DNA of 64,000 nucleotides from Candidatus Scalindua sediminis (lineage in GTDB: Bacteria > Planctomycetota > Brocadiia > Brocadiales > Scalinduaceae): NCBI GenBank assembly GCA_008636105.1, contig VSDH01000011.1, positions 1-64,000 on the forward strand, given 5' to 3'. Positions 1 through 64,000 of this stretch are shown piece after piece. Positions within the stretch are counted from its first letter, which is position 1. The number at the start of each line of letters is the position of its first letter. A model generated the notes under the pieces. The model saw nothing but the letters and a program-made list of their open reading frames with translations. It did not search any database and had not been told where the DNA came from. The position numbers and the translations under genes were made by a program.

Positions 1-284
1 TACCCGCCAGGGCGGACGAGGACGCCTTCCGAAAGGAAGGAGAGAGAAACCTTGCTTTCTCCCGCAAAGCGGGACTTAACGGCAAGAAAGCGCAGGGGCT
101 ATGGGGGGCGGATTTTTTACGGTTTTTTACAACAGTTGAATTGCCCCCCACAGCTTGCTACCAGAAGTAGGCCATCGTGCCGATACGGTGCCCTTTAGGG
201 GGCGCAAGCTAGCAGTGGGGGCGTGCTTTTTGGTTGGATAATTTGATTTGTTTCTGAAAGACGTATCTATTGTTGTGAAATAAA
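1..284. other. Gene-free GC-rich repeat region
   Basis: No credible gene is seen. The stretch is richer in GC than the surrounding genome and holds nested inverted repeats, for example a GCCCCCCACAGCTTGC arm near 134-150 facing GCAAGCTAGCAGTGGGGGC near 210-229. The reading frame on the minus strand here is a by-product of these repeats. It directly abuts the inverted-repeat element that begins at 285. Confidence 0.5.
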
Positions 285-479
285 ACCTAGATTGAGCGAT
301 TTTTGTAGCCGCCCCCATTCCTAGCTTACACAAGGAAGCTATGGGGGCGTGACTTTCGTTAAATTGTCATAAATCCATCAGGTGAGGAGAAACGCAGATA
401 AAAGTTCGCCAAGGCGAATCTGCCTCAGGCACGACCTGCGACTACAGTAACATACAATATTAAATCACTCAATCTAGGT
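285..479 (-). repeat. Inverted-repeat element, copy 1
   Basis: The ends are ACCTAGATTGAGCGATTT (285 onward) and AAATCACTCAATCTAGGT (ending 479), an imperfect 18-bp inverted repeat. The interior has a strong hairpin with CGCCCCCAT/ATGGGGGCG arms (about 313-349), a shared block (ATCAGGTGAGGAGAAACGCAG-like) and a GC-rich module. Compared with the copies at 40846 and 53569, both ends carry the same A-to-G change (CTAGATTG with CAATCTAG), so the ends still match each other. The HD-GYP gene on the minus strand ends inside the element: its last codon ACC and stop TAG belong to the terminal repeat. Strand is assigned from that gene; the element itself is near-symmetric. Confidence 0.75.
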
Positions 480-2933
480 AAAAATAGTTTCTGGTTCAGG
501 TTCGTTTTTAAGGTTCTTCATTTCCGGATTTTTTTCCATTAAATTGATGAATGCTATTGCAAGCTTTGGATCAAACTGAGACCCTGCCCCCTTTTCAAGC
601 TCCTGACAGGCCACTTTGTGTGACAGACCTTTTCTGTAAATTCTATCAGATGTCATTGCATCGTACGCGTCAGCAACTGCAATGATCCTGGCGATAAGAT
701 GAGTTTCCTCACCCCTTAAACCATCAGGATACCCCTTGCCGTCGTAACGCTCGTGGTGATTCCTTACACCCGGCATCAAGACGTGCAGGCGTGTCATAGG
801 TTCCAGGATTTCACTGCCTTTAACAGCATGTGAATGTATTATTTCGGTTTCTTCATCTGTTAAACGATATGGGTTATTTAAAACCTCCTCCTTTATTCCA
901 ATCTTTCCAATATCATGAATGGTAGCCGAAAGTTCTATAAATTCTAGTTCTCCCTCTGATAGCCCTAACTCTTTTCCGATTCCGACGCTGAAGCTTGCCA
1001 CGCGCCGTGAATGTCCATGGGTATATGTGTCTCTAGCATCGAGTGCCGCTGCAATCGATTTGATGTAATCAAGAAAGATGTCGTGAATCTCGCTGTAAAG
1101 TCTATGGTTTTCAATTGCAACAGCTATTTGATGGGTGAACGATGAGATAAGCCTTAGTTCCTCAGATGTAAATTCTGAGAAGGGGGAGAGTTTAGATGGT
1201 AGTTTATTATAAAGATAAAGTATTCCTATTGTATGTTTTTTCACAATAAGAGGAATACCCAGGAAGCAACGTATGTGGGTATTTAGCAATGCCAAATCAG
1301 GATGTCTTGATACATTCTCAATCCAGATGGGTTTGCCATCAGAGTGAATCCATTTATTTACTACGCTGGCAACCCTTTGTGATTCATCCTTTTTCGCATT
1401 AAGACCGGTAGAAGCATTGTATTTAAAGTCTTTTGTCTTATCATCCAGAATATACAGGGCCACTGCTTCGCAGTGAGTTATTCTCTTTATGGGCTCCAGG
1501 AATTCTACTGGTGGTTTAGATGGAACTGCGAGTGCAGACGTTAATTGAATATCTTCTTGAAAGTTTTTCAGAGAATATTCCTTAGATTCATCCTTAGACG
1601 TCGTAATCTCTCCAACCTCCAGGAGCAGGTTTAATTCAAGGTCCCTCATGGCCGATTCTCTACTGACTGAACTCAGGTTAACAGCCAGACAAATCCCTAT
1701 ATGCATCAAAAACATTGTTATGAATGGCATCATGTCTATCATAATATTTAGTTTTTGAAATAAGACCAGGCCCGTAAACGTAATAATTGCCGTTATTACA
1801 GATAACAGCAAGAGACCTCCTGCAAGTAGCACGTAAGTACTACCTCTTATGTGGATTATAAAGATTGATATACCTATGATTATGGATAGACCTGTCATTA
1901 TTAAGAGTGTATAAACAGGCCCTGGTATGCTGATAAAGTTTCCTGTCAAGAAGTTGTAGAAAAGATTTGCCTGGATAAATATACCAAATTTACGCCCGAA
2001 TGGGGTAACATGAACGTCTTGTTCAGAACCCGGTGTAGCAATACCAACAAAAACGATTTTGTCCTTGAAGACTTCGGCGGGAAGCCTTTTTTCGTTATGC
2101 GGAGATACGTTTGAAAATGAGTACAGGGTGATAGGTTTTTCTTGCCCGATTTTTTCTAACCATTTGGCATGTGTCCCTTGATATATATGAACTTGCCTTT
2201 CAAAATCTATATAGTTAATGGGCATACAACTTTTTGAATCAATGGGTATATTTAATTCGCCTATTTTTAAAGAACTGCCAGGATAAAATTCAAATTCCTG
2301 ATCTATTCCCTTGTGTTCGAGAAAGGCGGCAAGGGCAAGAGGTACAAAACGCTTCTTGCCATCAGTGCTGGCTATTTGAATGGGTGTCCTTCTTGCGACT
2401 CCGTCATTATCATAAAATACGTTTAAATGACCTACCCTTTTTGCTGAATCTGATATTATCTTAATATTTTCAATTAATCTTCCTGTATAAACTCCATTAA
2501 CGGGTTTTTTTCTAATGAGATTTGCAGTAGAGCTCCAGGAGGGGAAGATGGTCATATCAGCGTTCCTTGCAGCATCTGAAAATGCCTTATCGTTCTCTGG
2601 GTCTTCTTTATCCGGGAGGTCAAAAAACATATCAAAGGCAATGACACTGGCACCACCTTCTTTCAAATAGTCTATTAGTTCAGCATAACGACTTCTTGGC
2701 CATGGCCATCGACCAAGCAGTTTCATATCCTCATCTGTGATACCTATTATGGCTATTTTCGGTACGTCAGTGTTCTTTTTGTGAGTATTGTGCCTGATAC
2801 GCCAATCGTATGAAAGTTTTTCAACCCTATCAAAGACACCTGTAAGGAATAATAAAGATGTGATTGCGGCTATTATGAACCCCCAGGTAAAACCATAATA
2901 ATTCTGTTTGATTAAATGCTTAATATTAAACAT
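474..2933 (-). CDS. CHASE2-GAF-HD-GYP cyclic-di-GMP phosphodiesterase
   Basis: An 819-residue membrane signalling protein. After an N-terminal membrane anchor comes a CHASE2 sensor domain (about 40-320, with the typical GRWPWPRSRYAELIDYL segment), then several transmembrane helices (about 340-430), a GAF domain (about 475-600), and a C-terminal HD-GYP domain. The HD-GYP metal and signature residues are present: HDIGKIG near residue 671 and HHERYDGKGYPDGL near 735, so c-di-GMP hydrolysis to GMP is expected in the cytoplasm, controlled by an extracytoplasmic signal. CHASE2 normally faces the periplasm. The gene stands alone. Its final Thr and stop codon lie within the inverted-repeat element at 285-479, so its natural C-terminus may have been altered by a few residues. 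No output domain other than HD-GYP is seen. Confidence 0.9.
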   Translation of the reverse strand: MFNIKHLIKQNYYGFTWGFIIAAITSLLFLTGVFDRVEKLSYDWRIRHNTHKKNTDVPKIAIIGITDEDMKLLGRWPWPRSRYAELIDYLKEGGASVIAFDMFFDLPDKEDPENDKAFSDAARNADMTIFPSWSSTANLIRKKPVNGVYTGRLIENIKIISDSAKRVGHLNVFYDNDGVARRTPIQIASTDGKKRFVPLALAAFLEHKGIDQEFEFYPGSSLKIGELNIPIDSKSCMPINYIDFERQVHIYQGTHAKWLEKIGQEKPITLYSFSNVSPHNEKRLPAEVFKDKIVFVGIATPGSEQDVHVTPFGRKFGIFIQANLFYNFLTGNFISIPGPVYTLLIMTGLSIIIGISIFIIHIRGSTYVLLAGGLLLLSVITAIITFTGLVLFQKLNIMIDMMPFITMFLMHIGICLAVNLSSVSRESAMRDLELNLLLEVGEITTSKDESKEYSLKNFQEDIQLTSALAVPSKPPVEFLEPIKRITHCEAVALYILDDKTKDFKYNASTGLNAKKDESQRVASVVNKWIHSDGKPIWIENVSRHPDLALLNTHIRCFLGIPLIVKKHTIGILYLYNKLPSKLSPFSEFTSEELRLISSFTHQIAVAIENHRLYSEIHDIFLDYIKSIAAALDARDTYTHGHSRRVASFSVGIGKELGLSEGELEFIELSATIHDIGKIGIKEEVLNNPYRLTDEETEIIHSHAVKGSEILEPMTRLHVLMPGVRNHHERYDGKGYPDGLRGEETHLIARIIAVADAYDAMTSDRIYRKGLSHKVACQELEKGAGSQFDPKLAIAFINLMEKNPEMKNLKNEPEPETIFT

Positions 2934-3348
2934 AATTACAGATATTATGTGTATTGGTTATAAATGTGCTATTCTGTCCAGCTCTTGATAGGGGAAATTT
3001 TTTTCTGCACACGCCGTATTTTTTGTGTTACCTGATTGTGCATGATGATGTTTTGATTCAGGTATTTTGTACCGTTAGGACAATGATTGACAGGGCTTAC
3101 AGGATATTCAAGTTTGTTACATGCGGGTTTATCGTCCTCTTTGTATATTTATAGCAAGATATATGCCAATGGAAATGCGATTAGGGGTGTAGGGGATTGA
3201 ATATTGAATATTGAATATTGAAGATTGAGGATTGTAGATTGAGGGATTAAGGGATTAAGGAATTTAAGAATTAACAAATGACAGAGAGAAGGGAGGATTT
3301 GAATTGTGTCAGGTGTACAGGCTTGGGAATTGGGGACAGCGCCCGCAT
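2934..3348. other. Intergenic region with short tandem repeats
   Basis: No gene is supported. At 3195-3260 there is a low-complexity run of ATTGAATATTGA-type units drifting into GGGATTAA units, the type of array that varies in copy number. A short plus-strand frame (2954-3154) lacks a ribosome binding site and protein-like features. Confidence 0.5.
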
Positions 3349-3528
3349 TTAATCACCATCTATGGAATTATCTAATGGTTTAACCTCATGAGATAAGTAT
3401 TTTTTAAATTTAGTAATAATCTCTGTGTTCTTTTCTGTTCTATCATTAAGAAAGCCCTTGATGTTGTCTATCACGTCTTTTTTCTTCTTACTTTTCAGTT
3501 TTAACTTTGCCATGTCAAATGCCGTTGT
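3349..3528 (-). pseudogene. Duplicated 3' end of the radical SAM gene
   Basis: Read on the minus strand this stretch gives AFDMAKLKLKSKKKKDVID, followed by a segment ending in KKYLSHEVKP, then a different tail and a TAA at 3349. It matches the C-terminus of the radical SAM protein encoded at 4258-5967 (AFDIAKLKLKSKKKKEVID onward) at roughly nine residues in ten. It has no start codon of its own except an internal ATG at 3513, and it is read in frame directly after the stop of the frameshifted hepT. It is therefore a partial gene duplication, left on the far side of the mntA-hepT pair. Whether it is expressed is unknown. Confidence 0.8.
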
Positions 3529-3534
3529 TGGACA

Positions 3535-3877
3535 TTATTTTTCTTTATCAATAATTTGTTGGATTTTTTTTTGGAGTTGAGGGGTTTTATTTGTGACAAC
3601 GTCCCATACAATATCATAGTCTATTCCAAAGTAGTCATGAATTAGTCTATCACGCATTCCTGCGATGGCTTTCCATTCAATATTTGAATGTTTTTGTTTT
3701 AATTCTTCAGGTAGCTTTTTCGCCGCTTCACCAATAATTTCAATACTACGTACAAATGCTCTTTGGAGAAGTTTCATCATTCATAAATTTATCACGATTC
3801 AATCTTTCTGTATGAGACTTAAGATAATTGATTTCATCCATAATGTGGGATATATACTCAATTCCCGGGAATGACAT
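3535..3877 (-). pseudogene. hepT: HepT-like HEPN toxin, frameshifted
   Basis: HepT toxins are small all-helical HEPN ribonucleases with an R-x4-H-x-Y motif. The downstream frame (3535-3780) encodes RSIEIIGEAAKKLPEEL and then RDRLIHDYF, which holds that motif. The upstream frame starts at ATG 3877, overlapping mntA by 20 bp, and gives MSFPGIEYISHIMDEINYL up to KFMNDET, the expected HepT N-terminus. The two join if one extra base (A on the plus strand at about 3769-3770) is removed, giving about 113 residues, the usual family length. As sequenced the toxin is split. A sequencing error or a ribosomal frameshift are the alternatives to true inactivation. Confidence 0.75.
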
Positions 3878-4166
3878 ATTCAACCTCTTTTATAATATTG
3901 GGTTTGATATAAGGGCTTAATGACTCGGTGGTAACTAATTCAATGTGATGTTCGAGGATGTCTTCTAATAGAAAGGAAAGGTGTATAAAATTATCAAACG
4001 TTTTCAGATCATGGACGAATTCTACTAAAATATCAATATCGCTTTGTGGATTATGCTCATTGCGGACATAAGAACCAAAAAGTCCAAGTCTTTTTACGCC
4101 AAATGATTCGATCTTATCTTTGTTCCTTTTGATTACTGATACAATGTCTTCCTTGTTTCTAACCAT
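3858..4166 (-). CDS. mntA: MntA-like nucleotidyltransferase antitoxin
   Basis: A 102-residue minimal nucleotidyltransferase. The catalytic signature is visible as GLFGSYVRNEHNPQSDIDIL: the GS pair followed by the D-x-D metal ligands. In characterised MntA/HepT systems this antitoxin AMPylates the tyrosine of the HepT R-x4-H-x-Y motif and silences the RNase. Its end overlaps the restored start of the downstream hepT, the normal operon order for this pair. The pair sits between the radical SAM gene and a duplicated copy of that gene's 3' end, which suggests it arrived as an insertion. The antitoxin frame is intact although the toxin is broken. Confidence 0.85.
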   Translation of the reverse strand: MVRNKEDIVSVIKRNKDKIESFGVKRLGLFGSYVRNEHNPQSDIDILVEFVHDLKTFDNFIHLSFLLEDILEHHIELVTTESLSPYIKPNIIKEVEYVIPGN

Positions 4167-4257
4167 AGCTCAATTATAACATTCTTCTAGTATGTTGCCA
4201 ATTGTTGATTAATCTATAATTATACAAAATTCTTATTATGTTTAATCCTAATATAAC

Positions 4258-5967
4258 CTATGAGTCATTGTTTTTCTGAGAATCAACGGATGGTTTTACT
4301 TCATGAGATAAGTATTTTTTAAATTTGGTTATGATCTCTGTGTTCTTTCCTGTTCTATCATTAAGAAACCCCTTGATATTATCTATTACTTCTTTTTTCT
4401 TCTTACTTTTCAGTTTTAACTTTGCTATGTCAAATGCCTCAATCCTGAGCTCATCAAGGCCTAATTTCTTAATCCGTCGGGATGCAAACTTCATCGACTC
4501 ATCCCTTATCTCGGACAGGAACTCTGACGTTATTACGTTGTATCCTCTCTCCTTTGCTCGCTTCTCCATTAGTTTGTAAATTCCGGGTCTAACAAAATCA
4601 GGGGCATTTTTTACTCTCTCCAATGCCTCAGTCTCCCACTCAATCTTCCCATTATTTGCCTTCTTCTTTCCCATCATGCTAAGGAATGGAAACATCATCT
4701 TCTTATCAACTGCCATCTTTTCCTTTGCTTCTTTCATTATGTCCGGTGTTATTTCAGAATAACCCTTTTCCTTTGCATACTGTTCTACTCTCTTGATTAC
4801 CATCCCTCTTCCAAAGGAAGGTACTTTGTTCAGTCTCTTCTTTGCATCTTCACTCCATGAAAGCTCAAATCCTTTTTCCAGGCCAAAGGTGTTTTCAGCC
4901 TTTAGCATTATCTTCTTTCCTCCGTATTTTCCGGGCTCGTATTCACACCAGGAATCCTCTGCCATTTGATCACCCGTAGTGGCATAGGCCCTCGCACGGC
5001 AACCTTTGCACATTGATTCAAATTCACACTCTCCACATCTACCTTTAAGATTAGATTCCCTGAGCTCCTGCAAGATGCTGGAATCCCTCCAGATTTCTCC
5101 AAAGCTTTTTTCCCTTAGATTTCCACAGGATGTATCCATATACGGACAGGGAGTAACGTTTCCCTCCGGCGTAATCCTGCAATAGTTAGTGCCTGCAGGG
5201 CATCCGCCAGAATAGTATTTTACCAGCGCCGATTCAGGATCCATCTCATACGCTATTCTTCTATAATGTGGTGCGCACTTTGCGCTGACTAGCATCGTCC
5301 CCTCGTATTGTTTGTTCAGTTTATAAATCTGCTTAAGTGCGTCTTCGTACTGTTTTGAAGTGATGTCAGTTATGTCCTGGCCTCTTCCTGTACAGACAAG
5401 GAAGAAGAGGTTAAAGACCTTTGCCCCCATCTCGTTTGCAAAGGCAACGACATCTGGAATCTCATCATAATTCTTTTTAAACACTGTGGTTTGTATTTGT
5501 ATTTCGAGTCCATTTCTTTTACACGCCCTCATCCCTTCAATTGCCTTTTCCCAGGAACCTTTTAGTCCTCGAATTGAATCGTGGACATCTGGGCGCATGG
5601 AATCAAAGCTTATACCTATTCCTGAGACACCACTATCTCTTAACCTTTTGGCAACGTCATCGTTTATGAGGCAGGCATTTGTTCCCAAAAGGACCATCAT
5701 TCCCTTCCCGGAGGCGTGCCTGGACAAATCAAATATATCTCTTCGCAAAAGTGGTTCTCCACCTGTTAAGATTAGTATTATGTTTGGATTTATTTCTGCG
5801 ATATCGTCTATGATTTTATATGCAGCGTCTGTATCTAATTCATCAGAGGAGGGAATGTTCTGGTTGAGTGTCGTTTGAGTGTTATTTGTTGGCAGATAAC
5901 AGTGTGTGCATAATAAATTGCACCCCTTTGTGAGATTCCAGGATATTACGTGAGGTATGGATTTCAT
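4258..5967 (-). CDS. Radical SAM/SPASM protein with two PCP_red domains
   Basis: A 569-residue cytoplasmic iron-sulfur enzyme. The radical SAM cluster motif is C16-x3-C20-x2-C23 (KGCNLLCTHCYL), followed by the SAM-binding GGEP. A SPASM-type auxiliary-cluster region lies at about 255-345 (CPAGTNYC, CPYM, CGNL, CGECEFESMCKGC). This part resembles the AhbC/AhbD/NirJ group that modifies haem precursors, so a role in haem or haem d1-type tetrapyrrole synthesis is plausible but not proven. The C-terminus carries two copies of a module like the C-terminal PCP_red domain of light-independent protochlorophyllide reductase: about 369-417 (WSEDAKKRLNKVPSF) and about 442-490 (WETEALERVKNAPDF). It is divergent from the cytochrome cluster across a 615-bp region, and the last gene of that cluster carries a third PCP_red copy. 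Confidence 0.85.
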   Translation of the reverse strand: MKSIPHVISWNLTKGCNLLCTHCYLPTNNTQTTLNQNIPSSDELDTDAAYKIIDDIAEINPNIILILTGGEPLLRRDIFDLSRHASGKGMMVLLGTNACLINDDVAKRLRDSGVSGIGISFDSMRPDVHDSIRGLKGSWEKAIEGMRACKRNGLEIQIQTTVFKKNYDEIPDVVAFANEMGAKVFNLFFLVCTGRGQDITDITSKQYEDALKQIYKLNKQYEGTMLVSAKCAPHYRRIAYEMDPESALVKYYSGGCPAGTNYCRITPEGNVTPCPYMDTSCGNLREKSFGEIWRDSSILQELRESNLKGRCGECEFESMCKGCRARAYATTGDQMAEDSWCEYEPGKYGGKKIMLKAENTFGLEKGFELSWSEDAKKRLNKVPSFGRGMVIKRVEQYAKEKGYSEITPDIMKEAKEKMAVDKKMMFPFLSMMGKKKANNGKIEWETEALERVKNAPDFVRPGIYKLMEKRAKERGYNVITSEFLSEIRDESMKFASRRIKKLGLDELRIEAFDIAKLKLKSKKKKEVIDNIKGFLNDRTGKNTEIITKFKKYLSHEVKPSVDSQKNNDS

Positions 5968-6147
5968 TTTAAAGACCTCGAATTATATACTAAATTGTAT
6001 ACTAGGTTGAGCTTGATTAAATTGCAAGGGAATCTTAAAGGCGTTTTTTTTATTATTCTTTGCGGCAATCAATCTGATTATGGTTAAGACGTCGAACATA
6101 GCAGTTAGGAAAATAAGGTTTAGATACTCCATTTATAAAATCGTATT

Positions 6148-6162
6148 GTGCACAATGTGCAC
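6148..6162. promoter_or_regulatory. GTGCAC-AAT-GTGCAC dyad
   Basis: Two copies of the self-complementary hexamer GTGCAC separated by AAT, embedded in TTGTGCACAATGTGCACAG. Such a site could bind a dimeric regulator. The binding protein is unknown. Confidence 0.35.
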
Positions 6163-6180
6163 AGATTACTTAAATCATGA

Positions 6181-6200
6181 TTTGACATTGTGTCGTCAAA
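6181..6200. promoter_or_regulatory. TTTGAC-N8-GTCAAA dyad
   Basis: A perfect 6-bp inverted repeat with an 8-bp spacer, 24 bp before a second dyad that has the same TTGAC core. Two related half-site pairs close together suggest binding by a Crp/Fnr-like dimeric regulator, but the spacing differs from the classical Fnr site. Confidence 0.35.
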
Positions 6201-6219
6201 AAATTTAACTGGGGATAGA

Positions 6220-6242
6220 CCAATTGACATTTTGTCAAATGG
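6220..6242. promoter_or_regulatory. CCAATTGACA-TTT-TGTCAAATGG dyad
   Basis: Nine of ten positions match between the arms CCAATTGACA and TGTCAAATGG around a TTT centre. The TTGAC/GTCAA half-sites resemble those read by Crp/Fnr-family nitrogen-oxide or redox regulators (Dnr/NnrR/HcpR type), which fits a respiratory cluster. The assignment is inference only. Confidence 0.45.
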
Positions 6243-6582
6243 TAATTTTATTAAGTTAAAATTACAAATAAGCAATTTGTTATGAATATCTATATCTTAT
6301 TGTATTATTATACTTACGAAAAACAAGATGAGGATTTCAATACCTTCATAATTTTGGCATTATAGTTGCGAAAATAACCATATTCGACTCATATTGGTCT
6401 TATTTATTAAAGAGTTTTGTTTTATTGAAATCGTATTTAACGACTATGATTTAGAATGAAAGGTGTAAAATATATATCTAACCGAGAAAATTTGATATTT
6501 TATTTTGTTTATATCTTTTTAAATACGTAATGTTTTTGTTACGATCTTGATCTCCTTTAGTTAGTTTGAGGGTTGTTTTGTT

Positions 6583-9444
6583 ATGAAAAAAGAAGAAGAA
6601 AAATCATTTTTAGGTTTGTTCGTGTTGCTAGCTTTTATACTTGCAGCTACGAACGTGGGGGCACTATGGAATGAAATAGTAGGTAAAAGGCCCTGGAAGC
6701 ATTATCAATCTCGTTTTTATGAGCTGGAATATGAGAAGGCGAAAAAGAAATATGATGCTGCTGTATTGAAATTTGGGCAACCTGAAGAACAATATATGTA
6801 TAAAGCAGTCCAAAGGAAAATTGATGAGGCTAAGGAGGAGTTTGAAAGTCCAGAAGTACAAGACGAATACAAAAAGGCTTTAGAGGAGTTACGTACTTTA
6901 GAGGAGGAGTTGTCACCGTTGAGGTTTGAGGCGATAGTCACACGTAATAGGATGTTGGAAAAGAAATATCTGTATGGCAAATACAAGAAAGAGGAAGAAA
7001 ATGTAAAGGTAGAGGATGCGGTGTTAAGTATCATCAATCTGGATGAGAAGAATAAGGATTTAACTGAAAAGATTAAGTATATTGTAGAGAGGAGAGCTAG
7101 GTTACAAAAGAAGTTAGAAGGGTTTAAGAGTAAGATTAATAGGTACACAAAATATTTGGAGTCGCACGAGATTAGCATTCATAAATATAAGGAGGCTATG
7201 GAGAGATTAGGGTCGAGACGTCCACAGCTGCAGGTATACCAGGTGCGTCTTGAGGAGCTGAATGAGGTAGATAGGTGTATGACTTGCCACGTGGGTATAA
7301 ATGAAAAGAAAAGCGTTTCTGAGGAGCAGCCTTATAGTAGTCATCCAAGGAGAGAGGTATATCTTGGAAAACATCCACCTGAGGAGTTTGGTTGTGTTTT
7401 ATGTCATGAGGGACAGGCAAGGGCAACGACGAGTGTGGATAAGGCACATGGTGAGGTGGAATATTGGTTGAAGCCGATGTACAAGGGTAAGATGGCGCAA
7501 TCTTCGTGTATAAGATGTCATGATAAAGGTGAAGAGTTAGTAGGTGGCGAGGAAATTGCGAAGGCTGTAAAATTGTTTGATGAGTTGGGTTGTTATGGTT
7601 GTCATGAGACGAAGGGATTTGGAAGAGACAAAAGTAAGATGATTGGACCGGATTTGATTGAGATAAGCAGTAAGGTTAATCCGGCATGGTTGGTTTCATG
7701 GTTAAAAGGACCTAAGAATTTTAGGCCAAGTACAAGGATGCCAGATTTTATATTGGAAGAAAAAGAAGCAAAGGCAATAACTGCGTATTTATGGCAACAA
7801 TCAGAAGGGTTTACACCTGGTGAGCGGGAAGAATTTGATGAGGATACGATAGATGAAGGTGCATATATTTTTGAGAGTGTGGGATGTCTGGCATGTCACA
7901 GCGATGTGGAGGAAGATGGGAAGGTTTACGGGCCTAATCTTGCCAGGATTGGTGAAAAGGTCAATTATGAATTCTTGGTCAGTTGGTTGTTAAAGCCAAA
8001 AGCACACCAGCCTAAAACAAGGATGCCAGATTTCAGGCTTGATGAGGAAGATGCTCAATATTTAGCGGCGTATTTAACAACCTTAAAAAGCGAAGGGTAC
8101 GAGGAGAGATTGGAGGAACTTGAATGGTTGAACAGTCAGGAGGTAGCAGGACTGGGAGAGAAGCTAATATTCAGGGATGGTTGTTTCGGATGTCATAAGA
8201 TAGAGGGGATGGAGGATAAGAGTAAGATAGGAGTAGAGTTGACACAAATAGGTTCTAAGAATATACACTTGTTTGATTTTGGTTTAATGGAGAAAGAAAT
8301 ACTTGGCGGAGTTGGGCTGAAGCATGCAGCAGAGAATATAGGGGAGGCAAGGCATGCATGGATAAATGCGAAGTTAAGCGATCCAAGACAGTTTGATAAG
8401 GGTAGATATAAGATGCCTGAGGATAGATTAAGGATGCCCAATTTTGGTTTGACCGAAGATGAAATAAAGGAGTTATCGATACTGCTAACGGGAATGAGAG
8501 AGGAGGAATTGCCAGAGAGTTATATTGCTAAATTAAAGGGTTCGAAAAAGTATTTGGTAGAGGGTAAAAGAGTAATTGATAAATTTAATTGTCAGGGCTG
8601 CCATCAGTTCAGTATTGATACGCTTACTTTAAAGGGTGCGAATGAGATTAAGGGTATGGTTAAGTTAGAAGAGGAAGATAGTTTGTTTTTTCAATTATGG
8701 GAGGATAATGAACGGTTAGACCGTAAGGCTGGAGAGACTATACAAATATCAAAAGAGCAAATTAAGAATAGGATTAAATCTGAAGGAGGAGATATTGCCT
8801 CATTTATAATAGATTATCATGTAGAGGTTGAAGGTAGAGTTGCTGAAGAGGCCAGGGTATTTACTCCACCGGTGCTATATGGAGAAGGTAAAAAAGTGAG
8901 GAGTGCATGGCTTTTTGATTTTCTTGAAGAACCTGTCGGTTTGAGGCCATGGCTTGATGTACGTATGCCTACTTTTAAGATGACTGAACATGAGGCTACT
9001 ATATTAGCTAGATATTTTGCTACTCTAGAAGGAGAAAGATATCCATTCGAATACGTGAAAGAAACAAAGGCAAAATATATAGAAGAAAAGGAAAGAGAAA
9101 TGCCTGGTTATTTAGCCATGGCAAGACATTTGTTTGAATCTAAGGACGTAAACTGTGCGTCATGTCATGTCAGGGGAGATATAACCCCAGAAGGTGAACC
9201 ATCGGATTGGGCGCCGGATTTGTCTTTGGCAAGAAATAGATTAAAAGCGGATTGGATAGTGAGGTGGTTACTCGACCCTCAATTGATACAACCCGGCACA
9301 AAGATGCCAAAGTTTTTCAGGGAGGGTGTATTTCAAGATATTTTCCCCGGGACACCAGAGGAACAGGCTGAGGCGCTAAAGGACTTGTTGATGAACCTTC
9401 CAGAGGAGATGCTTAAGGAACAAAGAACCGAAACAGACGAATAA
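6583..9444 (+). CDS. Octahaem c-type cytochrome with coiled-coil N-terminus
   Basis: A 953-residue exported or membrane-anchored cytochrome. A hydrophobic segment (about 10-28) acts as signal or anchor. A long charged coiled coil follows (about 40-215, rich in E, K and heptad hydrophobics). Eight CxxCH haem c motifs lie near residues 233, 271, 309, 337, 435, 534, 670 and 858 (CMTCH, CVLCH, CIRCH, CYGCH, CLACH, CFGCH, CQGCH, CASCH). Several units end with a GPDL...W...P...R.P..RMPDF pattern, the Met-ligand segment of class I cytochrome c, so the protein looks built from repeated mono-haem domains. It is the first gene of the cluster. Function is inferred as electron transfer; the coiled coil may tether or multimerise it. 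Confidence 0.85.
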   Translation: MKKEEEKSFLGLFVLLAFILAATNVGALWNEIVGKRPWKHYQSRFYELEYEKAKKKYDAAVLKFGQPEEQYMYKAVQRKIDEAKEEFESPEVQDEYKKALEELRTLEEELSPLRFEAIVTRNRMLEKKYLYGKYKKEEENVKVEDAVLSIINLDEKNKDLTEKIKYIVERRARLQKKLEGFKSKINRYTKYLESHEISIHKYKEAMERLGSRRPQLQVYQVRLEELNEVDRCMTCHVGINEKKSVSEEQPYSSHPRREVYLGKHPPEEFGCVLCHEGQARATTSVDKAHGEVEYWLKPMYKGKMAQSSCIRCHDKGEELVGGEEIAKAVKLFDELGCYGCHETKGFGRDKSKMIGPDLIEISSKVNPAWLVSWLKGPKNFRPSTRMPDFILEEKEAKAITAYLWQQSEGFTPGEREEFDEDTIDEGAYIFESVGCLACHSDVEEDGKVYGPNLARIGEKVNYEFLVSWLLKPKAHQPKTRMPDFRLDEEDAQYLAAYLTTLKSEGYEERLEELEWLNSQEVAGLGEKLIFRDGCFGCHKIEGMEDKSKIGVELTQIGSKNIHLFDFGLMEKEILGGVGLKHAAENIGEARHAWINAKLSDPRQFDKGRYKMPEDRLRMPNFGLTEDEIKELSILLTGMREEELPESYIAKLKGSKKYLVEGKRVIDKFNCQGCHQFSIDTLTLKGANEIKGMVKLEEEDSLFFQLWEDNERLDRKAGETIQISKEQIKNRIKSEGGDIASFIIDYHVEVEGRVAEEARVFTPPVLYGEGKKVRSAWLFDFLEEPVGLRPWLDVRMPTFKMTEHEATILARYFATLEGERYPFEYVKETKAKYIEEKEREMPGYLAMARHLFESKDVNCASCHVRGDITPEGEPSDWAPDLSLARNRLKADWIVRWLLDPQLIQPGTKMPKFFREGVFQDIFPGTPEEQAEALKDLLMNLPEEMLKEQRTETDE

Positions 9445-9506
9445 ATTTATAGTAAGCGAATTTATTAGCTTGTACTTTTTGTACTTATAAATAGAGGGAG
9501 TTAAAA

Positions 9507-10286
9507 ATGAGTAAGTTTATTATTCGTTATGTGTGTCTTATAGCAGTAGTTACAATTTCGTTGATTCTGCTTTTTCATAATTCTAAAGGCATTATGGCTG
9601 CGTATGAGGAGGGCGACGTATCAAATGGAGGAACAATAACTGGTACAGTGAAATTTGTTGGTGACGTGCCAGAAGTGAAAATGCTAAATATGGATAAAGA
9701 TCGGGAAACATGTGGGCATGATCCCTCACCATCAGAAGCTTTATTGATATCTCCCGATAAGACTATAAAAAATGTTGTCGTATCCATTCAAAATATCTCA
9801 AAAGGAAAAAAATTTGAAAGACCGGCAGAAAACCCGTCAATCGATCAGAAAGGGTGTATCTTTATACCTCATGTTAAGATGATTCCACAGGGAAGTACTA
9901 TTGACCTCCTTAACAGTGATGACGTAATGCACAATTTACATTCATGGTCTATGAAGAACACCGCATTTAACGAGGGTGTAGCTGGTGGAGGGAAACTCGC
10001 TAAAACTTTTGAATTTTCTGAGACTATTAAGATGACGTGTGACGTACACAAATGGATGAGTGCATGGATCATAGTACAGAATAATCCATATTATACTTTA
10101 ACAGGTGAAAATGGTAAATTCCGGATTGAAGATGTACCACCTGGTACTTATACCCTTCGAGCCTGGCAGGAGTCTTTAGGGAGGGTTGCGCAGGAAATTA
10201 CCGTTAAAGCAGGGGAAGAAACAAAAGCTGACTTTGAAATGACGAAGAAGGAGAAGAGGAAAAGAAGAAGGAGAAAGGAAAAATAG
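9507..10286 (+). CDS. Cupredoxin-like copper protein with carboxypeptidase-regulatory-like domain
   Basis: 259 residues. An N-terminal signal or anchor helix is followed by a plastocyanin/methylamine-utilisation-type cupredoxin region. The likely type 1 copper ligands are seen as VMHNLHSW (His, about residue 145) and TCDVHKWM (Cys, His, Met, about 174-181). Next comes a small beta-sandwich of the carboxypeptidase-regulatory-like kind (YTLTGENGKFRIEDVPPGTYTLRAW). The C-terminus is extremely basic (KKEKRKRRRRKEK). It probably works outside the cytoplasm as a single-electron carrier beside the cytochromes. It lies 62 bp after the octahaem gene, with a hairpin after its own stop. Confidence 0.8.
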   Translation: MSKFIIRYVCLIAVVTISLILLFHNSKGIMAAYEEGDVSNGGTITGTVKFVGDVPEVKMLNMDKDRETCGHDPSPSEALLISPDKTIKNVVVSIQNISKGKKFERPAENPSIDQKGCIFIPHVKMIPQGSTIDLLNSDDVMHNLHSWSMKNTAFNEGVAGGGKLAKTFEFSETIKMTCDVHKWMSAWIIVQNNPYYTLTGENGKFRIEDVPPGTYTLRAWQESLGRVAQEITVKAGEETKADFEMTKKEKRKRRRRKEK

Positions 10287-10338
10287 GTTAATTACTCATT
10301 AAGAGGGAAAAAATCAAATAAAAGAATAAATCCCCCTC

Positions 10339-10363
10339 AATCCCCCTTTGAAAAAGGGGGATT
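10339..10363 (+). terminator. Hairpin terminator-like repeat
   Basis: AATCCCCCTTT, loop GAA, then AAAGGGGGATT, followed by TTGTT: an 11-bp stem with a short T-rich tail. It lies between the cupredoxin and CydA-like genes and could cause partial termination inside the cluster. The C-rich arm is also repeated just upstream (AATCCCCCTC), as in dispersed repeats. Confidence 0.5.
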
Positions 10364-10423
10364 TTGTTATGTATTACATCTTATATAAGTTTTCATGTTT
10401 ACTTCGTTTGTTTTAATTAAAGT

Positions 10424-12466
10424 ATGAACACAATAAAACTTTTCGTAAGTTCCACGCCCAAAAATCTTCATTTAAGAATTGCATTCACACTTTTTCTCGT
10501 CATTTTCTTTATAGCCCTGGCATCTAGCACTAGTATGGCTCAGGAGAATGCAGAAACTGCAGAAGTTGCAGAAACTGTAGAAACTGAAGAAACTGTAGAA
10601 ACTGCAGAACCTGAAGCACCTGCAGAACCTTATGAAGTCGTAGATTACAGGAACTTCTTTGGACTGGATGGCAGGCTGGCTATTTGGATAATTGCTCAGT
10701 TGCATCTCATGTTTGCTGCCTTTGTGCTGGGGGTACCAATCTTTGCAGTTATAGTTGAGATTATAGGAGCAAAGAGCGGTGATATAAGATTTGATAATTT
10801 AGCACGTGAATTCACAAAGCTTTTGTCAGCGGCTTTTGCTACGACGGCCTCGTTGGGCGGTTTGATGGCGTTTGCTTTATACGGCTTATATCCCGGCTTT
10901 ATGCGTTATATGACGGATGTCTTTCATCCGTTTATGTTCATATATGCAATTTGTTTCTTTGGTGAGGCGTTTTGTCTTTACGGTTATTACTACTCCTGGG
11001 ATTTACTTGCGAAGAAGGGTAAATGGTTCCATATAACGCTGGGTATCATGCTGAACCTTTTCGGTACAGCCTTAATGCTGTTGGCTAATTCATGGGCAAC
11101 TTTTATGATGGCACCTGGCGGTATTAATATGGAAACCGGGACGGTGCAAAGTCTTTATCATGCATTTTATAATTTCCTCTGGATGCCCCTTAATATCCAT
11201 CGTCTGATTGCAAATGTTGCTTTTGGAGGTTTTGTAGTAGGTGCTTATGCTGCTGTTAAATTCATGGGGGCAAGAAGCCATGAAGAAAAGGCACATTATG
11301 ATTGGATGGGTTACATAGGTAATTTTGTAGGATTGGGAGCCTTAATACCACTGCCATTTGCTGGTTATTATCTTGGGAGAGAAATTTATAGTGCCAGCCC
11401 GGTTATGGGAAATATTATGATGGGTGGTGCCTTCTCCTGGACATTCATAATCCAGGCAATCCTTATCGGAATGTTATTTATTGGTGGAAATTATTACTTA
11501 TGGAATGGTATGAGCAGGATAAAGGGTGCTGAACGATACACGCCTTATATCAAATACATAAACATAATAATCATCTTCTGCTTTGCTGTCTGGCTGACGC
11601 CTCATAATTTACCATTAAGTGGAGAGGAAAGGGCCCTTATCGGTGAACAATATCATCCATTTTCGAAATTTTTTGGGGTTATGGCTGCGAAGAATGCAGT
11701 CGTAAACCTCTTAATCTTATCTACATTCTTCAGTTTTCTTTTGTATAGAAGGGCTAATAAAGGCGAAACAATGCCTTTTTCAAGTCATGGTAAATCTGCA
11801 AAGGTTGCCCTGATTATTACGGCTGGTCTTACTATACTGTATCTGGCATGGTATGCCCTGGGGCTTAGGGGAATTGAGCTGGAAGAAAACATAAGGCAGT
11901 ATCTGTCTCCTCTCATTACGTGTCTTGTTATTCAGATAATTGCAATTGTCATTACCATCCTTCTTACCTTTGCAAACAGGGGTAAATTTGCTCAGGCTTT
12001 TCTATTTGGGGTGACGACAATTACTTCTGTTATGTATATGGCGTATTATGGATTTGTAGTTATGGAAAAGGCAAATCTGGTTTTAAGATATTTATCTGTT
12101 GCACAGGTTTCAATAGTAATAAGTTGTTTGATTGTTAATACTATTATAGATATCTTTCTCTTTAAAAATGCTAAAGAAGTTGGTGGCATTCAATGGGGGA
12201 AAATACCTCTCAGGGCACAGTATGCCTTATTGCTTCTTTGTGTAGCGATTGTGACGCTTATGGGACTGATGGGGTTCATACGTTCAGGTCTAAGGATGAA
12301 CTGGCATATTTATGGGTTTATGCAGGACACTTCGGCAGGTGCATTTACCCCGAGTATCGCTTATATGGGCTGGACTGTTAGTTTAATTGTCATAATATTT
12401 CTCGCTCTTTTGGCATTTGTTTTCTGGCTTGCGGGTTTAGGTGAGAAAAAGAAGCAACATTCATAA
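10424..12466 (+). CDS. CydA-like multi-span membrane protein (divergent cytochrome bd subunit I)
   Basis: 680 residues with about 14 transmembrane helices. An N-terminal signal-like helix and an acidic ETVETEETVETAEPEAP linker precede the core, unlike standard CydA. The core aligns with cytochrome bd subunit I: QLHLMFAAFVLG matches the E. coli H19 helix, CFFGEAFCLYGYYYSWD matches the E107 helix (E107 kept, the E99 position replaced by Ile), and NIHRLIANVAFGG matches the H186 haem b ligand. The GRQPW motif and a recognisable quinol loop are not seen, and there is no cydB nearby. About five extra C-terminal helices are present. Comparable CydA-like proteins next to c-type cytochromes are known in nitrite oxidisers and anammox bacteria. 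Oxygen, NO or another terminal reduction are all possible. Confidence 0.8.
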   Translation: MNTIKLFVSSTPKNLHLRIAFTLFLVIFFIALASSTSMAQENAETAEVAETVETEETVETAEPEAPAEPYEVVDYRNFFGLDGRLAIWIIAQLHLMFAAFVLGVPIFAVIVEIIGAKSGDIRFDNLAREFTKLLSAAFATTASLGGLMAFALYGLYPGFMRYMTDVFHPFMFIYAICFFGEAFCLYGYYYSWDLLAKKGKWFHITLGIMLNLFGTALMLLANSWATFMMAPGGINMETGTVQSLYHAFYNFLWMPLNIHRLIANVAFGGFVVGAYAAVKFMGARSHEEKAHYDWMGYIGNFVGLGALIPLPFAGYYLGREIYSASPVMGNIMMGGAFSWTFIIQAILIGMLFIGGNYYLWNGMSRIKGAERYTPYIKYINIIIIFCFAVWLTPHNLPLSGEERALIGEQYHPFSKFFGVMAAKNAVVNLLILSTFFSFLLYRRANKGETMPFSSHGKSAKVALIITAGLTILYLAWYALGLRGIELEENIRQYLSPLITCLVIQIIAIVITILLTFANRGKFAQAFLFGVTTITSVMYMAYYGFVVMEKANLVLRYLSVAQVSIVISCLIVNTIIDIFLFKNAKEVGGIQWGKIPLRAQYALLLLCVAIVTLMGLMGFIRSGLRMNWHIYGFMQDTSAGAFTPSIAYMGWTVSLIVIIFLALLAFVFWLAGLGEKKKQHS

Positions 12467-12532
12467 ACTCCTGCTAATGCATGTGAAGTGGCAGGCTTCA
12501 TACAACTATAAATGTTGGAGCAATTATAAATA

Positions 12533-13480
12533 ATGAGAAGTTTCTTAAACGCAGTGGTATTTACCTTATTTGTAGTAGGATTTTTTGCCTATGTTTGCAT
12601 GTACGTAACAGGACTTTCCGGTGGTGGAGATGGTGGAGCGGTTACCGGAGTCAGCCCTGAAGCAGGCGAAAAGATATTTTGGGGAGAAGGACAGTGCCAT
12701 ACGTGTCATAGTATTGGTACATCCGGAAGCGCCACAAGAGGCCCTAATCAAGAAGGTCTTGTATCAAGAGCAGAAGAAAAAGCAAAAGAAAGAGGTTTGA
12801 GTTCAGGCCTGGAATATATGGTTGAAGCAATAGTAGACCCTGATAAGTTTGTGGCGGAGGGTTATGATAAGATAATGCCAAAGGTATATGATCCTCCAAT
12901 CATGTTGGGGCGAGAAAAGATCTTGGCTGTACTTTCATTCTTACAAACATTGGGAGGCGAGCCTGATATTGATGCAGTAATGAAGTTTAAGGACAAGATT
13001 CCTGAGGCATCAAAAAAGAAGATAATTCCCTGGGTTCCACCTATAGAGGTGGAACCGAAAGAAGGTGAATTGGTCTTTTTTGATGAAACGAGAGATGTTT
13101 CGTGTTCAAAGTGCCATGTCTTAAGCGGAAAAGGTTCTAAGGTAGGGCCTGAGCTTACAGGCATAGGAGCAGTACAGACGCCTCAATATCTGATAGAATC
13201 AATCCTTAAACCGAGTGAGGTGATAGTTAAGGGTTTTGAAACTATGTACCTGATAACAACTGACGGTATGGCTTATAACGGAATTATTCAGAGCCAGAGT
13301 GAAGAAGAAGTGGTGTTATTGGTAGATGAGGAAGGTGAGATAGTGGAATATGTTTTCTATCCAGATGAGATTGAGCAGATGCAAAAACAGGATATCTCTA
13401 TGATGCCGGGAAATTTCAGTGAGCTGTTAACTACAAAGGAATTTTATGGAGTTATTTCGTTTCTCTTGAGCCAGAAATAA
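12533..13480 (+). CDS. Dihaem cytochrome c with Planctomycete-type haem-binding domain
   Basis: 315 residues. An N-terminal membrane segment (about 5-25) is followed by a haem motif CHTCH near 55 and a second CSKCH near 191. The segment after the second haem (VGPELTGIGAVQTPQYLIESIL, then KGFETMYLITTDG and a closing GVISFL) resembles the Planctomycete-type putative haem-binding domain family. It probably sits on the periplasmic side of the membrane and shuttles electrons within the cluster. It begins 66 bp after the CydA-like gene. Confidence 0.8.
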   Translation: MRSFLNAVVFTLFVVGFFAYVCMYVTGLSGGGDGGAVTGVSPEAGEKIFWGEGQCHTCHSIGTSGSATRGPNQEGLVSRAEEKAKERGLSSGLEYMVEAIVDPDKFVAEGYDKIMPKVYDPPIMLGREKILAVLSFLQTLGGEPDIDAVMKFKDKIPEASKKKIIPWVPPIEVEPKEGELVFFDETRDVSCSKCHVLSGKGSKVGPELTGIGAVQTPQYLIESILKPSEVIVKGFETMYLITTDGMAYNGIIQSQSEEEVVLLVDEEGEIVEYVFYPDEIEQMQKQDISMMPGNFSELLTTKEFYGVISFLLSQK

Positions 13481-13685
13481 ATGCATTAGATTTGTTACGA
13501 GGAGAACTTCTGGAAACCTCCCCGAAAGTAGGCTCTGTAAGAGCGAAAGGGAGGCGGCCTTGCTTTCCCGTCCGACCAAGTCATCCGGGCGGGCGCAAGG
13601 AATCCAATCATCATGCTAAATGGTGTCCTGAAAAGGGCATGAGTGTTTAACAAAAAGATACATTTTAATGAGGAAGGTTATTTAG

Positions 13686-14459
13686 ATGGGAAAGAAAAAA
13701 AATTCATATTCAATGATATTGGTTATCATATCAATCCTGGTAGTTTTTGTCATTATAAAATATATTGCCCCTTACGTCTTCATGATTGTGTTGGCAAAGG
13801 ATCATACCATGCCAACACCAAGCACACTCATACTGTGGTATATGATTTTAGCTATACTTGGAGCCCTTGTTTACGTCTCAACGAGTGATCTCAAGTGGGC
13901 AAAATTTCTAAGTTTTATCTTACCTGCCGGTGATGATAAGACAAAGGCGATACTTCAAAAGATGATAATCGTAGCCTTTCCTGTGCTGGTAGGTTGGTTT
14001 GTTTATTCTGGAACTGCACCAGGGACGGCTTCGCCAGTAGAACTGCGAATCCAGCATCCTACTTTATTGCAAGAATTTGAGAAATTGGAAAATCCATTTG
14101 CACATGTTAATGAAGAGACTAAAAAAAGATACATTGAAGAAGGAAAGATTCTTTATCAACAGAATTGCCGCCCGTGTCATGGGTCAAAGGCTGATGGTAA
14201 TGGTCCTTTTGCTAATGCATTTCGTTTGCGACCTATTAATTTTACCGATCCCGGGACGATAGCAACTGTAGTAGAAAGTTTTGCATTTTGGAGAATCAGG
14301 GATGGGGGACCAGGACTTCCCGGCGCGTCTACTCCATGGGATTCTGCTATGCCTTCCTGGAAAGATACTTTGAATGACGAGCAGATCTGGAAGATCATAA
14401 TGGGTGAATATGTTACTGCAGGCGTTGTAGCACGTCAAAGAGAAAAGATAGAGCACTAA
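13686..14459 (+). CDS. Membrane-bound monohaem cytochrome c
   Basis: 257 residues. Three hydrophobic segments (about 8-35, 46-62 and 88-108) precede a soluble cytochrome c domain with one CRPCH motif at about residue 161 and the following GSKADGNGPFA segment typical of class I cytochromes. A distal Met is likely in SAMPSW. It looks like the membrane-anchored cytochrome subunit of a complex. The upstream 200-bp spacer holds a GC-rich repeat but no gene. Confidence 0.8.
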   Translation: MGKKKNSYSMILVIISILVVFVIIKYIAPYVFMIVLAKDHTMPTPSTLILWYMILAILGALVYVSTSDLKWAKFLSFILPAGDDKTKAILQKMIIVAFPVLVGWFVYSGTAPGTASPVELRIQHPTLLQEFEKLENPFAHVNEETKKRYIEEGKILYQQNCRPCHGSKADGNGPFANAFRLRPINFTDPGTIATVVESFAFWRIRDGGPGLPGASTPWDSAMPSWKDTLNDEQIWKIIMGEYVTAGVVARQREKIEH

Positions 14460-14478
14460 AATAAACAGGGTTCTTAAT

Positions 14479-16185
14479 ATGTACAAGATCAAAAGTAATC
14501 TCATTTTAAAATGTTCATTTGTTTGTTTGCTTGCTGCGGCGTTAGCTTTCTTATGCCTCAGTGTGGGGTTTGCCCAGACTACGCAAATATTCAGGACTTA
14601 CAAAACAGGAGTTACTGCGAGGATACCACAGACACCTGAAGCAATTGCGGCGGGGAAAGCGATTTATGAGAAAAGGTGCTATTACTGTCATGGGATAAAG
14701 GGTGACGGAAATGGTCCTGCTGCACCGCGCCTGGACCCAAAACCAAGAAACTTTACAAGGAATGAGTATAAAATACGTTCCACGGAACTTGGTACACTTC
14801 CTACAGATGAAGATCTCTTCAGAATAATTACCAGTGGCGTAGAAGGTACGGCCATGCCTTTCTGGAGTACCCTGAGCAGTGAAGAAAGATGGCAGGTTAT
14901 ATATTACGTTAAGACGTTTTATGAAGGTTTTAAAGAATCTGAAGCTCATGAAGTAGTTCCTATAAGTGGAGAAATACCTTCAGATTCAGAGTCTGTTAAA
15001 CGCGGTAAGGAGTTGTTTAAAGAGGCGAAATGTTTGCTGTGTCATGGAGAAGATGGTAGAGCAGACGGCCAGATTACGACTACGTTAAAGGGAAAGTGGA
15101 ACTTTCCATATAAAGCAAGAAATCTGACAAAGAGTTGGTTGTTTAAGGGTGGCAATACAACAAAGGATATCTATAGAACGGTGACAACAGGCATTAATGA
15201 AACACCAATGGGTACGTACGCAGACTTTCTTACGGATGAAGACAGATGGCACCTTACACATTACGTAAAAACCCTCTCTCACGATATGAATACAGAGGTT
15301 GTGCTAAAGTCGAAATTGGTTGAAGGGGATTTGCCGGAAGGTCCTGATGGTGCTGCCTGGGATACGGTAAGTTCGATAGAAATGCCTTTGGCCGGTCAGA
15401 TTGTTGCTAGACCCAGGTTGTGGATTCCTTCTGTAAACTCTATAAGAATAAAATCTATGTACAACAAAGAGGATATTGTATTTTTGTTGGAGTGGGATGA
15501 TAAGACAAATGAGCAAGATGAAACTTATAGCGATGCTGTAGCACTTCAGTTTCCAACGAAGATTCCTGAAGGGATGAAAAAACCCTATTTTGCAATGGGA
15601 GAATCGGGCAAGAGTGTTACCATCTGGCACTGGAGGGCATACGATGAATTTAAACAAACTGAGAAAAATGAAAACGGTGGCAATACGGAGGCAGCGACTG
15701 ATGGTGGTAGTAGTGTAGCTGAACACGAGGAATCGGAAGAACAAGAAGAAGAGAAAATAGCAGAAGAAAAGCCAAAGGAAAAGTTTAAGGGATTTGCAAC
15801 AATTAAGGAAATGAATGCAAAAGGGTTTAAAAATCTTGCTGAACAACCATCCAATAGCCAGCATTCGAAGAGTAAGAGTTACTGGAAAAATGGCAAATGG
15901 AAGGTTATGATAACCAGACCTCTTATGACTGATGACAAGAAAATAGATATTCAATTCGAAACAGGGAAACTGATTCCTTATGCATTAGCTGCCTGGGATG
16001 GTTCAAATAGCGAGATCGGAGGTCAAAAATCAATCTCCTCATGGTATTATTTGGTTTTGGAAATAACTACCCCAAGAAGTGTTTACCTTTATGTACTTAT
16101 TGCCATAATAATGGGAGTAAGCATTCAATTTTGGGTTATTGGAAGGATAAGGAGATTTCCACCTAAAATTACTACAGAGGAATAA
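14479..16185 (+). CDS. Dihaem cytochrome c fused to an ethylbenzene-dehydrogenase-type haem b domain
   Basis: 568 residues. A signal peptide ends near AQTTQIF. Two cytochrome c domains follow with CYYCH (about 67) and CLLCH (about 185), each with the GDGNGPAA or DGRADG segment. The second half (about 290-520) resembles the haem b-binding gamma subunits of type II DMSO-reductase-family enzymes (ethylbenzene dehydrogenase, NxrC): LWIPSVNSIRIKSMYNKED, VALQFP and a GKSVTIWHW region. A Glu/Lys/Gly-rich insert (about 393-435) interrupts it, and one transmembrane helix (about 536-556) anchors the C-terminus. The fusion would pass electrons from haem b to haem c, or the reverse, within one chain. Only 19 bp separates it from the preceding gene. 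Confidence 0.8.
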   Translation: MYKIKSNLILKCSFVCLLAAALAFLCLSVGFAQTTQIFRTYKTGVTARIPQTPEAIAAGKAIYEKRCYYCHGIKGDGNGPAAPRLDPKPRNFTRNEYKIRSTELGTLPTDEDLFRIITSGVEGTAMPFWSTLSSEERWQVIYYVKTFYEGFKESEAHEVVPISGEIPSDSESVKRGKELFKEAKCLLCHGEDGRADGQITTTLKGKWNFPYKARNLTKSWLFKGGNTTKDIYRTVTTGINETPMGTYADFLTDEDRWHLTHYVKTLSHDMNTEVVLKSKLVEGDLPEGPDGAAWDTVSSIEMPLAGQIVARPRLWIPSVNSIRIKSMYNKEDIVFLLEWDDKTNEQDETYSDAVALQFPTKIPEGMKKPYFAMGESGKSVTIWHWRAYDEFKQTEKNENGGNTEAATDGGSSVAEHEESEEQEEEKIAEEKPKEKFKGFATIKEMNAKGFKNLAEQPSNSQHSKSKSYWKNGKWKVMITRPLMTDDKKIDIQFETGKLIPYALAAWDGSNSEIGGQKSISSWYYLVLEITTPRSVYLYVLIAIIMGVSIQFWVIGRIRRFPPKITTEE

Positions 16186-16218
16186 TGACAAATAGTATTA
16201 ATGGTAGGTCGCATAATA

Positions 16219-17733
16219 ATGAAAGTATTTAATAAAAATAGAATGTTTTCTATATCGTATTTTGTATTGGCATATATGGTTATTGGTTCCATTTTTGTTT
16301 TTGGTAGGGTTCTTTTTGCAGAAGTCCCAGAACCGGATCCGTTTTTTTTAGAATTGGAAGAGCTTTACAGGGGCGATAAAAAATATAAACACTTACCATT
16401 TGAACTGGATGACCCTCATAAACGTCCCAAAAACGGACCTACTCTCAAGAATGTTATACACAAAGCTAATAAGGAATGGCTTAAGAAGTGGATATCAAAT
16501 CCTCCTGAAATGGTTCCTAATGCCAGAATGCCAAGACTCATGCTTAATGATGACGAGATCGAAGCAGTTTTAGCATATTTAACAAGTATTGCCGATAATG
16601 AACTACCCAAACAGGAATGGGATCCATATCTTTCAAAGCATGAGGATGAAATGAGCGATGAAGAATACGAAAAGATGGATGTATTAGTTTCAGGAGGCAA
16701 GGCAGTTTGGGGGCGCGCCAGATGTAATTTATGTCATCCCGTAAAAGGTGAGGGTGGCGCTGTAGGCGTAGGGCCAGACTTAGGTACAATAGCTGAAAAA
16801 ATAAACCGTGACTGGTTATATCTTTGGATTAAAGAGCCCAAAAGCTATTTTCATGATACTCAGATGGCAAGATATAGATTTAATGATAAGGAATTGAGAC
16901 TATTGATTGAATATATTATGAGGGATTGGGATTTTATACCAGAAGAGGAAGAGGAAGAGGAAGAGGATGAAGAAGAAGAGGAAGAAGTTGAACGTGAAAA
17001 TGAGAAAACAAGTGAACATGAAGCAAGCGAAAGCGCAGAGGTTGAGGAAATAACGAAATCATCTATTATTCCAGAAGGATCATTAGCTGAAAAAGGAAAG
17101 AGGATTATTGAGTTAAGCCGATGCTTTATTTGCCATGAGATTGAAGGTGTATCTGATCTGTTACCAATTGCCGAAAGAGATGATAAACCTGCTGAGGGTT
17201 TTGAGGGGTTGTTAAATGATATTAAATGCATGACATGTCATAATATTCAGGGAAAGGGTGGAACTTTTGCGCCAGAATTGACCCATGAGGGTAGTAAACT
17301 CAAAGAATCATGGATAAGGGATTTTCTCCAGACTCCGGATATTATACGTCCGTTGTTAAAACAGATGCCAAAGTTTAATTTAACTGCAGAGGAAGCGGAA
17401 ACTGCAGTGAAATTTATAGAGGAGTATTTTGTAAGTGAAGAAATTCCTTTAGCAAAATTTGCTGATGTTGAACCTACAGAAGAGGAGATTGGTAAAGGAA
17501 AGGAATTGTACGATGCCAAGGGGTGCAGGACTTGCCATACGATGGCGGAGGGTGGTGTTGTTGGGCCTACTTTGAAGAGAGTTGGCGACCGGCTCGAAAA
17601 TGGTTATATCTTTGCCCATTTGAAGGATCCATACCGGGAAATGCCTGATGCAGTAGAACCCAATTATACCCTTACTGACGAAGAGGCGATTGCAATAACA
17701 CATTACCTGATGTCTTGCAGGAGTAAGAAATAG
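16219..17733 (+). CDS. Tetrahaem c-type cytochrome with poly-Glu linker
   Basis: About 504 residues from ATG 16219, preferred because a clean signal peptide (SYFVLAYMVIGSIFVFG) follows; an in-frame ATG at 16201 is the alternative. Four haem motifs are present: CNLCH near 170, CFICH near 303, CMTCH near 338 and CRTCH near 438, each followed by G(P/A)xL and RMP-type Met segments in most units. Between haems 1 and 2 lies a long acidic linker of almost pure Glu/Asp (about 240-285). It is probably periplasmic and part of the same electron-transfer chain. The domain arrangement repeats that of the octahaem protein encoded at 6583. Confidence 0.8.
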   Translation: MKVFNKNRMFSISYFVLAYMVIGSIFVFGRVLFAEVPEPDPFFLELEELYRGDKKYKHLPFELDDPHKRPKNGPTLKNVIHKANKEWLKKWISNPPEMVPNARMPRLMLNDDEIEAVLAYLTSIADNELPKQEWDPYLSKHEDEMSDEEYEKMDVLVSGGKAVWGRARCNLCHPVKGEGGAVGVGPDLGTIAEKINRDWLYLWIKEPKSYFHDTQMARYRFNDKELRLLIEYIMRDWDFIPEEEEEEEEDEEEEEEVERENEKTSEHEASESAEVEEITKSSIIPEGSLAEKGKRIIELSRCFICHEIEGVSDLLPIAERDDKPAEGFEGLLNDIKCMTCHNIQGKGGTFAPELTHEGSKLKESWIRDFLQTPDIIRPLLKQMPKFNLTAEEAETAVKFIEEYFVSEEIPLAKFADVEPTEEEIGKGKELYDAKGCRTCHTMAEGGVVGPTLKRVGDRLENGYIFAHLKDPYREMPDAVEPNYTLTDEEAIAITHYLMSCRSKK

Positions 17734-17749
17734 ATTGGAATACAAAAAA

Positions 17750-18394
17750 ATGTTAGTAAGAAATTTTCAATTTGGAATAATAATTTTCTTGTTTGTCATA
17801 GGGACTTTTTTTAAACTTACTGATGCCGCTGAAGAAGTGGAACCTTCGCAACAAGGTGACGCAGCAAAACAGGAGATAACCTTAATAGAAGAGCATAAAG
17901 TGTATTTGGCTACTCCCAAAAAGACCTTTCAATATTTTTGTGGTCCGTGCCATGGAGATTCAGCCGATGGGAAAGGTATCTATTTCACTATTGACCTACA
18001 ACCACGTCCAAGAGATTTGACTGATGTGGAATATATGGCAAAATTAACGGATGATTATCTTCTGAATTTTATTACAAAAGGTTCTGCTGCAATGGAAAAA
18101 TCAGATCTGTGTCCTCCCTGGGGTGGCACGTTTGAGGAGGACAGAATCAAGGGTATTATTGCTTATTTGCGGGGCTTGACTATCTCAAAATCAAAGATAG
18201 AAAAAAAACCTGCAGAGAAAGAGGAGGTTGAAAAAGAGGGAGAAAAAGTGGTAAAGGTTTCTGGGGAGGGGGGAAATGGGGCTCCAAAGGCAGTTATATG
18301 GAGTGTTTTGATTATATTGTGTTCATTCTTTGCATTTGCTGCTATAAAAGAATGGAAGAAACTGGGCATAGAAGAGGCTTCAAAAAACGAATAA
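17750..18394 (+). CDS. Small membrane-anchored monohaem cytochrome c
   Basis: About 214 residues. A signal peptide (NFQFGIIIFLFVIGTFF) is followed by a cytochrome c domain with CGPCH near residue 60 and DSADGKGIYF. A charged KKPAEKEEVEKEGEKV linker leads to a C-terminal transmembrane helix (AVIWSVLIILCSFFAFAAI), so the haem domain faces outside with a C-terminal anchor. ATG 17750 is chosen; an upstream TTG at 17735 has AGGAG ten bases before it and is the alternative. It starts 16 bp after the tetrahaem gene, consistent with one operon. Confidence 0.75.
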   Translation: MLVRNFQFGIIIFLFVIGTFFKLTDAAEEVEPSQQGDAAKQEITLIEEHKVYLATPKKTFQYFCGPCHGDSADGKGIYFTIDLQPRPRDLTDVEYMAKLTDDYLLNFITKGSAAMEKSDLCPPWGGTFEEDRIKGIIAYLRGLTISKSKIEKKPAEKEEVEKEGEKVVKVSGEGGNGAPKAVIWSVLIILCSFFAFAAIKEWKKLGIEEASKNE

Positions 18395-18405
18395 GGAGTA
18401 AATAA

Positions 18406-19650
18406 TTGTACAAAAAGATTTTCATACCGATAGATAATTCGAAATATTCTGGTTATTGTTCAGATCTAGGAATATCAATAGCAAAGATGTTTTCTTCTGA
18501 ATTGATAGGAGGCCATGTTTATGCGGCAAACCTGCATCACAAGAGATTCAGAGAAATGGAAAGTGGATTACCAGAAAAATATAGGGATGAAAATGAACTA
18601 AAGAAGCAGAGGAAATTTCACAATTCATTGATTGGTCGCGGGCTTAGGATGATATCAAATTCCTACCTCGATGGCCTCGATAAAAAATGCCAAAATGAAG
18701 GGGTTCCTTTTACCCGGAATATCCAGGAAGGTAAAAACTATCTTGAGTTGGTTAAAGATATAAACGACAAAGATTATGATCTCGTTATAATTGGTATACG
18801 AGGCTTAGGAGAAACTAATGGCAACCTGATTGGTAGTGTTTGTGAAAGGGTTGTTAGAAGGATTAACACAGATGTACTAGTAGTTAAGGATGATAAACCT
18901 CTGGATGGCAAGATAATAGTTGCTGTTGACGGAAGTGAACAATCTTTCGGGGCTGTAGAAATAGCAGGCAAACTGACGAAAAAATATGAATCGGAGATGG
19001 AAGCTTTATCAGTTTATGATCCTCATTATCATAGAGTGGCCTTTAATGGTATTGCAAAGATACTTACTGGAGAGATGGGTAATGTATTTAAGTCGGAAGA
19101 GCAGGAAAAGCTACATGAAGACGTAATTGACAAGGGACTGGAGAAGATTTATCATGGGCATCTGAAAGTTGCCTTAAACAGAACAAAGGATTTTGGCATT
19201 GAGATAAAAACTACACTACTTGAAGGTAAACCCTATGATCAAATATTGAAGCATGTTGAAAAAGTAAAGCCATCATTATTGATATTAGGGCGTACGGGTA
19301 TACATGCCATAAACGGCCTGGATATCGGAAGCGCAACAGAAAATATATTGCGCTTTGCTAAGTGTAATGTTCTTATAACAAAAAGTAGGAAGGATGTAGG
19401 AGTCAATCCTTTTTATGAAAAGAAAGAGAATATAGGTATCGAACAACCTTTAAATCAGACCGTTGAAGCAGGGGAGGTTTCCTGGGATAAAGATGCCAGT
19501 CATTTGATTTCAAAGGTCCCTGCCTTTGTGAGGAAAATGGTAGTTAAAGAAATAGAGAGTTATGCCAGAAACAAGGGCAGTAGTGAGATTACGAGAGAAA
19601 TTGTCGAAGAGGCCAAGGCAAGATGGTCTAATGCGATGAATTATTCTTGA
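18406..19650 (+). CDS. Tandem universal stress protein with C-terminal PCP_red domain
   Basis: 414 residues. Two UspA-type domains (about 1-155 and 163-325) carry the nucleotide-binding style segments (VIIGIRGLGETNGNLIGSV and LILGRTGIHAINGLDIGSA). The C-terminus (about 358-410, VSWDKDASHLISKVPAFVR) is a PCP_red-like module closely resembling the two copies in the radical SAM protein at 4258-5967. The start is TTG 18406, supported by AAGGAG seven bases upstream. It is the last gene of the cytochrome run and starts 11 bp after the preceding stop. A regulatory or cofactor-related role is likely. The fusion of Usp with PCP_red is unusual. Confidence 0.85.
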   Translation: MYKKIFIPIDNSKYSGYCSDLGISIAKMFSSELIGGHVYAANLHHKRFREMESGLPEKYRDENELKKQRKFHNSLIGRGLRMISNSYLDGLDKKCQNEGVPFTRNIQEGKNYLELVKDINDKDYDLVIIGIRGLGETNGNLIGSVCERVVRRINTDVLVVKDDKPLDGKIIVAVDGSEQSFGAVEIAGKLTKKYESEMEALSVYDPHYHRVAFNGIAKILTGEMGNVFKSEEQEKLHEDVIDKGLEKIYHGHLKVALNRTKDFGIEIKTTLLEGKPYDQILKHVEKVKPSLLILGRTGIHAINGLDIGSATENILRFAKCNVLITKSRKDVGVNPFYEKKENIGIEQPLNQTVEAGEVSWDKDASHLISKVPAFVRKMVVKEIESYARNKGSSEITREIVEEAKARWSNAMNYS

Positions 19651-19826
19651 ATCAAAATTCCCCATCCCCCCCCTTGAGGAGGGATTCAGTTGTTATTAAA
19701 TCCCCTTTTCCCCGCTTATAAAACATCCTCCACCGTATTTTGTAATTCCTGATAAGTCTGGCTAAAAATTAGTTGACAATAATCATTTCTAAAATAACAA
19801 TTTAAAAAGAGGAGAACATATATCTC

Positions 19827-20738
19827 ATGCTTGGAATTTCTACTGTATGGAAATCTGGTGCGGTGAAGGAAGGACAAAAACTCATGGAATGTTTCACTAA
19901 ACTCGGTTTTGAAGACATTGAGTTGGAGTATAGGATATCTGGTGAGACATACAGGGAAATAAAGCAAGTCTTGAAAAACGAAAATGGTTTAAAGATATCC
20001 AGTATACATAACTATTTTCCAATCCCGGAAATAAGAGGAGAAGGGGGAGCTGATGTATTTCTCCTTTCATCGGAGGACAAAGAAGAAAGGGCATTAGCAG
20101 TTAAATATACTGTAAAAACGATACAAATAGCAGCAGAACTTGGAGCCAGAGCCGTAGTTTTGCATCTTGGAAGGGTACCCATGGATACCGTAAAAACAGA
20201 ACTCTTCAGCTTGTATGATAATGGAAAGATAGGTTCAGATGAACATAAAAGGGTACTTAAAGAGTTTAAGATGTTAAGGGAGAGAAGGAAAGGAAAAAGC
20301 TTTGATATGCTTTTAATGAGTATGGATGAAATAATGAAGTCTACAGAAAAGCTTGGTGTCTATATAGGTATTGAAAATCGATATTATTTCAGAGAGTATC
20401 CAAACTTTGATGAGATAGGTGTCATATTCGAGAAATTTGGAGATGAGCAAATCAGGTACTGGCACGATGTGGGACATGCTAAGGTTCAGGAAAATTTGGG
20501 TATTACAAGGCCAAATCAACTCCTTGAGACGTATGGTAGATTTTTAATTGGTGTCCATCTTCATGACGTAAAGGGGTATTCAGACCACCATGTACCTGGA
20601 TCAGGCGAGGTTGATTTTGATTTGCTAAAGAAATACTTAAAAGGTGATACAATAAAGATTCTTGAGATTCATCCAAGAGAAAGTGAAAAGGATTTGATGA
20701 TAGGTGTCAATTTCTTAAAAGGTATGGGGCTGGATTAG
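19827..20738 (+). CDS. Sugar phosphate isomerase/epimerase-like TIM barrel protein
   Basis: 303 residues of the xylose-isomerase-like / AP-endonuclease-2 TIM-barrel superfamily. Characteristic metal-site regions are visible: GARAVVLHLG, IGIENRYYFREYP, RYWHDVGHAKVQ, GVHLHDVKGYSDHHVPGSGEVDF and ILEIHPRES. These acidic and His residues form the divalent metal site of the family. The substrate cannot be deduced. The gene stands alone after the cytochrome cluster, with a GAGGAG ribosome site upstream. Confidence 0.75.
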   Translation: MLGISTVWKSGAVKEGQKLMECFTKLGFEDIELEYRISGETYREIKQVLKNENGLKISSIHNYFPIPEIRGEGGADVFLLSSEDKEERALAVKYTVKTIQIAAELGARAVVLHLGRVPMDTVKTELFSLYDNGKIGSDEHKRVLKEFKMLRERRKGKSFDMLLMSMDEIMKSTEKLGVYIGIENRYYFREYPNFDEIGVIFEKFGDEQIRYWHDVGHAKVQENLGITRPNQLLETYGRFLIGVHLHDVKGYSDHHVPGSGEVDFDLLKKYLKGDTIKILEIHPRESEKDLMIGVNFLKGMGLD

Positions 20739-21118
20739 AGAAATAACCCTCAGTTATCAGTTAAAAACAAATTAATTTAAGCTATATCAGGTGATTTTTT
20801 TGCTTGAAAGTTTTAGTTTTATATGCTATATAGTATATTTTAGAGCTATACTCGCATAATATAGCGCAACACAGTTAAAACCAAGTATTCAAATCATCAT
20901 CCACTCAGTAAGATATTCATCGAGTCAAAGGTTAACTTTACGCCTATCTCCAGCCAGCCAATTCAGATTAAGGTTGCACATGCCCCGTTGCAAAGCTTTA
21001 CGGGTTTAATGCAATTATTCCCAAATTAAAGCCGAATTATGTATTTCAGATTTACTACGAACTTTGTTATTTAATATGATAATATGATAATACAAATTTT
21101 ATTGTAAGGAGTAGAAAG
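20739..21118. other. Intergenic region, no feature recognised
   Basis: About 380 bp of AT-rich sequence with no convincing frame, RNA gene or terminator. The part just upstream of the next gene has AATATGATAATATGATAATAC, which may overlap a -10 region, and a good AAGGAG site. Confidence 0.4.
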
Positions 21119-21475
21119 ATGAGGAAAATTTTCGGAATACTAGTACTTATTTCACTTATTTGCTTTTTTGTGCAAGTTGGCATTCCCAGAGATGTAGACG
21201 CTAAACAGTTTGCGGAGCACACGCCTGCAGGTAAGGCAGGACTAGTTGCAGCTAGTGTTGTTTCTACTGCGGTATATCTGCCATTTAAGGCAGCTTATGC
21301 ATTATTAGGGGGGATTACGAGTGGTCTAACTTATGGTGTGACCCTTGCAAAAGAGTCTGAGACAGCAAACAGGATTGCCGTAAAATCTTTTACGGGAGAT
21401 TGGTATATTCATCCCAATATACTTACCAGTGAGGAAGAACTAAATTTTAGCGGACCGGATGATGTTTTTCCATAA
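21119..21475 (+). CDS. Small secreted conserved-type hypothetical protein
   Basis: 118 residues. A clear signal peptide (FGILVLISLICFFVQVG) is followed by a short mature part with a Gly/Ala-rich hydrophobic stretch (KAGLVAASVVSTAVYLPFKAA, ALLGGITSGLTYGVTLA) and a C-terminal GDWYIHPNILTS. No function is recognised. A strong ribosome site (GTAAGGAGTAGAAAG) supports the start. Its last 67 bp overlap tail-to-tail with the end of the phosphorylase gene on the other strand. Confidence 0.7.
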   Translation: MRKIFGILVLISLICFFVQVGIPRDVDAKQFAEHTPAGKAGLVAASVVSTAVYLPFKAAYALLGGITSGLTYGVTLAKESETANRIAVKSFTGDWYIHPNILTSEEELNFSGPDDVFP

Positions 21476-22785
21476 TATTTATCATCCAGTACTTCGTAAA
21501 TAAGGGGTGGGATATGTGAGGGCTCACTTGAGATTTTATAAGCATCCTTTATGAGACTTTCCGCCTGATTGTATCTGTTTTCATCATTGTAAAATATTTT
21601 TACCAAAGGTTGCTTATGTCCTATACGATCTCCTAATTTTGCCAATACTTCATAACCTACAGAATGGTCAATCTTGTCATTTATTTTATCCCTGCCTGCA
21701 CCAAGAATTCTTGCTGCAGTACCCATCTTGTAGGTATCTATAGTGTTAACATACCCATCGTTTGCGGCTAGTACTTCTCTAGCATTTTTAGAGATTGCTT
21801 TATTTTTCATCTCTGAAAGGTAACCTTCATCGCCACCCTGTTGTATAACCATTTTTATAAACGTTTCATAAGCCTTACCGTTTTTCAATGCTTTATGTAA
21901 CATCTCCTTTCCTGTATCTAAATTGTCACATATTTTTGCAAGTTTGAGCATATGTGTTCCTATCGTAACAGTTAGCTCAACCAGATCATTTGGACCTTCT
22001 CCCTTTAGCGTTTCAATACATTCTACAACCTCCGTTGCATTGCCAACCATTTTGCCTAATGGTTGATTCATATCGGTAATTAATGCGACAACATCCTTCT
22101 GCATCCCTTTTCCTATCTCAATCATCTGTTTTGCTAAACTTATTGATTGATTGAAGTCTTTTAAAAATGCTCCATTTCCTGTTTTTACATCAAGAACCAG
22201 ACTGTCCAGGCCAGAGGCTATTTTCTTTGACATGATACTGCTTGCAATTAAAGGTATGCTTTCTACTGTAGACGTTGCATCGCGGAGTGAGTATAATTTT
22301 TTATCTGCAGGTGTGATTTCTTCTGTTTGACCAATTATGCAAACCCCGACTTCTCGAATGTTTTTGATAAATTTATCGACCGAGAGATTGGTTTGGAAGC
22401 CGTGAATAGACTCAAGCTTGTCCAATGTCCCACCGGTATGTCCCAGACTGCGGCCAGATATCATTGGTACGTTAACTCCTAGCGATGCGACCAGCGGAGC
22501 CAGGACTAAACTGACCTTATCACCAACTCCTCCTGTGCTATGTTTGTCGATCTTTTTACCAGGAATGGAACTTAAGTCTATTACCTTTCCAGAGGTTATC
22601 AATTCTTCTGTTAAAAAAACGGTTTCTTTTGTTGTTAAGCCTTGAAGATATATGCTCATCAAAAATGCTGCAATCTGGTAATCCGGTATTTCATCTTTGA
22701 CGTATCCTTGAATCAAGAAACTTATTTCATCTTTAGATAATTCATTTCCATCTCTTTTCTTACGAATGATGTCTTTTCCATACAT
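21409..22785 (-). CDS. pdp: Pyrimidine-nucleoside (thymidine) phosphorylase
   Basis: 458 residues. It cleaves thymidine or uridine with phosphate to the base and pentose 1-phosphate in the cytoplasm. The family signature SGRSLGHTGGTLDKLESI is intact, as are the phosphate-binding KIDKHSTGGVGDKVSL and the DVKTGNGAFL segments. The usual end of the family falls near PPLIYEVL. Here about 22 extra residues (YYGKTSSGPLKFSSSS region) follow, encoded across the 3' end of the convergent gene at 21119-21475. This extension probably arose by loss of the original stop. Confidence 0.9.
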   Translation of the reverse strand: MYGKDIIRKKRDGNELSKDEISFLIQGYVKDEIPDYQIAAFLMSIYLQGLTTKETVFLTEELITSGKVIDLSSIPGKKIDKHSTGGVGDKVSLVLAPLVASLGVNVPMISGRSLGHTGGTLDKLESIHGFQTNLSVDKFIKNIREVGVCIIGQTEEITPADKKLYSLRDATSTVESIPLIASSIMSKKIASGLDSLVLDVKTGNGAFLKDFNQSISLAKQMIEIGKGMQKDVVALITDMNQPLGKMVGNATEVVECIETLKGEGPNDLVELTVTIGTHMLKLAKICDNLDTGKEMLHKALKNGKAYETFIKMVIQQGGDEGYLSEMKNKAISKNAREVLAANDGYVNTIDTYKMGTAARILGAGRDKINDKIDHSVGYEVLAKLGDRIGHKQPLVKIFYNDENRYNQAESLIKDAYKISSEPSHIPPLIYEVLDDKYYGKTSSGPLKFSSSSLVSILG

Positions 22786-22870
22786 GGATAAATTAGCACC
22801 TTTTTAAAAAACACAATAACCTGTATTATTTATGTTGACGTCCTCAATGTTTTACTAAATAAAGTACTAG

Positions 22871-22900
22871 TAAAAAAAGAGGCAGCTTTTTAGCTGCCTC
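22871..22900 (-). terminator. Rho-independent terminator
   Basis: On the minus strand GAGGCAGCT and AGCTGCCTC form a stem around a short A-rich loop, followed by TTTTTTTA. It lies just downstream of the rhodanese gene at 22936-23283. Confidence 0.85.
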
Positions 22901-22935
22901 CTATAGACAGAATTCGCATCTTAAATATGAGGATG

Positions 22936-23283
22936 TTAGCCTGCTGCCTTGGCATATTTGGAACTCTCTAATGGAAGTCCAGCATCTTTCCAGTCTTGAA
23001 GTCCACCTTCATAATCGTAAACATTTTTATAACCAAATTCTGTTAATTTCTCTGCTGCCAGCGAACTCATATTGCACTGAAAACTGCCACAGTAGACAAC
23101 AATCTCTTTACCCTCTTTGAGAAGTTCTTTTGCCTTATTTTCAATATCTTCAAGTGGTATATTAATGGATCTCGGGATATGTTCTTCCTCGTAACATTCA
23201 GGACTTAACACATCAACAAGGATAAAGTCCTCATTTCTGTCTATCATCCCTTTGAGTGCTTCTCTGGTTATGCATTTCGACAT
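22936..23283 (-). CDS. Single-domain rhodanese-like protein
   Basis: 115 residues, one rhodanese domain. LVDVLSPECYEEEHIPRSIN is the substrate-entry region. The active loop is YCGSFQCNMSS, with the presumed catalytic Cys of the VVYC position and a second Cys in the loop. Such proteins move sulfane sulfur in the cytoplasm. The start has a near-perfect GGAGGC ribosome site, and the gene is followed by a strong terminator. No signal peptide is present. Confidence 0.85.
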   Translation of the reverse strand: MSKCITREALKGMIDRNEDFILVDVLSPECYEEEHIPRSINIPLEDIENKAKELLKEGKEIVVYCGSFQCNMSSLAAEKLTEFGYKNVYDYEGGLQDWKDAGLPLESSKYAKAAG

Positions 23284-23334
23284 CTTAAGCCTCCTTCCTG
23301 ACTTTGCATATCATTTATCACTTTATTATACAAA

Positions 23335-23378
23335 AAGAAGCATCTTGTGGTCAAGACTTGCTAAATAGGATGCTTCTT
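23335..23378 (-). terminator. Terminator-like hairpin after the TPR gene
   Basis: AAGAAGCATC and GATGCTTCTT form a 10-bp stem with a long loop; read on the minus strand it ends in TTTTTG. It lies 160 bp past the stop of the gene at 23540-25003. Confidence 0.5.
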
Positions 23379-23539
23379 CAGCTTACTGGATAGGAACAAG
23401 CGTTGGTAAGTTTATTTCCATCTACATTCACATCTTTTATATTGAAAGCCTTAACAACCCGGTGAGCTACAGCATGTAAAATTAGTTACAATACCTTGGT
23501 TAGATGAGAGTCATCTCTTAAATTAAGATAATTGCAGAT

Positions 23540-25003
23540 TTAAATCGGGAGAAAATCATCTAAATACTGATCTATACTACCTATTCTTTTCACAATCTGA
23601 TCTAGTTTATCTTCTTTATCTTTTAGAAGGGCACAAATTCTTTCCCATCTTGAGCGGGGTAGAATAATATTCCAATACAGACATAAGGCAAGAAGGAGTG
23701 CTTCTGCTATGTATATTCCTGTGAACGTTTCCATAGATAATCCGATTGGAATTGCAACAATTTGACCAGCAAGCAGATAAAGAAAAAAATATAAGAAATG
23801 TCCCCTCTTTTTTATTTCTGATAATTTACTGTTCATTTCATGTATTTCATTTTCCAAATCTTCTTTTATTTCCTGACATTTATCTTTTAACTTTGCTTCG
23901 TTGTGTTGTAACCGTTTATTCAATAGTGAAAGAATAAGATCGGCAATGCTTGCATCGAAGATCGAATTGTTAGCTATTGTATTAGCGACTTCGGTATTTT
24001 TCTCTTTAAGCGATTTAACATGAAATGCCTCGGGAATATCATAACCTATTTCCATGATATAAGTTATAGTACTATCTAAGAGGGATGCCTTCTCTTCCAG
24101 CTCCGTCTGTTTATGTCTTACTTTTTTATTCTTTTCATCCCTCACTTCCTCAAATAATTTGTTAATTTGTGATCTCATTCCATCAAAATCCTTTTCATTA
24201 TTAATCTTCAAGCAGTAGATAATATCGCTGTTAATCGCTTTCTTTAATAATGGGATGACTTTATCTGGTTTATTCAGAAGGGCATTGTACTGGGCATTTT
24301 GATATACAGCCTCAGTAAAATTGGGTAGTGTCTTTATCGCCTGATTTGTAAGACTTTCAGCTTCTTTGATGAGGCCATAATCACGTTTTATCAGTGCCTT
24401 GTACAGTAAAGCGTAACTTGTGTAATAAGCAGCAGATAGTTTTCCGGCATGATGTATAACCTTGTCAAAACAACTCAGAGCTTTTTCTTTATCTATCTTA
24501 TGAAAAAGATAAATGATTCCCATACTCATATGGACAGAGAAATCGTATTGGTTTTCTGTTGATAATTCCTGGAGACTATGCAATGCGAGATCTATCTTAC
24601 CGCTTCCGTAATCTTCTTCTGCGTCCCTCCGAAGATTTTTTATTACTTTGTCAGAAGTTGCATAAACGAATTCTAAGAATTCTTTCAATTTCTCACTGTC
24701 CTGTTCTATCTGCCAGACAACATCAGATATACCCCACTCGAACGCCGCTTTTATCCCGTAAATACCATTCTCAATACTCTCCATATCGTAAGTAAGATTA
24801 TTAATTGTGTCAGTCCTAATGTTTTTACTTGCAATAATCGCGTTTGTTGATGCAATCTGAGAGGTAATCATTTCTGTCGCTTGACTCTTTATATCTCCTT
24901 TTTGGATTTTTACCTCCTTACCAAGCTGTATGTTACGATAATGTTCTTTTTTCTTTTCCCATGGAGCAAGTTCATTTATATATGTCTTCAATTTTTCCTC
25001 CAA
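23540..25003 (-). CDS. TPR-like, coiled-coil membrane protein
   Basis: 487 residues, not assigned to a known family. The middle (about 145-280) reads like tetratricopeptide helices (ALHSLQELSTENQYDFSVH, EKALSCFDKVIHHAGKL, KEAESLTNQAIKTLPNFTEA). A coiled coil lies at about 365-410, then two adjacent transmembrane helices (HFLYFFLYLLAGQIVAIPIG and GIYIAEALLLALCLYWNII) and a charged C-terminal tail. No signal peptide is seen, so both long ends are probably cytoplasmic. The gene is monocistronic. Confidence 0.65.
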   Translation of the reverse strand: MEEKLKTYINELAPWEKKKEHYRNIQLGKEVKIQKGDIKSQATEMITSQIASTNAIIASKNIRTDTINNLTYDMESIENGIYGIKAAFEWGISDVVWQIEQDSEKLKEFLEFVYATSDKVIKNLRRDAEEDYGSGKIDLALHSLQELSTENQYDFSVHMSMGIIYLFHKIDKEKALSCFDKVIHHAGKLSAAYYTSYALLYKALIKRDYGLIKEAESLTNQAIKTLPNFTEAVYQNAQYNALLNKPDKVIPLLKKAINSDIIYCLKINNEKDFDGMRSQINKLFEEVRDEKNKKVRHKQTELEEKASLLDSTITYIMEIGYDIPEAFHVKSLKEKNTEVANTIANNSIFDASIADLILSLLNKRLQHNEAKLKDKCQEIKEDLENEIHEMNSKLSEIKKRGHFLYFFLYLLAGQIVAIPIGLSMETFTGIYIAEALLLALCLYWNIILPRSRWERICALLKDKEDKLDQIVKRIGSIDQYLDDFLPI

Positions 25004-25235
25004 AAAATAAATACTCCCATCAGTAATGCGCAGTCAAACGTTAAATACAAGAATAATTAAATTTGTGAGAAATATACCACCAATAGAGGGATGTGGTCAA
25101 GCATATATTGATAGAATTTATTTGCCAAAGAGCTGACAAATGATTAAGCTGGATGAAAATGAAGGATTTTGAACATACTGCTTATCCTTCTATAAAATAA
25201 TTTTCTATGCTCTGGTGAGTTAAAGAAGTCAAAAA

Positions 25236-26117
25236 GTGATCAAGACAAATAAAAATAAACTGGTTATGCAATCGGTAGTAGGGCAGATCTCAAGTCCGAC
25301 CTTTTCAAGGACTCCCTATGTTATTAGTGCAGATGGCAGGCCTCTTGTTCTACCGAGCGTTGGAGGTATTACTTACAACGTCAGGGTTGGAGATCCAGCC
25401 ATCGGGTGGTCTGCAGACCATGTTGAACCTGGGGCTAGCATAATTAATACCGAAAAATCAATCGGGAGCTGGTCTCCAAATTCTGGGCTTAATACACTGG
25501 TCTGTGCCGGGAATGAGGTAAAGGTAGTCTCTGGTGACGCCAAGGGGGCAAAAGGTGTCGTAATCGGGAAACATGGTGGGGTTGAGCATGTGATAGTGGA
25601 CTTCCCTCCAACGACTCTTGATAAAATGGTGGTGGGCGACAAAATGCAGGTAAAGGCATACGGGACAGGGATGATACTTGTGAATTATTATCCTGAGATA
25701 CATGCAATGAACATCTCACCGGACCTATTATCAAAAATTCCACTGAAGGAAGTGAAAGATAATCTGGAATTTCCGGTAACACATATCGTCCCTGCTGCGA
25801 TCATGGGATCAGGTTTAGGTTCAAACCACAGCTACTCCGGTGACTATGATATACAGATGTTCGATAAAAAAATCGTCAAGAAACATGGCTTAGGAACACT
25901 TCGGTTTGGAGACTTCGTAGCGATAACAGATGCAGATCACTCCTATGGGAGAATTTACAGAACTGGAGCAGTTTCAATAGGGATTGTTGTCCATTCAGAT
26001 TGTGTTATAGCAGGTCATGGACCAGGTGTCATGACAGTGCTGACTTCCAGCAAAGGGAAGATTAAACCCGTAATAAACAAAAAGTCAAATTTACGGAATT
26101 ATTTAAAGCTGAAGTAA
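25236..26117 (+). CDS. DUF4438 family protein
   Basis: 293 residues matching the DUF4438 family, known from thermophile structures but without an assigned activity. Typical family segments are LPSVGGITYNVRVGDPAIGW, ADHVEPG, GNEVKVVSGDAKGAKGVVIG and the C-terminal VVHSDCVIAGHGPGV. The GTG start at 25236 keeps the family-like IKTNKNKLVMQSVVG beginning; ATG 25266 is the alternative. It is followed by a strong hairpin separating it from the CRISPR array. Confidence 0.75.
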   Translation: MIKTNKNKLVMQSVVGQISSPTFSRTPYVISADGRPLVLPSVGGITYNVRVGDPAIGWSADHVEPGASIINTEKSIGSWSPNSGLNTLVCAGNEVKVVSGDAKGAKGVVIGKHGGVEHVIVDFPPTTLDKMVVGDKMQVKAYGTGMILVNYYPEIHAMNISPDLLSKIPLKEVKDNLEFPVTHIVPAAIMGSGLGSNHSYSGDYDIQMFDKKIVKKHGLGTLRFGDFVAITDADHSYGRIYRTGAVSIGIVVHSDCVIAGHGPGVMTVLTSSKGKIKPVINKKSNLRNYLKLK

Positions 26118-26133
26118 TGGCTCCCGATCGCAG

Positions 26134-26162
26134 ATCAGCCCTAATTGGAAATTAGGGCTGAT
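26134..26162 (+). terminator. Terminator after the DUF4438 gene
   Basis: Perfect 13-bp stem ATCAGCCCTAATT / AATTAGGGCTGAT with a GGA loop, followed by a T-rich stretch (CTTCCTTGTTTT). It also lies at the trailer end of the CRISPR array and may stop array transcripts from the other side. Confidence 0.7.
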
Positions 26163-26245
26163 ACTTCCTTGTTTTAATGGAATAAGTATTCATACCATGC
26201 TGGTATAGATCCCCACCAGGCATCTTGAACAGCAACCTTTTTGTC

Positions 26246-27470
26246 GTTTCAATCCACGCTCCCGTACGGGGAGCGACAGCTCTCCTTGGTATCTTCCTCA
26301 GGCAGGGAGTCGTTTCAATCCACGCTCCCGTACGGGGAGCGACCTCCGGCTCAGAAGAGCCTATGGCTCGGAGAGCTAGTTTCAATCCACGCCCCCGTAC
26401 GGGGAGCGACACGTCCTCAATCGCAAGTACTGCTAAAGGGGAAGGTTTCAATCCACGCCCCCGTACGGGGAGCGACCAACTCCACAGGCCTAAACCCGTA
26501 CTCAAGAAAGTTTCAATCCACGCCCCCGTACGGGGAGCGACGTCGCTCTGGCGATCCTGGCGGTGATCTTATTATGTTTCAATCCACGCCCCCGTATGGG
26601 GAGCGACAATAATATGGCATTACTAGACGCAAACGAAAACGTTTCAATCCACGCCCCCGTATGGGGAGCGACCATTAATACCCCCAATAGATGGTAAGTC
26701 TATAAGGTTTCAATCCACGCCCCCGTATGGGGAGCGGGGAGCGACACCAACCGTTTCTCTTTGCTTCTAATCTTAATATGTTTCAATCCACGCCCCCGTA
26801 CGGGGAGCGACTCGATCTCCAACGTTGGCAAGCAAACCATTCTTGTTTCAATCCACGCCCCCGTATGGGGAGCGACCAATAGCCCCGAAGGATTCGACAA
26901 GGGTATTTATGTTTCAATCCACGCCCCCGTATGGGGAGCGACCAGCCGGAGGGAATACGGTCAAGGCAATAGCCCCGTTTCAATCCACGCCCCCGTATGG
27001 GGAGCGACTCCGCAGCGGCCATGGAGGCTCTTATGGATTCGAGTTTCAATCCACGCCCCCGTATGGGGAGCGACCTCATGTATGTATGTTCTTTCGGCAA
27101 CTCATAAGTTTCAATCCACGCCCCCGTATGGGGAGCGACGACTGTATTCCGTATTAGCAAGGGTGCAAGTGATAGTTTCAATCCACGCCCCCGTATGGGG
27201 AGCGACTTACGATCACGACGCTTATTAAATACCTTCTTACGTTTCAATCCACGCCCCCGTATGGGGAGCGACAATCTCCGTAGGTAAACCAAAATAATCA
27301 CTAAGTGTTTCAATCCACGCCCCCGTATGGGGAGCGACGGTAAAACCTTAATGATTTCTATATTGAAAAAAGTTTCAATCCACGCCCCCGTATGGGGAGC
27401 GACTTTGCTTACCTTACCCGCCCTGAGGGAATAGGAATGTTTCAATCCACGCCCCCGTATGGGGAGCGAC
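26246..27470 (-). CRISPR. Type I-C CRISPR array, 19 repeats and 18 spacers
   Basis: Nineteen repeats of 32 nt with spacers of 33-35 nt. Read in the expected direction of transcription (minus), the repeat begins GTCGCTCCCC and ends GCGTGGATTGAAAC, the classic I-C sequence with a stem of CGCYCCCC and GGGGRGCG. Repeats fall in three types: ATACGGGGG nearest the leader (most copies), GTACGGGGG in the middle (26379, 26445, 26510 and again 26780), and GTACGGGAG at the two trailer-end copies (26246, 26312). The trailer form turns a U-G wobble in the stem into a U-A pair. The leader side is 27470, next to cas2, so the oldest spacers are at 26278 onward. No spacer was seen to match other parts of this window. 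Confidence 0.97.
26707..26745 (-). repeat. Aberrant 39-nt CRISPR repeat
   Basis: The eighth repeat has a 7-bp internal tandem duplication (GGGAGCG twice on the plus strand), making it 39 nt instead of 32. The extra bases fall in the stem region that becomes the 5' part of the repeat RNA, so processing of the flanking crRNAs may be affected. Confidence 0.85.
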
Positions 27471-27651
27471 TACGTATTTATAAATCATTAATAATAAACA
27501 GTTTATTCACTTCTTTTTGCGAACCTTCATTACTGAACAATTAATTGTTAGCTTGTCAAGGAACATCGTACATAACGTATACAATAGTCATATTTTATTG
27601 ATTTGCGAACCTGACGGTGAAAGTATGTGAACTCCATGTTCGCAATATCAC
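27471..27651 (-). promoter_or_regulatory. CRISPR leader
   Basis: AT-rich 181-bp stretch between cas2 and the first repeat. It has two direct copies of TTTGCGAACCT (27516-27526 and 27602-27612) and an inverted TTGCGAAC (27638-27645). The last two can form an 8-bp stem. A TTGACA box on the minus strand at 27554-27559 could be a -35 element, but no good -10 follows at the right distance. It is expected to drive array transcription and guide spacer acquisition. Confidence 0.75.
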
Positions 27652-27939
27652 TTAAACGATCAATGGTCCGTCCTGATCCAGCGACTTTTTGGCGCCAACA
27701 TGCTCTACCCGATGTTTCCAGTTAGAACCCAAAAAGTAAAACCTCAAACTGTCCTTTTCAGGATCAATTTCATCAATTAATCTATTGCGCAAGACCGTCC
27801 ATTGTGCAGGATCAACAATGCACTCAAAGACTGAATACTGCACTCTCTGACCATAGTCCTGACATACCCTTGCCACCCTGCGCAGCCGCCGCTGTCCATT
27901 ATCTTCCGAAGCAACATCATAACTGACTAATACAAACAT
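27652..27939 (-). CDS. cas2: CRISPR-associated endonuclease Cas2
   Basis: 95 residues with the Cas2 ferredoxin-like pattern: VLVSYDVA (metal-binding Asp), then QYSVFECIVDPAQW and SLRFYFLG. It forms the structural dimer of the Cas1-Cas2 integrase that inserts new spacers. It starts 9 bp after the cas1 stop, as in other I-C operons, and borders the leader. Confidence 0.95.
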   Translation of the reverse strand: MFVLVSYDVASEDNGQRRLRRVARVCQDYGQRVQYSVFECIVDPAQWTVLRNRLIDEIDPEKDSLRFYFLGSNWKHRVEHVGAKKSLDQDGPLIV

Positions 27940-27948
27940 TATTCTATC

Positions 27949-28980
27949 TTACCTCCACACATATGGCGGATAAGCATCCAGATCACCGCGCAGATAACGA
28001 GCCATAAGCATTGCCTGCACATGAAAAAGAAGTCCTATGGTCACCTTCTCATTAAGGAATGGATGCACAATCTCATCCTGTTTTCTTGTCTGATAAGCTG
28101 TAAGTACGGTTTTTCTTGTTTCATCATCCATCAGTACCGCACCGTTTTCTTTAATTTCAAAACCTTTAATCTTCACCTGGCCGAGGTTAATCAGTGAAAG
28201 TACAAGGCGATCTGCCAGGAACGGGCGAAACTCTTCCATTAAATCAAGAGCCAGGCTGGGCCGTCCGGGACGGTCTCTGTGGAGGAAGCCGACCGCGGGA
28301 TCAAGACCGACAGTCTCTAACGCCGATCTGACATCATGCATGACAATCGTATAGATAAATGATAAAAGACAATTCACCGTATCCAGAGGAGGCCTGCGGC
28401 TTCGTTCATGAAATACAAAATCTTCTTTCTGTGAAGTAATCAGATAGTCGAATACGCCGAAATAGGTCAATGCCGCTTCTCCTTCGATTCCACGTAAAAG
28501 ATCCAGCGGTAATTCTGATTGCAGTCTTTTTAATGAATATGAAAGTTTCTGTGAAGCCATGGTCACAGCGTTTAACTCAATTTTATCTGAATGATCCCGC
28601 AGCACCCGTTCTAGCACTATGCGGCAATTGGCTATTTTACCGGTCAAGACCGACCTTGCTATTGACGCGGATGTTTCAAGGTCGTCTGCCCGGCGATACT
28701 GTTCACGCCTCAGCAGGACATTCCCTGAGACCGGCCCCTGTACCTTTGCAAGAAACCGTCCGTACTCTGTCAGGAAACTTATTGCTACATTCTGCTCCGC
28801 ACAGTATCCCATCAGATATGGACTGCAGGAAACTTGTCCGAAACATACAATTCCGCCAATTGTATGTACCGGAAGACGTAGGCGCACATCATTATCTACT
28901 TTAACAATAACAGTCTCGCCCTCTTTTGCGAGATATGCTCCCTGTGTTGTAACAAACAGAGTATTCAGGTGTCTTTTCAT
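27949..28980 (-). CDS. cas1: CRISPR-associated endonuclease Cas1, type I-C
   Basis: 343 residues, the usual I-C length. It is the catalytic subunit of the spacer integrase. Family segments are NTLFVTTQGAYLAKEGET at the N-terminus, EGEAALTYFGVFD (catalytic Glu), DPAVGFLHRDRPGRPSLALD (His and Asp of the active site) and the C-terminal YPPYVWR. It lies 74 bp downstream of cas4. Confidence 0.95.
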   Translation of the reverse strand: MKRHLNTLFVTTQGAYLAKEGETVIVKVDNDVRLRLPVHTIGGIVCFGQVSCSPYLMGYCAEQNVAISFLTEYGRFLAKVQGPVSGNVLLRREQYRRADDLETSASIARSVLTGKIANCRIVLERVLRDHSDKIELNAVTMASQKLSYSLKRLQSELPLDLLRGIEGEAALTYFGVFDYLITSQKEDFVFHERSRRPPLDTVNCLLSFIYTIVMHDVRSALETVGLDPAVGFLHRDRPGRPSLALDLMEEFRPFLADRLVLSLINLGQVKIKGFEIKENGAVLMDDETRKTVLTAYQTRKQDEIVHPFLNEKVTIGLLFHVQAMLMARYLRGDLDAYPPYVWR

Positions 28981-29054
28981 TTTATTTTTTTGTTATGCCA
29001 TTTACTGTTCGACAGTTCTACTGTCGAACACCAAGATGCTAGAGTTCTACTCTT

Positions 29055-29693
29055 TCAACTCTCCGTCATTTTCAAAAGATAAGCGCTTGCCTTTCCCTTT
29101 TTGCCGCACGTTTTTGGCATACACATTTGCACCAGAGAGCAACTTTTGCACTTTTTTGAATACTCAGGTTTCGGAGTTATTCCAGCGCTGATAAGTTCGT
29201 GTACTTTCTTTGCAGTCTCTTCCGTCTCTGTTCTTAAGGCCGTGTCAAATGTAACATCCTCTCTTCGTCTGGTTGTCCCGTAAAACAACGCTCCTTCGCT
29301 AATATTACAATTGAGCATCTCCTCAAGACATATGGCCTGTGCGCAGAGCTGGACTTTATCGCAGTTGTCCTTTTTGGGCTTGCCTCTCTTGTATTCAACA
29401 GGGAATGGATGCCAGTTAGCCCCCTGCCGGTGAAATTCCACTACATCCGCCTTTCCGATCAGGCCAAGCCGCAGCGACCTGAGCGGCACGCCATATTCAA
29501 TGCGGATATCCCTGCGTTTGTCCTGCCCGGCAGTATCAACCTTGTCGTGCATGATCCTGCCTTCGGCGGTAAACAGGTTTTCACTCCACAACTGCTCAAT
29601 GTGTATCAACGCACACTGTCTCTCGCAAAATATAATGTGCTGCAGTGCCGATAATTGAATGAGATCATCCTCGGTATAAGTCTTATTGGTCAT
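29055..29693 (-). CDS. cas4: CRISPR-associated Cas4 exonuclease
   Basis: 212 residues, RecB-like PD-(D/E)XK nuclease with an iron-sulfur cluster. Visible parts are the first Cys in IFCERQCALIHIEQLW, the metal ligands around GKADVVEFH and PVEYKRGKPKKD, QLCAQAICLEEML, and the C-terminal CKSCSLVQMCMPKTC cluster Cys. In I-C systems Cas4 trims and orients prespacers for Cas1-Cas2. The gene begins 7 bp after the four-helix-bundle gene that interrupts the usual cas7-cas4 junction. Confidence 0.95.
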   Translation of the reverse strand: MTNKTYTEDDLIQLSALQHIIFCERQCALIHIEQLWSENLFTAEGRIMHDKVDTAGQDKRRDIRIEYGVPLRSLRLGLIGKADVVEFHRQGANWHPFPVEYKRGKPKKDNCDKVQLCAQAICLEEMLNCNISEGALFYGTTRRREDVTFDTALRTETEETAKKVHELISAGITPKPEYSKKCKSCSLVQMCMPKTCGKKGKASAYLLKMTES

Positions 29694-29700
29694 ATATGAC

Positions 29701-30264
29701 TTATTTTTTTCTTCTCTGTGATCGTGTTCGATAGAGCCTCTCGGTAAACCCGCCCTCTTTCAGAAAATCCTTTTCCAGCGTCCGTAACAGCTGGTCTAGC
29801 AGATAGTTTGTCTGGTGAATCAGGCATACCATGGTGTTTGCGGCAACTTCGGGAGGAGAAGCTCCAATATACGACTTATAAGTCATATAAGACCTATTCT
29901 TCTGATAACAGAGATTTCTGACCTCTTTGGCCCTTGGATAATCCTTAGACCAAAGAGCCAGTCCTTTCTGCCTCAGATAATCTTGAAAATCCAGCAACAG
30001 TTCCTCAAGGCTCGCCCGAGCCACGCCGACGAGCTTCAGCTCGAACTTCTTCGAAGTTCCCGACGCCATGCTGCCTTCAGCGATGTTCTGTTTGCCACTG
30101 CGCGCCGCCTGCACCATCTGGTCATGGGTGCGGGAGCGCATATTGATAAACCGATTACAAAACACAACTGTGGCGTCATAAACAATCTCCGACATCTGGT
30201 AAGACTGTAGACCCTGATAGCCGCCGTGCGGCGGGATGAGTTGAGGATCATTTTGGTCGGTCAT
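29701..30264 (-). CDS. Four-helix-bundle (S23/Avd-like) protein with suffix domain, inside the cas operon
   Basis: 187 residues. The core (about 25-115) fits the four-helix-bundle family first seen in 23S rRNA intervening sequences and related in fold to the Avd protein of diversity-generating retroelements: YQMSEIVYDATVVFCNRFI, RSRTHDQMVQAARSGKQNIA, EGSMASGTSKKFELKLVGVA, RASLEELLLDFQDYLRQKG. A C-terminal extension matches the four-helix-bundle suffix type and ends in a basic RTRSQRRKK tail. The start codon directly follows the cas7 stop and the stop is 7 bp before cas4, so it is translated as part of the operon. Standard I-C loci have no gene here. Nucleic-acid binding is plausible for the basic pentameric fold; its role in CRISPR is unknown. 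Confidence 0.85.
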   Translation of the reverse strand: MTDQNDPQLIPPHGGYQGLQSYQMSEIVYDATVVFCNRFINMRSRTHDQMVQAARSGKQNIAEGSMASGTSKKFELKLVGVARASLEELLLDFQDYLRQKGLALWSKDYPRAKEVRNLCYQKNRSYMTYKSYIGASPPEVAANTMVCLIHQTNYLLDQLLRTLEKDFLKEGGFTERLYRTRSQRRKK

Positions 30265-31170
30265 TTAAATCCTTTCAATATTAACATTGTTTGGGTTGAA
30301 TATTGTAGGTGTTAATCCCTCAAGCTTTGTAAGCCTGATCGAATAATTCTCAATCTTCTTCGGATCAGTTACTCCTTCTTTAGGAGCAACACTCAGCGAC
30401 CGATGAACCACAGCAGAAGAATATTGTCCATGATTAACGCTGTGTTGCCACCAAAATACTGCGACTACCTCCATACTGCCCTCCGGTCTTGCGGAAGATG
30501 CATCGTTGTCAAACAAATTCTTAAGAGCTTCATGTATTGCCTCTGCGTCTTTATCTTCAAACAAAGTTTTTGAGGCAAGTTGGGGATTCATAGCGCCGTA
30601 GGTTACATACACTCCATGGTCAACGCGATGTTTCATCCCCATAGTATCTGTTGCTTTCTTTGTGCCGTCTCCTTCCCCGCTAACACTTTTTGTAATCTGT
30701 ATGCTCGAAACACGATCTCTTACTGGTACAACCGAAAAAGCTGAATGTATTGAAACGGGACCTCGAATTCCAACAGACACCCCTTCACCTTTTTTTGCAG
30801 CCCCATAGGCAAATACTTGTCCGAACGAGCGGACATCGATCCATTTCTCGCAAACAGCTTTTTGGAATATTTTTTTATCTTTCCATTGATCTTTCTTTAA
30901 TTCTCCTTCGGCTCTGGCTCTCAGGCTGGGATAATCATCCAATTTATTGTCATCAGATTGAACAAAAACACTGTATTTGTACTCATTATTGTCATTCTTC
31001 ATCTCCATCAGTCGATTTCTGATTTTTCTCTTGATGCATACATCAGATAATTCACCAAAACCATCGTAATCTATTCGTGGACGATTACCATTTAACGGAT
31101 CACCATTAGGATTAGCACGATTTACACTGAATATCACTGCAAAATCAATTTTCTTTTTCAACGTTTCCAT
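30265..31170 (-). CDS. cas7c: Cas7/Csd2, type I-C backbone subunit
   Basis: 301 residues. It is the RAMP protein that polymerises along the crRNA in the I-C Cascade. Family features are FAVIFSVNRANPNGDPLNGN at the N-terminus, IRGPVSIHSAFSVVPV, and HRVDHGVYVTYGAMNPQLA. It begins 29 bp after the cas8c stop, and its own stop abuts the next gene without a gap. Confidence 0.95.
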   Translation of the reverse strand: METLKKKIDFAVIFSVNRANPNGDPLNGNRPRIDYDGFGELSDVCIKRKIRNRLMEMKNDNNEYKYSVFVQSDDNKLDDYPSLRARAEGELKKDQWKDKKIFQKAVCEKWIDVRSFGQVFAYGAAKKGEGVSVGIRGPVSIHSAFSVVPVRDRVSSIQITKSVSGEGDGTKKATDTMGMKHRVDHGVYVTYGAMNPQLASKTLFEDKDAEAIHEALKNLFDNDASSARPEGSMEVVAVFWWQHSVNHGQYSSAVVHRSLSVAPKEGVTDPKKIENYSIRLTKLEGLTPTIFNPNNVNIERI

Positions 31171-31199
31171 TAAAGCCTCCTTTTTCTGTGTTATAAAAT

Positions 31200-33365
31200 T
31201 TATTCCTCTGAATTAATATCTTCAATGTTCTTCGGTTCGTCTTTTTTTGGTTTTAATGCTTCCCGCTGGCAATGATATGCCAATAGAAACTCTCCACTTA
31301 ACGGTTTATCACTTGTGAAATCCTCAACAGGTTCAAATAAATTCATTGTTTTGTCAATTACATCTTGATATTTTATTACCCTTCCACCAAGTCTTGCCTT
31401 GTAAGGAACCAGTGAAAGCTCAATGGTTTTCCATGTACTGCAAGGGCGGTCAGAAAAACGCTGCATCAACCGTGCGGCATTGGTATCTCTCTTTTTTTCT
31501 GAAACAAACAATGCAAAGTTTTCCAAACAATCTGCAGCAGCCAACAAACGGCCATACAAGTAATCACGAGTTTTACGATTCTCCTCTAACGCCATACTAT
31601 ATCCCTCCTTTTCATTTAATTTTCTAAAAAGTGCACAGGCTATGCTGAGCGTTTTATTCCAATCTTCATTTTTTTTAAAGCCAACTCTATTTGTTGCCCT
31701 TCGAGTTGCTGACTCAACAAGGTCGCGTGGAATTTGTTGATTATCAATTATGCATGGCATAAGTCTTTCCACTGTGGACTTTTTAATCTTGTCATCCACA
31801 ACAAGCCTATCATTTTCATAATGACCAAAAGCCGCTTCAGCGATATCTTTTGGCGCCGGTGCTCCGACAAAACAAATGCGTTTTTTTGTTTCGGGATTGT
31901 ATCCATAGTCATGAAGCCAAGCACAGCTATCATGCCATTTTTCTAAACGATCAAGAAATTCCGAACCCGTCAGTTCACGGTAGAAGGTAATAGCCATTCG
32001 TCCAGGCGTTGCGGAATCAATGCCCATAACCACAACACCGCTTGTATCTCCAATGTCGGCTTTGTAACCCGCTATTTTCCGTCTCAATTTAATAGCAAGA
32101 TTCTGTGCGACTGAGACGTTATCAGAATCATCTCTTTTAAGTTCATCTTCTCCTAAAATAGCAAGAGGGTCGGCAAGGGGATCTGGAATTTCTGCGCCTG
32201 AAGCAGCCCATGCAACGATAGCCTGATCTCCGCTACGATAACCTTGACGACTGATAAGCCAACGGAGAGCACTATGCGCTTTTTGAGTTACCTCAAATCC
32301 AACCCCACACGCTTGATTCGCGTCCTCAAAACGTCCACGGAAAGTAAATCCCGATGTATCATTTGATGAAATAATTTTTGCTCCATCACCATCGTTTCTA
32401 ATTTTTTTCGGATGCTGTTCAGCAATAAAATGAACTTCCCCTGTTACATAACAAAGAGCTTTATTTTTTTTCATATTGTAATAATATTTTGTCCAACTAT
32501 CCCAAAGCGTTTTATCTTCCCATGTTTTAGAGCATAGAACGTTTGGGATCTCAACTTCCCATCGAATAAACGCATCAGCCTGCCAATTTTCAAGATTACC
32601 TTTCTTGTTGAATCTTCCCGGCAATAAATCAAATATATCTATTGCCTTATTATCCTGCTTTTTTTCTATCCGCTTTTCTAATAGCTTGCCATCATTATTT
32701 ACAAACAGTAGTTTGCTGTCGACTAAATCTTCAATAACCCTTCCTTTTCTAACATAATTAAGTACTGCGCAAGCCTTTTCGTGTCTGAATTCTGACTCAC
32801 ACCAATCAGTCAGAAGCTTGCTATATGATCGTTTGTTCTTAGTAAGCAAAATTTCATAAATTTTCTCTTTTCTCTTATCCCATTTTTGGTCTAGAATCAT
32901 GCCCTTATAATCGTTCAACCCTGAAAATTTCGATTGAATCATGCCAGACTTGTCAATATAGCCTTGCTGACACAAATCATCAATCAAACCCTTTTTATCC
33001 ACTTTGTTGCCAAGTTTTTTGGAGTCATCTTCTGCAATAATGGCGAAATAATACGAATCACTTGTCCCACTATATTTAGGATAATCCTTTGCCACATACT
33101 GCAACTTATCACATAAAGGATGAGGGGCTTCGCCTCTTGTTCGACCGCCTGAACTCTCTGTGCATGGAATAATCGTTCTTGCATCGTCTTTTGGCACAAT
33201 TCTGGCTCTCTTAAAATTTCCTTGATAATCAATAACAATCTCAATTTGGGCTTTGTTCGTTGTGTGGCAGATCGGAAGAAGAGGGACTTCTTTCTCAGAG
33301 ACAACCTTGCCAATCATTGACTGACAATTCTCATAGGTTTCATATAGTTTTTGTATCCAGCTCAT
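31200..33365 (-). CDS. cas8c: Cas8c/Csd1, type I-C large subunit
   Basis: 721 residues, on the long side for Csd1. It recognises the PAM and forms the large subunit of the I-C Cascade; in several I-C systems an internal start also yields the small subunit. Csd1-like segments are MSWIQKLYETYENCQ at the start, CYVTGEVHFIAEQHPKKI, SSNDTSGFTFRGRF (the G-rich central motif) and the RLMQRFSDRPCSTW region. It overlaps cas5c by 4 bp (ATGA), indicating coupled translation. Confidence 0.93.
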   Translation of the reverse strand: MSWIQKLYETYENCQSMIGKVVSEKEVPLLPICHTTNKAQIEIVIDYQGNFKRARIVPKDDARTIIPCTESSGGRTRGEAPHPLCDKLQYVAKDYPKYSGTSDSYYFAIIAEDDSKKLGNKVDKKGLIDDLCQQGYIDKSGMIQSKFSGLNDYKGMILDQKWDKRKEKIYEILLTKNKRSYSKLLTDWCESEFRHEKACAVLNYVRKGRVIEDLVDSKLLFVNNDGKLLEKRIEKKQDNKAIDIFDLLPGRFNKKGNLENWQADAFIRWEVEIPNVLCSKTWEDKTLWDSWTKYYYNMKKNKALCYVTGEVHFIAEQHPKKIRNDGDGAKIISSNDTSGFTFRGRFEDANQACGVGFEVTQKAHSALRWLISRQGYRSGDQAIVAWAASGAEIPDPLADPLAILGEDELKRDDSDNVSVAQNLAIKLRRKIAGYKADIGDTSGVVVMGIDSATPGRMAITFYRELTGSEFLDRLEKWHDSCAWLHDYGYNPETKKRICFVGAPAPKDIAEAAFGHYENDRLVVDDKIKKSTVERLMPCIIDNQQIPRDLVESATRRATNRVGFKKNEDWNKTLSIACALFRKLNEKEGYSMALEENRKTRDYLYGRLLAAADCLENFALFVSEKKRDTNAARLMQRFSDRPCSTWKTIELSLVPYKARLGGRVIKYQDVIDKTMNLFEPVEDFTSDKPLSGEFLLAYHCQREALKPKKDEPKNIEDINSEE

Positions 33366-34093
33366 TTATGCCCCTCCCATTCTTCAAAACCTTCCAGCAG
33401 CCCATCCCCGTCTAATCCGATCGACTGTGGCGGATTGGCTTTCATTGTCCTAACGACTTTCCGTATCGTACATGCTTCTGGTTTGATAAAATCAATCCTG
33501 CCGTCAATCATCTTCGGACGCCAGAACCGGGTATGAAGTTCATTTCCCCCAAGCTCGTCAGGATAATCAAATCCGTGAAACATCAGGTCAAATGCTATTT
33601 CACCGTAATCATCGTAATCGCTTTTCCCTTCTCCAAACCTGCATGGCTCGACATACCCCTGACATTCCCTCGCGCCTAAAAATATATCTCTTCTGCCACC
33701 CTTATCTATCATTCGTTTAGCTACAAAGAAATGTTTGTTTTCATTCCTGTCCTTAGCCATATCCTCACGGTGGTAATTCCAGTCAAAATGAGCCTGAACC
33801 TGATACTCAACATCGGCAAGATATGTATAGATCGAAAGCTCATTGCCTCCGCCATACTTAACAGGCTTTGCACTTCGAGTCTGCGTCCTGATGCGCTTCA
33901 TTACTCTTACCTGGTCGATAATCCATATAATAGTAGGCTTCCAGTACACAGAACTCAATATGCCTTTTAACGCTTCATAGGTAGGAATATGATAAGAGCA
34001 CTTCTCTCCGCCTATCTTTGTCAGAGGGTCGGTAAAAAGGGCATATTTACCGTATACTTTGAATTCAACTCTGTTTTCCTTTTCCATATGCAC
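33362..34093 (-). CDS. cas5c: Cas5c/Cas5d, crRNA-processing subunit
   Basis: 243 residues. In I-C systems, which lack Cas6, Cas5c cuts the repeat RNA and stays bound to the 5' handle. Typical segments are the N-terminal FKVYGKYALFTDPLTKIGGEK, YEALKGILSSVYWKPTIIW, and REDMAKDRNENKHFFVAKRM. The gene starts 9 bp after the cas3 stop. Confidence 0.95.
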   Translation of the reverse strand: MHMEKENRVEFKVYGKYALFTDPLTKIGGEKCSYHIPTYEALKGILSSVYWKPTIIWIIDQVRVMKRIRTQTRSAKPVKYGGGNELSIYTYLADVEYQVQAHFDWNYHREDMAKDRNENKHFFVAKRMIDKGGRRDIFLGARECQGYVEPCRFGEGKSDYDDYGEIAFDLMFHGFDYPDELGGNELHTRFWRPKMIDGRIDFIKPEACTIRKVVRTMKANPPQSIGLDGDGLLEGFEEWEGHK

Positions 34094-34102
34094 CCCCTTT
34101 AT

Positions 34103-36586
34103 TTAGCTATAAAAAAATTCCATATTTGTTACCGGCGTTTTGTTTAATCCGAATTCCTTGCTATAATATCGTTTATCAAGATAAAAAATACCTGAGCCTT
34201 CCTGAACTTCGTATATTGCTTGCTCATCCAATAACTTAGTCAATACATGTGGGAAGACATTAACTGAATATCGCTGTGCCTGTCGTAATAATTTGTATTG
34301 TTTTTCCAGTTCATAAGCGGAACAAAGATTATTGACAAGCGTTTTTCCTTCTTTCCCATATTGAACAACAATTCCTCTTGCTGCCGTATCTATTACATCA
34401 AATGACCTGGCGGCAGACATGAAAGCCTGTCTTAATAAAATGCCTGGCGCTTTGCCATTCATACGCTCATACTCTGAAACAGAAACTTTATTCCGTGCTA
34501 GCAGATTAAATAAATTATCCGCATGTCCCACAGGTGATTTAGAACGGACAGGGTAGCACATATCATCTTTTCTTTGATAGAAATAATATTGATAATATTG
34601 CTCCATCGCTTCAGGACTTAAAAGATTATTCCTGTATTTTTCAGGATTGTTTTTAAATTCATCCAGCAACCGTTCAGTCTTTTCCTTACCTATTCTGATA
34701 TCTTCAAGACTATCAATATTTTCATCAGCCGGATTTATTATGTAAACATCGCCTAACGCTGGATACATTTCGTTATGTCGATTACATCTCCCTGCAGCCT
34801 GTGTGATTGAATCAAGTCCTGCCAAAAAGCGAATAACTGACCCGAATGAAATATCAACACCTGCCTCTATAAGCTGAGTACTGATACAAATAACCGGTTT
34901 TTTATCACTCAAATCATCTTTGACCTTTTGAAGAACCTTCATGCGGTGAGCCGGACACATATTTGTGCTCAAATGATATGCTATACCATTCTTCATGCCT
35001 TGACACTGCTGATAAAGTTCACGTGCCGATTTTTTTGTATTTACGACTATAAGAACACTGCCAGATTTAGCAAGTTCTTGCCCTGCAAGTTCTATTATTT
35101 CATCATTATTCCAGCCGTCATCTTTTGTTTTGTCATGAACCTCAACACGTTTTAGATTTTCGAATATCTGCTTCTCATTAGAAATTATTTGTTGTTCCGC
35201 AGCAATAGACAATGCTCTGGACTTCTTTTCAATTTTATCTAAAAGCGGCTGAGTTGCAGTACATAGAATAACCGAAGAACCACAGTTGTTTACAAGAAAA
35301 TCGACAGCCACATTGAATAAGTGAACGCACTTAACCGACAATGTCTGAACTTCATCAAAAATAATAACCGCATTTGCAAGTTGATGCATTCTTCGTGCAC
35401 CACGCGTTCCAGATCCGAATAATGCTTCAAGCACCTGTACATTGGTTGTCAACACGACAGGAGCATCCCAATTTTCAGAGAGCACTTTTTGTCTTGCACT
35501 TTCTTTATCAGGCAATAGATTGGAATGATGCTCCAAAACTACACGATCAAGATATTGACCCTTTTCGTCCTTATCTTCCAAGACCTTCCGTATCTCTTCA
35601 GCATTTTGATCAATAATAGTGGTATATGGCAGAACATAGATAATTCTGTCCATCTTGTATTTGCCAGCATGATGCAAAGCAAATCTCAAACTTGCGAATG
35701 TTTTCCCGCCGCCTGTGGGGACTGTCAATTGATACAGACCTTTTGGTTTTCCGGAATAACCGAGACATGCCTGCGATATTTTATGCCGTATTGCATTAAT
35801 TCCTTTTAAATCAAAACCGTTAAGTTTTTTGTCTAATTTTTTTATGAGTGAATCCCAATTATCATACTTACCACAATTCCTCAATTTTGCTATGTCTGGA
35901 GCGTCAAAATCAGCCGTATTTAATCTGTCGGCATCAATCAGGCAACTAAAAAGAAACCGTAATAGTAATCCATGTTTAAAAGCAAGGGTTTCCCGTGTTT
36001 CCTTATCATCATGGAAATTGCGTAATGACTTAAACTTATCAACAAGGTTTTGATAGAGTTTTTCTGATTGCAAGCGGCTTGTTATGAAGTTCAACGCCTC
36101 ATTGGTAAGATTGCCTGTTGCTTCACTAATATGTGTTTTCTCACTATCTTTGTTTATACGCTTTGAATAGGCATCCATCCCATCAGGGGAAATACAGTCT
36201 ATCAATCCTGAATGATGTGAAACTAAACACAATGACATGACTTGAGCAGCAAATAATGCTTCCGGCCCTTTATCAGAAAGTGTTCTAAATATTAATTGAG
36301 CACCTGCGGTGGAGTGATCAACTTTACCTTTCTTTCCTGCTGCATCAACATAATCATCTTCATCTGTATTTATAAGGCCAACTGCAGATTTAATATATTG
36401 ATCAAATTCCTTACTTGATTTTCCTATATCGTGCAAGAGCCCTATTATTTCTCCTTGCTCTTTAAGGCCAATCTTTGAGGCAAACTCACCTGCTATCTTC
36501 GAAACTTCCTCAAGGTGAGCATCTAGACTTTGTATTGTTCCGTCTTGTTCTCTACGGTGAGCAACATAATCAACATTTTGGAACAT
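34103..36586 (-). CDS. cas3: Cas3 helicase-nuclease
   Basis: 827 residues. It unwinds and degrades target DNA recruited by Cascade. The N-terminal HD nuclease domain has GLLHDIGKSSKEFDQY and DHSTAGAQLI. The superfamily 2 helicase has Walker A TVPTGGGKTF, the DEVQ box VIIFDEVQTL, CTATQP, and motif VI QAAGRCNRHN. All catalytic motifs look intact. An orphan 57-residue HD-type N-terminus of a different Cas3 lies directly upstream (36589-36762), 2 bp before this start. Confidence 0.95.
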   Translation of the reverse strand: MFQNVDYVAHRREQDGTIQSLDAHLEEVSKIAGEFASKIGLKEQGEIIGLLHDIGKSSKEFDQYIKSAVGLINTDEDDYVDAAGKKGKVDHSTAGAQLIFRTLSDKGPEALFAAQVMSLCLVSHHSGLIDCISPDGMDAYSKRINKDSEKTHISEATGNLTNEALNFITSRLQSEKLYQNLVDKFKSLRNFHDDKETRETLAFKHGLLLRFLFSCLIDADRLNTADFDAPDIAKLRNCGKYDNWDSLIKKLDKKLNGFDLKGINAIRHKISQACLGYSGKPKGLYQLTVPTGGGKTFASLRFALHHAGKYKMDRIIYVLPYTTIIDQNAEEIRKVLEDKDEKGQYLDRVVLEHHSNLLPDKESARQKVLSENWDAPVVLTTNVQVLEALFGSGTRGARRMHQLANAVIIFDEVQTLSVKCVHLFNVAVDFLVNNCGSSVILCTATQPLLDKIEKKSRALSIAAEQQIISNEKQIFENLKRVEVHDKTKDDGWNNDEIIELAGQELAKSGSVLIVVNTKKSARELYQQCQGMKNGIAYHLSTNMCPAHRMKVLQKVKDDLSDKKPVICISTQLIEAGVDISFGSVIRFLAGLDSITQAAGRCNRHNEMYPALGDVYIINPADENIDSLEDIRIGKEKTERLLDEFKNNPEKYRNNLLSPEAMEQYYQYYFYQRKDDMCYPVRSKSPVGHADNLFNLLARNKVSVSEYERMNGKAPGILLRQAFMSAARSFDVIDTAARGIVVQYGKEGKTLVNNLCSAYELEKQYKLLRQAQRYSVNVFPHVLTKLLDEQAIYEVQEGSGIFYLDKRYYSKEFGLNKTPVTNMEFFYS

Positions 36587-36588
36587 AT

Positions 36589-36762
36589 TTAAAATCCTTT
36601 CCCAATATCATGCCACAACCCCGCAAGGTAAGCCCATTCACCGGAACCAAATACATCCGCAAAGGATTTCGCAAGTTCCGCAGTATTCTTTAAATGCTCA
36701 TCAAGCAGATGCCATTCATCAATTGGTATACCGTCCAAACTGTGGGCATAAAATTCTTTCAT
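36589..36762 (-). pseudogene. Truncated N-terminal HD domain of a second Cas3
   Basis: A 57-residue frame starting at ATG 36762 reads FYAHSLDGIPIDEWHLLDEH, then a helix ending in GEWAYLAGLWHDIGKGF, then a stop. This is the beginning of a Cas3'' HD nuclease up to and including the HD motif, but of a sequence subtype different from the N-terminus of the downstream cas3. The frame stops right after the conserved HDIGK, and the complete cas3 starts 2 bp later. It looks like the stub left when one cas3 replaced another by recombination. It may still be translated as a leader peptide of the operon. Confidence 0.75.
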
Positions 36763-37590
36763 TAGCCCTCCTTATTCAGCACTTCATTTTTTAGTATTTT
36801 TAAGCGTAGTGTCCGTATTTAAGATATTAGTGGCTGCCACTTCCGCGAATATAAATGTATGTGAAACGCTTACTTGATTATACAAGCAAGTTATATTTGA
36901 TATGTAGATGATAACAGTATGTCCAAGAATTGTTATTTCTGGTTGAGCCGGAATCTTTTACAGATTCTGAAATAAATTCAGGATGACATTTTTCAGGATA
37001 TTGTCCGATAAGACAATTCTCGAACAGCTTATTAAAATGTGATGAAAGAGGTTTGATCTGCCTTTCCGCCTAGTATTATAAATGTGTGCTTAAGTTTTGC
37101 AATATAAAACCCACATTTTGGTGATTTTTCGTGGAGTTTGTGTTGAACGACATGAGATTCTTCGTTACACTCTATTAGACTATGATTATTTTTAATATTA
37201 AGATAAAGATATATTATTCTTGTTGAGTTTCTGCTTTTTAATGCAGGAGAACGTAATAAAACGTAGTGCAATGGAGTTCTCCTGCATTGTATTAATTTTC
37301 TTGATTTTTATGATAATATTGAAAAACTAGAGAAAGGATTGCATAAGTCTATGCTCGCTCAAAAGGTAAAGTAAAATTTATATTTTGATAAAGCCCAATC
37401 CTTTCTGAAGGTAAAGCTATATAGAAGACCACCAAATACACCCCGCAGGTGTACAAGAGGTCGGGGATCCGCCAAAAAGCTCGTTGGACAGGTGTGTAGA
37501 TTTGCTTGTAACTGCATACATTTTCATATAGAATTGCATTTCCTTGATTAATGGACGATTTCTTGTAAGTTTATTATTAGGAGTTTTCAT
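36763..37590. other. Intergenic region upstream of the cas operon, with repeat remnants
   Basis: No supported gene in 828 bp. It should contain the promoter of the cas operon, reading left. At about 36957-36981 it carries AGATTCTGAAATAAATTCAG followed by GATGACA, shared with the repeat element at 49037-49167, and a large hairpin lies at 37240-37288. A sequence at about 37400-37590, ahead of higA, gives no intact HigB toxin. Confidence 0.45.
37240..37288. repeat. Long hairpin AATGCAGGAGAAC/GTTCTCCTGCATT
   Basis: A perfect 13-bp inverted repeat with a 23-bp loop containing two ACGT boxes. It may be a transposon end remnant or a terminator (a T-rich tail follows to the right). Confidence 0.55.
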
Positions 37591-37905
37591 ATGAGCACAA
37601 AAAAAATACAACCCATTCATCCAGGAGAAATACTTCTAGAAGAATTTCTCAAACCAATGGACTTAAGCCAAAACAGATTAGCTAATGACATTGGAGTTGC
37701 TGCACGTAGAATTAATGAAATTGTTCATGGTAAACGTAGGATTACAGCTGATACAGCACTTCGCTTAGCACGTTACTTCAAGATGTCTCCGCAATTTTGG
37801 CTTGGTTTGCAAATGGATTATGACCTTGATATCGAAGAAGATAGACTTGCAAAGCGAATTAATAAAGAGGTCAGCGTTTGTGAAACGGTTCACAAATACG
37901 CATAG
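37591..37905 (+). CDS. higA: HigA-type antitoxin/transcription regulator
   Basis: 104 residues. The opening [18 protein letters not shown] is the hallmark of HigA/VapI antitoxins, and the helix-turn-helix is seen as [20 protein letters not shown] followed by [13 protein letters not shown]. HigA proteins neutralise HigB ribonucleases and repress their own promoter. No intact higB is present on either side (the usual place is just upstream), so this is an orphan antitoxin. The 190 bp before it contain no open toxin frame. Confidence 0.85.
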
Positions 37906-37970
37906 CCGCACAGCAGACTTTTCGAAAAGATATACAAGATTCCTTGTTATCCCGTTATCCCGTCTAAAAA

Positions 37971-38636
37971 ATGATACGTCTATCCCCAACAACAGGCCTT
38001 AATCTCTTCCAAAATTGTCCCCGGTGTTTTTGGCTGCATTTTAATAAGAAAGTGCAACGGCCAAGGGGCATTTTCCCATCTCTTCCTGGAGGAATGGATT
38101 TGGTGATTAAGAAGTACTTTGACCGGTATCGTGGCACTTTACCACCAGAGATTGAAGGAAAGGTAGAAGGTAGTCTGATGCCAGACATAAAACTGATGGG
38201 TAAGTGGCGTAATTGGCGGTCTGGTTTGGAATATCATGATAAAGAGCTTGATGCTGTTTTGTTTGGTGCGCTGGATGATTGTTTGATTGATGATGATCGC
38301 TATATTCCACTTGATTATAAAACACGTGGCAGTGCTCCTAAATACGGCTCTTCTGAAAGGTATTATCAGACTCAGCTTGATGCTTACAGTTTGCTCTTAA
38401 GTACTAATGACTACAAAACCAGAAATTTTGCTTACCTGGTTTACTACTATCCAACGGAGGCAAGAGAAAACGGCCTGGTAAAATTCGACATTAAACCGGT
38501 CAAAGTTGAAACAAACTTGGAGAGAGCTAAAAAAACATTTTGTGACGCAGTGGAATTGCTTAGAGGGCCTATGCCTGAACGTAATAACAATTGTGAATAT
38601 TGTTGTTGGATTAGCAACCGGCTTGGTTTTGAATAA
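37971..38636 (+). CDS. Cas4/RecB-like PD-(D/E)XK nuclease with Fe-S cysteines
   Basis: 221 residues. It has the layout of iron-sulfur RecB-family exonucleases: N-terminal LSPTTGLNLFQNCPRCFW with two Cys, a nuclease core with FGALDDCLID, YIPLDYKTRG (Asp and the D-x-K pair) and YYQTQLDAYSLLL, and C-terminal cluster Cys CEYCCW. It is 65 bp after higA and not in the cas operon. It may act in DNA repair or as a solo Cas4-like protein. It differs clearly from the cas4 at 29055-29693. Confidence 0.75.
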   Translation: MIRLSPTTGLNLFQNCPRCFWLHFNKKVQRPRGIFPSLPGGMDLVIKKYFDRYRGTLPPEIEGKVEGSLMPDIKLMGKWRNWRSGLEYHDKELDAVLFGALDDCLIDDDRYIPLDYKTRGSAPKYGSSERYYQTQLDAYSLLLSTNDYKTRNFAYLVYYYPTEARENGLVKFDIKPVKVETNLERAKKTFCDAVELLRGPMPERNNNCEYCCWISNRLGFE

Positions 38637-38834
38637 CCATATTTAATTTTGAAAAAGTTTTCCACAAGTTGTTTCTAGTTTTACGTGTTTATACTCTATT
38701 ATTTATACCTCAAAATTGGTAGCAAACTCACCTGAGCATTTTTTTATTTCTTTACTCTCCCTCTTGAAAATAGTAACATAGTCCTCTAGTTTAGATTAAA
38801 CACTTTAGTTTATTGCAAGGAGAAAATCATTAAA

Positions 38835-39512
38835 ATGAATATCATTCAAAGAGTTGTATTGTATCAGTTTTCCCTTATGCTGGTCTTGTTAATTGTGACT
38901 TCTGGCTGTCAAACTGTAAATAATACTATTACACCCGAACCTTCCGTTGCAAGTCTTCAATCGGATTCCTCACAAGTTGATACGGAACGCAGGACACCTC
39001 AAACCAGTCCGGCGGAGAAGGAAACGACGGCAACGGAAAAGTCAACCAATAAGGTAACCGGAAAATCTGACATAGAAAAAAGATCTTCAGCAGAGGTGCA
39101 GAAAAATTTGATCAGCAGGTGGTCTGGTCTTATGGGACATGGAGGGATGCCTCAAGGTAGCTCAGCAGCAGAAGAAACGACAACAACTGGACAATCTGAC
39201 GAGATAAAAAAAGGCCCTTTTGTGGAGTTAGAGAAAAATGTAGTTGGTAAGTGGTTGAATCTTAAGGAAACGGAATCTATTGAATTTCTTAATGATGGGA
39301 CCATAGTAATCATTGATAAAAGAGGTGTTAATCCAAAATTAAGGGGTAATTATAAGTTTGTAGATGAAGGGCGTTTAAGGGTATATTTTAAAGGGGGCCT
39401 TTATGCTAGATCAATGCCGCCAATGTCCTTTAAGATTTCCATTTCTGAAAATGAGATTACGTTAACAGACGAACCTGACGGAACAGCTACGACATATAAG
39501 AGAATAAAATAA
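38835..39512 (+). CDS. Lipoprotein with planctomycete paralogue-like C-terminal domain
   Basis: 225 residues. A lipoprotein signal ends in LLIVTSGC, so the mature protein starts at Cys 25 and is lipid-anchored. A long low-complexity Ser/Thr/Glu-rich stretch (about 30-125) acts as a spacer. The C-terminal part (about 130-225, VGKWLNLKETESIEFLNDG, RGNYKFVDEGRLRVYF, EITLTDEPDGTATTYKRI) resembles short beta-rich domains found as large paralogous families in planctomycetes. No function is known. Confidence 0.65.
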   Translation: MNIIQRVVLYQFSLMLVLLIVTSGCQTVNNTITPEPSVASLQSDSSQVDTERRTPQTSPAEKETTATEKSTNKVTGKSDIEKRSSAEVQKNLISRWSGLMGHGGMPQGSSAAEETTTTGQSDEIKKGPFVELEKNVVGKWLNLKETESIEFLNDGTIVIIDKRGVNPKLRGNYKFVDEGRLRVYFKGGLYARSMPPMSFKISISENEITLTDEPDGTATTYKRIK

Positions 39513-39625
39513 TCACCTTTAATGTTATCTAATAAACTAAAGGGCAGAGTTCCGCAGGCTTGCCCATGGGGCAACCATGGGTATCTACTGAAATGACTCA
39601 TTAGAGTGAACTGCCAACAACTTGT

Positions 39626-39799
39626 TCAATTTGTTAAGCCGCAAGCTTTGCCATTCATCTTTGTCATCTCTTTTCTGATTAAGATAGACCCTTTAAATTT
39701 CTCCATGTCATATATTCTGAAATCAAACGTAAGCATTTCATCTAAATATAACTCTACAGGAAATCTGGTGGTGGTGTTCCATTTGTCTTGATAATTCAT
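39626..39799 (-). CDS. Possible small protein divergent from pyk
   Basis: A 57-residue frame (MNYQDKWNTTTRFPVELYLD..., ending KACGLTN). The composition is protein-like, but its start lies only 5 bp from the pyk start on the other strand, and it has no clear ribosome site. It may be a remnant or a real small gene. No family is recognised. Confidence 0.25.
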   Translation of the reverse strand: MNYQDKWNTTTRFPVELYLDEMLTFDFRIYDMEKFKGSILIRKEMTKMNGKACGLTN

Positions 39800-39804
39800 A
39801 AAAT

Positions 39805-40851
39805 ATGCGTGTTAAAACAAAAATTATTTGCACAATAGGTCCAGCGAGCAATACGGAGACCATCCTTCGAAAAATGATGCTGGCCGGGATGGATGTGGTT
39901 CGTTTGAATTTTTCTCATGGAAGTCATCTTGCCCATCGGAAGGTTATAGAATTAATTCGGAGAATTAACCAAAAGTACCGTCGACGTATAAAAATACTGC
40001 AGGATCTGGAGGGATTCAGGATACGCATTGGACGATTATGTGGAAAGAGACCTCTACTTCTCGAAAAAGGGCAGATTGTTTTTCTTGATAATAATATTCG
40101 TATAAGTGAAAAGAACATTATCCCGTTTGATTACAAAGGCGCATTGGACAGTCTAGCGTCAGGCCAGATGATTTTTATTGATGACGGGATGATTGCCTTG
40201 AAAATCAAACGGCTTGTTAATAAGAATCGGTTGAAGGCCGTTGTCGTAATAGGTGGCTATTTAAGTGAACATAAAGGAGTCAATATACCGGGAGCCAAAT
40301 TGAAGTTTGCAGGACTCAGTAAAAAAGACCGGGAAGATATTCTTTTTGGTATGGAGCAGGGGGTGGATTATGTTGCCCAGTCTTTTGTTAGAGGTAAGAG
40401 GGATGTAAAAACAATTAGGAGTATATTGGAAAGAGAAAACTCAAATTGTCGTTTGATAGCAAAAATAGAAACAAGGGAGGGAATAAAAAATATTGATGGT
40501 ATTGTCGATCAAGCAGATGGAATCATGATTGCTCGTGGTGATATGGGTGTTTCCATCCCCATACAGGAAGTTCCACTTATACAAAAAATGATTATAAGGA
40601 AATGCAATAAAGAGAAGAAGGTTGTTATCACGGCTACTCAGATGCTGGAAAGCATGGTCCATAATCACAGACCAACAAGGGCAGAGGTTTCCGACATTGC
40701 CAATGCCATTCTGGATGGAACGGATCTTGTAATGCTTTCTGCAGAAACAGCTATAGGGGAATATCCGGTTGAATCTGTAAAAATGATGAATAATATCATA
40801 AAATGTATAGAAAGATCATCCTTATATACAAGAAAAAGTATTAATACCTAA
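39805..40851 (+). CDS. pyk: Pyruvate kinase lacking the C-terminal domain
   Basis: 348 residues against about 470 for typical bacterial enzymes. It converts phosphoenolpyruvate and ADP to pyruvate and ATP. The catalytic barrel and B domain are complete: [33 protein letters not shown] (catalytic Lys and metal-binding Glu), [23 protein letters not shown] and [14 protein letters not shown]. The C-terminal regulatory domain is absent: the protein ends at ...KSINT, where the Thr codon and the TAA stop come from the terminal repeat of the element at 40846. Short pyruvate kinases exist in nature, but the position of the element suggests truncation. No ribosome site is obvious. Confidence 0.88.
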
Positions 40852-40988
40852 ATTGAGCGATTTATGTAGCCGCAACCTTCAGGTTGCGTAACTTACGTAA
40901 AATTTCCATATACCCATTAGGTGATGAAAAACGCAGGCTAAAGCCTGCGGCTACATTGACATTCAATATAAAATCGCTCAATTTAGGT
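40846..40988 (+). repeat. Inverted-repeat element, copy 2 (143 bp)
   Basis: Perfect 18-bp terminal inverted repeats ACCTAAATTGAGCGATTT and AAATCGCTCAATTTAGGT. If the outer A/T are counted outside, the element is flanked by TA on both sides. The inside has two hairpins: GCAACCTTCAGGTTGC and CGCAGGCTAAAGCCTGCG. The left end supplies the pyk stop codon. The right end (AGG at 40985) lies six bases before the ATG of the next gene and could serve as its ribosome site. No coding capacity. Confidence 0.85.
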
Positions 40989-40993
40989 AACAT

Positions 40994-41548
40994 ATGAAAA
41001 GGGAAATACACTTCATTCTGGCAGGAGTGGTGGTCTTAATAGGATTGGGATTCCTGGTAGGATGTCAGGACAATCAGCAAGACATAACATGGCAGGAAGT
41101 GATTAAGAATATCCGTAATAAGTTCCCAGATGTTAGACATACGTCGACAGATGAGTTATATTCATGGCTGGCAGATTCAAAAGGTGGATCTGTTATCCTG
41201 GTAGATGCCAGAGACAAGGAAGAATTTCAGGTAAGCCATATTCCAGGAGCACGTCATATACCTTATAATGAAAATCCCTCGAATTCTTTGATGAATCTCA
41301 ACCGGGACAGCCTTATTGTTGTTTATTGTTCTGTAGGTTATCGTTCTTCTATCCTGGCTAAGAAGTTGCAAGGCTTAGGGTTCACCAGAGTATACAACCT
41401 TGAAGGATCGATTTTCAAATGGGCCAATGAGGAAAGGCCACTAGTTCAGAATGGAAACATGGTTCAAAAGGTTCACCCTTATAGTCCTTATTGGGGGAAG
41501 TTGCTCGAAACTGAATATCATGCGGATGTAGGCTACATTGACCAATAA
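40994..41548 (+). CDS. Rhodanese-domain lipoprotein
   Basis: 184 residues. The signal ends in IGLGFLVGC, giving a lipid-anchored protein. The rhodanese domain (about 60-155) has ILVDARDKEEFQVSHIPGARH and the active loop VVYCSVGYRSS with the catalytic Cys. It would handle sulfane sulfur, or act as a dead-end sensor, on the outer side of the membrane. Its ATG lies 6 bp from the end of the inverted-repeat element. A further copy of the element lies downstream. Confidence 0.85.
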   Translation: MKREIHFILAGVVVLIGLGFLVGCQDNQQDITWQEVIKNIRNKFPDVRHTSTDELYSWLADSKGGSVILVDARDKEEFQVSHIPGARHIPYNENPSNSLMNLNRDSLIVVYCSVGYRSSILAKKLQGLGFTRVYNLEGSIFKWANEERPLVQNGNMVQKVHPYSPYWGKLLETEYHADVGYIDQ

Positions 41549-41644
41549 ATTCTTACCTTTGTTCTCGTAATAGTGTGAGTATATTAGACTATTAAAAGAT
41601 TTCGTAAAAAACTTTTTCATCTTTATTCAAATAATTCAGAGCCA

Positions 41645-41884
41645 AGTTGAGCGATTTATGCCTGCCCGAACGTACCGTCCGGTACGGGCGGGCGCTCTGG
41701 CGGGCTTTAACATAGCCTGTTCGGGGGACGGGCCCTACATACTTTATGCCTGTGTGCCAGACTATGTCATTCAGGCGGACGGCCTGTGCTTATTAACACC
41801 TAATGAGTTGATGAAAATTTCCTTTAAATAACGCAACCTAAAGGTTGCGGCTACCCGCCCGAACGGTACGTTCGGGTGGGCCTA
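41645..41884 (-). repeat. Inverted-repeat element, copy 3 (inverted, degenerate)
   Basis: The edge AGTTGAGCGATTTATG at 41645 onward matches the family end. The other half is the reverse complement of copy 4: CGCAACCTAAAGGTTGCGGC, then CCCGCCCGAACGGTACGTTC. It therefore lies in the opposite orientation, with a decayed far end. It holds GC-rich palindromes (GTACCGTCCGGTAC) and sits between the convergent rhodanese and zwf genes. Confidence 0.65.
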
Positions 41885-41911
41885 ATCCTGCAAAACTGGC
41901 ATTAGTTTCAA

Positions 41912-43441
41912 CTAGAACGTTGCCAATTTTTTTATATCATTTGTAATAAACTCATCAGCAGCATATGGCCCCAAGGTACCAGCTCGATAAAGATGAATAT
42001 GGGGTGATTTTTCATCAGCCCAGCCATCAAGCACACTATCAATCAAGGTCCAGGCTGTTTCAACCTCGTCCTGTCGGATAAAAAGGGTGCTATCGCCTGA
42101 TATAGCATCCAAAATCAAGCGTTCATATGCTTTTGGTGGTTCTACATCAAAGACCTTGCTGTAGTAAAATTCCATATCTGTGGGTTGTAAAATCATTTTT
42201 GGGCCGGGAATTTTCATACCAATGGACAATCGAATACCCTCATTCGGTTGAACTCGTAATGAGAGCACATTGGGTTTCATGCGTTCTATTTCTTTATGTT
42301 CATCACTTTTGGCATGCCTAAAAAGGGCCAGGGGTGGTTGCCGAAATTCAATATTTATTTCGGTAAGACGTTTAGTCAGAGCCTTTCCCGTACGGAGATA
42401 AAATGGCACACCGGCCCAACGCCAGTTGTCCACATGCAACTTCAGTGCAACAAAAGTCTCAGTCACGGAGTTAGATTTCACACCAGGTTCTCTTAAATAA
42501 TCTGGAATCGATCGTCCATTTATAGTTCCAGCTGCATACTGTCCGCGTACGGCGTGCCGGTCCACTTCATTTACCTCAATAGTAGGAATAGCGTTTAGCA
42601 CCTTTACTTTTTCGTTCCTAACAGCGTTGGGTGCAAAGGAAGCGGGTGGTTCCATTGCGACCAGTGCCAATAGTTGCAGCATGTGATTTTGAACCATGTC
42701 ACGGAGGGCACCAGTATTATCATAATAGCTGCTGCGGCCCTCCACGCTTATGGCTTCAGCTACGGTGATATGGACATGACTTATATAGCGACGATCCCAG
42801 AGCGGCTCAAATATACTGTTACCAAAACGAAATGCCATGATATTTTGCACTGTTTCTTTACCTAGATAATGGTCAATACGATACACCTGACTCTCATCTA
42901 ATACGGATAAGATGTTTTTATTTAAAGTGCGGGCGGTTTTCAGATCTCGTCCAAAAGGTTTTTCGATAATGACACGAGTCCAAAGGTTTTTATCTTTATG
43001 GTCTGCTATATGCTCGGTTTGACCAAGCATAGCAATGATGTCACAAAAGACGGTGGGAGGGGTGGATAGATAAAATAGGCGGTTACCTTTACCGGGAGGT
43101 ATTCCACACTCCTCATCGAGTTTGTCCAGGAATATTTTTAAATCTTTAAAGCTTTTACTATTATCGTATTTTCCTGTGTGATAATATAAAAGAGAAGTGA
43201 AGGCGTTCAATTCCCTGGAACCAATCTTAGGTTTAGACCGGGCAAACTCGATTATGGCTTTTTCCATTTCAGTACGAAACTGCTCGTGCGATTTTTCTCG
43301 TCTGGCAAATCCAACAATCCGAGTCTGTTTTGGCAGTAAGTCGTCTTGCTCTAGTTGAAACAAAGCTGGTATTAATTTGCGTTTGGCTAAATCACCCGAT
43401 GCACCAAAAAAAACGATGGTAACTGGGTCAGATTTTTTCAT
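41912..43441 (-). CDS. zwf: Glucose-6-phosphate 1-dehydrogenase
   Basis: 509 residues, full length. First step of the oxidative pentose phosphate pathway: glucose 6-phosphate to 6-phosphogluconolactone with NADP+. The nucleotide-binding FFGASGDLAKRKLIPALF and the active-site RIDHYLGKETVQN are intact, as are IIEKPFGRDL and the C-terminal DRPAYE-like region (EPPKAYERLILDAISGD). It is the last gene of the glk-tkt-pgl-gnd-zwf operon, 57 bp after gnd. Confidence 0.97.
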   Translation of the reverse strand: MKKSDPVTIVFFGASGDLAKRKLIPALFQLEQDDLLPKQTRIVGFARREKSHEQFRTEMEKAIIEFARSKPKIGSRELNAFTSLLYYHTGKYDNSKSFKDLKIFLDKLDEECGIPPGKGNRLFYLSTPPTVFCDIIAMLGQTEHIADHKDKNLWTRVIIEKPFGRDLKTARTLNKNILSVLDESQVYRIDHYLGKETVQNIMAFRFGNSIFEPLWDRRYISHVHITVAEAISVEGRSSYYDNTGALRDMVQNHMLQLLALVAMEPPASFAPNAVRNEKVKVLNAIPTIEVNEVDRHAVRGQYAAGTINGRSIPDYLREPGVKSNSVTETFVALKLHVDNWRWAGVPFYLRTGKALTKRLTEINIEFRQPPLALFRHAKSDEHKEIERMKPNVLSLRVQPNEGIRLSIGMKIPGPKMILQPTDMEFYYSKVFDVEPPKAYERLILDAISGDSTLFIRQDEVETAWTLIDSVLDGWADEKSPHIHLYRAGTLGPYAADEFITNDIKKLATF

Positions 43442-43498
43442 TTCTCACTCCTTGTTCAGTAAATAGGGGTTTATGTTTTATCTTTATTATGTTTTGAA

Positions 43499-44920
43499 TT
43501 ACTCCTCCTCCCAATCGGCATGGAAAGTACCTGGTTTATCAATGCGCTCAAAGGTATGGGCGCCAAAGAGATCTCTTTGTGCTTGAATCAGGTTAGCAGG
43601 CAAACGTTCGCTACGGTAGGCATCATAATAAGCCAGTGAGGCACTCATAGCTGGCATGGGAATACCTGATCCTGTAGCGAGCTGGATGACAAAACGCCAT
43701 GCTTCCTGGCGACTATTTACGGCTTTTTGAAATCCCTCATCTACAAGCAAATTAGGTAGATCCCTATCTCGATTATAAGCATTTGTTATATCATTAAGGA
43801 ATCTGGCCCTAATAATACACCCTGCCCTCCAGATCTTTGCGATTGCCCCTAAGTTCAAATTATACTTGTATTCCTCAGAGGCCTTTTTAAGTAAACTCAT
43901 ACCCTGAGCATAGGAACAAATCTTAGATGCATAAAGCGCATCTCGTACTGCATCGATCAACTCTTGTGAGGAATTACCATTGTATTTTTTAGTTGGACCC
44001 GATAAAACATTTGCTGCACGCACGCGTTCATCCTTTTGTGTAGATAGAATTCTCCCATCAACTGCAGCCGTAATTGTGGGGATAGCTACTCCTAAATCCA
44101 GGGCGTTTTCACTCATCCATTTACCCGTTCCTTTTTGACCCGCTTTATCTAATATAACATCTACTAATGGCTTTCCGGTTTCTTCATCTATCTTTTTAAA
44201 AACCTTTGCTGTTATTTCGATCAGGAATGAGGAAAGTTCTGCTTTATTCCATTCAGCAAAAATATCATAAAATTCCTGAGATGAAAGCCCAAGAGCACGT
44301 TTGAGCAGATCATAAGCTTCTGCAATGAGCTGCATATCACCATACTCAATACCATTATGGACCATTTTTACGTAATGTCCGGAACCGCCGGGACCTATGT
44401 AGGTTACACAAGGTTCCCCATCTTCCTCTGCCTTTGCAGCTACCGCACTCATTATTGATTCAACTTCTCTGTAAGCATTTATAGAACCTCCGGGCATCAG
44501 ACTTGGTCCCCACAAAGCACCTTCTTCTCCACCAGAAACTCCCATGCCCAAAAAATTGATACCTTTAGCTTCAAGTTCTCTGGCACGCCGTTCCGTATCA
44601 AGAAAATAAGAGTTTCCTCCATCGATTATCAGGTCTTTTTTATCTAATAAAGGAACGAGTTGTTGGATGATCGCATCAACAGGCGCACCGGCTTTGACCA
44701 GCAACATGATTCTGCGAGGCCTTTCTAAAGCGCCAACAAATTCTTCTAATGTATACGCAGGCTTGATGTTTTTACCAGCAGCTACTCCTTCTACATATTT
44801 CTTTGTTGTTTCGGTAGTTCGATTGTAAACGACGACTCCAAAGCCATTGCGTTCGACATTCAGTACAAAGCTCTGACCCATAACTCCCAGGCCAATCATA
44901 CCAAATACTTGTTTATTCAT
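43499..44920 (-). CDS. gnd: 6-phosphogluconate dehydrogenase, decarboxylating
   Basis: 473 residues. It oxidises and decarboxylates 6-phosphogluconate to ribulose 5-phosphate with NADP+. Visible features are the N-terminal GLGVMGQSFVLNVERNGF dinucleotide fold, GMGVSGGEEGALWGPSLMPG, GPGGSGHYVKMVHNGIEYGD (catalytic Lys) and KAGQKGTGKWMSENAL. Normal length, mid-operon. Confidence 0.97.
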   Translation of the reverse strand: MNKQVFGMIGLGVMGQSFVLNVERNGFGVVVYNRTTETTKKYVEGVAAGKNIKPAYTLEEFVGALERPRRIMLLVKAGAPVDAIIQQLVPLLDKKDLIIDGGNSYFLDTERRARELEAKGINFLGMGVSGGEEGALWGPSLMPGGSINAYREVESIMSAVAAKAEEDGEPCVTYIGPGGSGHYVKMVHNGIEYGDMQLIAEAYDLLKRALGLSSQEFYDIFAEWNKAELSSFLIEITAKVFKKIDEETGKPLVDVILDKAGQKGTGKWMSENALDLGVAIPTITAAVDGRILSTQKDERVRAANVLSGPTKKYNGNSSQELIDAVRDALYASKICSYAQGMSLLKKASEEYKYNLNLGAIAKIWRAGCIIRARFLNDITNAYNRDRDLPNLLVDEGFQKAVNSRQEAWRFVIQLATGSGIPMPAMSASLAYYDAYRSERLPANLIQAQRDLFGAHTFERIDKPGTFHADWEEE

Positions 44921-44989
44921 AATTACTATTTATCTTCACTAAACTTGTAGGTTGGTCAATTTAGGTAATATAATGGTATAATATAATGT

Positions 44990-45745
44990 TTAAGGAAACA
45001 TTACCTCTTTTGCGTTTTTATTAATTAAAGCCGCAGCATCAGAATCCAGCATCCAACGAAGTGTGCCGTTTTCCGGATTAACCATGGTTGCAGGAAGGTC
45101 TTTAGTAGGTTGCTTAATATTCATTATACGCTGAATTATGTTAGATTTAGAGTTTCCTGAAACCAGAAAGATAACTTCTCTGGCTGCATTGAGTACAGGT
45201 AATGTTAACGTCACCCGCCAGGTATTTAATCTGGGAACAAAAACAGCAACCGCATGTCGTTCACATTCTTCAATTGCATCTGTATCAGGAAAAAGTGAAG
45301 CGGTATGACCGTCCTCTCCTATTCCAAGCAATATTAAATCAAAACGTGGCGAATCTTTTCTAAAACTATTATGCAACAACTCAGCATATTCTGAAGCAGC
45401 CTGCTCTGGCGTAATTTCTCCCCTGATTCGATGAACATTACCATCTGGTATCTTAATATGTTCAAGAAGCGTTTGCTGAACCATTCTAAAATTACTATCC
45501 TGATGCTCTGGGGGAACCATCCGTTCATCACCCCAGAAAAGATGAAGACCGTTCCAATCCACACGGTCCCGGTAAGAGTTCGCAGCTAACATTGAATATA
45601 CTTCACGAGGAGTATTGCCACCAGCCAAAGCTATATTGCACAAACCATTTTCCTGTATCGCTTGTCCAATTAAATTGATAACCCGTTCTGTAGTTGCGGC
45701 TACGAGTTTTTCTTTATTTGGATAGACATGAATCCTTTTTTCCAT
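44990..45745 (-). CDS. pgl: 6-phosphogluconolactonase
   Basis: 251 residues of the DevB/NagB-like family. It hydrolyses the lactone made by Zwf. Family motifs are ALAGGNTPREVYSML, HLFWGDERMVPPEHQDSNF and LILLGIGEDGHTASLFP. It starts 13 bp after the tkt stop, indicating co-transcription with transketolase. Confidence 0.95.
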   Translation of the reverse strand: MEKRIHVYPNKEKLVAATTERVINLIGQAIQENGLCNIALAGGNTPREVYSMLAANSYRDRVDWNGLHLFWGDERMVPPEHQDSNFRMVQQTLLEHIKIPDGNVHRIRGEITPEQAASEYAELLHNSFRKDSPRFDLILLGIGEDGHTASLFPDTDAIEECERHAVAVFVPRLNTWRVTLTLPVLNAAREVIFLVSGNSKSNIIQRIMNIKQPTKDLPATMVNPENGTLRWMLDSDAAALINKNAKEVMFP

Positions 45746-45758
45746 ACTTAAAATTATT

Positions 45759-47792
45759 TTACCCTTTGGTCTTTTTTATAACGTTTTTTACTACTTGTAT
45801 TACTCTTTCCGCAGTGAAACCATATTCTTTGAACAAATCCTTGGAAGGTGCAGATGCACCAAAGCTCTTAAGCCCGAATATACCACAATCATCATGTCTT
45901 CCAGTATACCTGTGCCAACCGAAAGTCGATCCTGCTTCAATAATAACGCGTGCTTGTACTGAACCGGGTAAAACTTTTTCGTGGTAAGCCTTGTCTTGGG
46001 ATTCGTAAAGGCTACGACACGGCATACTTATTACCCTTGCCCTGATTCCTTCATTTGTCAATTGCTCATAAGCATTAAGACATATTTGAACTTCAGAACC
46101 CGTTCCTATCAAAATAACATCTGGTATACCATTACTATCGGCAAGGACATAAGCCCCTTTCATTGCACCATCGGCAGAGGCATATATTGAACGGTCAACA
46201 GTTGGTATTGACTGACGAGTTAAAATAAGCGCCACAGGACGGTCTTTCAGCTCCATGATATATTTCCACATCACGGATAATTCATTGGCATCTGCAGGTC
46301 GAATGACATCCAAACCAGGTATTGCGCGCAGTGAAGCAATGTGTTCAACTGGCTGATGAGTCGGCCCATCCTCTCCAAGACCAATACTGTCGTGGGTAAA
46401 AACATAAATTACTGGTTGTTTCATCAAAGAAGAAAGGCGAATTGCAGGTCGTGCGTAGTCTGAAAAGATAAGGAACGTTGCTCCATAAGGTCGAATCTTG
46501 CTCAAAGACATACCGTTGATAATAGCTCCCATAGCATGTTCTCGAATACCGAAATGAAAATTCCTTCCTGTGTAATTATTCCTTTCAAAACTAGTGGTAT
46601 CTTTTATGTATGTTTTTGTAGAGGGGCCCAGGTCAGCGGAGCCTCCCATGAACCATGGAATTAGAGAGGCTATGGGGTTTAATATTTTATTGTTTGCTTC
46701 TCGACTGGCAAGTCCTTTGGCGTCAGCCGGAAAACTCGGAAGACACCTATCCCAGCCTTCTGGCAATTCACGGTCTTGCATCATTTTAAATTGCTTTGCC
46801 AAATCAGGGTATGCCTCTGCGTAAGCCTTAAACTTTTTATTCCAATCTTCTTCTAATTTCATGCACTTTATGGTTATCTGATCCTTATACTCTTTGACTT
46901 CATCGGGAACGTAGAATGTCTTGTCCGGATTCCACCCATAATTTTCCTTCGCTGCTCTTACTTCATCTTCGCCAAGGGGAGCTCCATGTGCATCTGCTGT
47001 GTCCTGTTTATTTGGACTGCCATAGGCAATATGGCTGTCTACAATGACTAAAGACGGACGTTCAGTTTCTTTTATGGAGGCCTGCAGCATTCTTTCTAAC
47101 ATTTCTAAATCGTTGGCGTCAGCAACATGCTGAACGTTCCAACCATAAGCCTTAAAGCGAGCTGCAACATCTTCACTGAAGGCTAAAGTGGTATTACCTT
47201 CAATGGTGATATGATTATTGTCGTAAATCCATACCAGATTACCTAATCCGAGATGGCCTGCCAAAGATGCTGCTTCTCCGGAAATACCTTCCATCATGCA
47301 TCCATCACTGGCAATAGCAAAGATATTATAATTGATTATCTCATATCCAGCGCGATTGAAATATTTTTGGAGCCATCTTTCTGCAATAGCCATACCTACA
47401 CTGTTGGCAACACCCTGCCCAAGGGGGCCTGTGGTTGCTTCCAGGCCCGGCGCTAATCCGTATTCGGGATGGCCGGCGCATTTACTGTGCAATTGTCGGA
47501 AACGCTTAATGTCATCCAGGCTGATATCATATCCAAGGATGTGCAATGTGCTGTATAACAGCATAGACGCATGGCCTGCAGAAAGCACAAAACGATCCCG
47601 GTTAGGCCAATCAGGGTTTTGAGGGGTGTGGCGCATAAATTTATCCCAGAGTACAAACGCTACGGGTGCAAGCGCCATGGGTGTACCCGGATGCCCTGAA
47701 TTAGCCTTTTGCACCGCATCCATAGATAATGTGCGTATGGTATTTATGCATAGCTGGTCGAGGGTTTGCTTTTTGTTCATAATTTTACCCAC
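45759..47792 (-). CDS. tkt: Transketolase
   Basis: 677 residues, full length, thiamine-diphosphate dependent. It transfers two-carbon units between pentose phosphates. Motifs: NSGHPGTPMALAPVAFVLW at the N-terminus, IASDGCMMEGISGEAASLAG (ThDP-binding), IYDNNHITIEG and HDSIGLGEDGPTHQPVEH. A start at the internal ATG four codons downstream (MNKKQT) is also possible. It lies between glk and pgl. Confidence 0.97.
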   Translation of the reverse strand: MGKIMNKKQTLDQLCINTIRTLSMDAVQKANSGHPGTPMALAPVAFVLWDKFMRHTPQNPDWPNRDRFVLSAGHASMLLYSTLHILGYDISLDDIKRFRQLHSKCAGHPEYGLAPGLEATTGPLGQGVANSVGMAIAERWLQKYFNRAGYEIINYNIFAIASDGCMMEGISGEAASLAGHLGLGNLVWIYDNNHITIEGNTTLAFSEDVAARFKAYGWNVQHVADANDLEMLERMLQASIKETERPSLVIVDSHIAYGSPNKQDTADAHGAPLGEDEVRAAKENYGWNPDKTFYVPDEVKEYKDQITIKCMKLEEDWNKKFKAYAEAYPDLAKQFKMMQDRELPEGWDRCLPSFPADAKGLASREANNKILNPIASLIPWFMGGSADLGPSTKTYIKDTTSFERNNYTGRNFHFGIREHAMGAIINGMSLSKIRPYGATFLIFSDYARPAIRLSSLMKQPVIYVFTHDSIGLGEDGPTHQPVEHIASLRAIPGLDVIRPADANELSVMWKYIMELKDRPVALILTRQSIPTVDRSIYASADGAMKGAYVLADSNGIPDVILIGTGSEVQICLNAYEQLTNEGIRARVISMPCRSLYESQDKAYHEKVLPGSVQARVIIEAGSTFGWHRYTGRHDDCGIFGLKSFGASAPSKDLFKEYGFTAERVIQVVKNVIKKTKG

Positions 47793-47845
47793 TATTATAC
47801 TCCCTATTTTATGAATTATAAATTTTGATGTTCATACACTTCTGA

Positions 47846-48871
47846 TCAAAGCGTAGAGGCCAGGTGGGCGGCCCCTAACAGAGCTGCATGATCGTCCAGT
47901 ATAACATATAAAGGCGTATTTTTTACCAAATATGATAATCTTCCTTTATTTAAGTAAGAAGTAACCGTGGTCCCATCTGCCAACTTCTTATAGATACCTG
48001 CTGGAATACCACCGCCGAGGTAAATACCATCAGTAGCCATTAATGTAAGTACCATGTTCCCGGCCTGTGCACCTAATATAGAAGCGAAAATATCAAGGGT
48101 CTTAGCACAAAGTTCATACTCACCTGTTTTACCCGTGCTGGAAATTACCTTACCGGGATCTTCTTCATGTAACCGCTTATTCAATTCAGGGGGTTCTGGA
48201 GCAACACCTTTATCTTTCAGAAATGTGTAAATATTAACCAATCCAGGTCCTGAAAGAATACGATCATAGCTAACGTGATCATGTTTTGATTTCAAATATT
48301 GAAAAAGCTCAACTTCTATCTTGGTTGTGGGTGCGAAGTCGACATGTCCTCCTTCCGAAGCCATTAAGTACTGTCGCCCGGAATTGAAATGTAAAAAGGC
48401 CTGGCCAAGCCCGGTACCGGGTGCCATTACGCCAATAGTCGCTTCTTTTATTTCTGATTCTTTGCCCCAATTGCGTTGTAAGTTCTTTTTAGTAGAGTCA
48501 ATCACCTCACCTTCATATAATGTAAATAAATCATCAGGCATTAGATGGGGTACAGCAGCAGCAGTAGCAACAAGGTCATTCACCAACTTGACTGCTGGAA
48601 TATTTAGCTTCTGACCAATTTGTTCTTCTTTAAAATACCATGGCAGTTTAGTTGCTCGAGCTTCACCATTGACAATTGGCCCTGGCACTCCAAAACATGA
48701 CTTCGTTACTGAAATTTTGTATTTATTAAGGAAAATTTGCACAACGTCTTCGAGACACGCATAGTCACGGCTGACAAACGTATCTGTTTGTTGTCGAATC
48801 AATTTTCCATCTTCCGACTGATAAAGAGCCAGTCGTGTTTTTGTGCCGCCTACATCGCCGGCAAGAATCAT
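47846..48871 (-). CDS. glk: Glucokinase
   Basis: 341 residues of the bacterial GLK family. It phosphorylates glucose with ATP, feeding the adjacent Zwf. The phosphate-binding ILAGDVGGTKTRLALY, KLVNDLVATAAA, GVMAPGTGLGQAF and SEGGHVDFAP segments are intact. AAGGAG precedes the ATG. It is the first gene of the pentose phosphate operon. A repeat element and an IS lie upstream of its promoter region. Confidence 0.95.
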   Translation of the reverse strand: MILAGDVGGTKTRLALYQSEDGKLIRQQTDTFVSRDYACLEDVVQIFLNKYKISVTKSCFGVPGPIVNGEARATKLPWYFKEEQIGQKLNIPAVKLVNDLVATAAAVPHLMPDDLFTLYEGEVIDSTKKNLQRNWGKESEIKEATIGVMAPGTGLGQAFLHFNSGRQYLMASEGGHVDFAPTTKIEVELFQYLKSKHDHVSYDRILSGPGLVNIYTFLKDKGVAPEPPELNKRLHEEDPGKVISSTGKTGEYELCAKTLDIFASILGAQAGNMVLTLMATDGIYLGGGIPAGIYKKLADGTTVTSYLNKGRLSYLVKNTPLYVILDDHAALLGAAHLASTL

Positions 48872-49036
48872 TGATTTCTCCTTAGATTATGTTCGAGGTG
48901 ATATTGTGTATCCACTGAGAAAAGAAACGTATCAGATTTTACTTTTAACTAAATATATTTGAAAACGTGACAAATTTCAATCTTTGTTTTATCAGGTTAA
49001 ATATTCGAATGTAAGTTGCCTGCCCATCCCTGCCTT

Positions 49037-49167
49037 CAGACTGTGTCGCAATTGTCATCCCGAACTTGTTTCGGGATCTCTAATGTTGCTAAGTCATTGG
49101 AATCATTAGATTCTGAAATAAATTCAGAATGACAAATCATGTGTTTTTGTTATTGTGACACAGCCTG
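49037..49167. repeat. Second family of inverted-repeat element (131 bp)
   Basis: Ends CAGACTGTGTCGCAAT and ATTGTGACACAGCCTG are inverted repeats matching at 14 of 16 positions. Inside are GTCATCCCGAACTTGTTTCG with a hairpin and AGATTCTGAAATAAATTCAG followed by AATGACA. The latter block recurs near 36957. It has no coding capacity and resembles a MITE. Confidence 0.65.
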
Positions 49168-49288
49168 CTTGCCGGCAGGCAGGCGGACATTCCATTTACC
49201 AGAGGTATTTGCTAGGTAATGGGTCATTTTGAGATTTCTTTTATTTTTTTAATTTTTTAGTGGAAAATCACAATAATTGTGGCATACT

Positions 49289-49525
49289 ATGGGTATGCCT
49301 AAGCGGACAAGCAAAAAACAAGTAAAAAAGCCTGAAGATATTAATATTCTTGCAAAATCTATATTTGACAAGGCTATTTCTGAAGGTAAAAATCCTGCTG
49401 CTGTAGTACTTGGCAAACTGGGTGGACTAAAAGGCGGAAAAGCTCGTGCAGCCAAGCTTACTAAAAGGCGAAGAGTTGAGATTGCATCAATGGCAGCAAA
49501 GGCACGTTGGAAGAAAGAAAAGTAA
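49289..49525 (+). CDS. Small basic IS passenger protein (GGLKGGKAR type)
   Basis: About 78 residues, very basic. The C-terminal half has GKLGGLKGGKARAAKLTKRR followed by EIASMAAKARWKK, a motif seen in many small bacterial proteins of unknown role. Starts at ATG 49289 or 49295; no ribosome site is clear. It ends 2 bp before the protease-like gene, so both form an operon inside the IS. Confidence 0.65.
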   Translation: MGMPKRTSKKQVKKPEDINILAKSIFDKAISEGKNPAAVVLGKLGGLKGGKARAAKLTKRRRVEIASMAAKARWKKEK

Positions 49526-49527
49526 CC

Positions 49528-50435
49528 ATGCCAAGAAGTCAGTATGATCCAGTTATCTCTAAGGTCTTAGACGAACAACGACAAGGTCATGAAACCCGAA
49601 GGAAGATTTTTGTAGAGCTAGAAAAGAAGCTACAAAAACCTGTAATATCTTTTTTTACTAGTTTTGTGTACCCTGTAATGATCGAAGATCAAGATGTAGA
49701 TATGCTAGAAGGATTGTTACAAAAAATGGATTTATCTAATGGTTTGGCTGTTGTGATAAGTTCACCCGGTGGCAGTGGGTTAGCGGCTGAGAGAATTATT
49801 AATATTTGCAGAAGCTATAGCGAGACAAATGAATTTACAGTGATAGTGCCAAATAAAGCAAAATCTGCTGCAACCATGGTATGTTTCGGCGCAAAAGAAA
49901 TCATCATGAGCCCACATCTGAATTAGGCCCTATTGATCCACAACTCACAATGGAAATAGATGGTGAAGAAAAAAGATTTTCTGTTTATAATATTGTTGAG
50001 AGTTATGAAGATTTATTTAAAAAGGCAATTAAAGAAAAGGGCAATCTGGCACCTTATTTGCAGCAATTATCAAACTATGATGCAAGAGATATTAAAGAAA
50101 TGCAATCGGCTATGGCTTTGGCAGAAGATATAGCAATAAAAACGCTAGCATCTGGAATGATGAAAGGCAAATCAGAAAAAAGAATAAAAAAAGATATTAA
50201 AATTTTCTTAACACCAGAAAAAACTAAAACCCACAGTAGGCCAATTTCACCTAAAGAAGCAGAAGGCAGTGGCCTTAATATTAAACACGAAGAACTTAAG
50301 AGTGATATTTGGAAATTGGTATATGAATTATATGTTAGAACTAACAATTTTGTATCAACACATGTGCTAAAATGTGTAGAAAACAAAGATAATTCCTTCG
50401 TAATAGGAGGAGAGGTTCCAAAGTTAAAGAAATAA
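49528..50435 (+). pseudogene. SDP/ClpP-like serine protease, frameshifted IS passenger
   Basis: Two overlapping frames (to 49926 and from about 49912 to 50435) together give a protein of about 302 residues of the serine dehydrogenase proteinase / ClpP-fold family. Visible are VVISSPGGSGLAAERIIN and the presumed catalytic Ser in NKAKSAATMVCFGAKEII. After MSP the first frame ends HLN-stop, while the next frame continues TSELGPIDPQLTME, the normal family sequence. One base is missing near 49912-49914. No classical slippery heptamer is seen, so a mutation or a sequence error is more likely than programmed frameshifting. The C-terminal part is otherwise well preserved. Confidence 0.75.
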
Positions 50436-50456
50436 GGAATATTGAAGAGGTGCAAA

Positions 50457-50630
50457 ATGGGAAAATATTATCATACAAAAAAAACAACTAAACAAAGCAA
50501 ACGAATTACTAAAGCAAAAAGAAATTTATCTAAAATAGAAAAAGAAATAGAACCCTTCATCAAGAAAAAGAAAATCAAGCGTCCTTCGCCTTCAGGTGAA
50601 TGGACAAAAACCTCTAGTCTCCTTTATTAA
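50457..50630 (+). CDS. Small lysine-rich IS passenger protein
   Basis: 57 residues from ATG 50457, chosen because GAAGAGG lies five bases upstream. Sequence is almost entirely Lys/Arg/Thr-rich at first (YYHTKKTTKQSKRITKAKRN) and ends PSPSGEWTKTSSLLY. No family recognised. It follows the protease-like gene by 21 bp and is part of the IS cargo. Confidence 0.55.
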   Translation: MGKYYHTKKTTKQSKRITKAKRNLSKIEKEIEPFIKKKKIKRPSPSGEWTKTSSLLY

Positions 50631-50676
50631 TTCAATAAATTATTTATTTATTTGGACATTAAGTTCAATTTTTTTG

Positions 50677-50705
50677 TTGACAATGCTTGAGCGGACAAGT
50701 ATAAT
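50677..50705 (+). promoter_or_regulatory. Consensus sigma-70 promoter of the transposase gene
   Basis: TTGACA (50677-50682), a 17-bp spacer and TATAAT (50700-50705): a perfect consensus. The expected start of transcription falls at about 50711-50713, that is at the ATG (50712), so the transposase mRNA may be leaderless. Confidence 0.8.
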
Positions 50706-50711
50706 ACAATC

Positions 50712-51539
50712 ATGAATCGGTTAAAAAGGTCAAAACAATCACAAATAATCTCAGCTTTAGTTGAAGGCAATTCTATTCGTGCAACGTGTCGCATGACAGG
50801 CACAGCTAAAGGAACTGTGTTAAAATTACTAGCTGATGTAGGAAAGGCATGTTCTGACTATCAAGATAAGGCCCTCCGAAACTTAGAATGTAAACGAATA
50901 CAATGTGATGAAATCTGGTCTTTTTGCTATGCAAAACAAAAGAATGTTCCTAAAGATAAAAAAGGTCAATTTGGTTATGGGGATATATACACATGGACAG
51001 CACTTTATGAGGATAGTAAACTTGTGCCAAGTTGGTATATAGGAAGGCGTGATTTACAATCCGCTATTATTTTTATGAATGATTTGGCAAGTCGTTTAAA
51101 AGACAGAATACAATTAACTACAGATGGACATAGGGCATATTTAGAAGCCGTAGAGAATGCTTTTGGAGGAGATATTGACTATAGCCAATTAGTTAAATTA
51201 TATGGAAATGAGAATGAAGGAAGGGAAGTTAGATATAGCCCTGCTGAATTTATTGGAACAAAGAAAAATATAGTTTATGGCAATCCAATAACATGTAGCA
51301 TATCTACAAGCTATGTTGAAAGGCAAAACTTAACCATGCGAATGAGTATGAGGAGATTTACAAGGCTTACAAATGGCTTTTCCAAAAAGATAGAAAATCT
51401 AGAACATGCTGTAGCTTTACACTTTATGCATTACAATTTTGTACGTATTCATAAAAGCCTTCGAGTTACACCAGCAATGAAAGCTAGTGTTAGCAGCACG
51501 CTGTGGTCTATAGAAGATATTGCTAATTTATTAAATTAA
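50712..51539 (+). CDS. IS1-family transposase
   Basis: 275 residues. The N-terminal helix-turn-helix (ISALVEGNSIRATCRMTGTA, KGTVLKLL) is followed by the DDE core: RIQCDEIWSFCYAKQKN (first Asp), LTTDGHRAYLEAVE (second Asp) and SYVERQNLTMRMSMRRFTRL (Glu), closing with ALHFMHYNFVRIHKSLR. It is encoded in one frame without the frameshift used by classical IS1. It has its own strong promoter and ends at the right terminal repeat. The protein looks intact and active. Confidence 0.93.
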   Translation: MNRLKRSKQSQIISALVEGNSIRATCRMTGTAKGTVLKLLADVGKACSDYQDKALRNLECKRIQCDEIWSFCYAKQKNVPKDKKGQFGYGDIYTWTALYEDSKLVPSWYIGRRDLQSAIIFMNDLASRLKDRIQLTTDGHRAYLEAVENAFGGDIDYSQLVKLYGNENEGREVRYSPAEFIGTKKNIVYGNPITCSISTSYVERQNLTMRMSMRRFTRLTNGFSKKIENLEHAVALHFMHYNFVRIHKSLRVTPAMKASVSSTLWSIEDIANLLN

Positions 51540-51654
51540 CTCAAAATGACCCATTACCATTTGCTAGTATTGATTGACTTTTCTTAGGTTTTTATATTAT
51601 ATATGGGATTAATTCATATCTGGAAAATAATTAAGTAAAGGACGGAGAATTATA

Positions 51655-53565
51655 ATGACTGTAAAGAAATTGAAATTTAAGACGGAAACAAAACAGATCC
51701 TCGATTTAATGGTGCATTCTCTTTACTCTCATAAAGAGATATTCCTTAGAGAACTCATTTCCAATGCCTCTGATGCCATTGATAAGGCGCATCACGAGTC
51801 CCTGACAAACAAAGAAATCCTTGAAGATGATAAGGACTGGAAGATTAAGATTGCAGTAGATAAAGATGCTGGAACCCTGATAGTTAGTGACAATGGTATC
51901 GGTATGACTAAAGATGAGGTAATTAAGGAACTTGGGACTATTGCTCATTCGGGGACGAAGGAATTTCTTACGGCGCTGCAAAAAAGGGAGGTACAGAACA
52001 ACCCGGAACTGATTGGTCAATTTGGTGTTGGGTTTTATTCGTCATTCATGGTTGCAGACAAGATTACGGTTATCTCAAAGAAGGCTGGTACTGATAATAA
52101 GGAAGGAGTTAAGTGGGAATCCAGTGCTGACGGTTCCTTTACTGTGGAAGATGTAGAAAAAGAAGGCAAGGGTACTGATGTTATCCTGCATCTCAAGGAT
52201 GAAGAAAAGAAGTATCTTGAGGAATGGGAAATACGGAATACCGTCAAGAAATATTCTGACTTTATCGAACATCCCATTGTGATGGACATTGAACGGGAAA
52301 AAGAAAGTAAATTAGATAAAACCAAAAAGGTAAAATTAAAGGAAGAAGAGACCTTAAACTCCAGAAAGGCCATCTGGCTTAAGAATAAATCGGACATAAC
52401 CGAGACAGAGTACAATGAATTCTACAAACATATCTCTCATGATTTTTCAGACCCTGCAAAGGTAGTTCACTATAAAGTTGAAGGTGTTTCAGAGTTTACG
52501 TCTCTTCTCTATATTCCATCGATCAGGCCAATGGACATCTTCTATAAGGAATACAAGATTGGACTGACCCTTTATGTTAAAAGGGTCAAAATCATGGACC
52601 ATTGCGAGGAGTTGATACCGCCATACCTGAGGTTTATAAAGGGAATGGTGGATTCTTCAGACCTGCCCTTAAATGTGTCGAGGGAGATTCTTCAAAATAA
52701 TCGACAGGTTGAGACTATAAAAAATAGCATCACAAAGAAAGTGCTTGATACGCTCAGTGACATGAAAAAGAAGGAATACGACAAATACCTGAAATTCTAT
52801 GGTGAATTCGGCAGGGTTTTGAAAGAGGGTATTCATTTTGATTTCTCGAGAAGAGAAACCATTGGCGAACTTCTCCTTTTCCCTTCTACAAAAACAGACC
52901 AGGGTAAATTCAGAACGATTCAAGATTACGTTGATGACATGAAAGAGGGGCAGGAAGGGATATATTATATTACCGGAACATCACTGGATGAATCATTAAA
53001 ATCACCCTACCTCGAGGCATTTAAGGACAAAGACTACGAAGTCCTCATTATGCTGGATGATATCGATGATATTATTATGAGTCAGTTCGAATTCAAGGGG
53101 AAGAAGTTCAAGTCTGTTATTAAGGGTGATATTACTCTGGATAAATCAGAAAAAGATGAAAAGGAAAAGGCAAGGAAAAAATATGCAAAGCTCCTGGACC
53201 TTATCAGAGACCTTCTGGACAATGATGTGAAAGAAGTCAGGCTTTCAGGTAGGCTAAAAGATTCTGCGTGTTGTCTTGTGGCAGATGAAGGTGAAATGGA
53301 CCCACAGATGGAGAAGCTCTTAAAATCTATGGGCCAGGACGTTCCAGAGAGGAAAAGAATTCTTGAGATTAATCCATCGCATCCAATCTTTGAATCCATG
53401 AACAAGATATTTGAGGAAGACAGAAGGAATAAGATTCTAGAGGAATATACAGAGCTTCTTTATGATCAAGCTCTATTGCTGGAAGGTTCAAAACCAAGAG
53501 ACTCAGCTGCGTTTGCAAAGGCTATTGCAAAGCTTATGGTGGAAAATGTTCAACACGGCAAATGA
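51655..53565 (+). CDS. htpG: HSP90-family chaperone HtpG
   Basis: 636 residues, full length. The N-terminal ATPase domain has LRELISNASDAIDK, SDNGIGMTKDEV and GQFGVGFYSSFMVAD. The middle domain contains IPSIRPMDIFYKEYKIGLTLY and LPLNVSREILQNN. The C-terminal dimerisation domain is present. It refolds client proteins in the cytoplasm. AAGGACGGAG precedes the ATG. Its TGA stop is followed in frame by TTA-ACC-TAA, the last two codons belonging to the inverted-repeat element. Confidence 0.97.
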   Translation: MTVKKLKFKTETKQILDLMVHSLYSHKEIFLRELISNASDAIDKAHHESLTNKEILEDDKDWKIKIAVDKDAGTLIVSDNGIGMTKDEVIKELGTIAHSGTKEFLTALQKREVQNNPELIGQFGVGFYSSFMVADKITVISKKAGTDNKEGVKWESSADGSFTVEDVEKEGKGTDVILHLKDEEKKYLEEWEIRNTVKKYSDFIEHPIVMDIEREKESKLDKTKKVKLKEEETLNSRKAIWLKNKSDITETEYNEFYKHISHDFSDPAKVVHYKVEGVSEFTSLLYIPSIRPMDIFYKEYKIGLTLYVKRVKIMDHCEELIPPYLRFIKGMVDSSDLPLNVSREILQNNRQVETIKNSITKKVLDTLSDMKKKEYDKYLKFYGEFGRVLKEGIHFDFSRRETIGELLLFPSTKTDQGKFRTIQDYVDDMKEGQEGIYYITGTSLDESLKSPYLEAFKDKDYEVLIMLDDIDDIIMSQFEFKGKKFKSVIKGDITLDKSEKDEKEKARKKYAKLLDLIRDLLDNDVKEVRLSGRLKDSACCLVADEGEMDPQMEKLLKSMGQDVPERKRILEINPSHPIFESMNKIFEEDRRNKILEEYTELLYDQALLLEGSKPRDSAAFAKAIAKLMVENVQHGK

Positions 53566-53568
53566 TTA

Positions 53569-53784
53569 ACCTAAATTGAGCGATTTATGCCCGCCCGTAC
53601 CGAACGGTACGTTCGGGCGGGTAGCCGCAACCTTTAGAGCCTGCCCTGAGCATATCGAAGGGTTGCGTAATTTAAAGGAATTTTTAGTAAACCCATCAAA
53701 TGGCCATAAACGCAGTCGTTCAATCCAAGATTGCCTTAAGCCTTCGGCTGCAACAAATCCCCATATAAATCGCTCAATTTAGGT
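53569..53784 (+). repeat. Inverted-repeat element, copy 4 (216 bp)
   Basis: Perfect 18-bp ends ACCTAAATTGAGCGATTT and AAATCGCTCAATTTAGGT. Inside are the palindrome CCGTACCGAACGGTACG, the shared GTAGCCGCAACCTTT block and a decayed hairpin. It starts 3 bp after the htpG stop and fills most of the space to the convergent DnaJ-domain gene. Confidence 0.85.
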
Positions 53785-53835
53785 TTAATTACTTTAGGAA
53801 ACCAATATATAAATTTTTTGGTTCTGATAATATCA

Positions 53836-54333
53836 TTAAGCTTTTTTGTAACGCCTAATAATATCGATGGCGTTGTTGAGTTGAAGTGTAAGTTCTTTTG
53901 CCTTCTTCTGTAGTTCCTCACTTAAGTGGGCCACTTTATCAGGATGGGATTTGACAATCTTGTCTTTATACGCCTTTTGTACTTCCTCCCATGAGGCGTC
54001 AGGATTGACACCCAATAAACCGTATGCCTCTTCCAATCCTAAATCAACATAAGGCTCTTTTTTTTTACTTCCTTGTGATCGGCTTTTAGAATAATAATAG
54101 CTAATTGGCCTTTTATATTTTTTGTAATTGCGCCACAAAAAGTATAATATACCAAATGCACCGAGATCATCAAAGAAATGCGGATGCATATCCCAGGGGC
54201 TTATGATGTAGATAATTAAAAATATCAGCAGTAAATAAAATACGAATTTTGTCATTAAGTCTCTTATGCTTATTCTCGCGCTTCTTAAGAATGTTTTCTT
54301 TCTATCATCTTTATAATATCTCCTTTCCCACAA
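53836..54333 (-). CDS. Membrane protein with C-terminal J domain
   Basis: 165 residues. Two hydrophobic segments (about 28-47 and 53-65) anchor the N-terminus. The C-terminal J domain (about 105-160) has YGLLGVNPDASWEEVQKAYK, the HPD motif in VKSHPDKVAHL and a final helix. J domains stimulate DnaK ATPase, so this protein may recruit DnaK to the membrane. It is convergent with htpG. Confidence 0.85.
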   Translation of the reverse strand: MWERRYYKDDRKKTFLRSARISIRDLMTKFVFYLLLIFLIIYIISPWDMHPHFFDDLGAFGILYFLWRNYKKYKRPISYYYSKSRSQGSKKKEPYVDLGLEEAYGLLGVNPDASWEEVQKAYKDKIVKSHPDKVAHLSEELQKKAKELTLQLNNAIDIIRRYKKA

Positions 54334-54359
54334 ATGTTCAATAGGTTCTTAGAGATTTC

Positions 54360-54560
54360 AATCCTTGTTCGCCACGGCGAATCCCACCAGAGGCGGGTCT
54401 GTGAGATACTTCCCGCACGAGGCGGATCTGAAGTCGTGCCTTAGGCAGATCCGCCTTCGGCGTGACTAGCCAACAGGGTCGCCTCAGGAGACAGGGTCGT
54501 CCTCAGGCGACTGCCTTAGGTACGGACTGCACCGTTGGCCATTGAAGGTGTCCTCCGGAG
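54360..54560. repeat. GC-rich palindromic repeat block
   Basis: Much richer in GC than its surroundings, with nested hairpins AGGCGGATCTG/CAGATCCGCCT (54420-54456) and GTCGCCT/AGGCGAC. The TTCGCCACGGCGAATC part resembles a module inside the element at 285-479 (TTCGCCAAGGCGAATC). No coding potential. Confidence 0.6.
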
Positions 54561-54643
54561 TTTTACGTGATTAGGTGTTGGATAACGAATCTCAAGGCAT
54601 GTAAGGTCTAGTAGACCGATTCACTAAAAAGTATACATAAGAT

Positions 54644-54727
54644 TGTCATTGCGAGCGATAGCGAAGCAATCTCTAAGTTGTTACATACCAAAAGATTGCT
54701 TCGTCTCTACCGCTCCTCGCAATGACA
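54644..54727. repeat. TGTCATTGCGAG palindromic dispersed repeat
   Basis: TGTCATTGCGAGCGATAGCG and its partner CCGCTCCTCGCAATGACA are inverted ends around AGCAATCT/AGATTGCT. This is a widespread intergenic repeat type in many bacteria, able to form a long hairpin. Confidence 0.75.
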
Positions 54728-54988
54728 TAATAAAATGATTACTTTTTTATGAAACGTTGTACTAGTTTCTTTGTAAGGGATTCTGATTGTGATATTGATA
54801 AATCGCTTGGTAAGTTTAAAGGGGGGGGTAAAGCTTGTGATATTGACTGGTCGTTTCCTTTATATAAGGATGGTAGTCTGATGCTGCTAAACTCTAAGCC
54901 GATTGAAATACTGCAAGCTTTTGATGGGATATTTTATCATCCTTGATAAAAGGTGTTTGAAAATGCCTCTGTTTCTGACCTAAGACTG

Positions 54989-55375
54989 TTAATTTGAAAA
55001 GCACGAAAAGTCTATTTTCTTCTCTACTTCATCAAGTAGTCTTTCCTTGGTTAAGTGCGGCTTCTCAATGAATATAAGATTGGGATCTGTTTTTTTAAGG
55101 TTCGTGTATTTTTTTTCAGAATAAGCAGTTATTATTATTACGGGAATGTCTGCATATTCTGGTATGTTTTTTATATTTAAGAAAAATGTATCTCCAGTAA
55201 CCATATTCATAAGCATATCCAGGATTATTAAATCAGGCTTCTTTTCCTGCAATTTCCCCATTGCTTCATAACCATCATAGGTATGAATGATTCTATAGCC
55301 CGTGTCTTCTAGCATAATCTTATAAAGATTATGCAAAACCTTTTCATCCTCAACTATCATTATAGTCTTACTCAA
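54989..55375 (-). CDS. Single-domain response regulator (CheY-like)
   Basis: 128 residues, receiver domain only. The acidic pocket is MIVEDEKV, the phospho-acceptor Asp is in DLIILDMLMNM (about residue 53), and the conserved Thr and Lys are in PVIIITAYS and FIEKPH. No output domain. The TTG start at 55375 is supported by AAGGAG nine bases upstream. No histidine kinase is nearby. Confidence 0.9.
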   Translation of the reverse strand: MSKTIMIVEDEKVLHNLYKIMLEDTGYRIIHTYDGYEAMGKLQEKKPDLIILDMLMNMVTGDTFFLNIKNIPEYADIPVIIITAYSEKKYTNLKKTDPNLIFIEKPHLTKERLLDEVEKKIDFSCFSN

Positions 55376-56030
55376 TTTTTATCATCTCCTTTATAATGGT
55401 TTTCATCATTTTTGTGTTTGTCACAGAAACAAGCATAGATTAACTAATCTAAAGAAACTAATTTATATATTATCGGTACGGATAAGAAATTCTTTATTTT
55501 GTAAGTAAATTTTCATAATTCTGGCAAAAATATATTAGTTTCCCGGCTTAATAAGGTACTGTATACATATAATAGAAAGGTATCCTGTGTGTATGAAGAT
55601 AACATACAAATAACTCTCAAGTGGAGAAGAGAGAGAAGATATCTATTCTTCGAGGGTAAAAAAGAGATTCAAGAAAGAGCAAACATTATGCCAATGTATT
55701 TTATTAAGTCTAAGGCCTCATAAGATATGAATATAACGGCAGATACAAATTATGGCGTTATCCCGGCGATTCAGATTGATATGCATTTACTGTCTAATAA
55801 AAGAACAAACAGAGTAAAAAATGGTATAGTTCGGAAAAGACCTGGGGAATGGAAAAGAAAAAAAGGGGTTTAATAAAGATTGATTATTGACAAATTAATT
55901 ACCCAAATCAATACAGGATAGGGGCAATGACGGTCTGTATGTAATAGGTGTGCAATGCCTTAAGATTTTTGAGAATATGACGATAATAAGGATAACTAAA
56001 AATGTTTAAAATCATTTATGGGGAGTACGA
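55376..56030. other. Intergenic region, mostly AT-rich
   Basis: 655 bp. Apart from a possible 48-residue frame (55727-55873) nothing is recognised. Promoters for cheY (left) and the CBS gene (right) should lie here; AAGGTACTGTATACATATAAT near 55552 contains a TATAAT box. Confidence 0.4.
55727..55873 (+). CDS. Possible 48-residue basic protein
   Basis: The frame MNITADTNYGVIPAIQIDMH... ends RKRPGEWKRKKGV. It has protein-like codon use and a compact basic tail, but no good ribosome site. No family recognised. Confidence 0.3.
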   Translation: MNITADTNYGVIPAIQIDMHLLSNKRTNRVKNGIVRKRPGEWKRKKGV

Positions 56031-56450
56031 ATGAAGATTGCCTCGATTATGACCCGTAACGTGTATACGGTAGATATTGATGATTCTCTCAAGACAATCC
56101 GTGATATCTTTGGGTTTGATGCATTTCATCATATCTTGGTTGAAGATGGCCGAAGGCTCGTTGGCGTAATATCAGATCGTGATCTTCTAAGAGCATTAAG
56201 TCCATTTTTAGGCACGCTTTCTGAAAAGAAATGTGATAAAAGTACCCTAAATGAGAAGGCTCATCAAATTATGAGTAAAGAGATTGTCACTGTAAATACA
56301 GAATCCAGCATAGAAGATGCTGCCAGTCAATTATTGGAGTGGAACATATCTTGCCTTCCGGTTCTCTCATCTCAGGGTGTTGTTGAAGGAATCGTGACCT
56401 GGAAAGACATTCTTAGATTTTACTCAAAGACTAAGACAGTCACTGTTTAA
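56031..56450 (+). CDS. CBS-domain pair protein
   Basis: 139 residues consisting of two CBS motifs: IMTRNVYTVDIDDSLKTIRD followed by VGVISDRDLLRAL, and IMSKEIVTVNTESSIEDAAS followed by EGIVTWKDILRFY. Such stand-alone pairs bind adenine nucleotides and regulate partner proteins. The partner is unknown. GGGGAG precedes the start. Confidence 0.9.
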   Translation: MKIASIMTRNVYTVDIDDSLKTIRDIFGFDAFHHILVEDGRRLVGVISDRDLLRALSPFLGTLSEKKCDKSTLNEKAHQIMSKEIVTVNTESSIEDAASQLLEWNISCLPVLSSQGVVEGIVTWKDILRFYSKTKTVTV

Positions 56451-56927
56451 GTTGATCCGCAGCTATTTTTTCACCTGTATTGATTCTTCAATTCTAGATA
56501 CTTGTCTCTAACAATAATCACCAATGAGATTTTAAAAAAAACCCGGTACGGAATACGGCAGGCATACCTTTAAGTGATAGTTCTCATGTGACGGGTTGTA
56601 CATGGTCGGGTGTACAATGAGTTAGGAATGTATCAATGGACCTATTCCCTTTATAGTGGAGTAAAAAAGTTTCTGATGAGTTAAACAATACTATTTTTAA
56701 CCAAGTCGATTATTTATTAGACAGAATATATATAAGATACGAGTAGCCAGACTTACACTGTAATTTGTATCTGCTTGCATATCAGTCTGTTATGGGTTCT
56801 TTAAGTTTAAGTAAATACATTGGTATAATATTTGCCGTATTCATGATGTGGATGATTTTTTATTTTGAGAATTAAAAGATACGATACTACCTATCCTTGT
56901 AAGTCCAAACTAAGGAAGGAGATCAGG
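56451..56927. other. Intergenic region with an operator-like dyad
   Basis: 477 bp without a supported gene. It contains the dyad listed at 56596-56617 and AT-rich sequence upstream of a small membrane-protein gene. Confidence 0.4.
56596..56617. promoter_or_regulatory. TTGTACA-N8-TGTACAA dyad
   Basis: Perfect 7-bp inverted repeat with an 8-bp centre (TGGTCGGG). It is overlaid by a direct repeat of CGGG-(T)TGTACA. Operator-like; regulator unknown. Confidence 0.4.
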
Positions 56928-57053
56928 GTGGAGAAATCATCAGAATTCTTTTCGAATATAGCATCTCTATGTGGTCTGATAACAGTTGCTATTGCCATAG
57001 GAATTATGGCTGCCTGTGATAGGTATTTACTTAAAGGTAAAAATCAAATTTAA
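56928..57053 (+). CDS. Small single-span membrane protein
   Basis: 41 residues from GTG 56928, chosen because AAGGAAGGAGATC precedes it at the right distance. A transmembrane helix (LCGLITVAIAIGIMAACDRY) fills most of the protein, with a short basic tail. No family recognised. It is followed 120 bp later by another small membrane protein with a good ribosome site, suggesting a pair. Confidence 0.5.
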   Translation: MEKSSEFFSNIASLCGLITVAIAIGIMAACDRYLLKGKNQI

Positions 57054-57174
57054 CACAGCTCCAGCCCGATAGTAATTCTGGCGGGGATGCTGTAATGCTT
57101 TAATAATGTTGTATAAAGTGAATGAAAGGTTGTTAAATTCTCCCTTTCATATTTATATGAAAGGAGAAAACAAG

Positions 57175-57291
57175 ATGAAGAAGGTGTTAACATTTTTGGA
57201 AGCTAGAGGTGATATTAACGTTATTGAATATTTCTTTGTAGCGGTTCTTGTCGTTGTAGGAATAACAGTTGTTCTTTTTAAATACTTATGA
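57175..57291 (+). CDS. Flp/pilin-like small membrane protein
   Basis: 38 residues from ATG 57175, with AAAGGAG eight bases upstream. The pattern MKKVLTFLEARGDINVIEYF followed by a hydrophobic run resembles Flp-type prepilins, which have a basic leader, a Gly cleavage site and an I-E-Y motif at the start of the mature helix. Here the Glu-Tyr is one position later than usual after the Gly, so processing is uncertain. A PilX-like gene lies 1.4 kb downstream, but no Tad or type IV secretion genes are in the window. Confidence 0.45.
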   Translation: MKKVLTFLEARGDINVIEYFFVAVLVVVGITVVLFKYL

Positions 57292-57414
57292 TAATTATGA
57301 CAAAGCTATTGATACCAAAGAAGAAATACCAAGGTAAAGCAACACATCCCATGATACCCTACAGGGGCAGGGAGAGATGGTTTCCAATACTTGCATCTTT
57401 TCATTAAATTAGAG

Positions 57415-57488
57415 CTAGACAAAAGCTCGCCGAAAGGCTGGAAACTCCACCAGCCTGTCCTATTTTCATCGTCGGAGATGCTGTGAGA
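57415..57488 (+). ncRNA. Candidate structured 5' leader (copy 1)
   Basis: This leader contains CTCC (57445-57448) complementary to the ribosome site GGAG (57474-57477) of the next gene, and CAGC (57451-57454) complementary to GCTG (57480-57483) overlapping the GTG start. The order of arms forms a possible H-type pseudoknot that would hide the ribosome site. A related sequence occurs at 58238-58304, with AACC/GGTT replacing the second stem. The shared core reads ACTCCACC, CCTATTTTCATC and GGAG. It does not match a riboswitch class I recognise. Confidence 0.4.
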
Positions 57489-58145
57489 TGCAACGTTATG
57501 ACCACAAAAGAAAAATTTGGTAATCAAGCCAATACTACTACAGTCACTATCCCTAGAGAAACCATAGAGAGAGCAGTCAAAGATGGGAAGTTCGTGCTCT
57601 TGAAGGATGAGGAACAAAAAGAAGAGTTGGTTAATTCAATAACAAAACACATAGTTGATCCTGGAGATTTATTAGACGATCGGGATCTCAAATATTTCGC
57701 CCGTTTAAGAACTGTTGATTATCAAGGTAAAAAAGAAAAAGAAAAAGAAAATTTAGACGAGCTTGATAAATACATAAATACTGGTAAGTGGACAATGTCT
57801 CTTGATTTAAAAACAGAAAATGAAAAATCAGAATTATTTCATTATTACAATACCTTCCACACTCTCCATATTAAGGACATAAGTAGTTGTGCCTATAAAG
57901 AAAATTTAGAACGTTCTGGCAATGCTATAGCAGTGAAGCTGGATAAACTAAAAGGCAAAATGAAAAATAAGAAAAGCCGTTCAATAATTGTTATAAATTT
58001 TCGTGGAAAAGTTCCCTGTGAATTTGAAGAGGAATTTCAGGGTAAATATGAGGAAATAGACATATCAACACAAAAAGATCATTCAGCTAGGATACCTGAT
58101 AAAGAAGTGAAACGTCTTTTTATTGAATATACTGCACCCCATTAA
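57483..58145 (+). CDS. Hypothetical protein behind a structured leader
   Basis: 220 residues, no family recognised. It is charged and cytoplasmic, rich in Lys and Glu, with a KGKKEKEKENLDELDKY-type helical linker around 80-95 and a C-terminal half of alternating beta-like segments (SRSIIVINFRGKVPCEF). The GTG start at 57483 has GGAG five bases upstream, within the candidate pseudoknot; an ATG at 57498 is a weaker choice. Translation may be controlled by that leader. Confidence 0.55.
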   Translation: MRCNVMTTKEKFGNQANTTTVTIPRETIERAVKDGKFVLLKDEEQKEELVNSITKHIVDPGDLLDDRDLKYFARLRTVDYQGKKEKEKENLDELDKYINTGKWTMSLDLKTENEKSELFHYYNTFHTLHIKDISSCAYKENLERSGNAIAVKLDKLKGKMKNKKSRSIIVINFRGKVPCEFEEEFQGKYEEIDISTQKDHSARIPDKEVKRLFIEYTAPH

Positions 58146-58237
58146 GAAGAAGGTGTAAATTTAGAGTATTTTACTCTATAATCCCATCTTAAGAAAGGGG
58201 GCATTATGAGCTTTTTCCCAAAAAAACAACTCGTGTC

Positions 58238-58304
58238 TAGACGGGGCCAGTCAAAAAGCCGGGAACTCCACCAACCTGCCCTATTTTCATCATTGGAGAG
58301 GTTA
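58238..58304 (+). ncRNA. Candidate structured RNA (copy 2)
   Basis: Related to the leader at 57415. It has GGGAACTCCACC, CCTATTTTCATC and GGAG, with CTCC (58266-58269) facing GGAG (58295-58298) and AACC (58273-58276) facing GGTT (58300-58303). Most differences from copy 1 are transitions, and one stem pair changes from G-C to A-T. No start codon follows at the expected distance, so here it would be a remnant or a stand-alone RNA. The remaining 400 bp to the PilX-like gene show no frame. Confidence 0.35.
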
Positions 58305-58702
58305 TAAGGCAAAATAACCTTAATCACCAAGAGAGCAAAGAGCTGTCCCTTATTGGCAAAGAGCTTTTAAACCATTGTAAGAATCTTCAAACTGCTTTTC
58401 CATTTATCTTTCCCTTTTATCCAACCAATGCCATCCTTACATGTTCAAATATATCAGTAGGTTAAATATAGTTATTATGTCTTCTCTTTTCCATACAGGC
58501 CAGGTTAAGGTATGAATGGCATGCAGCCGTAAGCCTTTGAGGTACTGATATTAATTTTCCCATTTTTTTGAAAATAGTTGATTATCTGCATTTTTAAAAT
58601 TGTGTAATGATGTTGTTTCGGAAGTCTCTACCGAAATACAGGAATCATGAAATTTAAGAGAGTTTCTGAAGATATTTAAAAGATGGGAACGAACTAACTA
58701 AT

Positions 58703-60040
58703 TCAACCCCCTACCTTCCATTTGGAAGTAGGATGCCGAAAATTACTCTTTGCATTATCTAACTCGCAGGAGCTGTAATAAACATCTACCGTTCCCCTTA
58801 ATTTCACTTCGTTGGCAGACAATATAGCTCCATAAATTACTCCAATAGCATCATCCTTAATTTCGATATCTCCGGAGGCTATTATAAGACCATTCCAGTT
58901 TACGTTATCCTCGAATTCAATCTTGCCTCTCACCACGAGTATCCCGTATCCAGTTGTTGTGCCATCCAAATCTAATTCATTATCCCCGAATTGCGTGGCA
59001 TCACAATACACAACTTCATAGTTAGACTCACTGCCGACATTATAATTTTCTTGATCTCCTGTTAAAATTACCGTTGCTATGGATTCCAGTTCATCTATTA
59101 TTACCGCCAGGTCTAATGCAGTTATTTGTGTTGTTGCGCCTGCATCAGACGTAAGTGTATAAGTATCATGAAGCTTTACTTCATTCACATAAGCTACCGC
59201 CGGAACAGAGTCAGCAGAGGCACAAACATCATCACCGGTTATATTTACGTCGTCACCATGCAAATGGACTTCTTGATCTCCGTAAACGGCCGCGAGAATA
59301 GGCGGGCCCGGAAACTTTCTTGTCTGAACTCCAATGATACTAGAACTTGTACCGCTATTACCGTATGAGGTGATAATGTCCACAGGTGAGGCGTTATAAG
59401 GATCGTCATCGGATGTAAATGGAACCGCAGTTGTGGCAGTTGTTGTTGCGTACCCGTAATAAATAATGTTACCGGGATCTACAGCGGTATGGATTGCTGT
59501 GCTTCCATCATAGTCATAGTAGTGAGGTGTTGAAGTCCCATGACCATCTTGTTCGGCATCGTATTCCCTTTTATGCCTGATCTTAACCCAATAAGAGATA
59601 TATGGGGCTGTCTGTATGGTATTGATTTCCAGGGTCTGATTAGCAGGATCGTTTTTTTTGGGGTAATAAATAGTATAGTTAACGTCATCAAAATTTGGGT
59701 CGTCAGATGTTTGCCAGGTATCTGATGTCAAGATGTAAGCCACCCACAATGGATCATTAATGGCCGTATCCCCCGCATAGTTAGGGTCTGATGGCGACCC
59801 TCTAAGACGTGCCCTTGCTTCTTCGTAGCCTGCTTCCACTGCATACGATGACTGAACACTGGTCTTGTAGTTGCTGCTTATCTTAATGTTTGTGTAGGTT
59901 GTGGTAACGGATAAGGTTGCCATCAGTGCTAAAATAGATATTAATGCGAGAGCGGCAATAAGTATCATACCTTTTTCATTACGGTCTGTTGATATTCTAA
60001 TTCTTTTTTTGATTGTGGATTTGAATTTACATTTACTCAT
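58703..60040 (-). CDS. PilX-like type IV pilus assembly protein
   Basis: 445 residues. The N-terminus (NEKGMILIAALALISILALM, then SSYAVEAGYEEARARLRG) matches PilX N-terminal domains: a prepilin-like hydrophobic helix preceded by a basic leader, followed by the conserved Glu/Ala-Gly-x-E region. The rest is a secreted, beta-rich, Thr/Asp-rich domain with repeated GDxxIxGDDV-like segments near 265-290 and a parallel-beta feel towards the end (LVVRGKIEFEDNVNWNGLII). Such proteins are minor pilins. The gene stands alone. Confidence 0.75.
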   Translation of the reverse strand: MSKCKFKSTIKKRIRISTDRNEKGMILIAALALISILALMATLSVTTTYTNIKISSNYKTSVQSSYAVEAGYEEARARLRGSPSDPNYAGDTAINDPLWVAYILTSDTWQTSDDPNFDDVNYTIYYPKKNDPANQTLEINTIQTAPYISYWVKIRHKREYDAEQDGHGTSTPHYYDYDGSTAIHTAVDPGNIIYYGYATTTATTAVPFTSDDDPYNASPVDIITSYGNSGTSSSIIGVQTRKFPGPPILAAVYGDQEVHLHGDDVNITGDDVCASADSVPAVAYVNEVKLHDTYTLTSDAGATTQITALDLAVIIDELESIATVILTGDQENYNVGSESNYEVVYCDATQFGDNELDLDGTTTGYGILVVRGKIEFEDNVNWNGLIIASGDIEIKDDAIGVIYGAILSANEVKLRGTVDVYYSSCELDNAKSNFRHPTSKWKVGG

Positions 60041-60651
60041 CTTTATTAATAAATCATTCTTCTGATTAAGTTCAATCGATTCTAATCATGTGTCCATTGT
60101 ATCTTAGATAAGAGAATGACCCTTTATTTGCACCTGATGAAACTGCTTAAAATCGCTAGACTTCAAAGGCATAAGTGTGACAAAGCCTTCAAAAATTAAA
60201 ACAAATTTCTATAGTCAATTAACTATTTCTTACAATATCAATTTGTTTTGAAAGGACGGTAAAAAGCGTGTCGATGTAGATGGAATTGAACAACTTTGGT
60301 AACATTATAGTTAACACTATCTTATGAAAGCATACCCATCATTTGATGGAGTATATGTTCTGTATGATATGACAATTTAGTAGATTGTGAAATTTCTGAG
60401 GCTTATAATAGTTTGTTAAACATTAAAATCAAGCGAAAAACTTAATGATAGCCAACCCCAACTGGCTCAAACCTGAAGAAAAACCATTCTTCCATCAAAT
60501 CTCACTGAATGCATAACGAAATTGCTTTACTGTCTGGAAAAGTTTAGTAAAGGCAAGATATGGTTTGGCTTAAGCTGGATATGAATGTACAATTGTTGGT
60601 CTTGATATCAATAATTATTCTTTACCTCAAAACGAAAGGATGGTAAATAAT
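60041..60651. other. Intergenic region, nothing recognised
   Basis: About 600 bp, AT-rich, no frame longer than a few dozen codons with a ribosome site and no clear hairpin. The promoters of the PilX-like gene and of the small gene at 60652 should lie here. Confidence 0.4.
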
Positions 60652-60843
60652 ATGGAAGAAAAGAAAAAGGTTGTTGTAGTTGCAAAGGTTGGAGGTATTG
60701 AGATTATCGTAGAAGGTGAAAAAGATGAGGATGTTTACGAATTACCACTCTCAAAGCCACAGGCCATTCACCTTGCTTTGGATATTTTGACAAGACGGGG
60801 GAAAAGGTTTAGACTAACCAGTTATATTGAAGACCTTGGATAA
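60652..60843 (+). CDS. Small conserved-type hypothetical protein
   Basis: 63 residues from ATG 60652 (an ATG at 60640 overlaps the AAAGGA ribosome site and is less likely). It starts EEKKKVVVVAKVGGIEIIVE and has a compact alpha/beta look; no family recognised. Its last 30 bp overlap tail-to-tail with the gene on the other strand. Confidence 0.5.
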   Translation: MEEKKKVVVVAKVGGIEIIVEGEKDEDVYELPLSKPQAIHLALDILTRRGKRFRLTSYIEDLG

Positions 60844-61239
60844 TCTGGAAATTCTCTCAAGATGCCTTTTGAGGTTCAAATCGTTTTCTTCGAGGCGAAA
60901 GGCAAGGGTTTCGAGAATTTTTCTCATAAACTTTTTATCGTTTAAGAGGTTTGATTCAAATGTTTCCTTATCCATAGTATGAAGTTTACAATCCGTAAGG
61001 GCAACTGCTGAAGCAACACGTTTGTTTCCTGTTATTAATGCTAGCTCACCAAAAAAATCACCTGAATCAAGAATCGTTAGTGCTGCTTCACTATCTCCTA
61101 CTTTTTTTACTATCTTCACCCTTCCAGAATCTATAAAATACATTTTCTTATTATCTTCTTCCTGTTCTTTAAATATAACATTTCCCTTTTTAAAATGTAA
61201 CTTTTTCTCGGTGAAAAACAACTTTTTTAGATTCGCCAT
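60814..61239 (-). CDS. Cyclic nucleotide-binding domain protein without HTH
   Basis: 141 residues. One cNMP-binding beta-roll: KGNVIFKEQEEDNKKMYFI, GRVKIVKKV and the phosphate cassette GDFFGELALITGNKRVASAV, with the Glu kept but the usual Arg shifted. The C-terminus is helical (RISRLSKVFNITG) with no DNA-binding domain, unlike Crp/Fnr. It probably acts as a small sensor or regulator. It ends in a tail-to-tail overlap with the gene at 60652. Confidence 0.8.
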   Translation of the reverse strand: MANLKKLFFTEKKLHFKKGNVIFKEQEEDNKKMYFIDSGRVKIVKKVGDSEAALTILDSGDFFGELALITGNKRVASAVALTDCKLHTMDKETFESNLLNDKKFMRKILETLAFRLEENDLNLKRHLERISRLSKVFNITG

Positions 61240-61272
61240 TTTAAATTTATCCTATAAATAATTTGTCCGATA

Positions 61273-61704
61273 TTATAAAGGAGTGTTTTGATTTTGCAAT
61301 ATGAATTCGTGTGGTCTTATAACCCTGATGCCATCCCAGCTTGGCTCCCTTAATAAGTGAGAATCTGTAGATATAACGTAATCAGCACCCAAAGCAAGGG
61401 CACAGGCTATAAACTTGTTGTCTTCCGGGTCTTCGTGTATCCATTCCTTTTCCTCAGGCCTTTGGATAAAGCAGGCGTTGTCCTTCCTTTCGAGTGCAAC
61501 CTTAATCCTTGCAATCATTTCCTTATCCTTGAACGTGAATCTCCTTAGTATTTCCATGTATTCTCCAACTATAGGTTCTGAGATGCAAAGCTGTATCTCA
61601 CCTGAAAGCCAGAGGTCAATTATCTTTCTTGATGTATCCCCGAACAGCGATGCAACTAATATGTTTGTGTCTATTACAATCTTTGTTTTCTGTTTCATTG
61701 GCAT
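61273..61704 (-). CDS. PIN-domain ribonuclease (toxin-like)
   Basis: 143 residues. The PIN acidic residues are visible as IVIDTNILVASLF, CISEPIVGEYMEI, PEDNKFIACALALGADYV and STDSHLL. This is the putative-toxin PIN group (COG1569-like). No antitoxin gene lies next to it; it overlaps the end of the helicase-nuclease gene by 10 bp and would be translated after it, which argues for a repair-linked or host role instead. Confidence 0.8.
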   Translation of the reverse strand: MPMKQKTKIVIDTNILVASLFGDTSRKIIDLWLSGEIQLCISEPIVGEYMEILRRFTFKDKEMIARIKVALERKDNACFIQRPEEKEWIHEDPEDNKFIACALALGADYVISTDSHLLREPSWDGIRVIRPHEFILQNQNTPL

Positions 61705-64000
61705 ATGGTTTCGTATTCACACCACTGGCATTTATAGTTCCCTACTTTATTAAAATCTCCTTTCTTATGTGTCGCGAAGAAGATATCCAGGGTTTTGTAT
61801 AATCCTTTGCAAGACTTTTCTGTGGTATCGATTACGACAGATTTGTTCGGGACGAGAAAGTAAAGTATGGTTTCAGCAACCTTTTTTCCGTAGATTGTTT
61901 CTAATGCTTTTGCATAAAGCTGCATTTGTAATTCATAATATTTTACTTTTTCGGGTATTTCTCCAGGAGTAATGTCATTTGCCTTGTAATCAATGATTTT
62001 TATCAGGCCTTTGTTGTTAAAATAGAAAAGGTCTATCTGTCCTCTGATGAGGTTATCTTGATATTTAAAGATAAAGGATGTCTCACGTTTCTGTGACTTG
62101 CTTGAAACGGTTTCCTTACCAACGTCACTCTTGTAAAATGCGTTTACCCAGTCTGCAACAAGACTTATTCTGGACGGATCTGTGTCAAATCCTGAGACAT
62201 CGAATTCTCTCTTAATGTGCTCTTCCAGCGTCTTTTTGTTTTCCGACAACTGATATCTCTTTAAAACCTGGTGTACGATATTGCCCAGCTCGTGTCCGGG
62301 CAGCTCATCGTCTTTCAGATTATCTTTATCTTCACCTTCGGCATAATCCGGCTCAGTCCAACATCTTTCATTTATACCCTGTAAACCCAGAATAGAATTA
62401 AAATAATATAACTGTGGGCAAAAGTGAAACTTGAGTATCTCTGTGACGGAGTACACATAGTGACTGTTATCAACATCTACTGTGTGCGTGATTGTTGACA
62501 AAATATTTTTGCCTGTGTCAACTATCTCTTTTGAAGGTGAAGGTATCTTAATTTTACTACATGCTGCTATTTCATTTTTGTGTTGAGTCAGCAGTTTTAT
62601 TCTTCTACCTTCTTTTGGCGGTTTGTTTTCTTCTTTTATGCGCGTATGTCTTATCTCGACCGTTTGTGATGAATTCTGTCCGTGTTTATTGCCATTGAGT
62701 CTTATGATTTCCGGGTTATCTTTGGGATCCGGGTTCAGGCCGAGAGTTGAAGAGATATACCTGTGCCAATTGCCTTTGTCATTTTCTCCCCCGGTTCTGC
62801 CTTTATTAATACCAGCGGAGATTATCAAGTGCTCCTGTGCCCTCGTCATTGCTACAAAGAGTAAGCGTCTTGATTCCCTTAATTCCTTTTCTTTTGATTC
62901 ATCATTAATTCGTTCATAGCTCAGGGGCACTTCCGCTTCATTGGTCGATGGGTTCAGTATCTTAAAACTAATTCCATGGTCTTTTGAGTATACAAAATAG
63001 TCTGAGGGCCTTGTGTTATCTCTGTCGGTATCAGCAACAATAACTACCGGAAACTCCAGTCCTTTCGCGGAATGGGTCGTAATTAATTTAACAACATCGT
63101 CTTCCTCGGATTCTACCGGCGCTTCGGATTCTCTTATCTCCCTGAACTTATAACCTTCTACAATCTCGATAAAATCTTTTAATATCAGCGGTTCGAAATC
63201 TTCCTGATTTTTACATAATTCAACAATCTTCAGGAGGTTTGCATACCTCCTCTTTCCATTCGAAAAGAGGAGCATCTTTGATTGAAATTCTGTTTTCCTG
63301 AGGATGAAAGAAATCAGGTTCCATAATGAGGTTCTAGGTTTGATGCCTTGTACCTCATTCAGGAATTGTGTAAATTGAATAATCCTGTCTCGCGAATGTG
63401 TTTCGATTTCTTTTATTGTATCAACTTCATCCAGGGCCTGATAGAGAAGTCTCTTTTCATTGTTATTATGGGCGTAATCTGCCAGACGGAAAAGGGCGTC
63501 ATCGTCTATTCCGACAAACGGAGACTTTAAGACGGAGGCCAGGTTTATCTCATCAAGGGGTGACTCAATGACCTTCAGGAGGTTCATCAAGTCCGTGATC
63601 TCTGTCGTATTAAAGAATCCCCTTCCGCTGACGACATAGTAAGGGACATCAAGATGTGACAGGCTGTGTTCATATAGTTTTATGTCTGTTGTACTCCGAA
63701 ACAGGATGGCAAAGTCTCTATAAGATATATTCCGCTCCCGTTCTCTTTTGTTTGTTATCCTGATCTCACCTTTGTCTACAATCTCCTTTATTCTTTTTGC
63801 TATCTCCATTGATTCCCATTTTCTGGCCTCGGTCTTATCCTTTCCCTCCGCCACGATTATTTCAATTGAGGGAACCGGCTTATTTGAGAATTCTGCACCT
63901 GCCTTTAGTTGGTGTGTGGTGTTTGTTAATAAACTAGAAACCTCCCCTTCATCCCCTCCTTCCGAAGGAGGGGAAATAGGGGAGGTAGAATCAAAGGGGT
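61695..64000 (-). CDS. AddA/UvrD-like helicase-nuclease, partial (C-terminal part)
   Basis: The frame is open to the window edge, so the N-terminal helicase motifs lie beyond it; an internal ATG at 63854 is not the real start. Seen here are helicase motif V (LITTHSAKGLEFPVVIVADT) and VI (RRLLFVAMTRAQEHLII), then a RecB-type nuclease with GNIVHQVLKRY, IRGQIDLFYF, IKIIDYKAND and YELQMQLYAKALE, plus Fe-S cluster Cys (KFHFCPQLYYF and YKCQWCEYETIC). It is the AddA-type double-strand-break repair enzyme, or a close relative. A palindromic repeat (63941-63985) lies in frame inside the coding region. Confidence 0.85.
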   Translation of the reverse strand, partial: PFDSTSPISPPSEGGDEGEVSSLLTNTTHQLKAGAEFSNKPVPSIEIIVAEGKDKTEARKWESMEIAKRIKEIVDKGEIRITNKRERERNISYRDFAILFRSTTDIKLYEHSLSHLDVPYYVVSGRGFFNTTEITDLMNLLKVIESPLDEINLASVLKSPFVGIDDDALFRLADYAHNNNEKRLLYQALDEVDTIKEIETHSRDRIIQFTQFLNEVQGIKPRTSLWNLISFILRKTEFQSKMLLFSNGKRRYANLLKIVELCKNQEDFEPLILKDFIEIVEGYKFREIRESEAPVESEEDDVVKLITTHSAKGLEFPVVIVADTDRDNTRPSDYFVYSKDHGISFKILNPSTNEAEVPLSYERINDESKEKELRESRRLLFVAMTRAQEHLIISAGINKGRTGGENDKGNWHRYISSTLGLNPDPKDNPEIIRLNGNKHGQNSSQTVEIRHTRIKEENKPPKEGRRIKLLTQHKNEIAACSKIKIPSPSKEIVDTGKNILSTITHTVDVDNSHYVYSVTEILKFHFCPQLYYFNSILGLQGINERCWTEPDYAEGEDKDNLKDDELPGHELGNIVHQVLKRYQLSENKKTLEEHIKREFDVSGFDTDPSRISLVADWVNAFYKSDVGKETVSSKSQKRETSFIFKYQDNLIRGQIDLFYFNNKGLIKIIDYKANDITPGEIPEKVKYYELQMQLYAKALETIYGKKVAETILYFLVPNKSVVIDTTEKSCKGLYKTLDIFFATHKKGDFNKVGNYKCQWCEYETICQ
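63941..63985. repeat. Palindromic repeat within a coding region
   Basis: CCTCCCC...GGGGAGG encloses CCCCTCCTTC-C-GAAGGAGGGG, a nested perfect palindrome. It resembles the C-rich dispersed repeats near 10339 and 19660 but is translated here as a Ser/Pro/Gly/Glu-rich stretch of the helicase. Confidence 0.75.

Follow-up and report, generated by a model that had tools for sequence, protein, structure and literature searches.

A CydA-like protein, a cupredoxin and six c-type cytochromes in an anammox genome of the Scalindua family: a putative electron-transfer module for nitrite oxidoreductase

The gene cluster at positions 6583-18394 of the window (by which is meant the whole stretch of 64,000 nucleotides that was analysed) is best read as encoding a membrane-anchored, bd-like electron-transfer complex that serves nitrite oxidoreductase (NXR), a reading to which a probability of just over one half (about 0.52) is given. 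It draws on gene content, on synteny, on the linkage of the same module to nxr genes in Brocadiaceae, on the missing signature of a quinol oxidase and on a set of conserved candidate ligands, all of which are established at the level of sequence comparison; that the proteins associate in one complex, and that electrons pass through it in the direction proposed below, we infer. At issue are the route that electrons from nitrite take to the quinone pool, both in anammox bacteria and in nitrite oxidisers, and the role of the bd-like proteins, a question that is narrowed by comparison: the module follows NXR, it occurs in anammox genomes without a second (A') CydA-like partner, it is missing where NXR adjoins a cytochrome b complex, and it recurs beside loci of the iodate reductase type.

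Gene content of the cluster

Eight open reading frames, all on the plus strand, make up the cluster, as the initial annotation had described, and two further genes flank it:

4258..5967, minus strand: radical SAM/SPASM protein of NirJ2/AhbD type with two C-terminal PCP_red domains, 569 aa (Pfam)
6583..9444, plus strand: gene 1, octahaem c-type cytochrome, 953 aa (8 CxxCH)
9507..10286, plus strand: gene 2, type 1 cupredoxin with a carboxypeptidase-regulatory-like C-terminal domain, 259 aa (Cu ligands, Pfam CarboxypepD_reg; kustd1713 position)
10424..12466, plus strand: gene 3, CydA-like (bd-like) protein, 680 aa (PF01654, AlphaFold, fold matches, conserved residues; kustd1712 position)
12533..13480, plus strand: gene 4, dihaem cytochrome c with a signal or N-terminal TM helix (2 CxxCH, synteny; kustd1711 position)
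13686..14459, plus strand: gene 5, monohaem cytochrome c with three N-terminal TM helices (1 CxxCH, TM scan; kustd1710 position)
14479..16185, plus strand: gene 6, alternative NxrC with two cytochrome c domains, an EB_dh/DMSO-reductase gamma domain and a C-terminal TM helix, 568 aa (PF09459, TIGR03477; kustd1709 position)
16201..17733, plus strand: gene 7, tetrahaem cytochrome c (4 CxxCH, cytochrome c domains; kustd1708 position)
17735..18394, plus strand: gene 8, monohaem cytochrome c with a C-terminal TM helix and a TTG start (1 CxxCH, TM scan; kustd1707 position)
18406..19650, plus strand: universal-stress-protein (Usp) domains with a C-terminal PCP_red domain, 414 aa (PF00582, PF08369; kustd1706 position)

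The gaps between genes 1 to 8 are 62, 137, 66, 205, 19, 15 and 1 bp, and the Usp-PCP_red gene follows 11 bp 3' of gene 8, so that the unit extends past 18394; the radical SAM gene lies upstream and is divergent. CxxCH motifs number 8, 0, 0, 2, 1, 2, 4 and 1 in genes 1 to 8, giving a total of 18 against a background in shuffled protein of mean 0.013 and maximum 1, and Pfam finds cytochrome c domains in six of the proteins, both in agreement with the six c-type cytochromes and 18 haem c motifs originally counted. The type 1 copper protein was likewise correctly identified, its His-Cys-His-Met set (H142, C178, H181, M184) being invariant in 87 homologues. For the product of gene 6, previously described as a two-haem cytochrome, the two CxxCH motifs stand but the description is too narrow: the protein also matches PF09459 (ethylbenzene-dehydrogenase/DMSO-reductase gamma) with E=3.6e-30 and TIGR03477 with E=1e-34, the latter under the family cut-off. 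By these profile matches it is an NxrC-type protein, an 'alternative NxrC', and not a simple dihaem cytochrome.

The host belongs to the anammox bacteria, within the Scalindua family, and is placed in a separate genus in the genome grouping used. Judged by the CydA-like protein, its nearest relatives are Candidatus Scalindua and related anammox MAGs (75-84% identity), and the genome holds hydrazine synthase on contig C25 and NXR on contig C44. The initial annotation did not include the link to NXR, the NxrC-type domain of gene 6, gene 1 as a subunit of a Rieske/cytochrome b complex, or the flanking radical SAM/PCP_red genes.

The CydA-like protein and its paralogues

Cyt_bd_oxida_I (PF01654, Pfam) covers only residues 84-327 of the 680 in the gene 3 product. 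With canonical CydAB the protein shares the N-terminal helices and equivalents of E. coli H19, E107 and H186, which fall in alignments at H94, E181 and H259, but Tyr174 occupies the position of E99; the three retained residues and the loss of E99 had been recognised from the sequence. It differs further in that the GRQPW quinol motif, when searched for in the protein, is absent, that no CydB-like gene lies among the neighbouring genes of the cluster, that there is no Q-loop, and that a signal peptide and a longer C-terminal helix region are present. In other words, with the quinol signature missing, CydB absent from the neighbourhood and the H19/E99/E107/H186 set incomplete, the earlier view that this is not a standard bd quinol oxidase is borne out. 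The N-terminal PF01654 core, the histidine ligands, the lack of a quinol site and the extra helices are those of the bd-like/OR-N proteins.

The AlphaFold model (pTM 0.84) predicts a signal peptide and about 15 TM helices, with helices where the Q-loop would be. In a fold search the best solved matches were canonical CydA chains, followed by weaker CydB chains, and no OR-N-type structure was found among the matches. A 2013 study gave the bd-like protein of this cluster 14 helices, with three helices replacing the Q-loop, and no quinol residues (PMC3578206). Bd-like/OR-N proteins of Nitrospira and Nitrospina (bd-like_3/_4 with alt_NxrC_2) likewise share the missing quinol site, the extra helices in place of the Q-loop, the retained haem-ligand residues, an NxrC-like partner and cytochromes c.

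Among 42 dereplicated relatives drawn from several phyla, Y174, H203, H259, H394, H411, M420 and H628 are invariant where ungapped, the tyrosine occurring in every ungapped row. Exceptions at other sites are few: two Burkholderiales-type rows have Lys for H94, two rows depart from E181 and two have Tyr for H291. No clear equivalent of E445, the b595 ligand, could be found by eye in the C-terminal helices. Conservation thus marks H94, H259, M420 and the further invariant histidines as candidate ligands; helix parity would put H94, H259, H394, H411, M420 and H628 near the periplasmic-type side, with H203 and H291 nearer the opposite one.

A phylogeny of the CydA-like subunit, which the initial annotation had suggested as a check, gives two deep clades in a quick tree with SH-aLRT support only. 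Clade A holds the protein from the window, all anammox orthologues and the first copy of tandem loci, and clade B (A') holds the second copies, of about 600 aa; the two different copies, A and A', stand in tandem in aerobic relatives. Nitrospira, Nitrospina and proteobacterial relatives have a second paralogue, whereas the tree places none in this anammox order, Brocadiaceae included. Two paralogues in the same genome, one on contig C7 adjoining cbb3-type CcoN and CcoO/P and one on C65 fused to a cytochrome c, fall outside clade B on the long branches of this quick tree, in which no CydA and CydA' pair was found for this genome.

Linkage to nitrite oxidoreductase and competing readings

The gene combination is already known, since the cluster and its bd-like protein have been described in Kuenenia, Nitrospira and Nitrospina (PMC3578206, PMC6606698, PMC6423088); the claim of a distinct combination therefore holds as regards the non-standard bd protein and fails as regards novelty. 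Genes 2-8 and the Usp gene match kustd1713-kustd1706 of the Kuenenia stuttgartiensis NXR cluster (kustd1699-kustd1713, with cydA as kustd1712) gene for gene, in the order cupredoxin-like, cydA-like, dihaem, monohaem, dihaem, tetrahaem, monohaem and uspA. Gene content and order of the kustd1705-1713 type are therefore present, but direct linkage to nxrABC is not, these genes being on contig C44, which counts against the preferred reading for this genome. The cluster here also differs in beginning with an octahaem cytochrome of complex III type and in having as neighbour the radical-SAM-PCP_red gene, which in Brocadiaceae is not linked to it. In Brocadiaceae (G015, G032, G034) the genes nxrC-nxrB-torD-(zinc finger)-nxrA are immediately preceded by the run cupredoxin-CydA-2c-1c-EB_dh(2c)-4c-1c-Usp. 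The module order is kept in Scalindua relatives, across the anammox families that have the module and partly in other phyla, from which the suggestion that the genes form one respiratory unit is probably right.

PF01654 is present in 52 of the 62 genomes of the order, and all 33 Brocadiaceae genomes have a single such gene, always of the bd-like type (as two fragments in G040). Family f3 has none in its nine genomes, an absence that counts as one event, yet hydrazine synthase is found in six of the nine and a strong NxrA match in seven. The module is therefore not essential for anammox. The f3 NXR operon (G005, G007) reads EB_dh(2c)-nxrA-nxrB-torD-cyt b-cyt b-octahaem-cupredoxin; this arrangement, with cytochrome b and an octahaem cytochrome of the gene 1 type, points to the same job being done by another route, perhaps with direct use of the cytochrome b complex in f3.

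Octahaem genes of the gene 1 type lie directly 3' of split cytochrome b genes in two Scalindua MAGs (L045, L049), Anammoxibacter (L066), S. rubra (L067) and L161, and the order is repeated in Brocadiaceae G034; indeed, L045 and L049 show a single run of Rieske, cytochrome b, octahaem, cupredoxin and CydA-like genes. In the present genome the two parts are on separate contigs: C18 carries a matching cupredoxin-Rieske-cyt b-FAD/FeS-cyt b set, and no octahaem gene stands beside it. Given the order in relatives, gene 1 is most likely, on synteny, the displaced octahaem subunit of the C18 Rieske/cytochrome b complex.

Outside the anammox bacteria, many MAGs of Alpha- and Gammaproteobacteria carry the module downstream of genes for two MauG-type dihaem peroxidases, a Rieske protein and a molybdoenzyme. 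The last two exceed arsenite-oxidase cut-offs, and the layout is that of idrP2-P1-B-A of iodate reductase; the iodate papers compared make no mention of a bd-like neighbour.

In the proposed path, electrons would leave NXR via the NxrC-type haem b, move on to the alternative NxrC of gene 6, to the small cytochromes c and to the cupredoxin, and enter the CydA-like protein at its periplasmic-type face, from where they could be handed to the quinone pool or to the Rieske/cytochrome b complex with its gene 1 octahaem subunit, the uphill step being driven by membrane potential. As the bd-type quinol site is absent, a reaction with quinone would need a new site, and this weighs against the proposal; so does the paralogue on C7, since its position beside a cbb3-type oxidase means that NXR is not the module's only association. 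In its favour, the Kuenenia cluster is transcribed together with NXR, and when NO was supplied instead of nitrite, transcripts fell 5.2-fold for cydA, 2.2-7.7-fold for the cluster and 9.3-fold for nxrA, while NO added to nitrite lowered cydA 1.7-fold (PMC6423088). Less favourably, protein levels in Kuenenia, unlike transcripts, hardly changed, and CydA protein was undetected (PMC6423088). The expression data as a whole favour a role in nitrite oxidation.

It is possible, though we think it doubtful, that the CydA-like protein is instead a cytochrome c-fed O2 reductase of the OR-N/CydAA' type, acting in microaerobic respiration or O2 defence. OR-N proteins of Nitrospinota and Nitrospirales have been read in this way (PMC10839748, PMC12342949), and the reading agrees with bd oxidase CydA chains being the nearest folds, with the retained H19 and H186 equivalents and with the tandem A and A' copies of aerobic relatives. 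It sits poorly with the invariant Tyr in place of E99, with the lack of any clade-B partner placed in this genome or in Brocadiaceae, and with the Kuenenia cluster, whose transcription in reactors operated for anammox tracks nitrite (PMC6423088). A mainly non-catalytic membrane anchor, docking NXR and its cytochromes, is an unlikely role: it was proposed for the complex in Nitrospira, where the same unit occurs with alternative NxrC proteins (PMC6606698), and gene 6 is a membrane-bound NxrC relative, but cofactors are suggested by histidines and a methionine that stay invariant in both deep clades and in several phyla.

NO is an intermediate of anammox and bd-type enzymes bind it, which lends general support to a nitric oxide reductase or NO detoxification complex, NO having been among the acceptors first envisaged. 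Both falls in Kuenenia cydA transcripts, with NO added and with NO replacing nitrite, run the other way; the candidate was rejected on this expression (PMC6423088) and is considered highly improbable.

Radical SAM and PCP_red genes beside the module

The radical SAM protein at 4258-5967 comprises Radical_SAM, SPASM and two PCP_red domains, and its best NCBIfam matches are NirJ2 (348 bits) and AhbD (326 bits), both below the 500-bit cut-offs. With NirJ and AhbD, which belong to haem d1 and haem b synthesis, it shares the radical SAM and SPASM domains; it differs in scoring below the equivalog cut-offs, in its fusion to PCP_red and in its place in the tree, where the radical SAM proteins of the PCP_red type group together (SH-aLRT 87), separately from the housekeeping AhbD proteins that these genomes also encode. 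A stronger AhbD match (G000:C14:266455, 507 bits) exists in this genome, and the gene was accordingly rejected as its only haem b synthase. An AhbD-type gene is found in every genome of the order bar one incomplete one, and families f1, f2, f4 and f5 have the PCP_red-fused paralogue separately from it; f3 is without the paralogue.

PCP_red is known from protochlorophyllide reductase. NirJ, AhbC and AhbD all act on tetrapyrroles (PMC7242693), and against this combined background a dedicated haem modification is plausible. The radical-SAM-PCP_red protein is proposed to be a tetrapyrrole-modifying enzyme. More tentatively, with the odds somewhat against it, the module may have its own cassette, of radical-SAM-PCP_red protein, Usp-PCP_red carrier and, in Proteobacteria, protoporphyrinogen oxidase, that makes and delivers a modified tetrapyrrole needed by the CydA-like protein. 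If true, electron transport from nitrite (and of the iodate type) would involve a new haem cofactor; the linkage predicts a modified haem that can be sought by spectroscopy and mass spectrometry.

PCP_red occurs in 51 of the 62 genomes of the order (0/9 in f3), in 25 of 26 genomes of other groups with the CydA-like module, relatives among which share ancestry, and in one of 14 control genomes, the phototroph Synechococcus, the controls being unmatched. The Usp-PCP_red gene adjoins the module in Planctomycetota, KSB1, Myxococcota and Proteobacteria, and together with a radical-SAM-PCP_red gene it follows the module in KSB1 (L069), Myxococcota (L065), Anammoxibacter (L135) and G061. On at least nine proteobacterial contigs the module is succeeded on the same strand by Usp-(PCP_red)n, radical-SAM-PCP_red and a gene of about 465 aa, which in L216 and L217 is protoporphyrinogen oxidase (256 and 270 bits versus a cut-off of 98). 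No published description of the association between the module and these genes was found. Usp-PCP_red-like fusions are also known in Methanomicrobiaceae (PMC12159084), which advises caution over the link to the module. A plasmid search with the radical SAM protein returned general SPASM proteins only, at about 34% identity.

CydA-like genes and modules elsewhere

On contig C7 of the source genome (locus L119:11973-20939), a second CydA-like module adjoins genes of a cbb3-type oxidase, which encode a CcoN-like protein and a CcoO/P-like trihaem protein, and contig C65 (L121:18282-20000 to L122) carries a third CydA-like paralogue of about 844-860 amino acids, the C-terminus of which is fused to a dihaem cytochrome c. 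Many Proteobacteria MAGs, both marine and from groundwater, contain loci (L088:1140-9855 and similar loci across L072-L117) in which genes of the idrP2-P1-B-A type (iodate reductase/arsenite-oxidase-like) are followed directly downstream by the bd-like module, usually as two copies in tandem. In some MAGs, stops or frameshifts, reflecting either assembly error or real decay, break the CydA-like or octahaem cytochrome c orthologues, at the following loci or genome contigs:

L082
L096
G050:C66
G055:C112
G046:C12:111543-114380

NXR and cytochrome b operons

Within an anammox-order family (f3, nine genomes compared), NXR, cytochrome b, an octahaem cytochrome and a cupredoxin are encoded in a single operon (L157:3198-17300, L158:3696-17100); hydrazine synthase is found in most of these genomes and a CydA-like gene in none. 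Rieske/cytochrome b operons contain a gene for a GltD-like FAD/4Fe-4S protein of about 570-590 amino acids (L132:3889-5598; L171:10944).

Other genes of the window

The window also holds CRISPR-Cas genes, among them cas1, csd1 and a cas3-like gene, and the presence of Csd1 suggests that the set is of type I-C. Oxidative pentose phosphate genes form a single run.

27949-36586, minus strand, CRISPR-Cas genes
41912-48871, minus strand, genes for glucose-6-phosphate dehydrogenase, 6-phosphogluconate dehydrogenase, a 6-phosphogluconolactonase-type protein, transketolase and glucokinase

Follow-up and report, generated by a model that had tools for sequence, protein, structure and literature searches.

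What is a gene for a small helical protein doing in the middle of a type I-C CRISPR operon, and did it come to stand there by chance? The window (the whole stretch of 64,000 nucleotides analysed here) carries, entirely on the minus strand, a complete type I-C set in the order cas3-cas5-cas8c-cas7-4HB-cas4-cas1-cas2, followed by a 19-repeat array. Here 4HB designates the additional gene, whose product is assigned by profile match and predicted structure to the TIGR04258 four-helix-bundle-suffix proteins and to the S23/IVP fold. Neither the reading frame nor its position is due to chance, because the gene is under purifying selection and the same placement is encountered in dozens of genomes.

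Position of 4HB in the cas operon

The 4HB reading frame occupies positions 29701 to 30264 of the minus strand, starts with ATG and encodes 187 amino acids; it is present in a single copy in its own genome. The initial annotation described it as built into the operon, directly after cas7 and 7 bp before cas4, and the coordinates confirm this arrangement. The stop codon of cas7 (csd2, type I-C, TIGR02589; 30265 to 31170) ends at 30265, the ATG of 4HB begins on the adjacent base, 30264, and a Shine-Dalgarno-like AAGGA is placed within the 3' end of cas7. On the other side, the 4HB stop codon ends at 29701 and the ATG of cas4 (TIGR00372; 29055 to 29693) starts at 29693, leaving 7 nt between them. 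The other genes, also identified by profile matches on the minus strand, are cas3 (34103 to 36586), cas5c (33362 to 34093), cas8c/csd1 (31200 to 33365), cas1 of type I-C (TIGR03640; 27949 to 28980) and cas2 (27652 to 27939).

Family membership and predicted structure

The window protein belongs to NCBIfam family TIGR04258, matching the full model (81.1 bits against a cut-off of 40, with all 49 positions covered). It also passes TIGR02436 (25.8 bits for a cut-off of 24) and scores 23.4 with Pfam PF05635 (23S_rRNA_IVP), below the gathering cut-off of 33.8. The AlphaFold model of the monomer is a confident helical bundle (pLDDT 89.6) with helices at residues 20-39, 45-67, 72-99, 110-120, 126-133, 138-170 and 173-186. 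Its first-ranking match in the PDB is 2GSC, the S23 protein of Xanthomonas (target-normalised TM-score 0.87, Foldseek E 0.019). The S23/Avd-like four-helix-bundle fold proposed from the letters of the sequence thus agrees with structure prediction, and the model confirms the S23/IVP fold. In the light of this model and of the 2GSC match, the 'suffix' of TIGR04258 corresponds to helix 4 and the C-terminal helix. Sequence searches against solved structures returned only chance-level matches for 4HB, PADLOC and PHROGs no significant match, and a literature search on the family name no paper naming TIGR04258, whose entry states no function. S23/IVP-fold proteins are widespread, and we know of no function for them outside diversity-generating retroelements.

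Two predictions can be made about the biochemistry of the protein. The 2GSC structure is a homopentamer of four-helix bundles (PMC4990558), and by analogy 4HB probably forms a ring of five. The 4HB proteins are basic (pI 8.7-9.9), and in six relatives (L079, L086, L096, L097, L100 and L106) a topoisomerase-type C4 zinc ribbon, PF01396, is fused C-terminally to the four-helix bundle, scoring over the cut-off in five of the six tested. Taken with the 9-bp repeats described below, these features suggest that 4HB binds nucleic acid.

Recurrence across genomes and CRISPR types

The initial annotation had asked whether the association with cas7 and cas4 would be met again or whether this locus was the only case; it was found many times. 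The order of the host contains 20 TIGR04258 genes distributed over 14 of 62 genomes, and 16 of these genes adjoin cas4 or stand between cas4 and cas1. Scanning GTDB contigs yielded 80 further TIGR04258 genes from many phyla, and more of them adjoin cas4 in Thermodesulfobacteriota, Nitrospirota, Myxococcota, Pseudomonadota, Chloroflexota, Verrucomicrobiota and Lentisphaerota. From 296 Nitrospirota genomes sampled independently, with loci picked by TIGR04258 alone, 57 loci were obtained: 12 are CRISPR loci, all 12 with the gene directly upstream of cas4, and at least 12 adjoin type I restriction genes. The same sample contains 24 cas4 genes at least 63% identical to that of the window, and 4HB adjoins 12 of them and is missing from the other half.

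The effector genes found beside 4HB vary considerably. The divergent cas7 proteins tested all belong to type I-C, and 4HB of the window type precedes unrelated I-C effector modules whose cas7 is only ~30% identical. Other CRISPR types are represented as well, with the orders cas6e-cas7e-cas5e|4HB|cas1e in type I-E (L152), cas12a|4HB|cas4|cas1 in the type V-A locus of planctomycete genome G196 (L081), and cmr6|4HB|TIGR02221 (L220) and RAMP|4HB|Csm6 HEPN (L193) in type III.

Phylogeny and restriction-operon counterparts

In a maximum-likelihood tree with 189 rows, some of them near-copies, 44 are CRISPR loci (mostly type I-C, with I-E, III and V-A), 28 are type I restriction operons and 117 lie elsewhere; placement in CRISPR adaptation loci recurs across lineages, and the family is not confined to CRISPR. 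The window protein falls in a clade of 30 rows (SH-aLRT 95), all CRISPR-linked and originating from at least six phyla. Over the whole tree the label changes at least 10 times for CRISPR and at least 15 times for restriction, both counts far under those obtained with shuffled labels. Among the neighbours of relatives outside the 30-row clade, type I restriction genes lead (Methylase_S, HsdR-type, N6_Mtase), and a large number of housekeeping genes, each on its own, rank behind them.

Intact type I restriction operons display the order hsdS|4HB|hsdR, and where hsdR is intact the 4HB stop codon often overlaps the hsdR start in a 4-bp ATGA. Loci with 4HB at this joint, from Nitrospirota and others, include L239, L240, L245, L246, L248, L278, L280, L282, L295 and L296. 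Since close relatives (~70-74% identical) reside in type I restriction and housekeeping operons, the biochemical activity of the protein is not specific to CRISPR. A search for CRISPR-specific signature residues gave only weak ones, at positions 20, 94 and 122, that tell CRISPR-linked copies from the others.

Selection and linkage to the adaptation genes

Pairwise dN/dS values of 4HB lie at ~0.05-0.15, around 0.1, which denotes purifying selection and does not bear out the suggestion that the gene might be a neutral hitchhiker. Linkage was assessed by comparing the window with two members of its family, L030 and L031. Among these three loci pS amounts to 0.40-0.44 for 4HB, 0.28-0.40 for cas4, 0.19-0.32 for cas1 and 0.35-0.59 for cas2, with similarly low dN/dS, and the cas7 of the window differs from those of L030 and L031 by a pN of ~0.45, which corresponds to a different effector module. 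Because the divergences of the four downstream genes are similar and that of cas7 is so high, 4HB-cas4-cas1-cas2 is passed on as a block in the family of the window, with cas7/8/5/3 exchanged upstream. A part in prespacer handling had initially been suggested as one possibility; this pattern of co-inheritance upholds the link with the adaptation side, of which prespacer handling would be one possible form.

Transfer, junctions and decay

In other loci the gene itself has travelled. In L025, L026, L029 and L033, 4HB is 81-85% identical to that of the window, and cas4 and cas1 are just 42-50% identical. The cas4 genes of L025 and L026 are chimeric, only their first 15-19 codons matching the window type; L026 retains the displaced native cas4 start upstream of 4HB, and L029 possesses a joint unlike that of the other two. 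The type I-E operon of L150 (1982 to 9641; cse1, cas5e, cas1e) contains 4HB followed by a stub of ~31 codons of a type I-C cas4 and then by cas1e, an arrangement that is the scar of a transfer between CRISPR types, from I-C to I-E. A counterpart is found in restriction loci L159, L246 and L248, where 4HB is followed by an hsdR stub of ~44 codons and then by another gene (UvrD-type helicase), in L159 a UvrD helicase with a PD-(D/E)XK nuclease domain. The 3' junctions are accordingly ragged, including 0, ~6, 15-19, 31 or 44 codons of the next gene; no precise transposon ends were seen at 4HB loci. As judged from these joints, 4HB moves between operons by recombination with ragged ends.

Copies are also lost. 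Broken 4HB copies lie beside intact cas genes in L139, L142 and L292, and a remnant accompanies an intact copy in L028, L156 and L254. Since broken copies stand beside intact cas operons, 4HB is dispensable.

Repeats with a period of nine

Two repeats with a 9-nt period are found on the minus strand of the window. One lies within 4HB (29867 to 29897; GGTCTTATATGACTTATAAGTCGTAT) and, by comparison with the structure, encodes the loop RSYMTYKSY between helices 3 and 4; the other is just 3' of 4HB (29673 to 29703; TAAGTCATATATGACCAATAAGACTTATACC) and extends over the start codon of cas4. Such period-9 repeats, with a GAC/GTC core, flank the gene on its 5' side in 35 of 132 loci, lie within the coding sequence ahead of helix 4 in 30 of 128 and flank the gene on its 3' side in 31 of 131, as compared with 1/132 control stretches, 0/132 for the first 300 nt of the gene and 1/132 for its last 150 nt. 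Periods other than 9 are near absent around 4HB genes. At a laxer threshold, 141 of the 189 rows have a period-9 repeat in at least one place. The sequence of the repeat is specific to each locus, the sharing of 5-mers being 0.38 within loci versus 0.14 between them.

The pattern tested in the genome of the window was found inside the 4HB gene only, which rejects the idea that the repeat plays a REP-like role throughout this genome. Planctomycete genomes G374 and G192 contain short arrays of 9-bp GTCNGAC-type (GTC/GAC) units dispersed genome-wide, with 71 and 42 matches against 3 and 1 in controls, and these 9-mers resemble a REP family that may belong to 4HB genes. Conserved RNA hairpins do not provide a general explanation of the repeats, the z-scores being mixed: over the cas4 start the hairpin is weak in the window (z -1.9) and absent from L030 (z +1.1).

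Comparison with known systems

4HB resembles the S23/IVP proteins (PF05635, TIGR02436; PDB 2GSC, 2RLD) in its fold, in a weak sequence match and in the short GAC-core tandem repeats by the reading frame. In the 23S intervening sequence (IVS) of Coxiella, which has been called a selfish element, tandem GACAGAT heptamers precede the S23p ORF (PMC4990558), and by analogy the 9-mers of 4HB would be linked to these heptamers. In contrast to S23/IVP proteins, 4HB is located outside the 23S rRNA gene, is 187 rather than ~110 amino acids long, resides within a protein operon and is under strong purifying selection. Standing between cas7 and cas4, it lacks the insertion in the 23S rRNA gene that would make it an IVS element of this kind.

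The analogy with Avd and the reverse transcriptase of diversity-generating retroelements, raised in the initial annotation, holds for the structural fold class and fails for the partner. PF05635 has been likened to Avd in a passage of an earlier paper (PMC10053308), and one Avd-like BFVD match was obtained. The RVT_1 profile gave no match in the assembly of the window (~94% complete), which therefore offers no reverse transcriptase partner, and the most frequent neighbour families of 4HB relatives do not include RVT_1.

An IVP-type protein has been associated with CRISPR adaptation modules before: the legend of Fig. 6B in Altae-Tran et al. (2023; PMC10910872) lists '23S rRNA IVP' among such associations, with no mechanism given there; the protein is only named and may or may not be of the TIGR04258 subfamily. 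The bare association is therefore not new, although the part of that text dealing with it describes neither a move from I-C to I-E nor restriction joints, inheritance as a block or 9-mers. The literature found on S23 with CRISPR or restriction likewise contains no description of a CRISPR-only clade, a transfer from I-C to I-E that left a cas4 stub, an hsdS|hsdR counterpart or 9-bp repeats.

Possible functions of 4HB

In defence loci 4HB stands where the genes for recognition or effector functions meet those whose products cut or process DNA or RNA, namely cas4/cas1 in types I-C, I-E and V-A, csm6 or TIGR02221 in type III and hsdR in type I restriction. The explanation that we place first, to which we tentatively grant a little less than even weight, is that 4HB serves bacterial defence operons as a portable accessory gene, with a DNA-binding product that controls the downstream nuclease module in cis through its own repeats. 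A basic S23/IVP-type four-helix-bundle protein, probably a five-membered ring, would bind nucleic acid and act in cis on its own 9-bp repeats, which lie in the leader, within the coding sequence and where the following gene starts, and this binding would set the amount of the nuclease module made downstream. Such control would account for the usefulness of one and the same protein in front of Cas4/Cas1, HsdR and Csm6. We rank it first because the genes that follow 4HB in defence loci (cas4, cas1, hsdR, csm6) mostly encode nucleases or integrases, which would presumably be harmful to the host if made in excess. Several observations weigh against it: a defence-specific regulator does not explain the 117 of 189 relatives located elsewhere, many by housekeeping genes, the hairpin over the start of cas4 lacks conservation, the diagnostic residues are weak and the broken copies denote a dispensable gene. 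A more elaborate version, which we consider doubtful, would make the S23-type DNA-binding ring lineage a transferable component of CRISPR adaptation in types I-C, I-E and V-A, with sister lineages serving HsdR and the ancillary nucleases of type III in an equivalent manner; together they would form a single class of portable subunits, with a control or chaperone function, that several defence systems share and that targets the 9-bp repeat which it encodes itself.

The gene and its repeats could instead spread for their own sake, like 23S rRNA intervening sequences, and gather in travelling defence operons, the selection observed then serving their spread. This explanation, second in our ranking and in our estimation possible but not probable, accommodates the S23/IVP fold, the likeness of the Coxiella heptamers to the GAC/GTC-core 9-mers, the very mixed neighbours of the relatives, the repeated arrivals and decayed copies, including remnants beside a fresh copy, and the 9-mer arrays of G374 and G192. 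It fits less well with the lack of a transposase-like domain and the imprecise ends of the element, and a random inserter should also hit other cas gaps, whereas in CRISPR loci the gene nearly always occupies the effector-adaptation joint or the cas4/cas1 gap, and a 30-row CRISPR-only clade exists. That same clade would be expected if 4HB worked with Cas1-Cas2, and with Cas4 where present, in the capture or trimming of new spacers, a role that we place third and regard as rather unlikely. Block inheritance through effector swaps speaks for it, as do L176, where no effector was detected in the 8 kb that precede 4HB-cas4-cas1-cas2, the two arrivals directly before cas1e in operons of type I-E (L150 and L152), which lack cas4, and the '23S rRNA IVP' entry in the legend cited above (PMC10910872). 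Near relatives at hsdS|hsdR, and before csm6 or TIGR02221 in type III, have no adaptation gene adjacent, half of the matching Nitrospirota cas4 genes do without 4HB, and broken 4HB coexists with intact cas1-cas2, all of which argues against such a role. The start of 4HB directly after cas7 would suit a part in the interference complex, and a function in Cascade assembly had initially been envisaged. It is very improbable, since the same gene is found unchanged before unrelated type I-C effectors, in two operons of type I-E, in two loci of type III, in one locus with cas12a and in restriction operons, and the effector swaps contradict it.

The existence of a lineage that remains with the CRISPR adaptation genes through effector swaps and passes from one CRISPR type to another, together with sister lineages at the hsdS|hsdR joint, makes the function of S23/IVP-fold proteins directly testable. 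Under the cis-control explanation, 4HB is a candidate for the missing control element of immunity steps that may harm the host itself, such as spacer capture, restriction and Csm6-type RNases. A selfish gene would instead mean that defence operons carry a class of parasites at their module joints.

Additional features of the loci

L022, and L180 up to the limit of its contig, contain two 4HB genes, one on each side of cas4. In the type V-A locus L093 (planctomycete genome G380, cas12a), a broken 4HB lies ~1.3 kb from the end of cas1. No phage record carrying 4HB was found, and carriage by mobile elements amounts to one Prevotella megaplasmid and one viral contig. In L091 (301 to 1899) the repeat region of 4HB is massively expanded (SIQSMQST...) and its 3' part tandemly duplicated. 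The CRISPR array of the window (26246 to 27470, strand not assigned) consists of 19 repeats of 32 nt (GTTTCAATCCACGCCCCCGTATGGGGAGCGAC), which bear the variant CGTATGGGG or CGTACGGGG; near 26707, where these two variants switch, one copy is altered and its unit is longer (73 nt).
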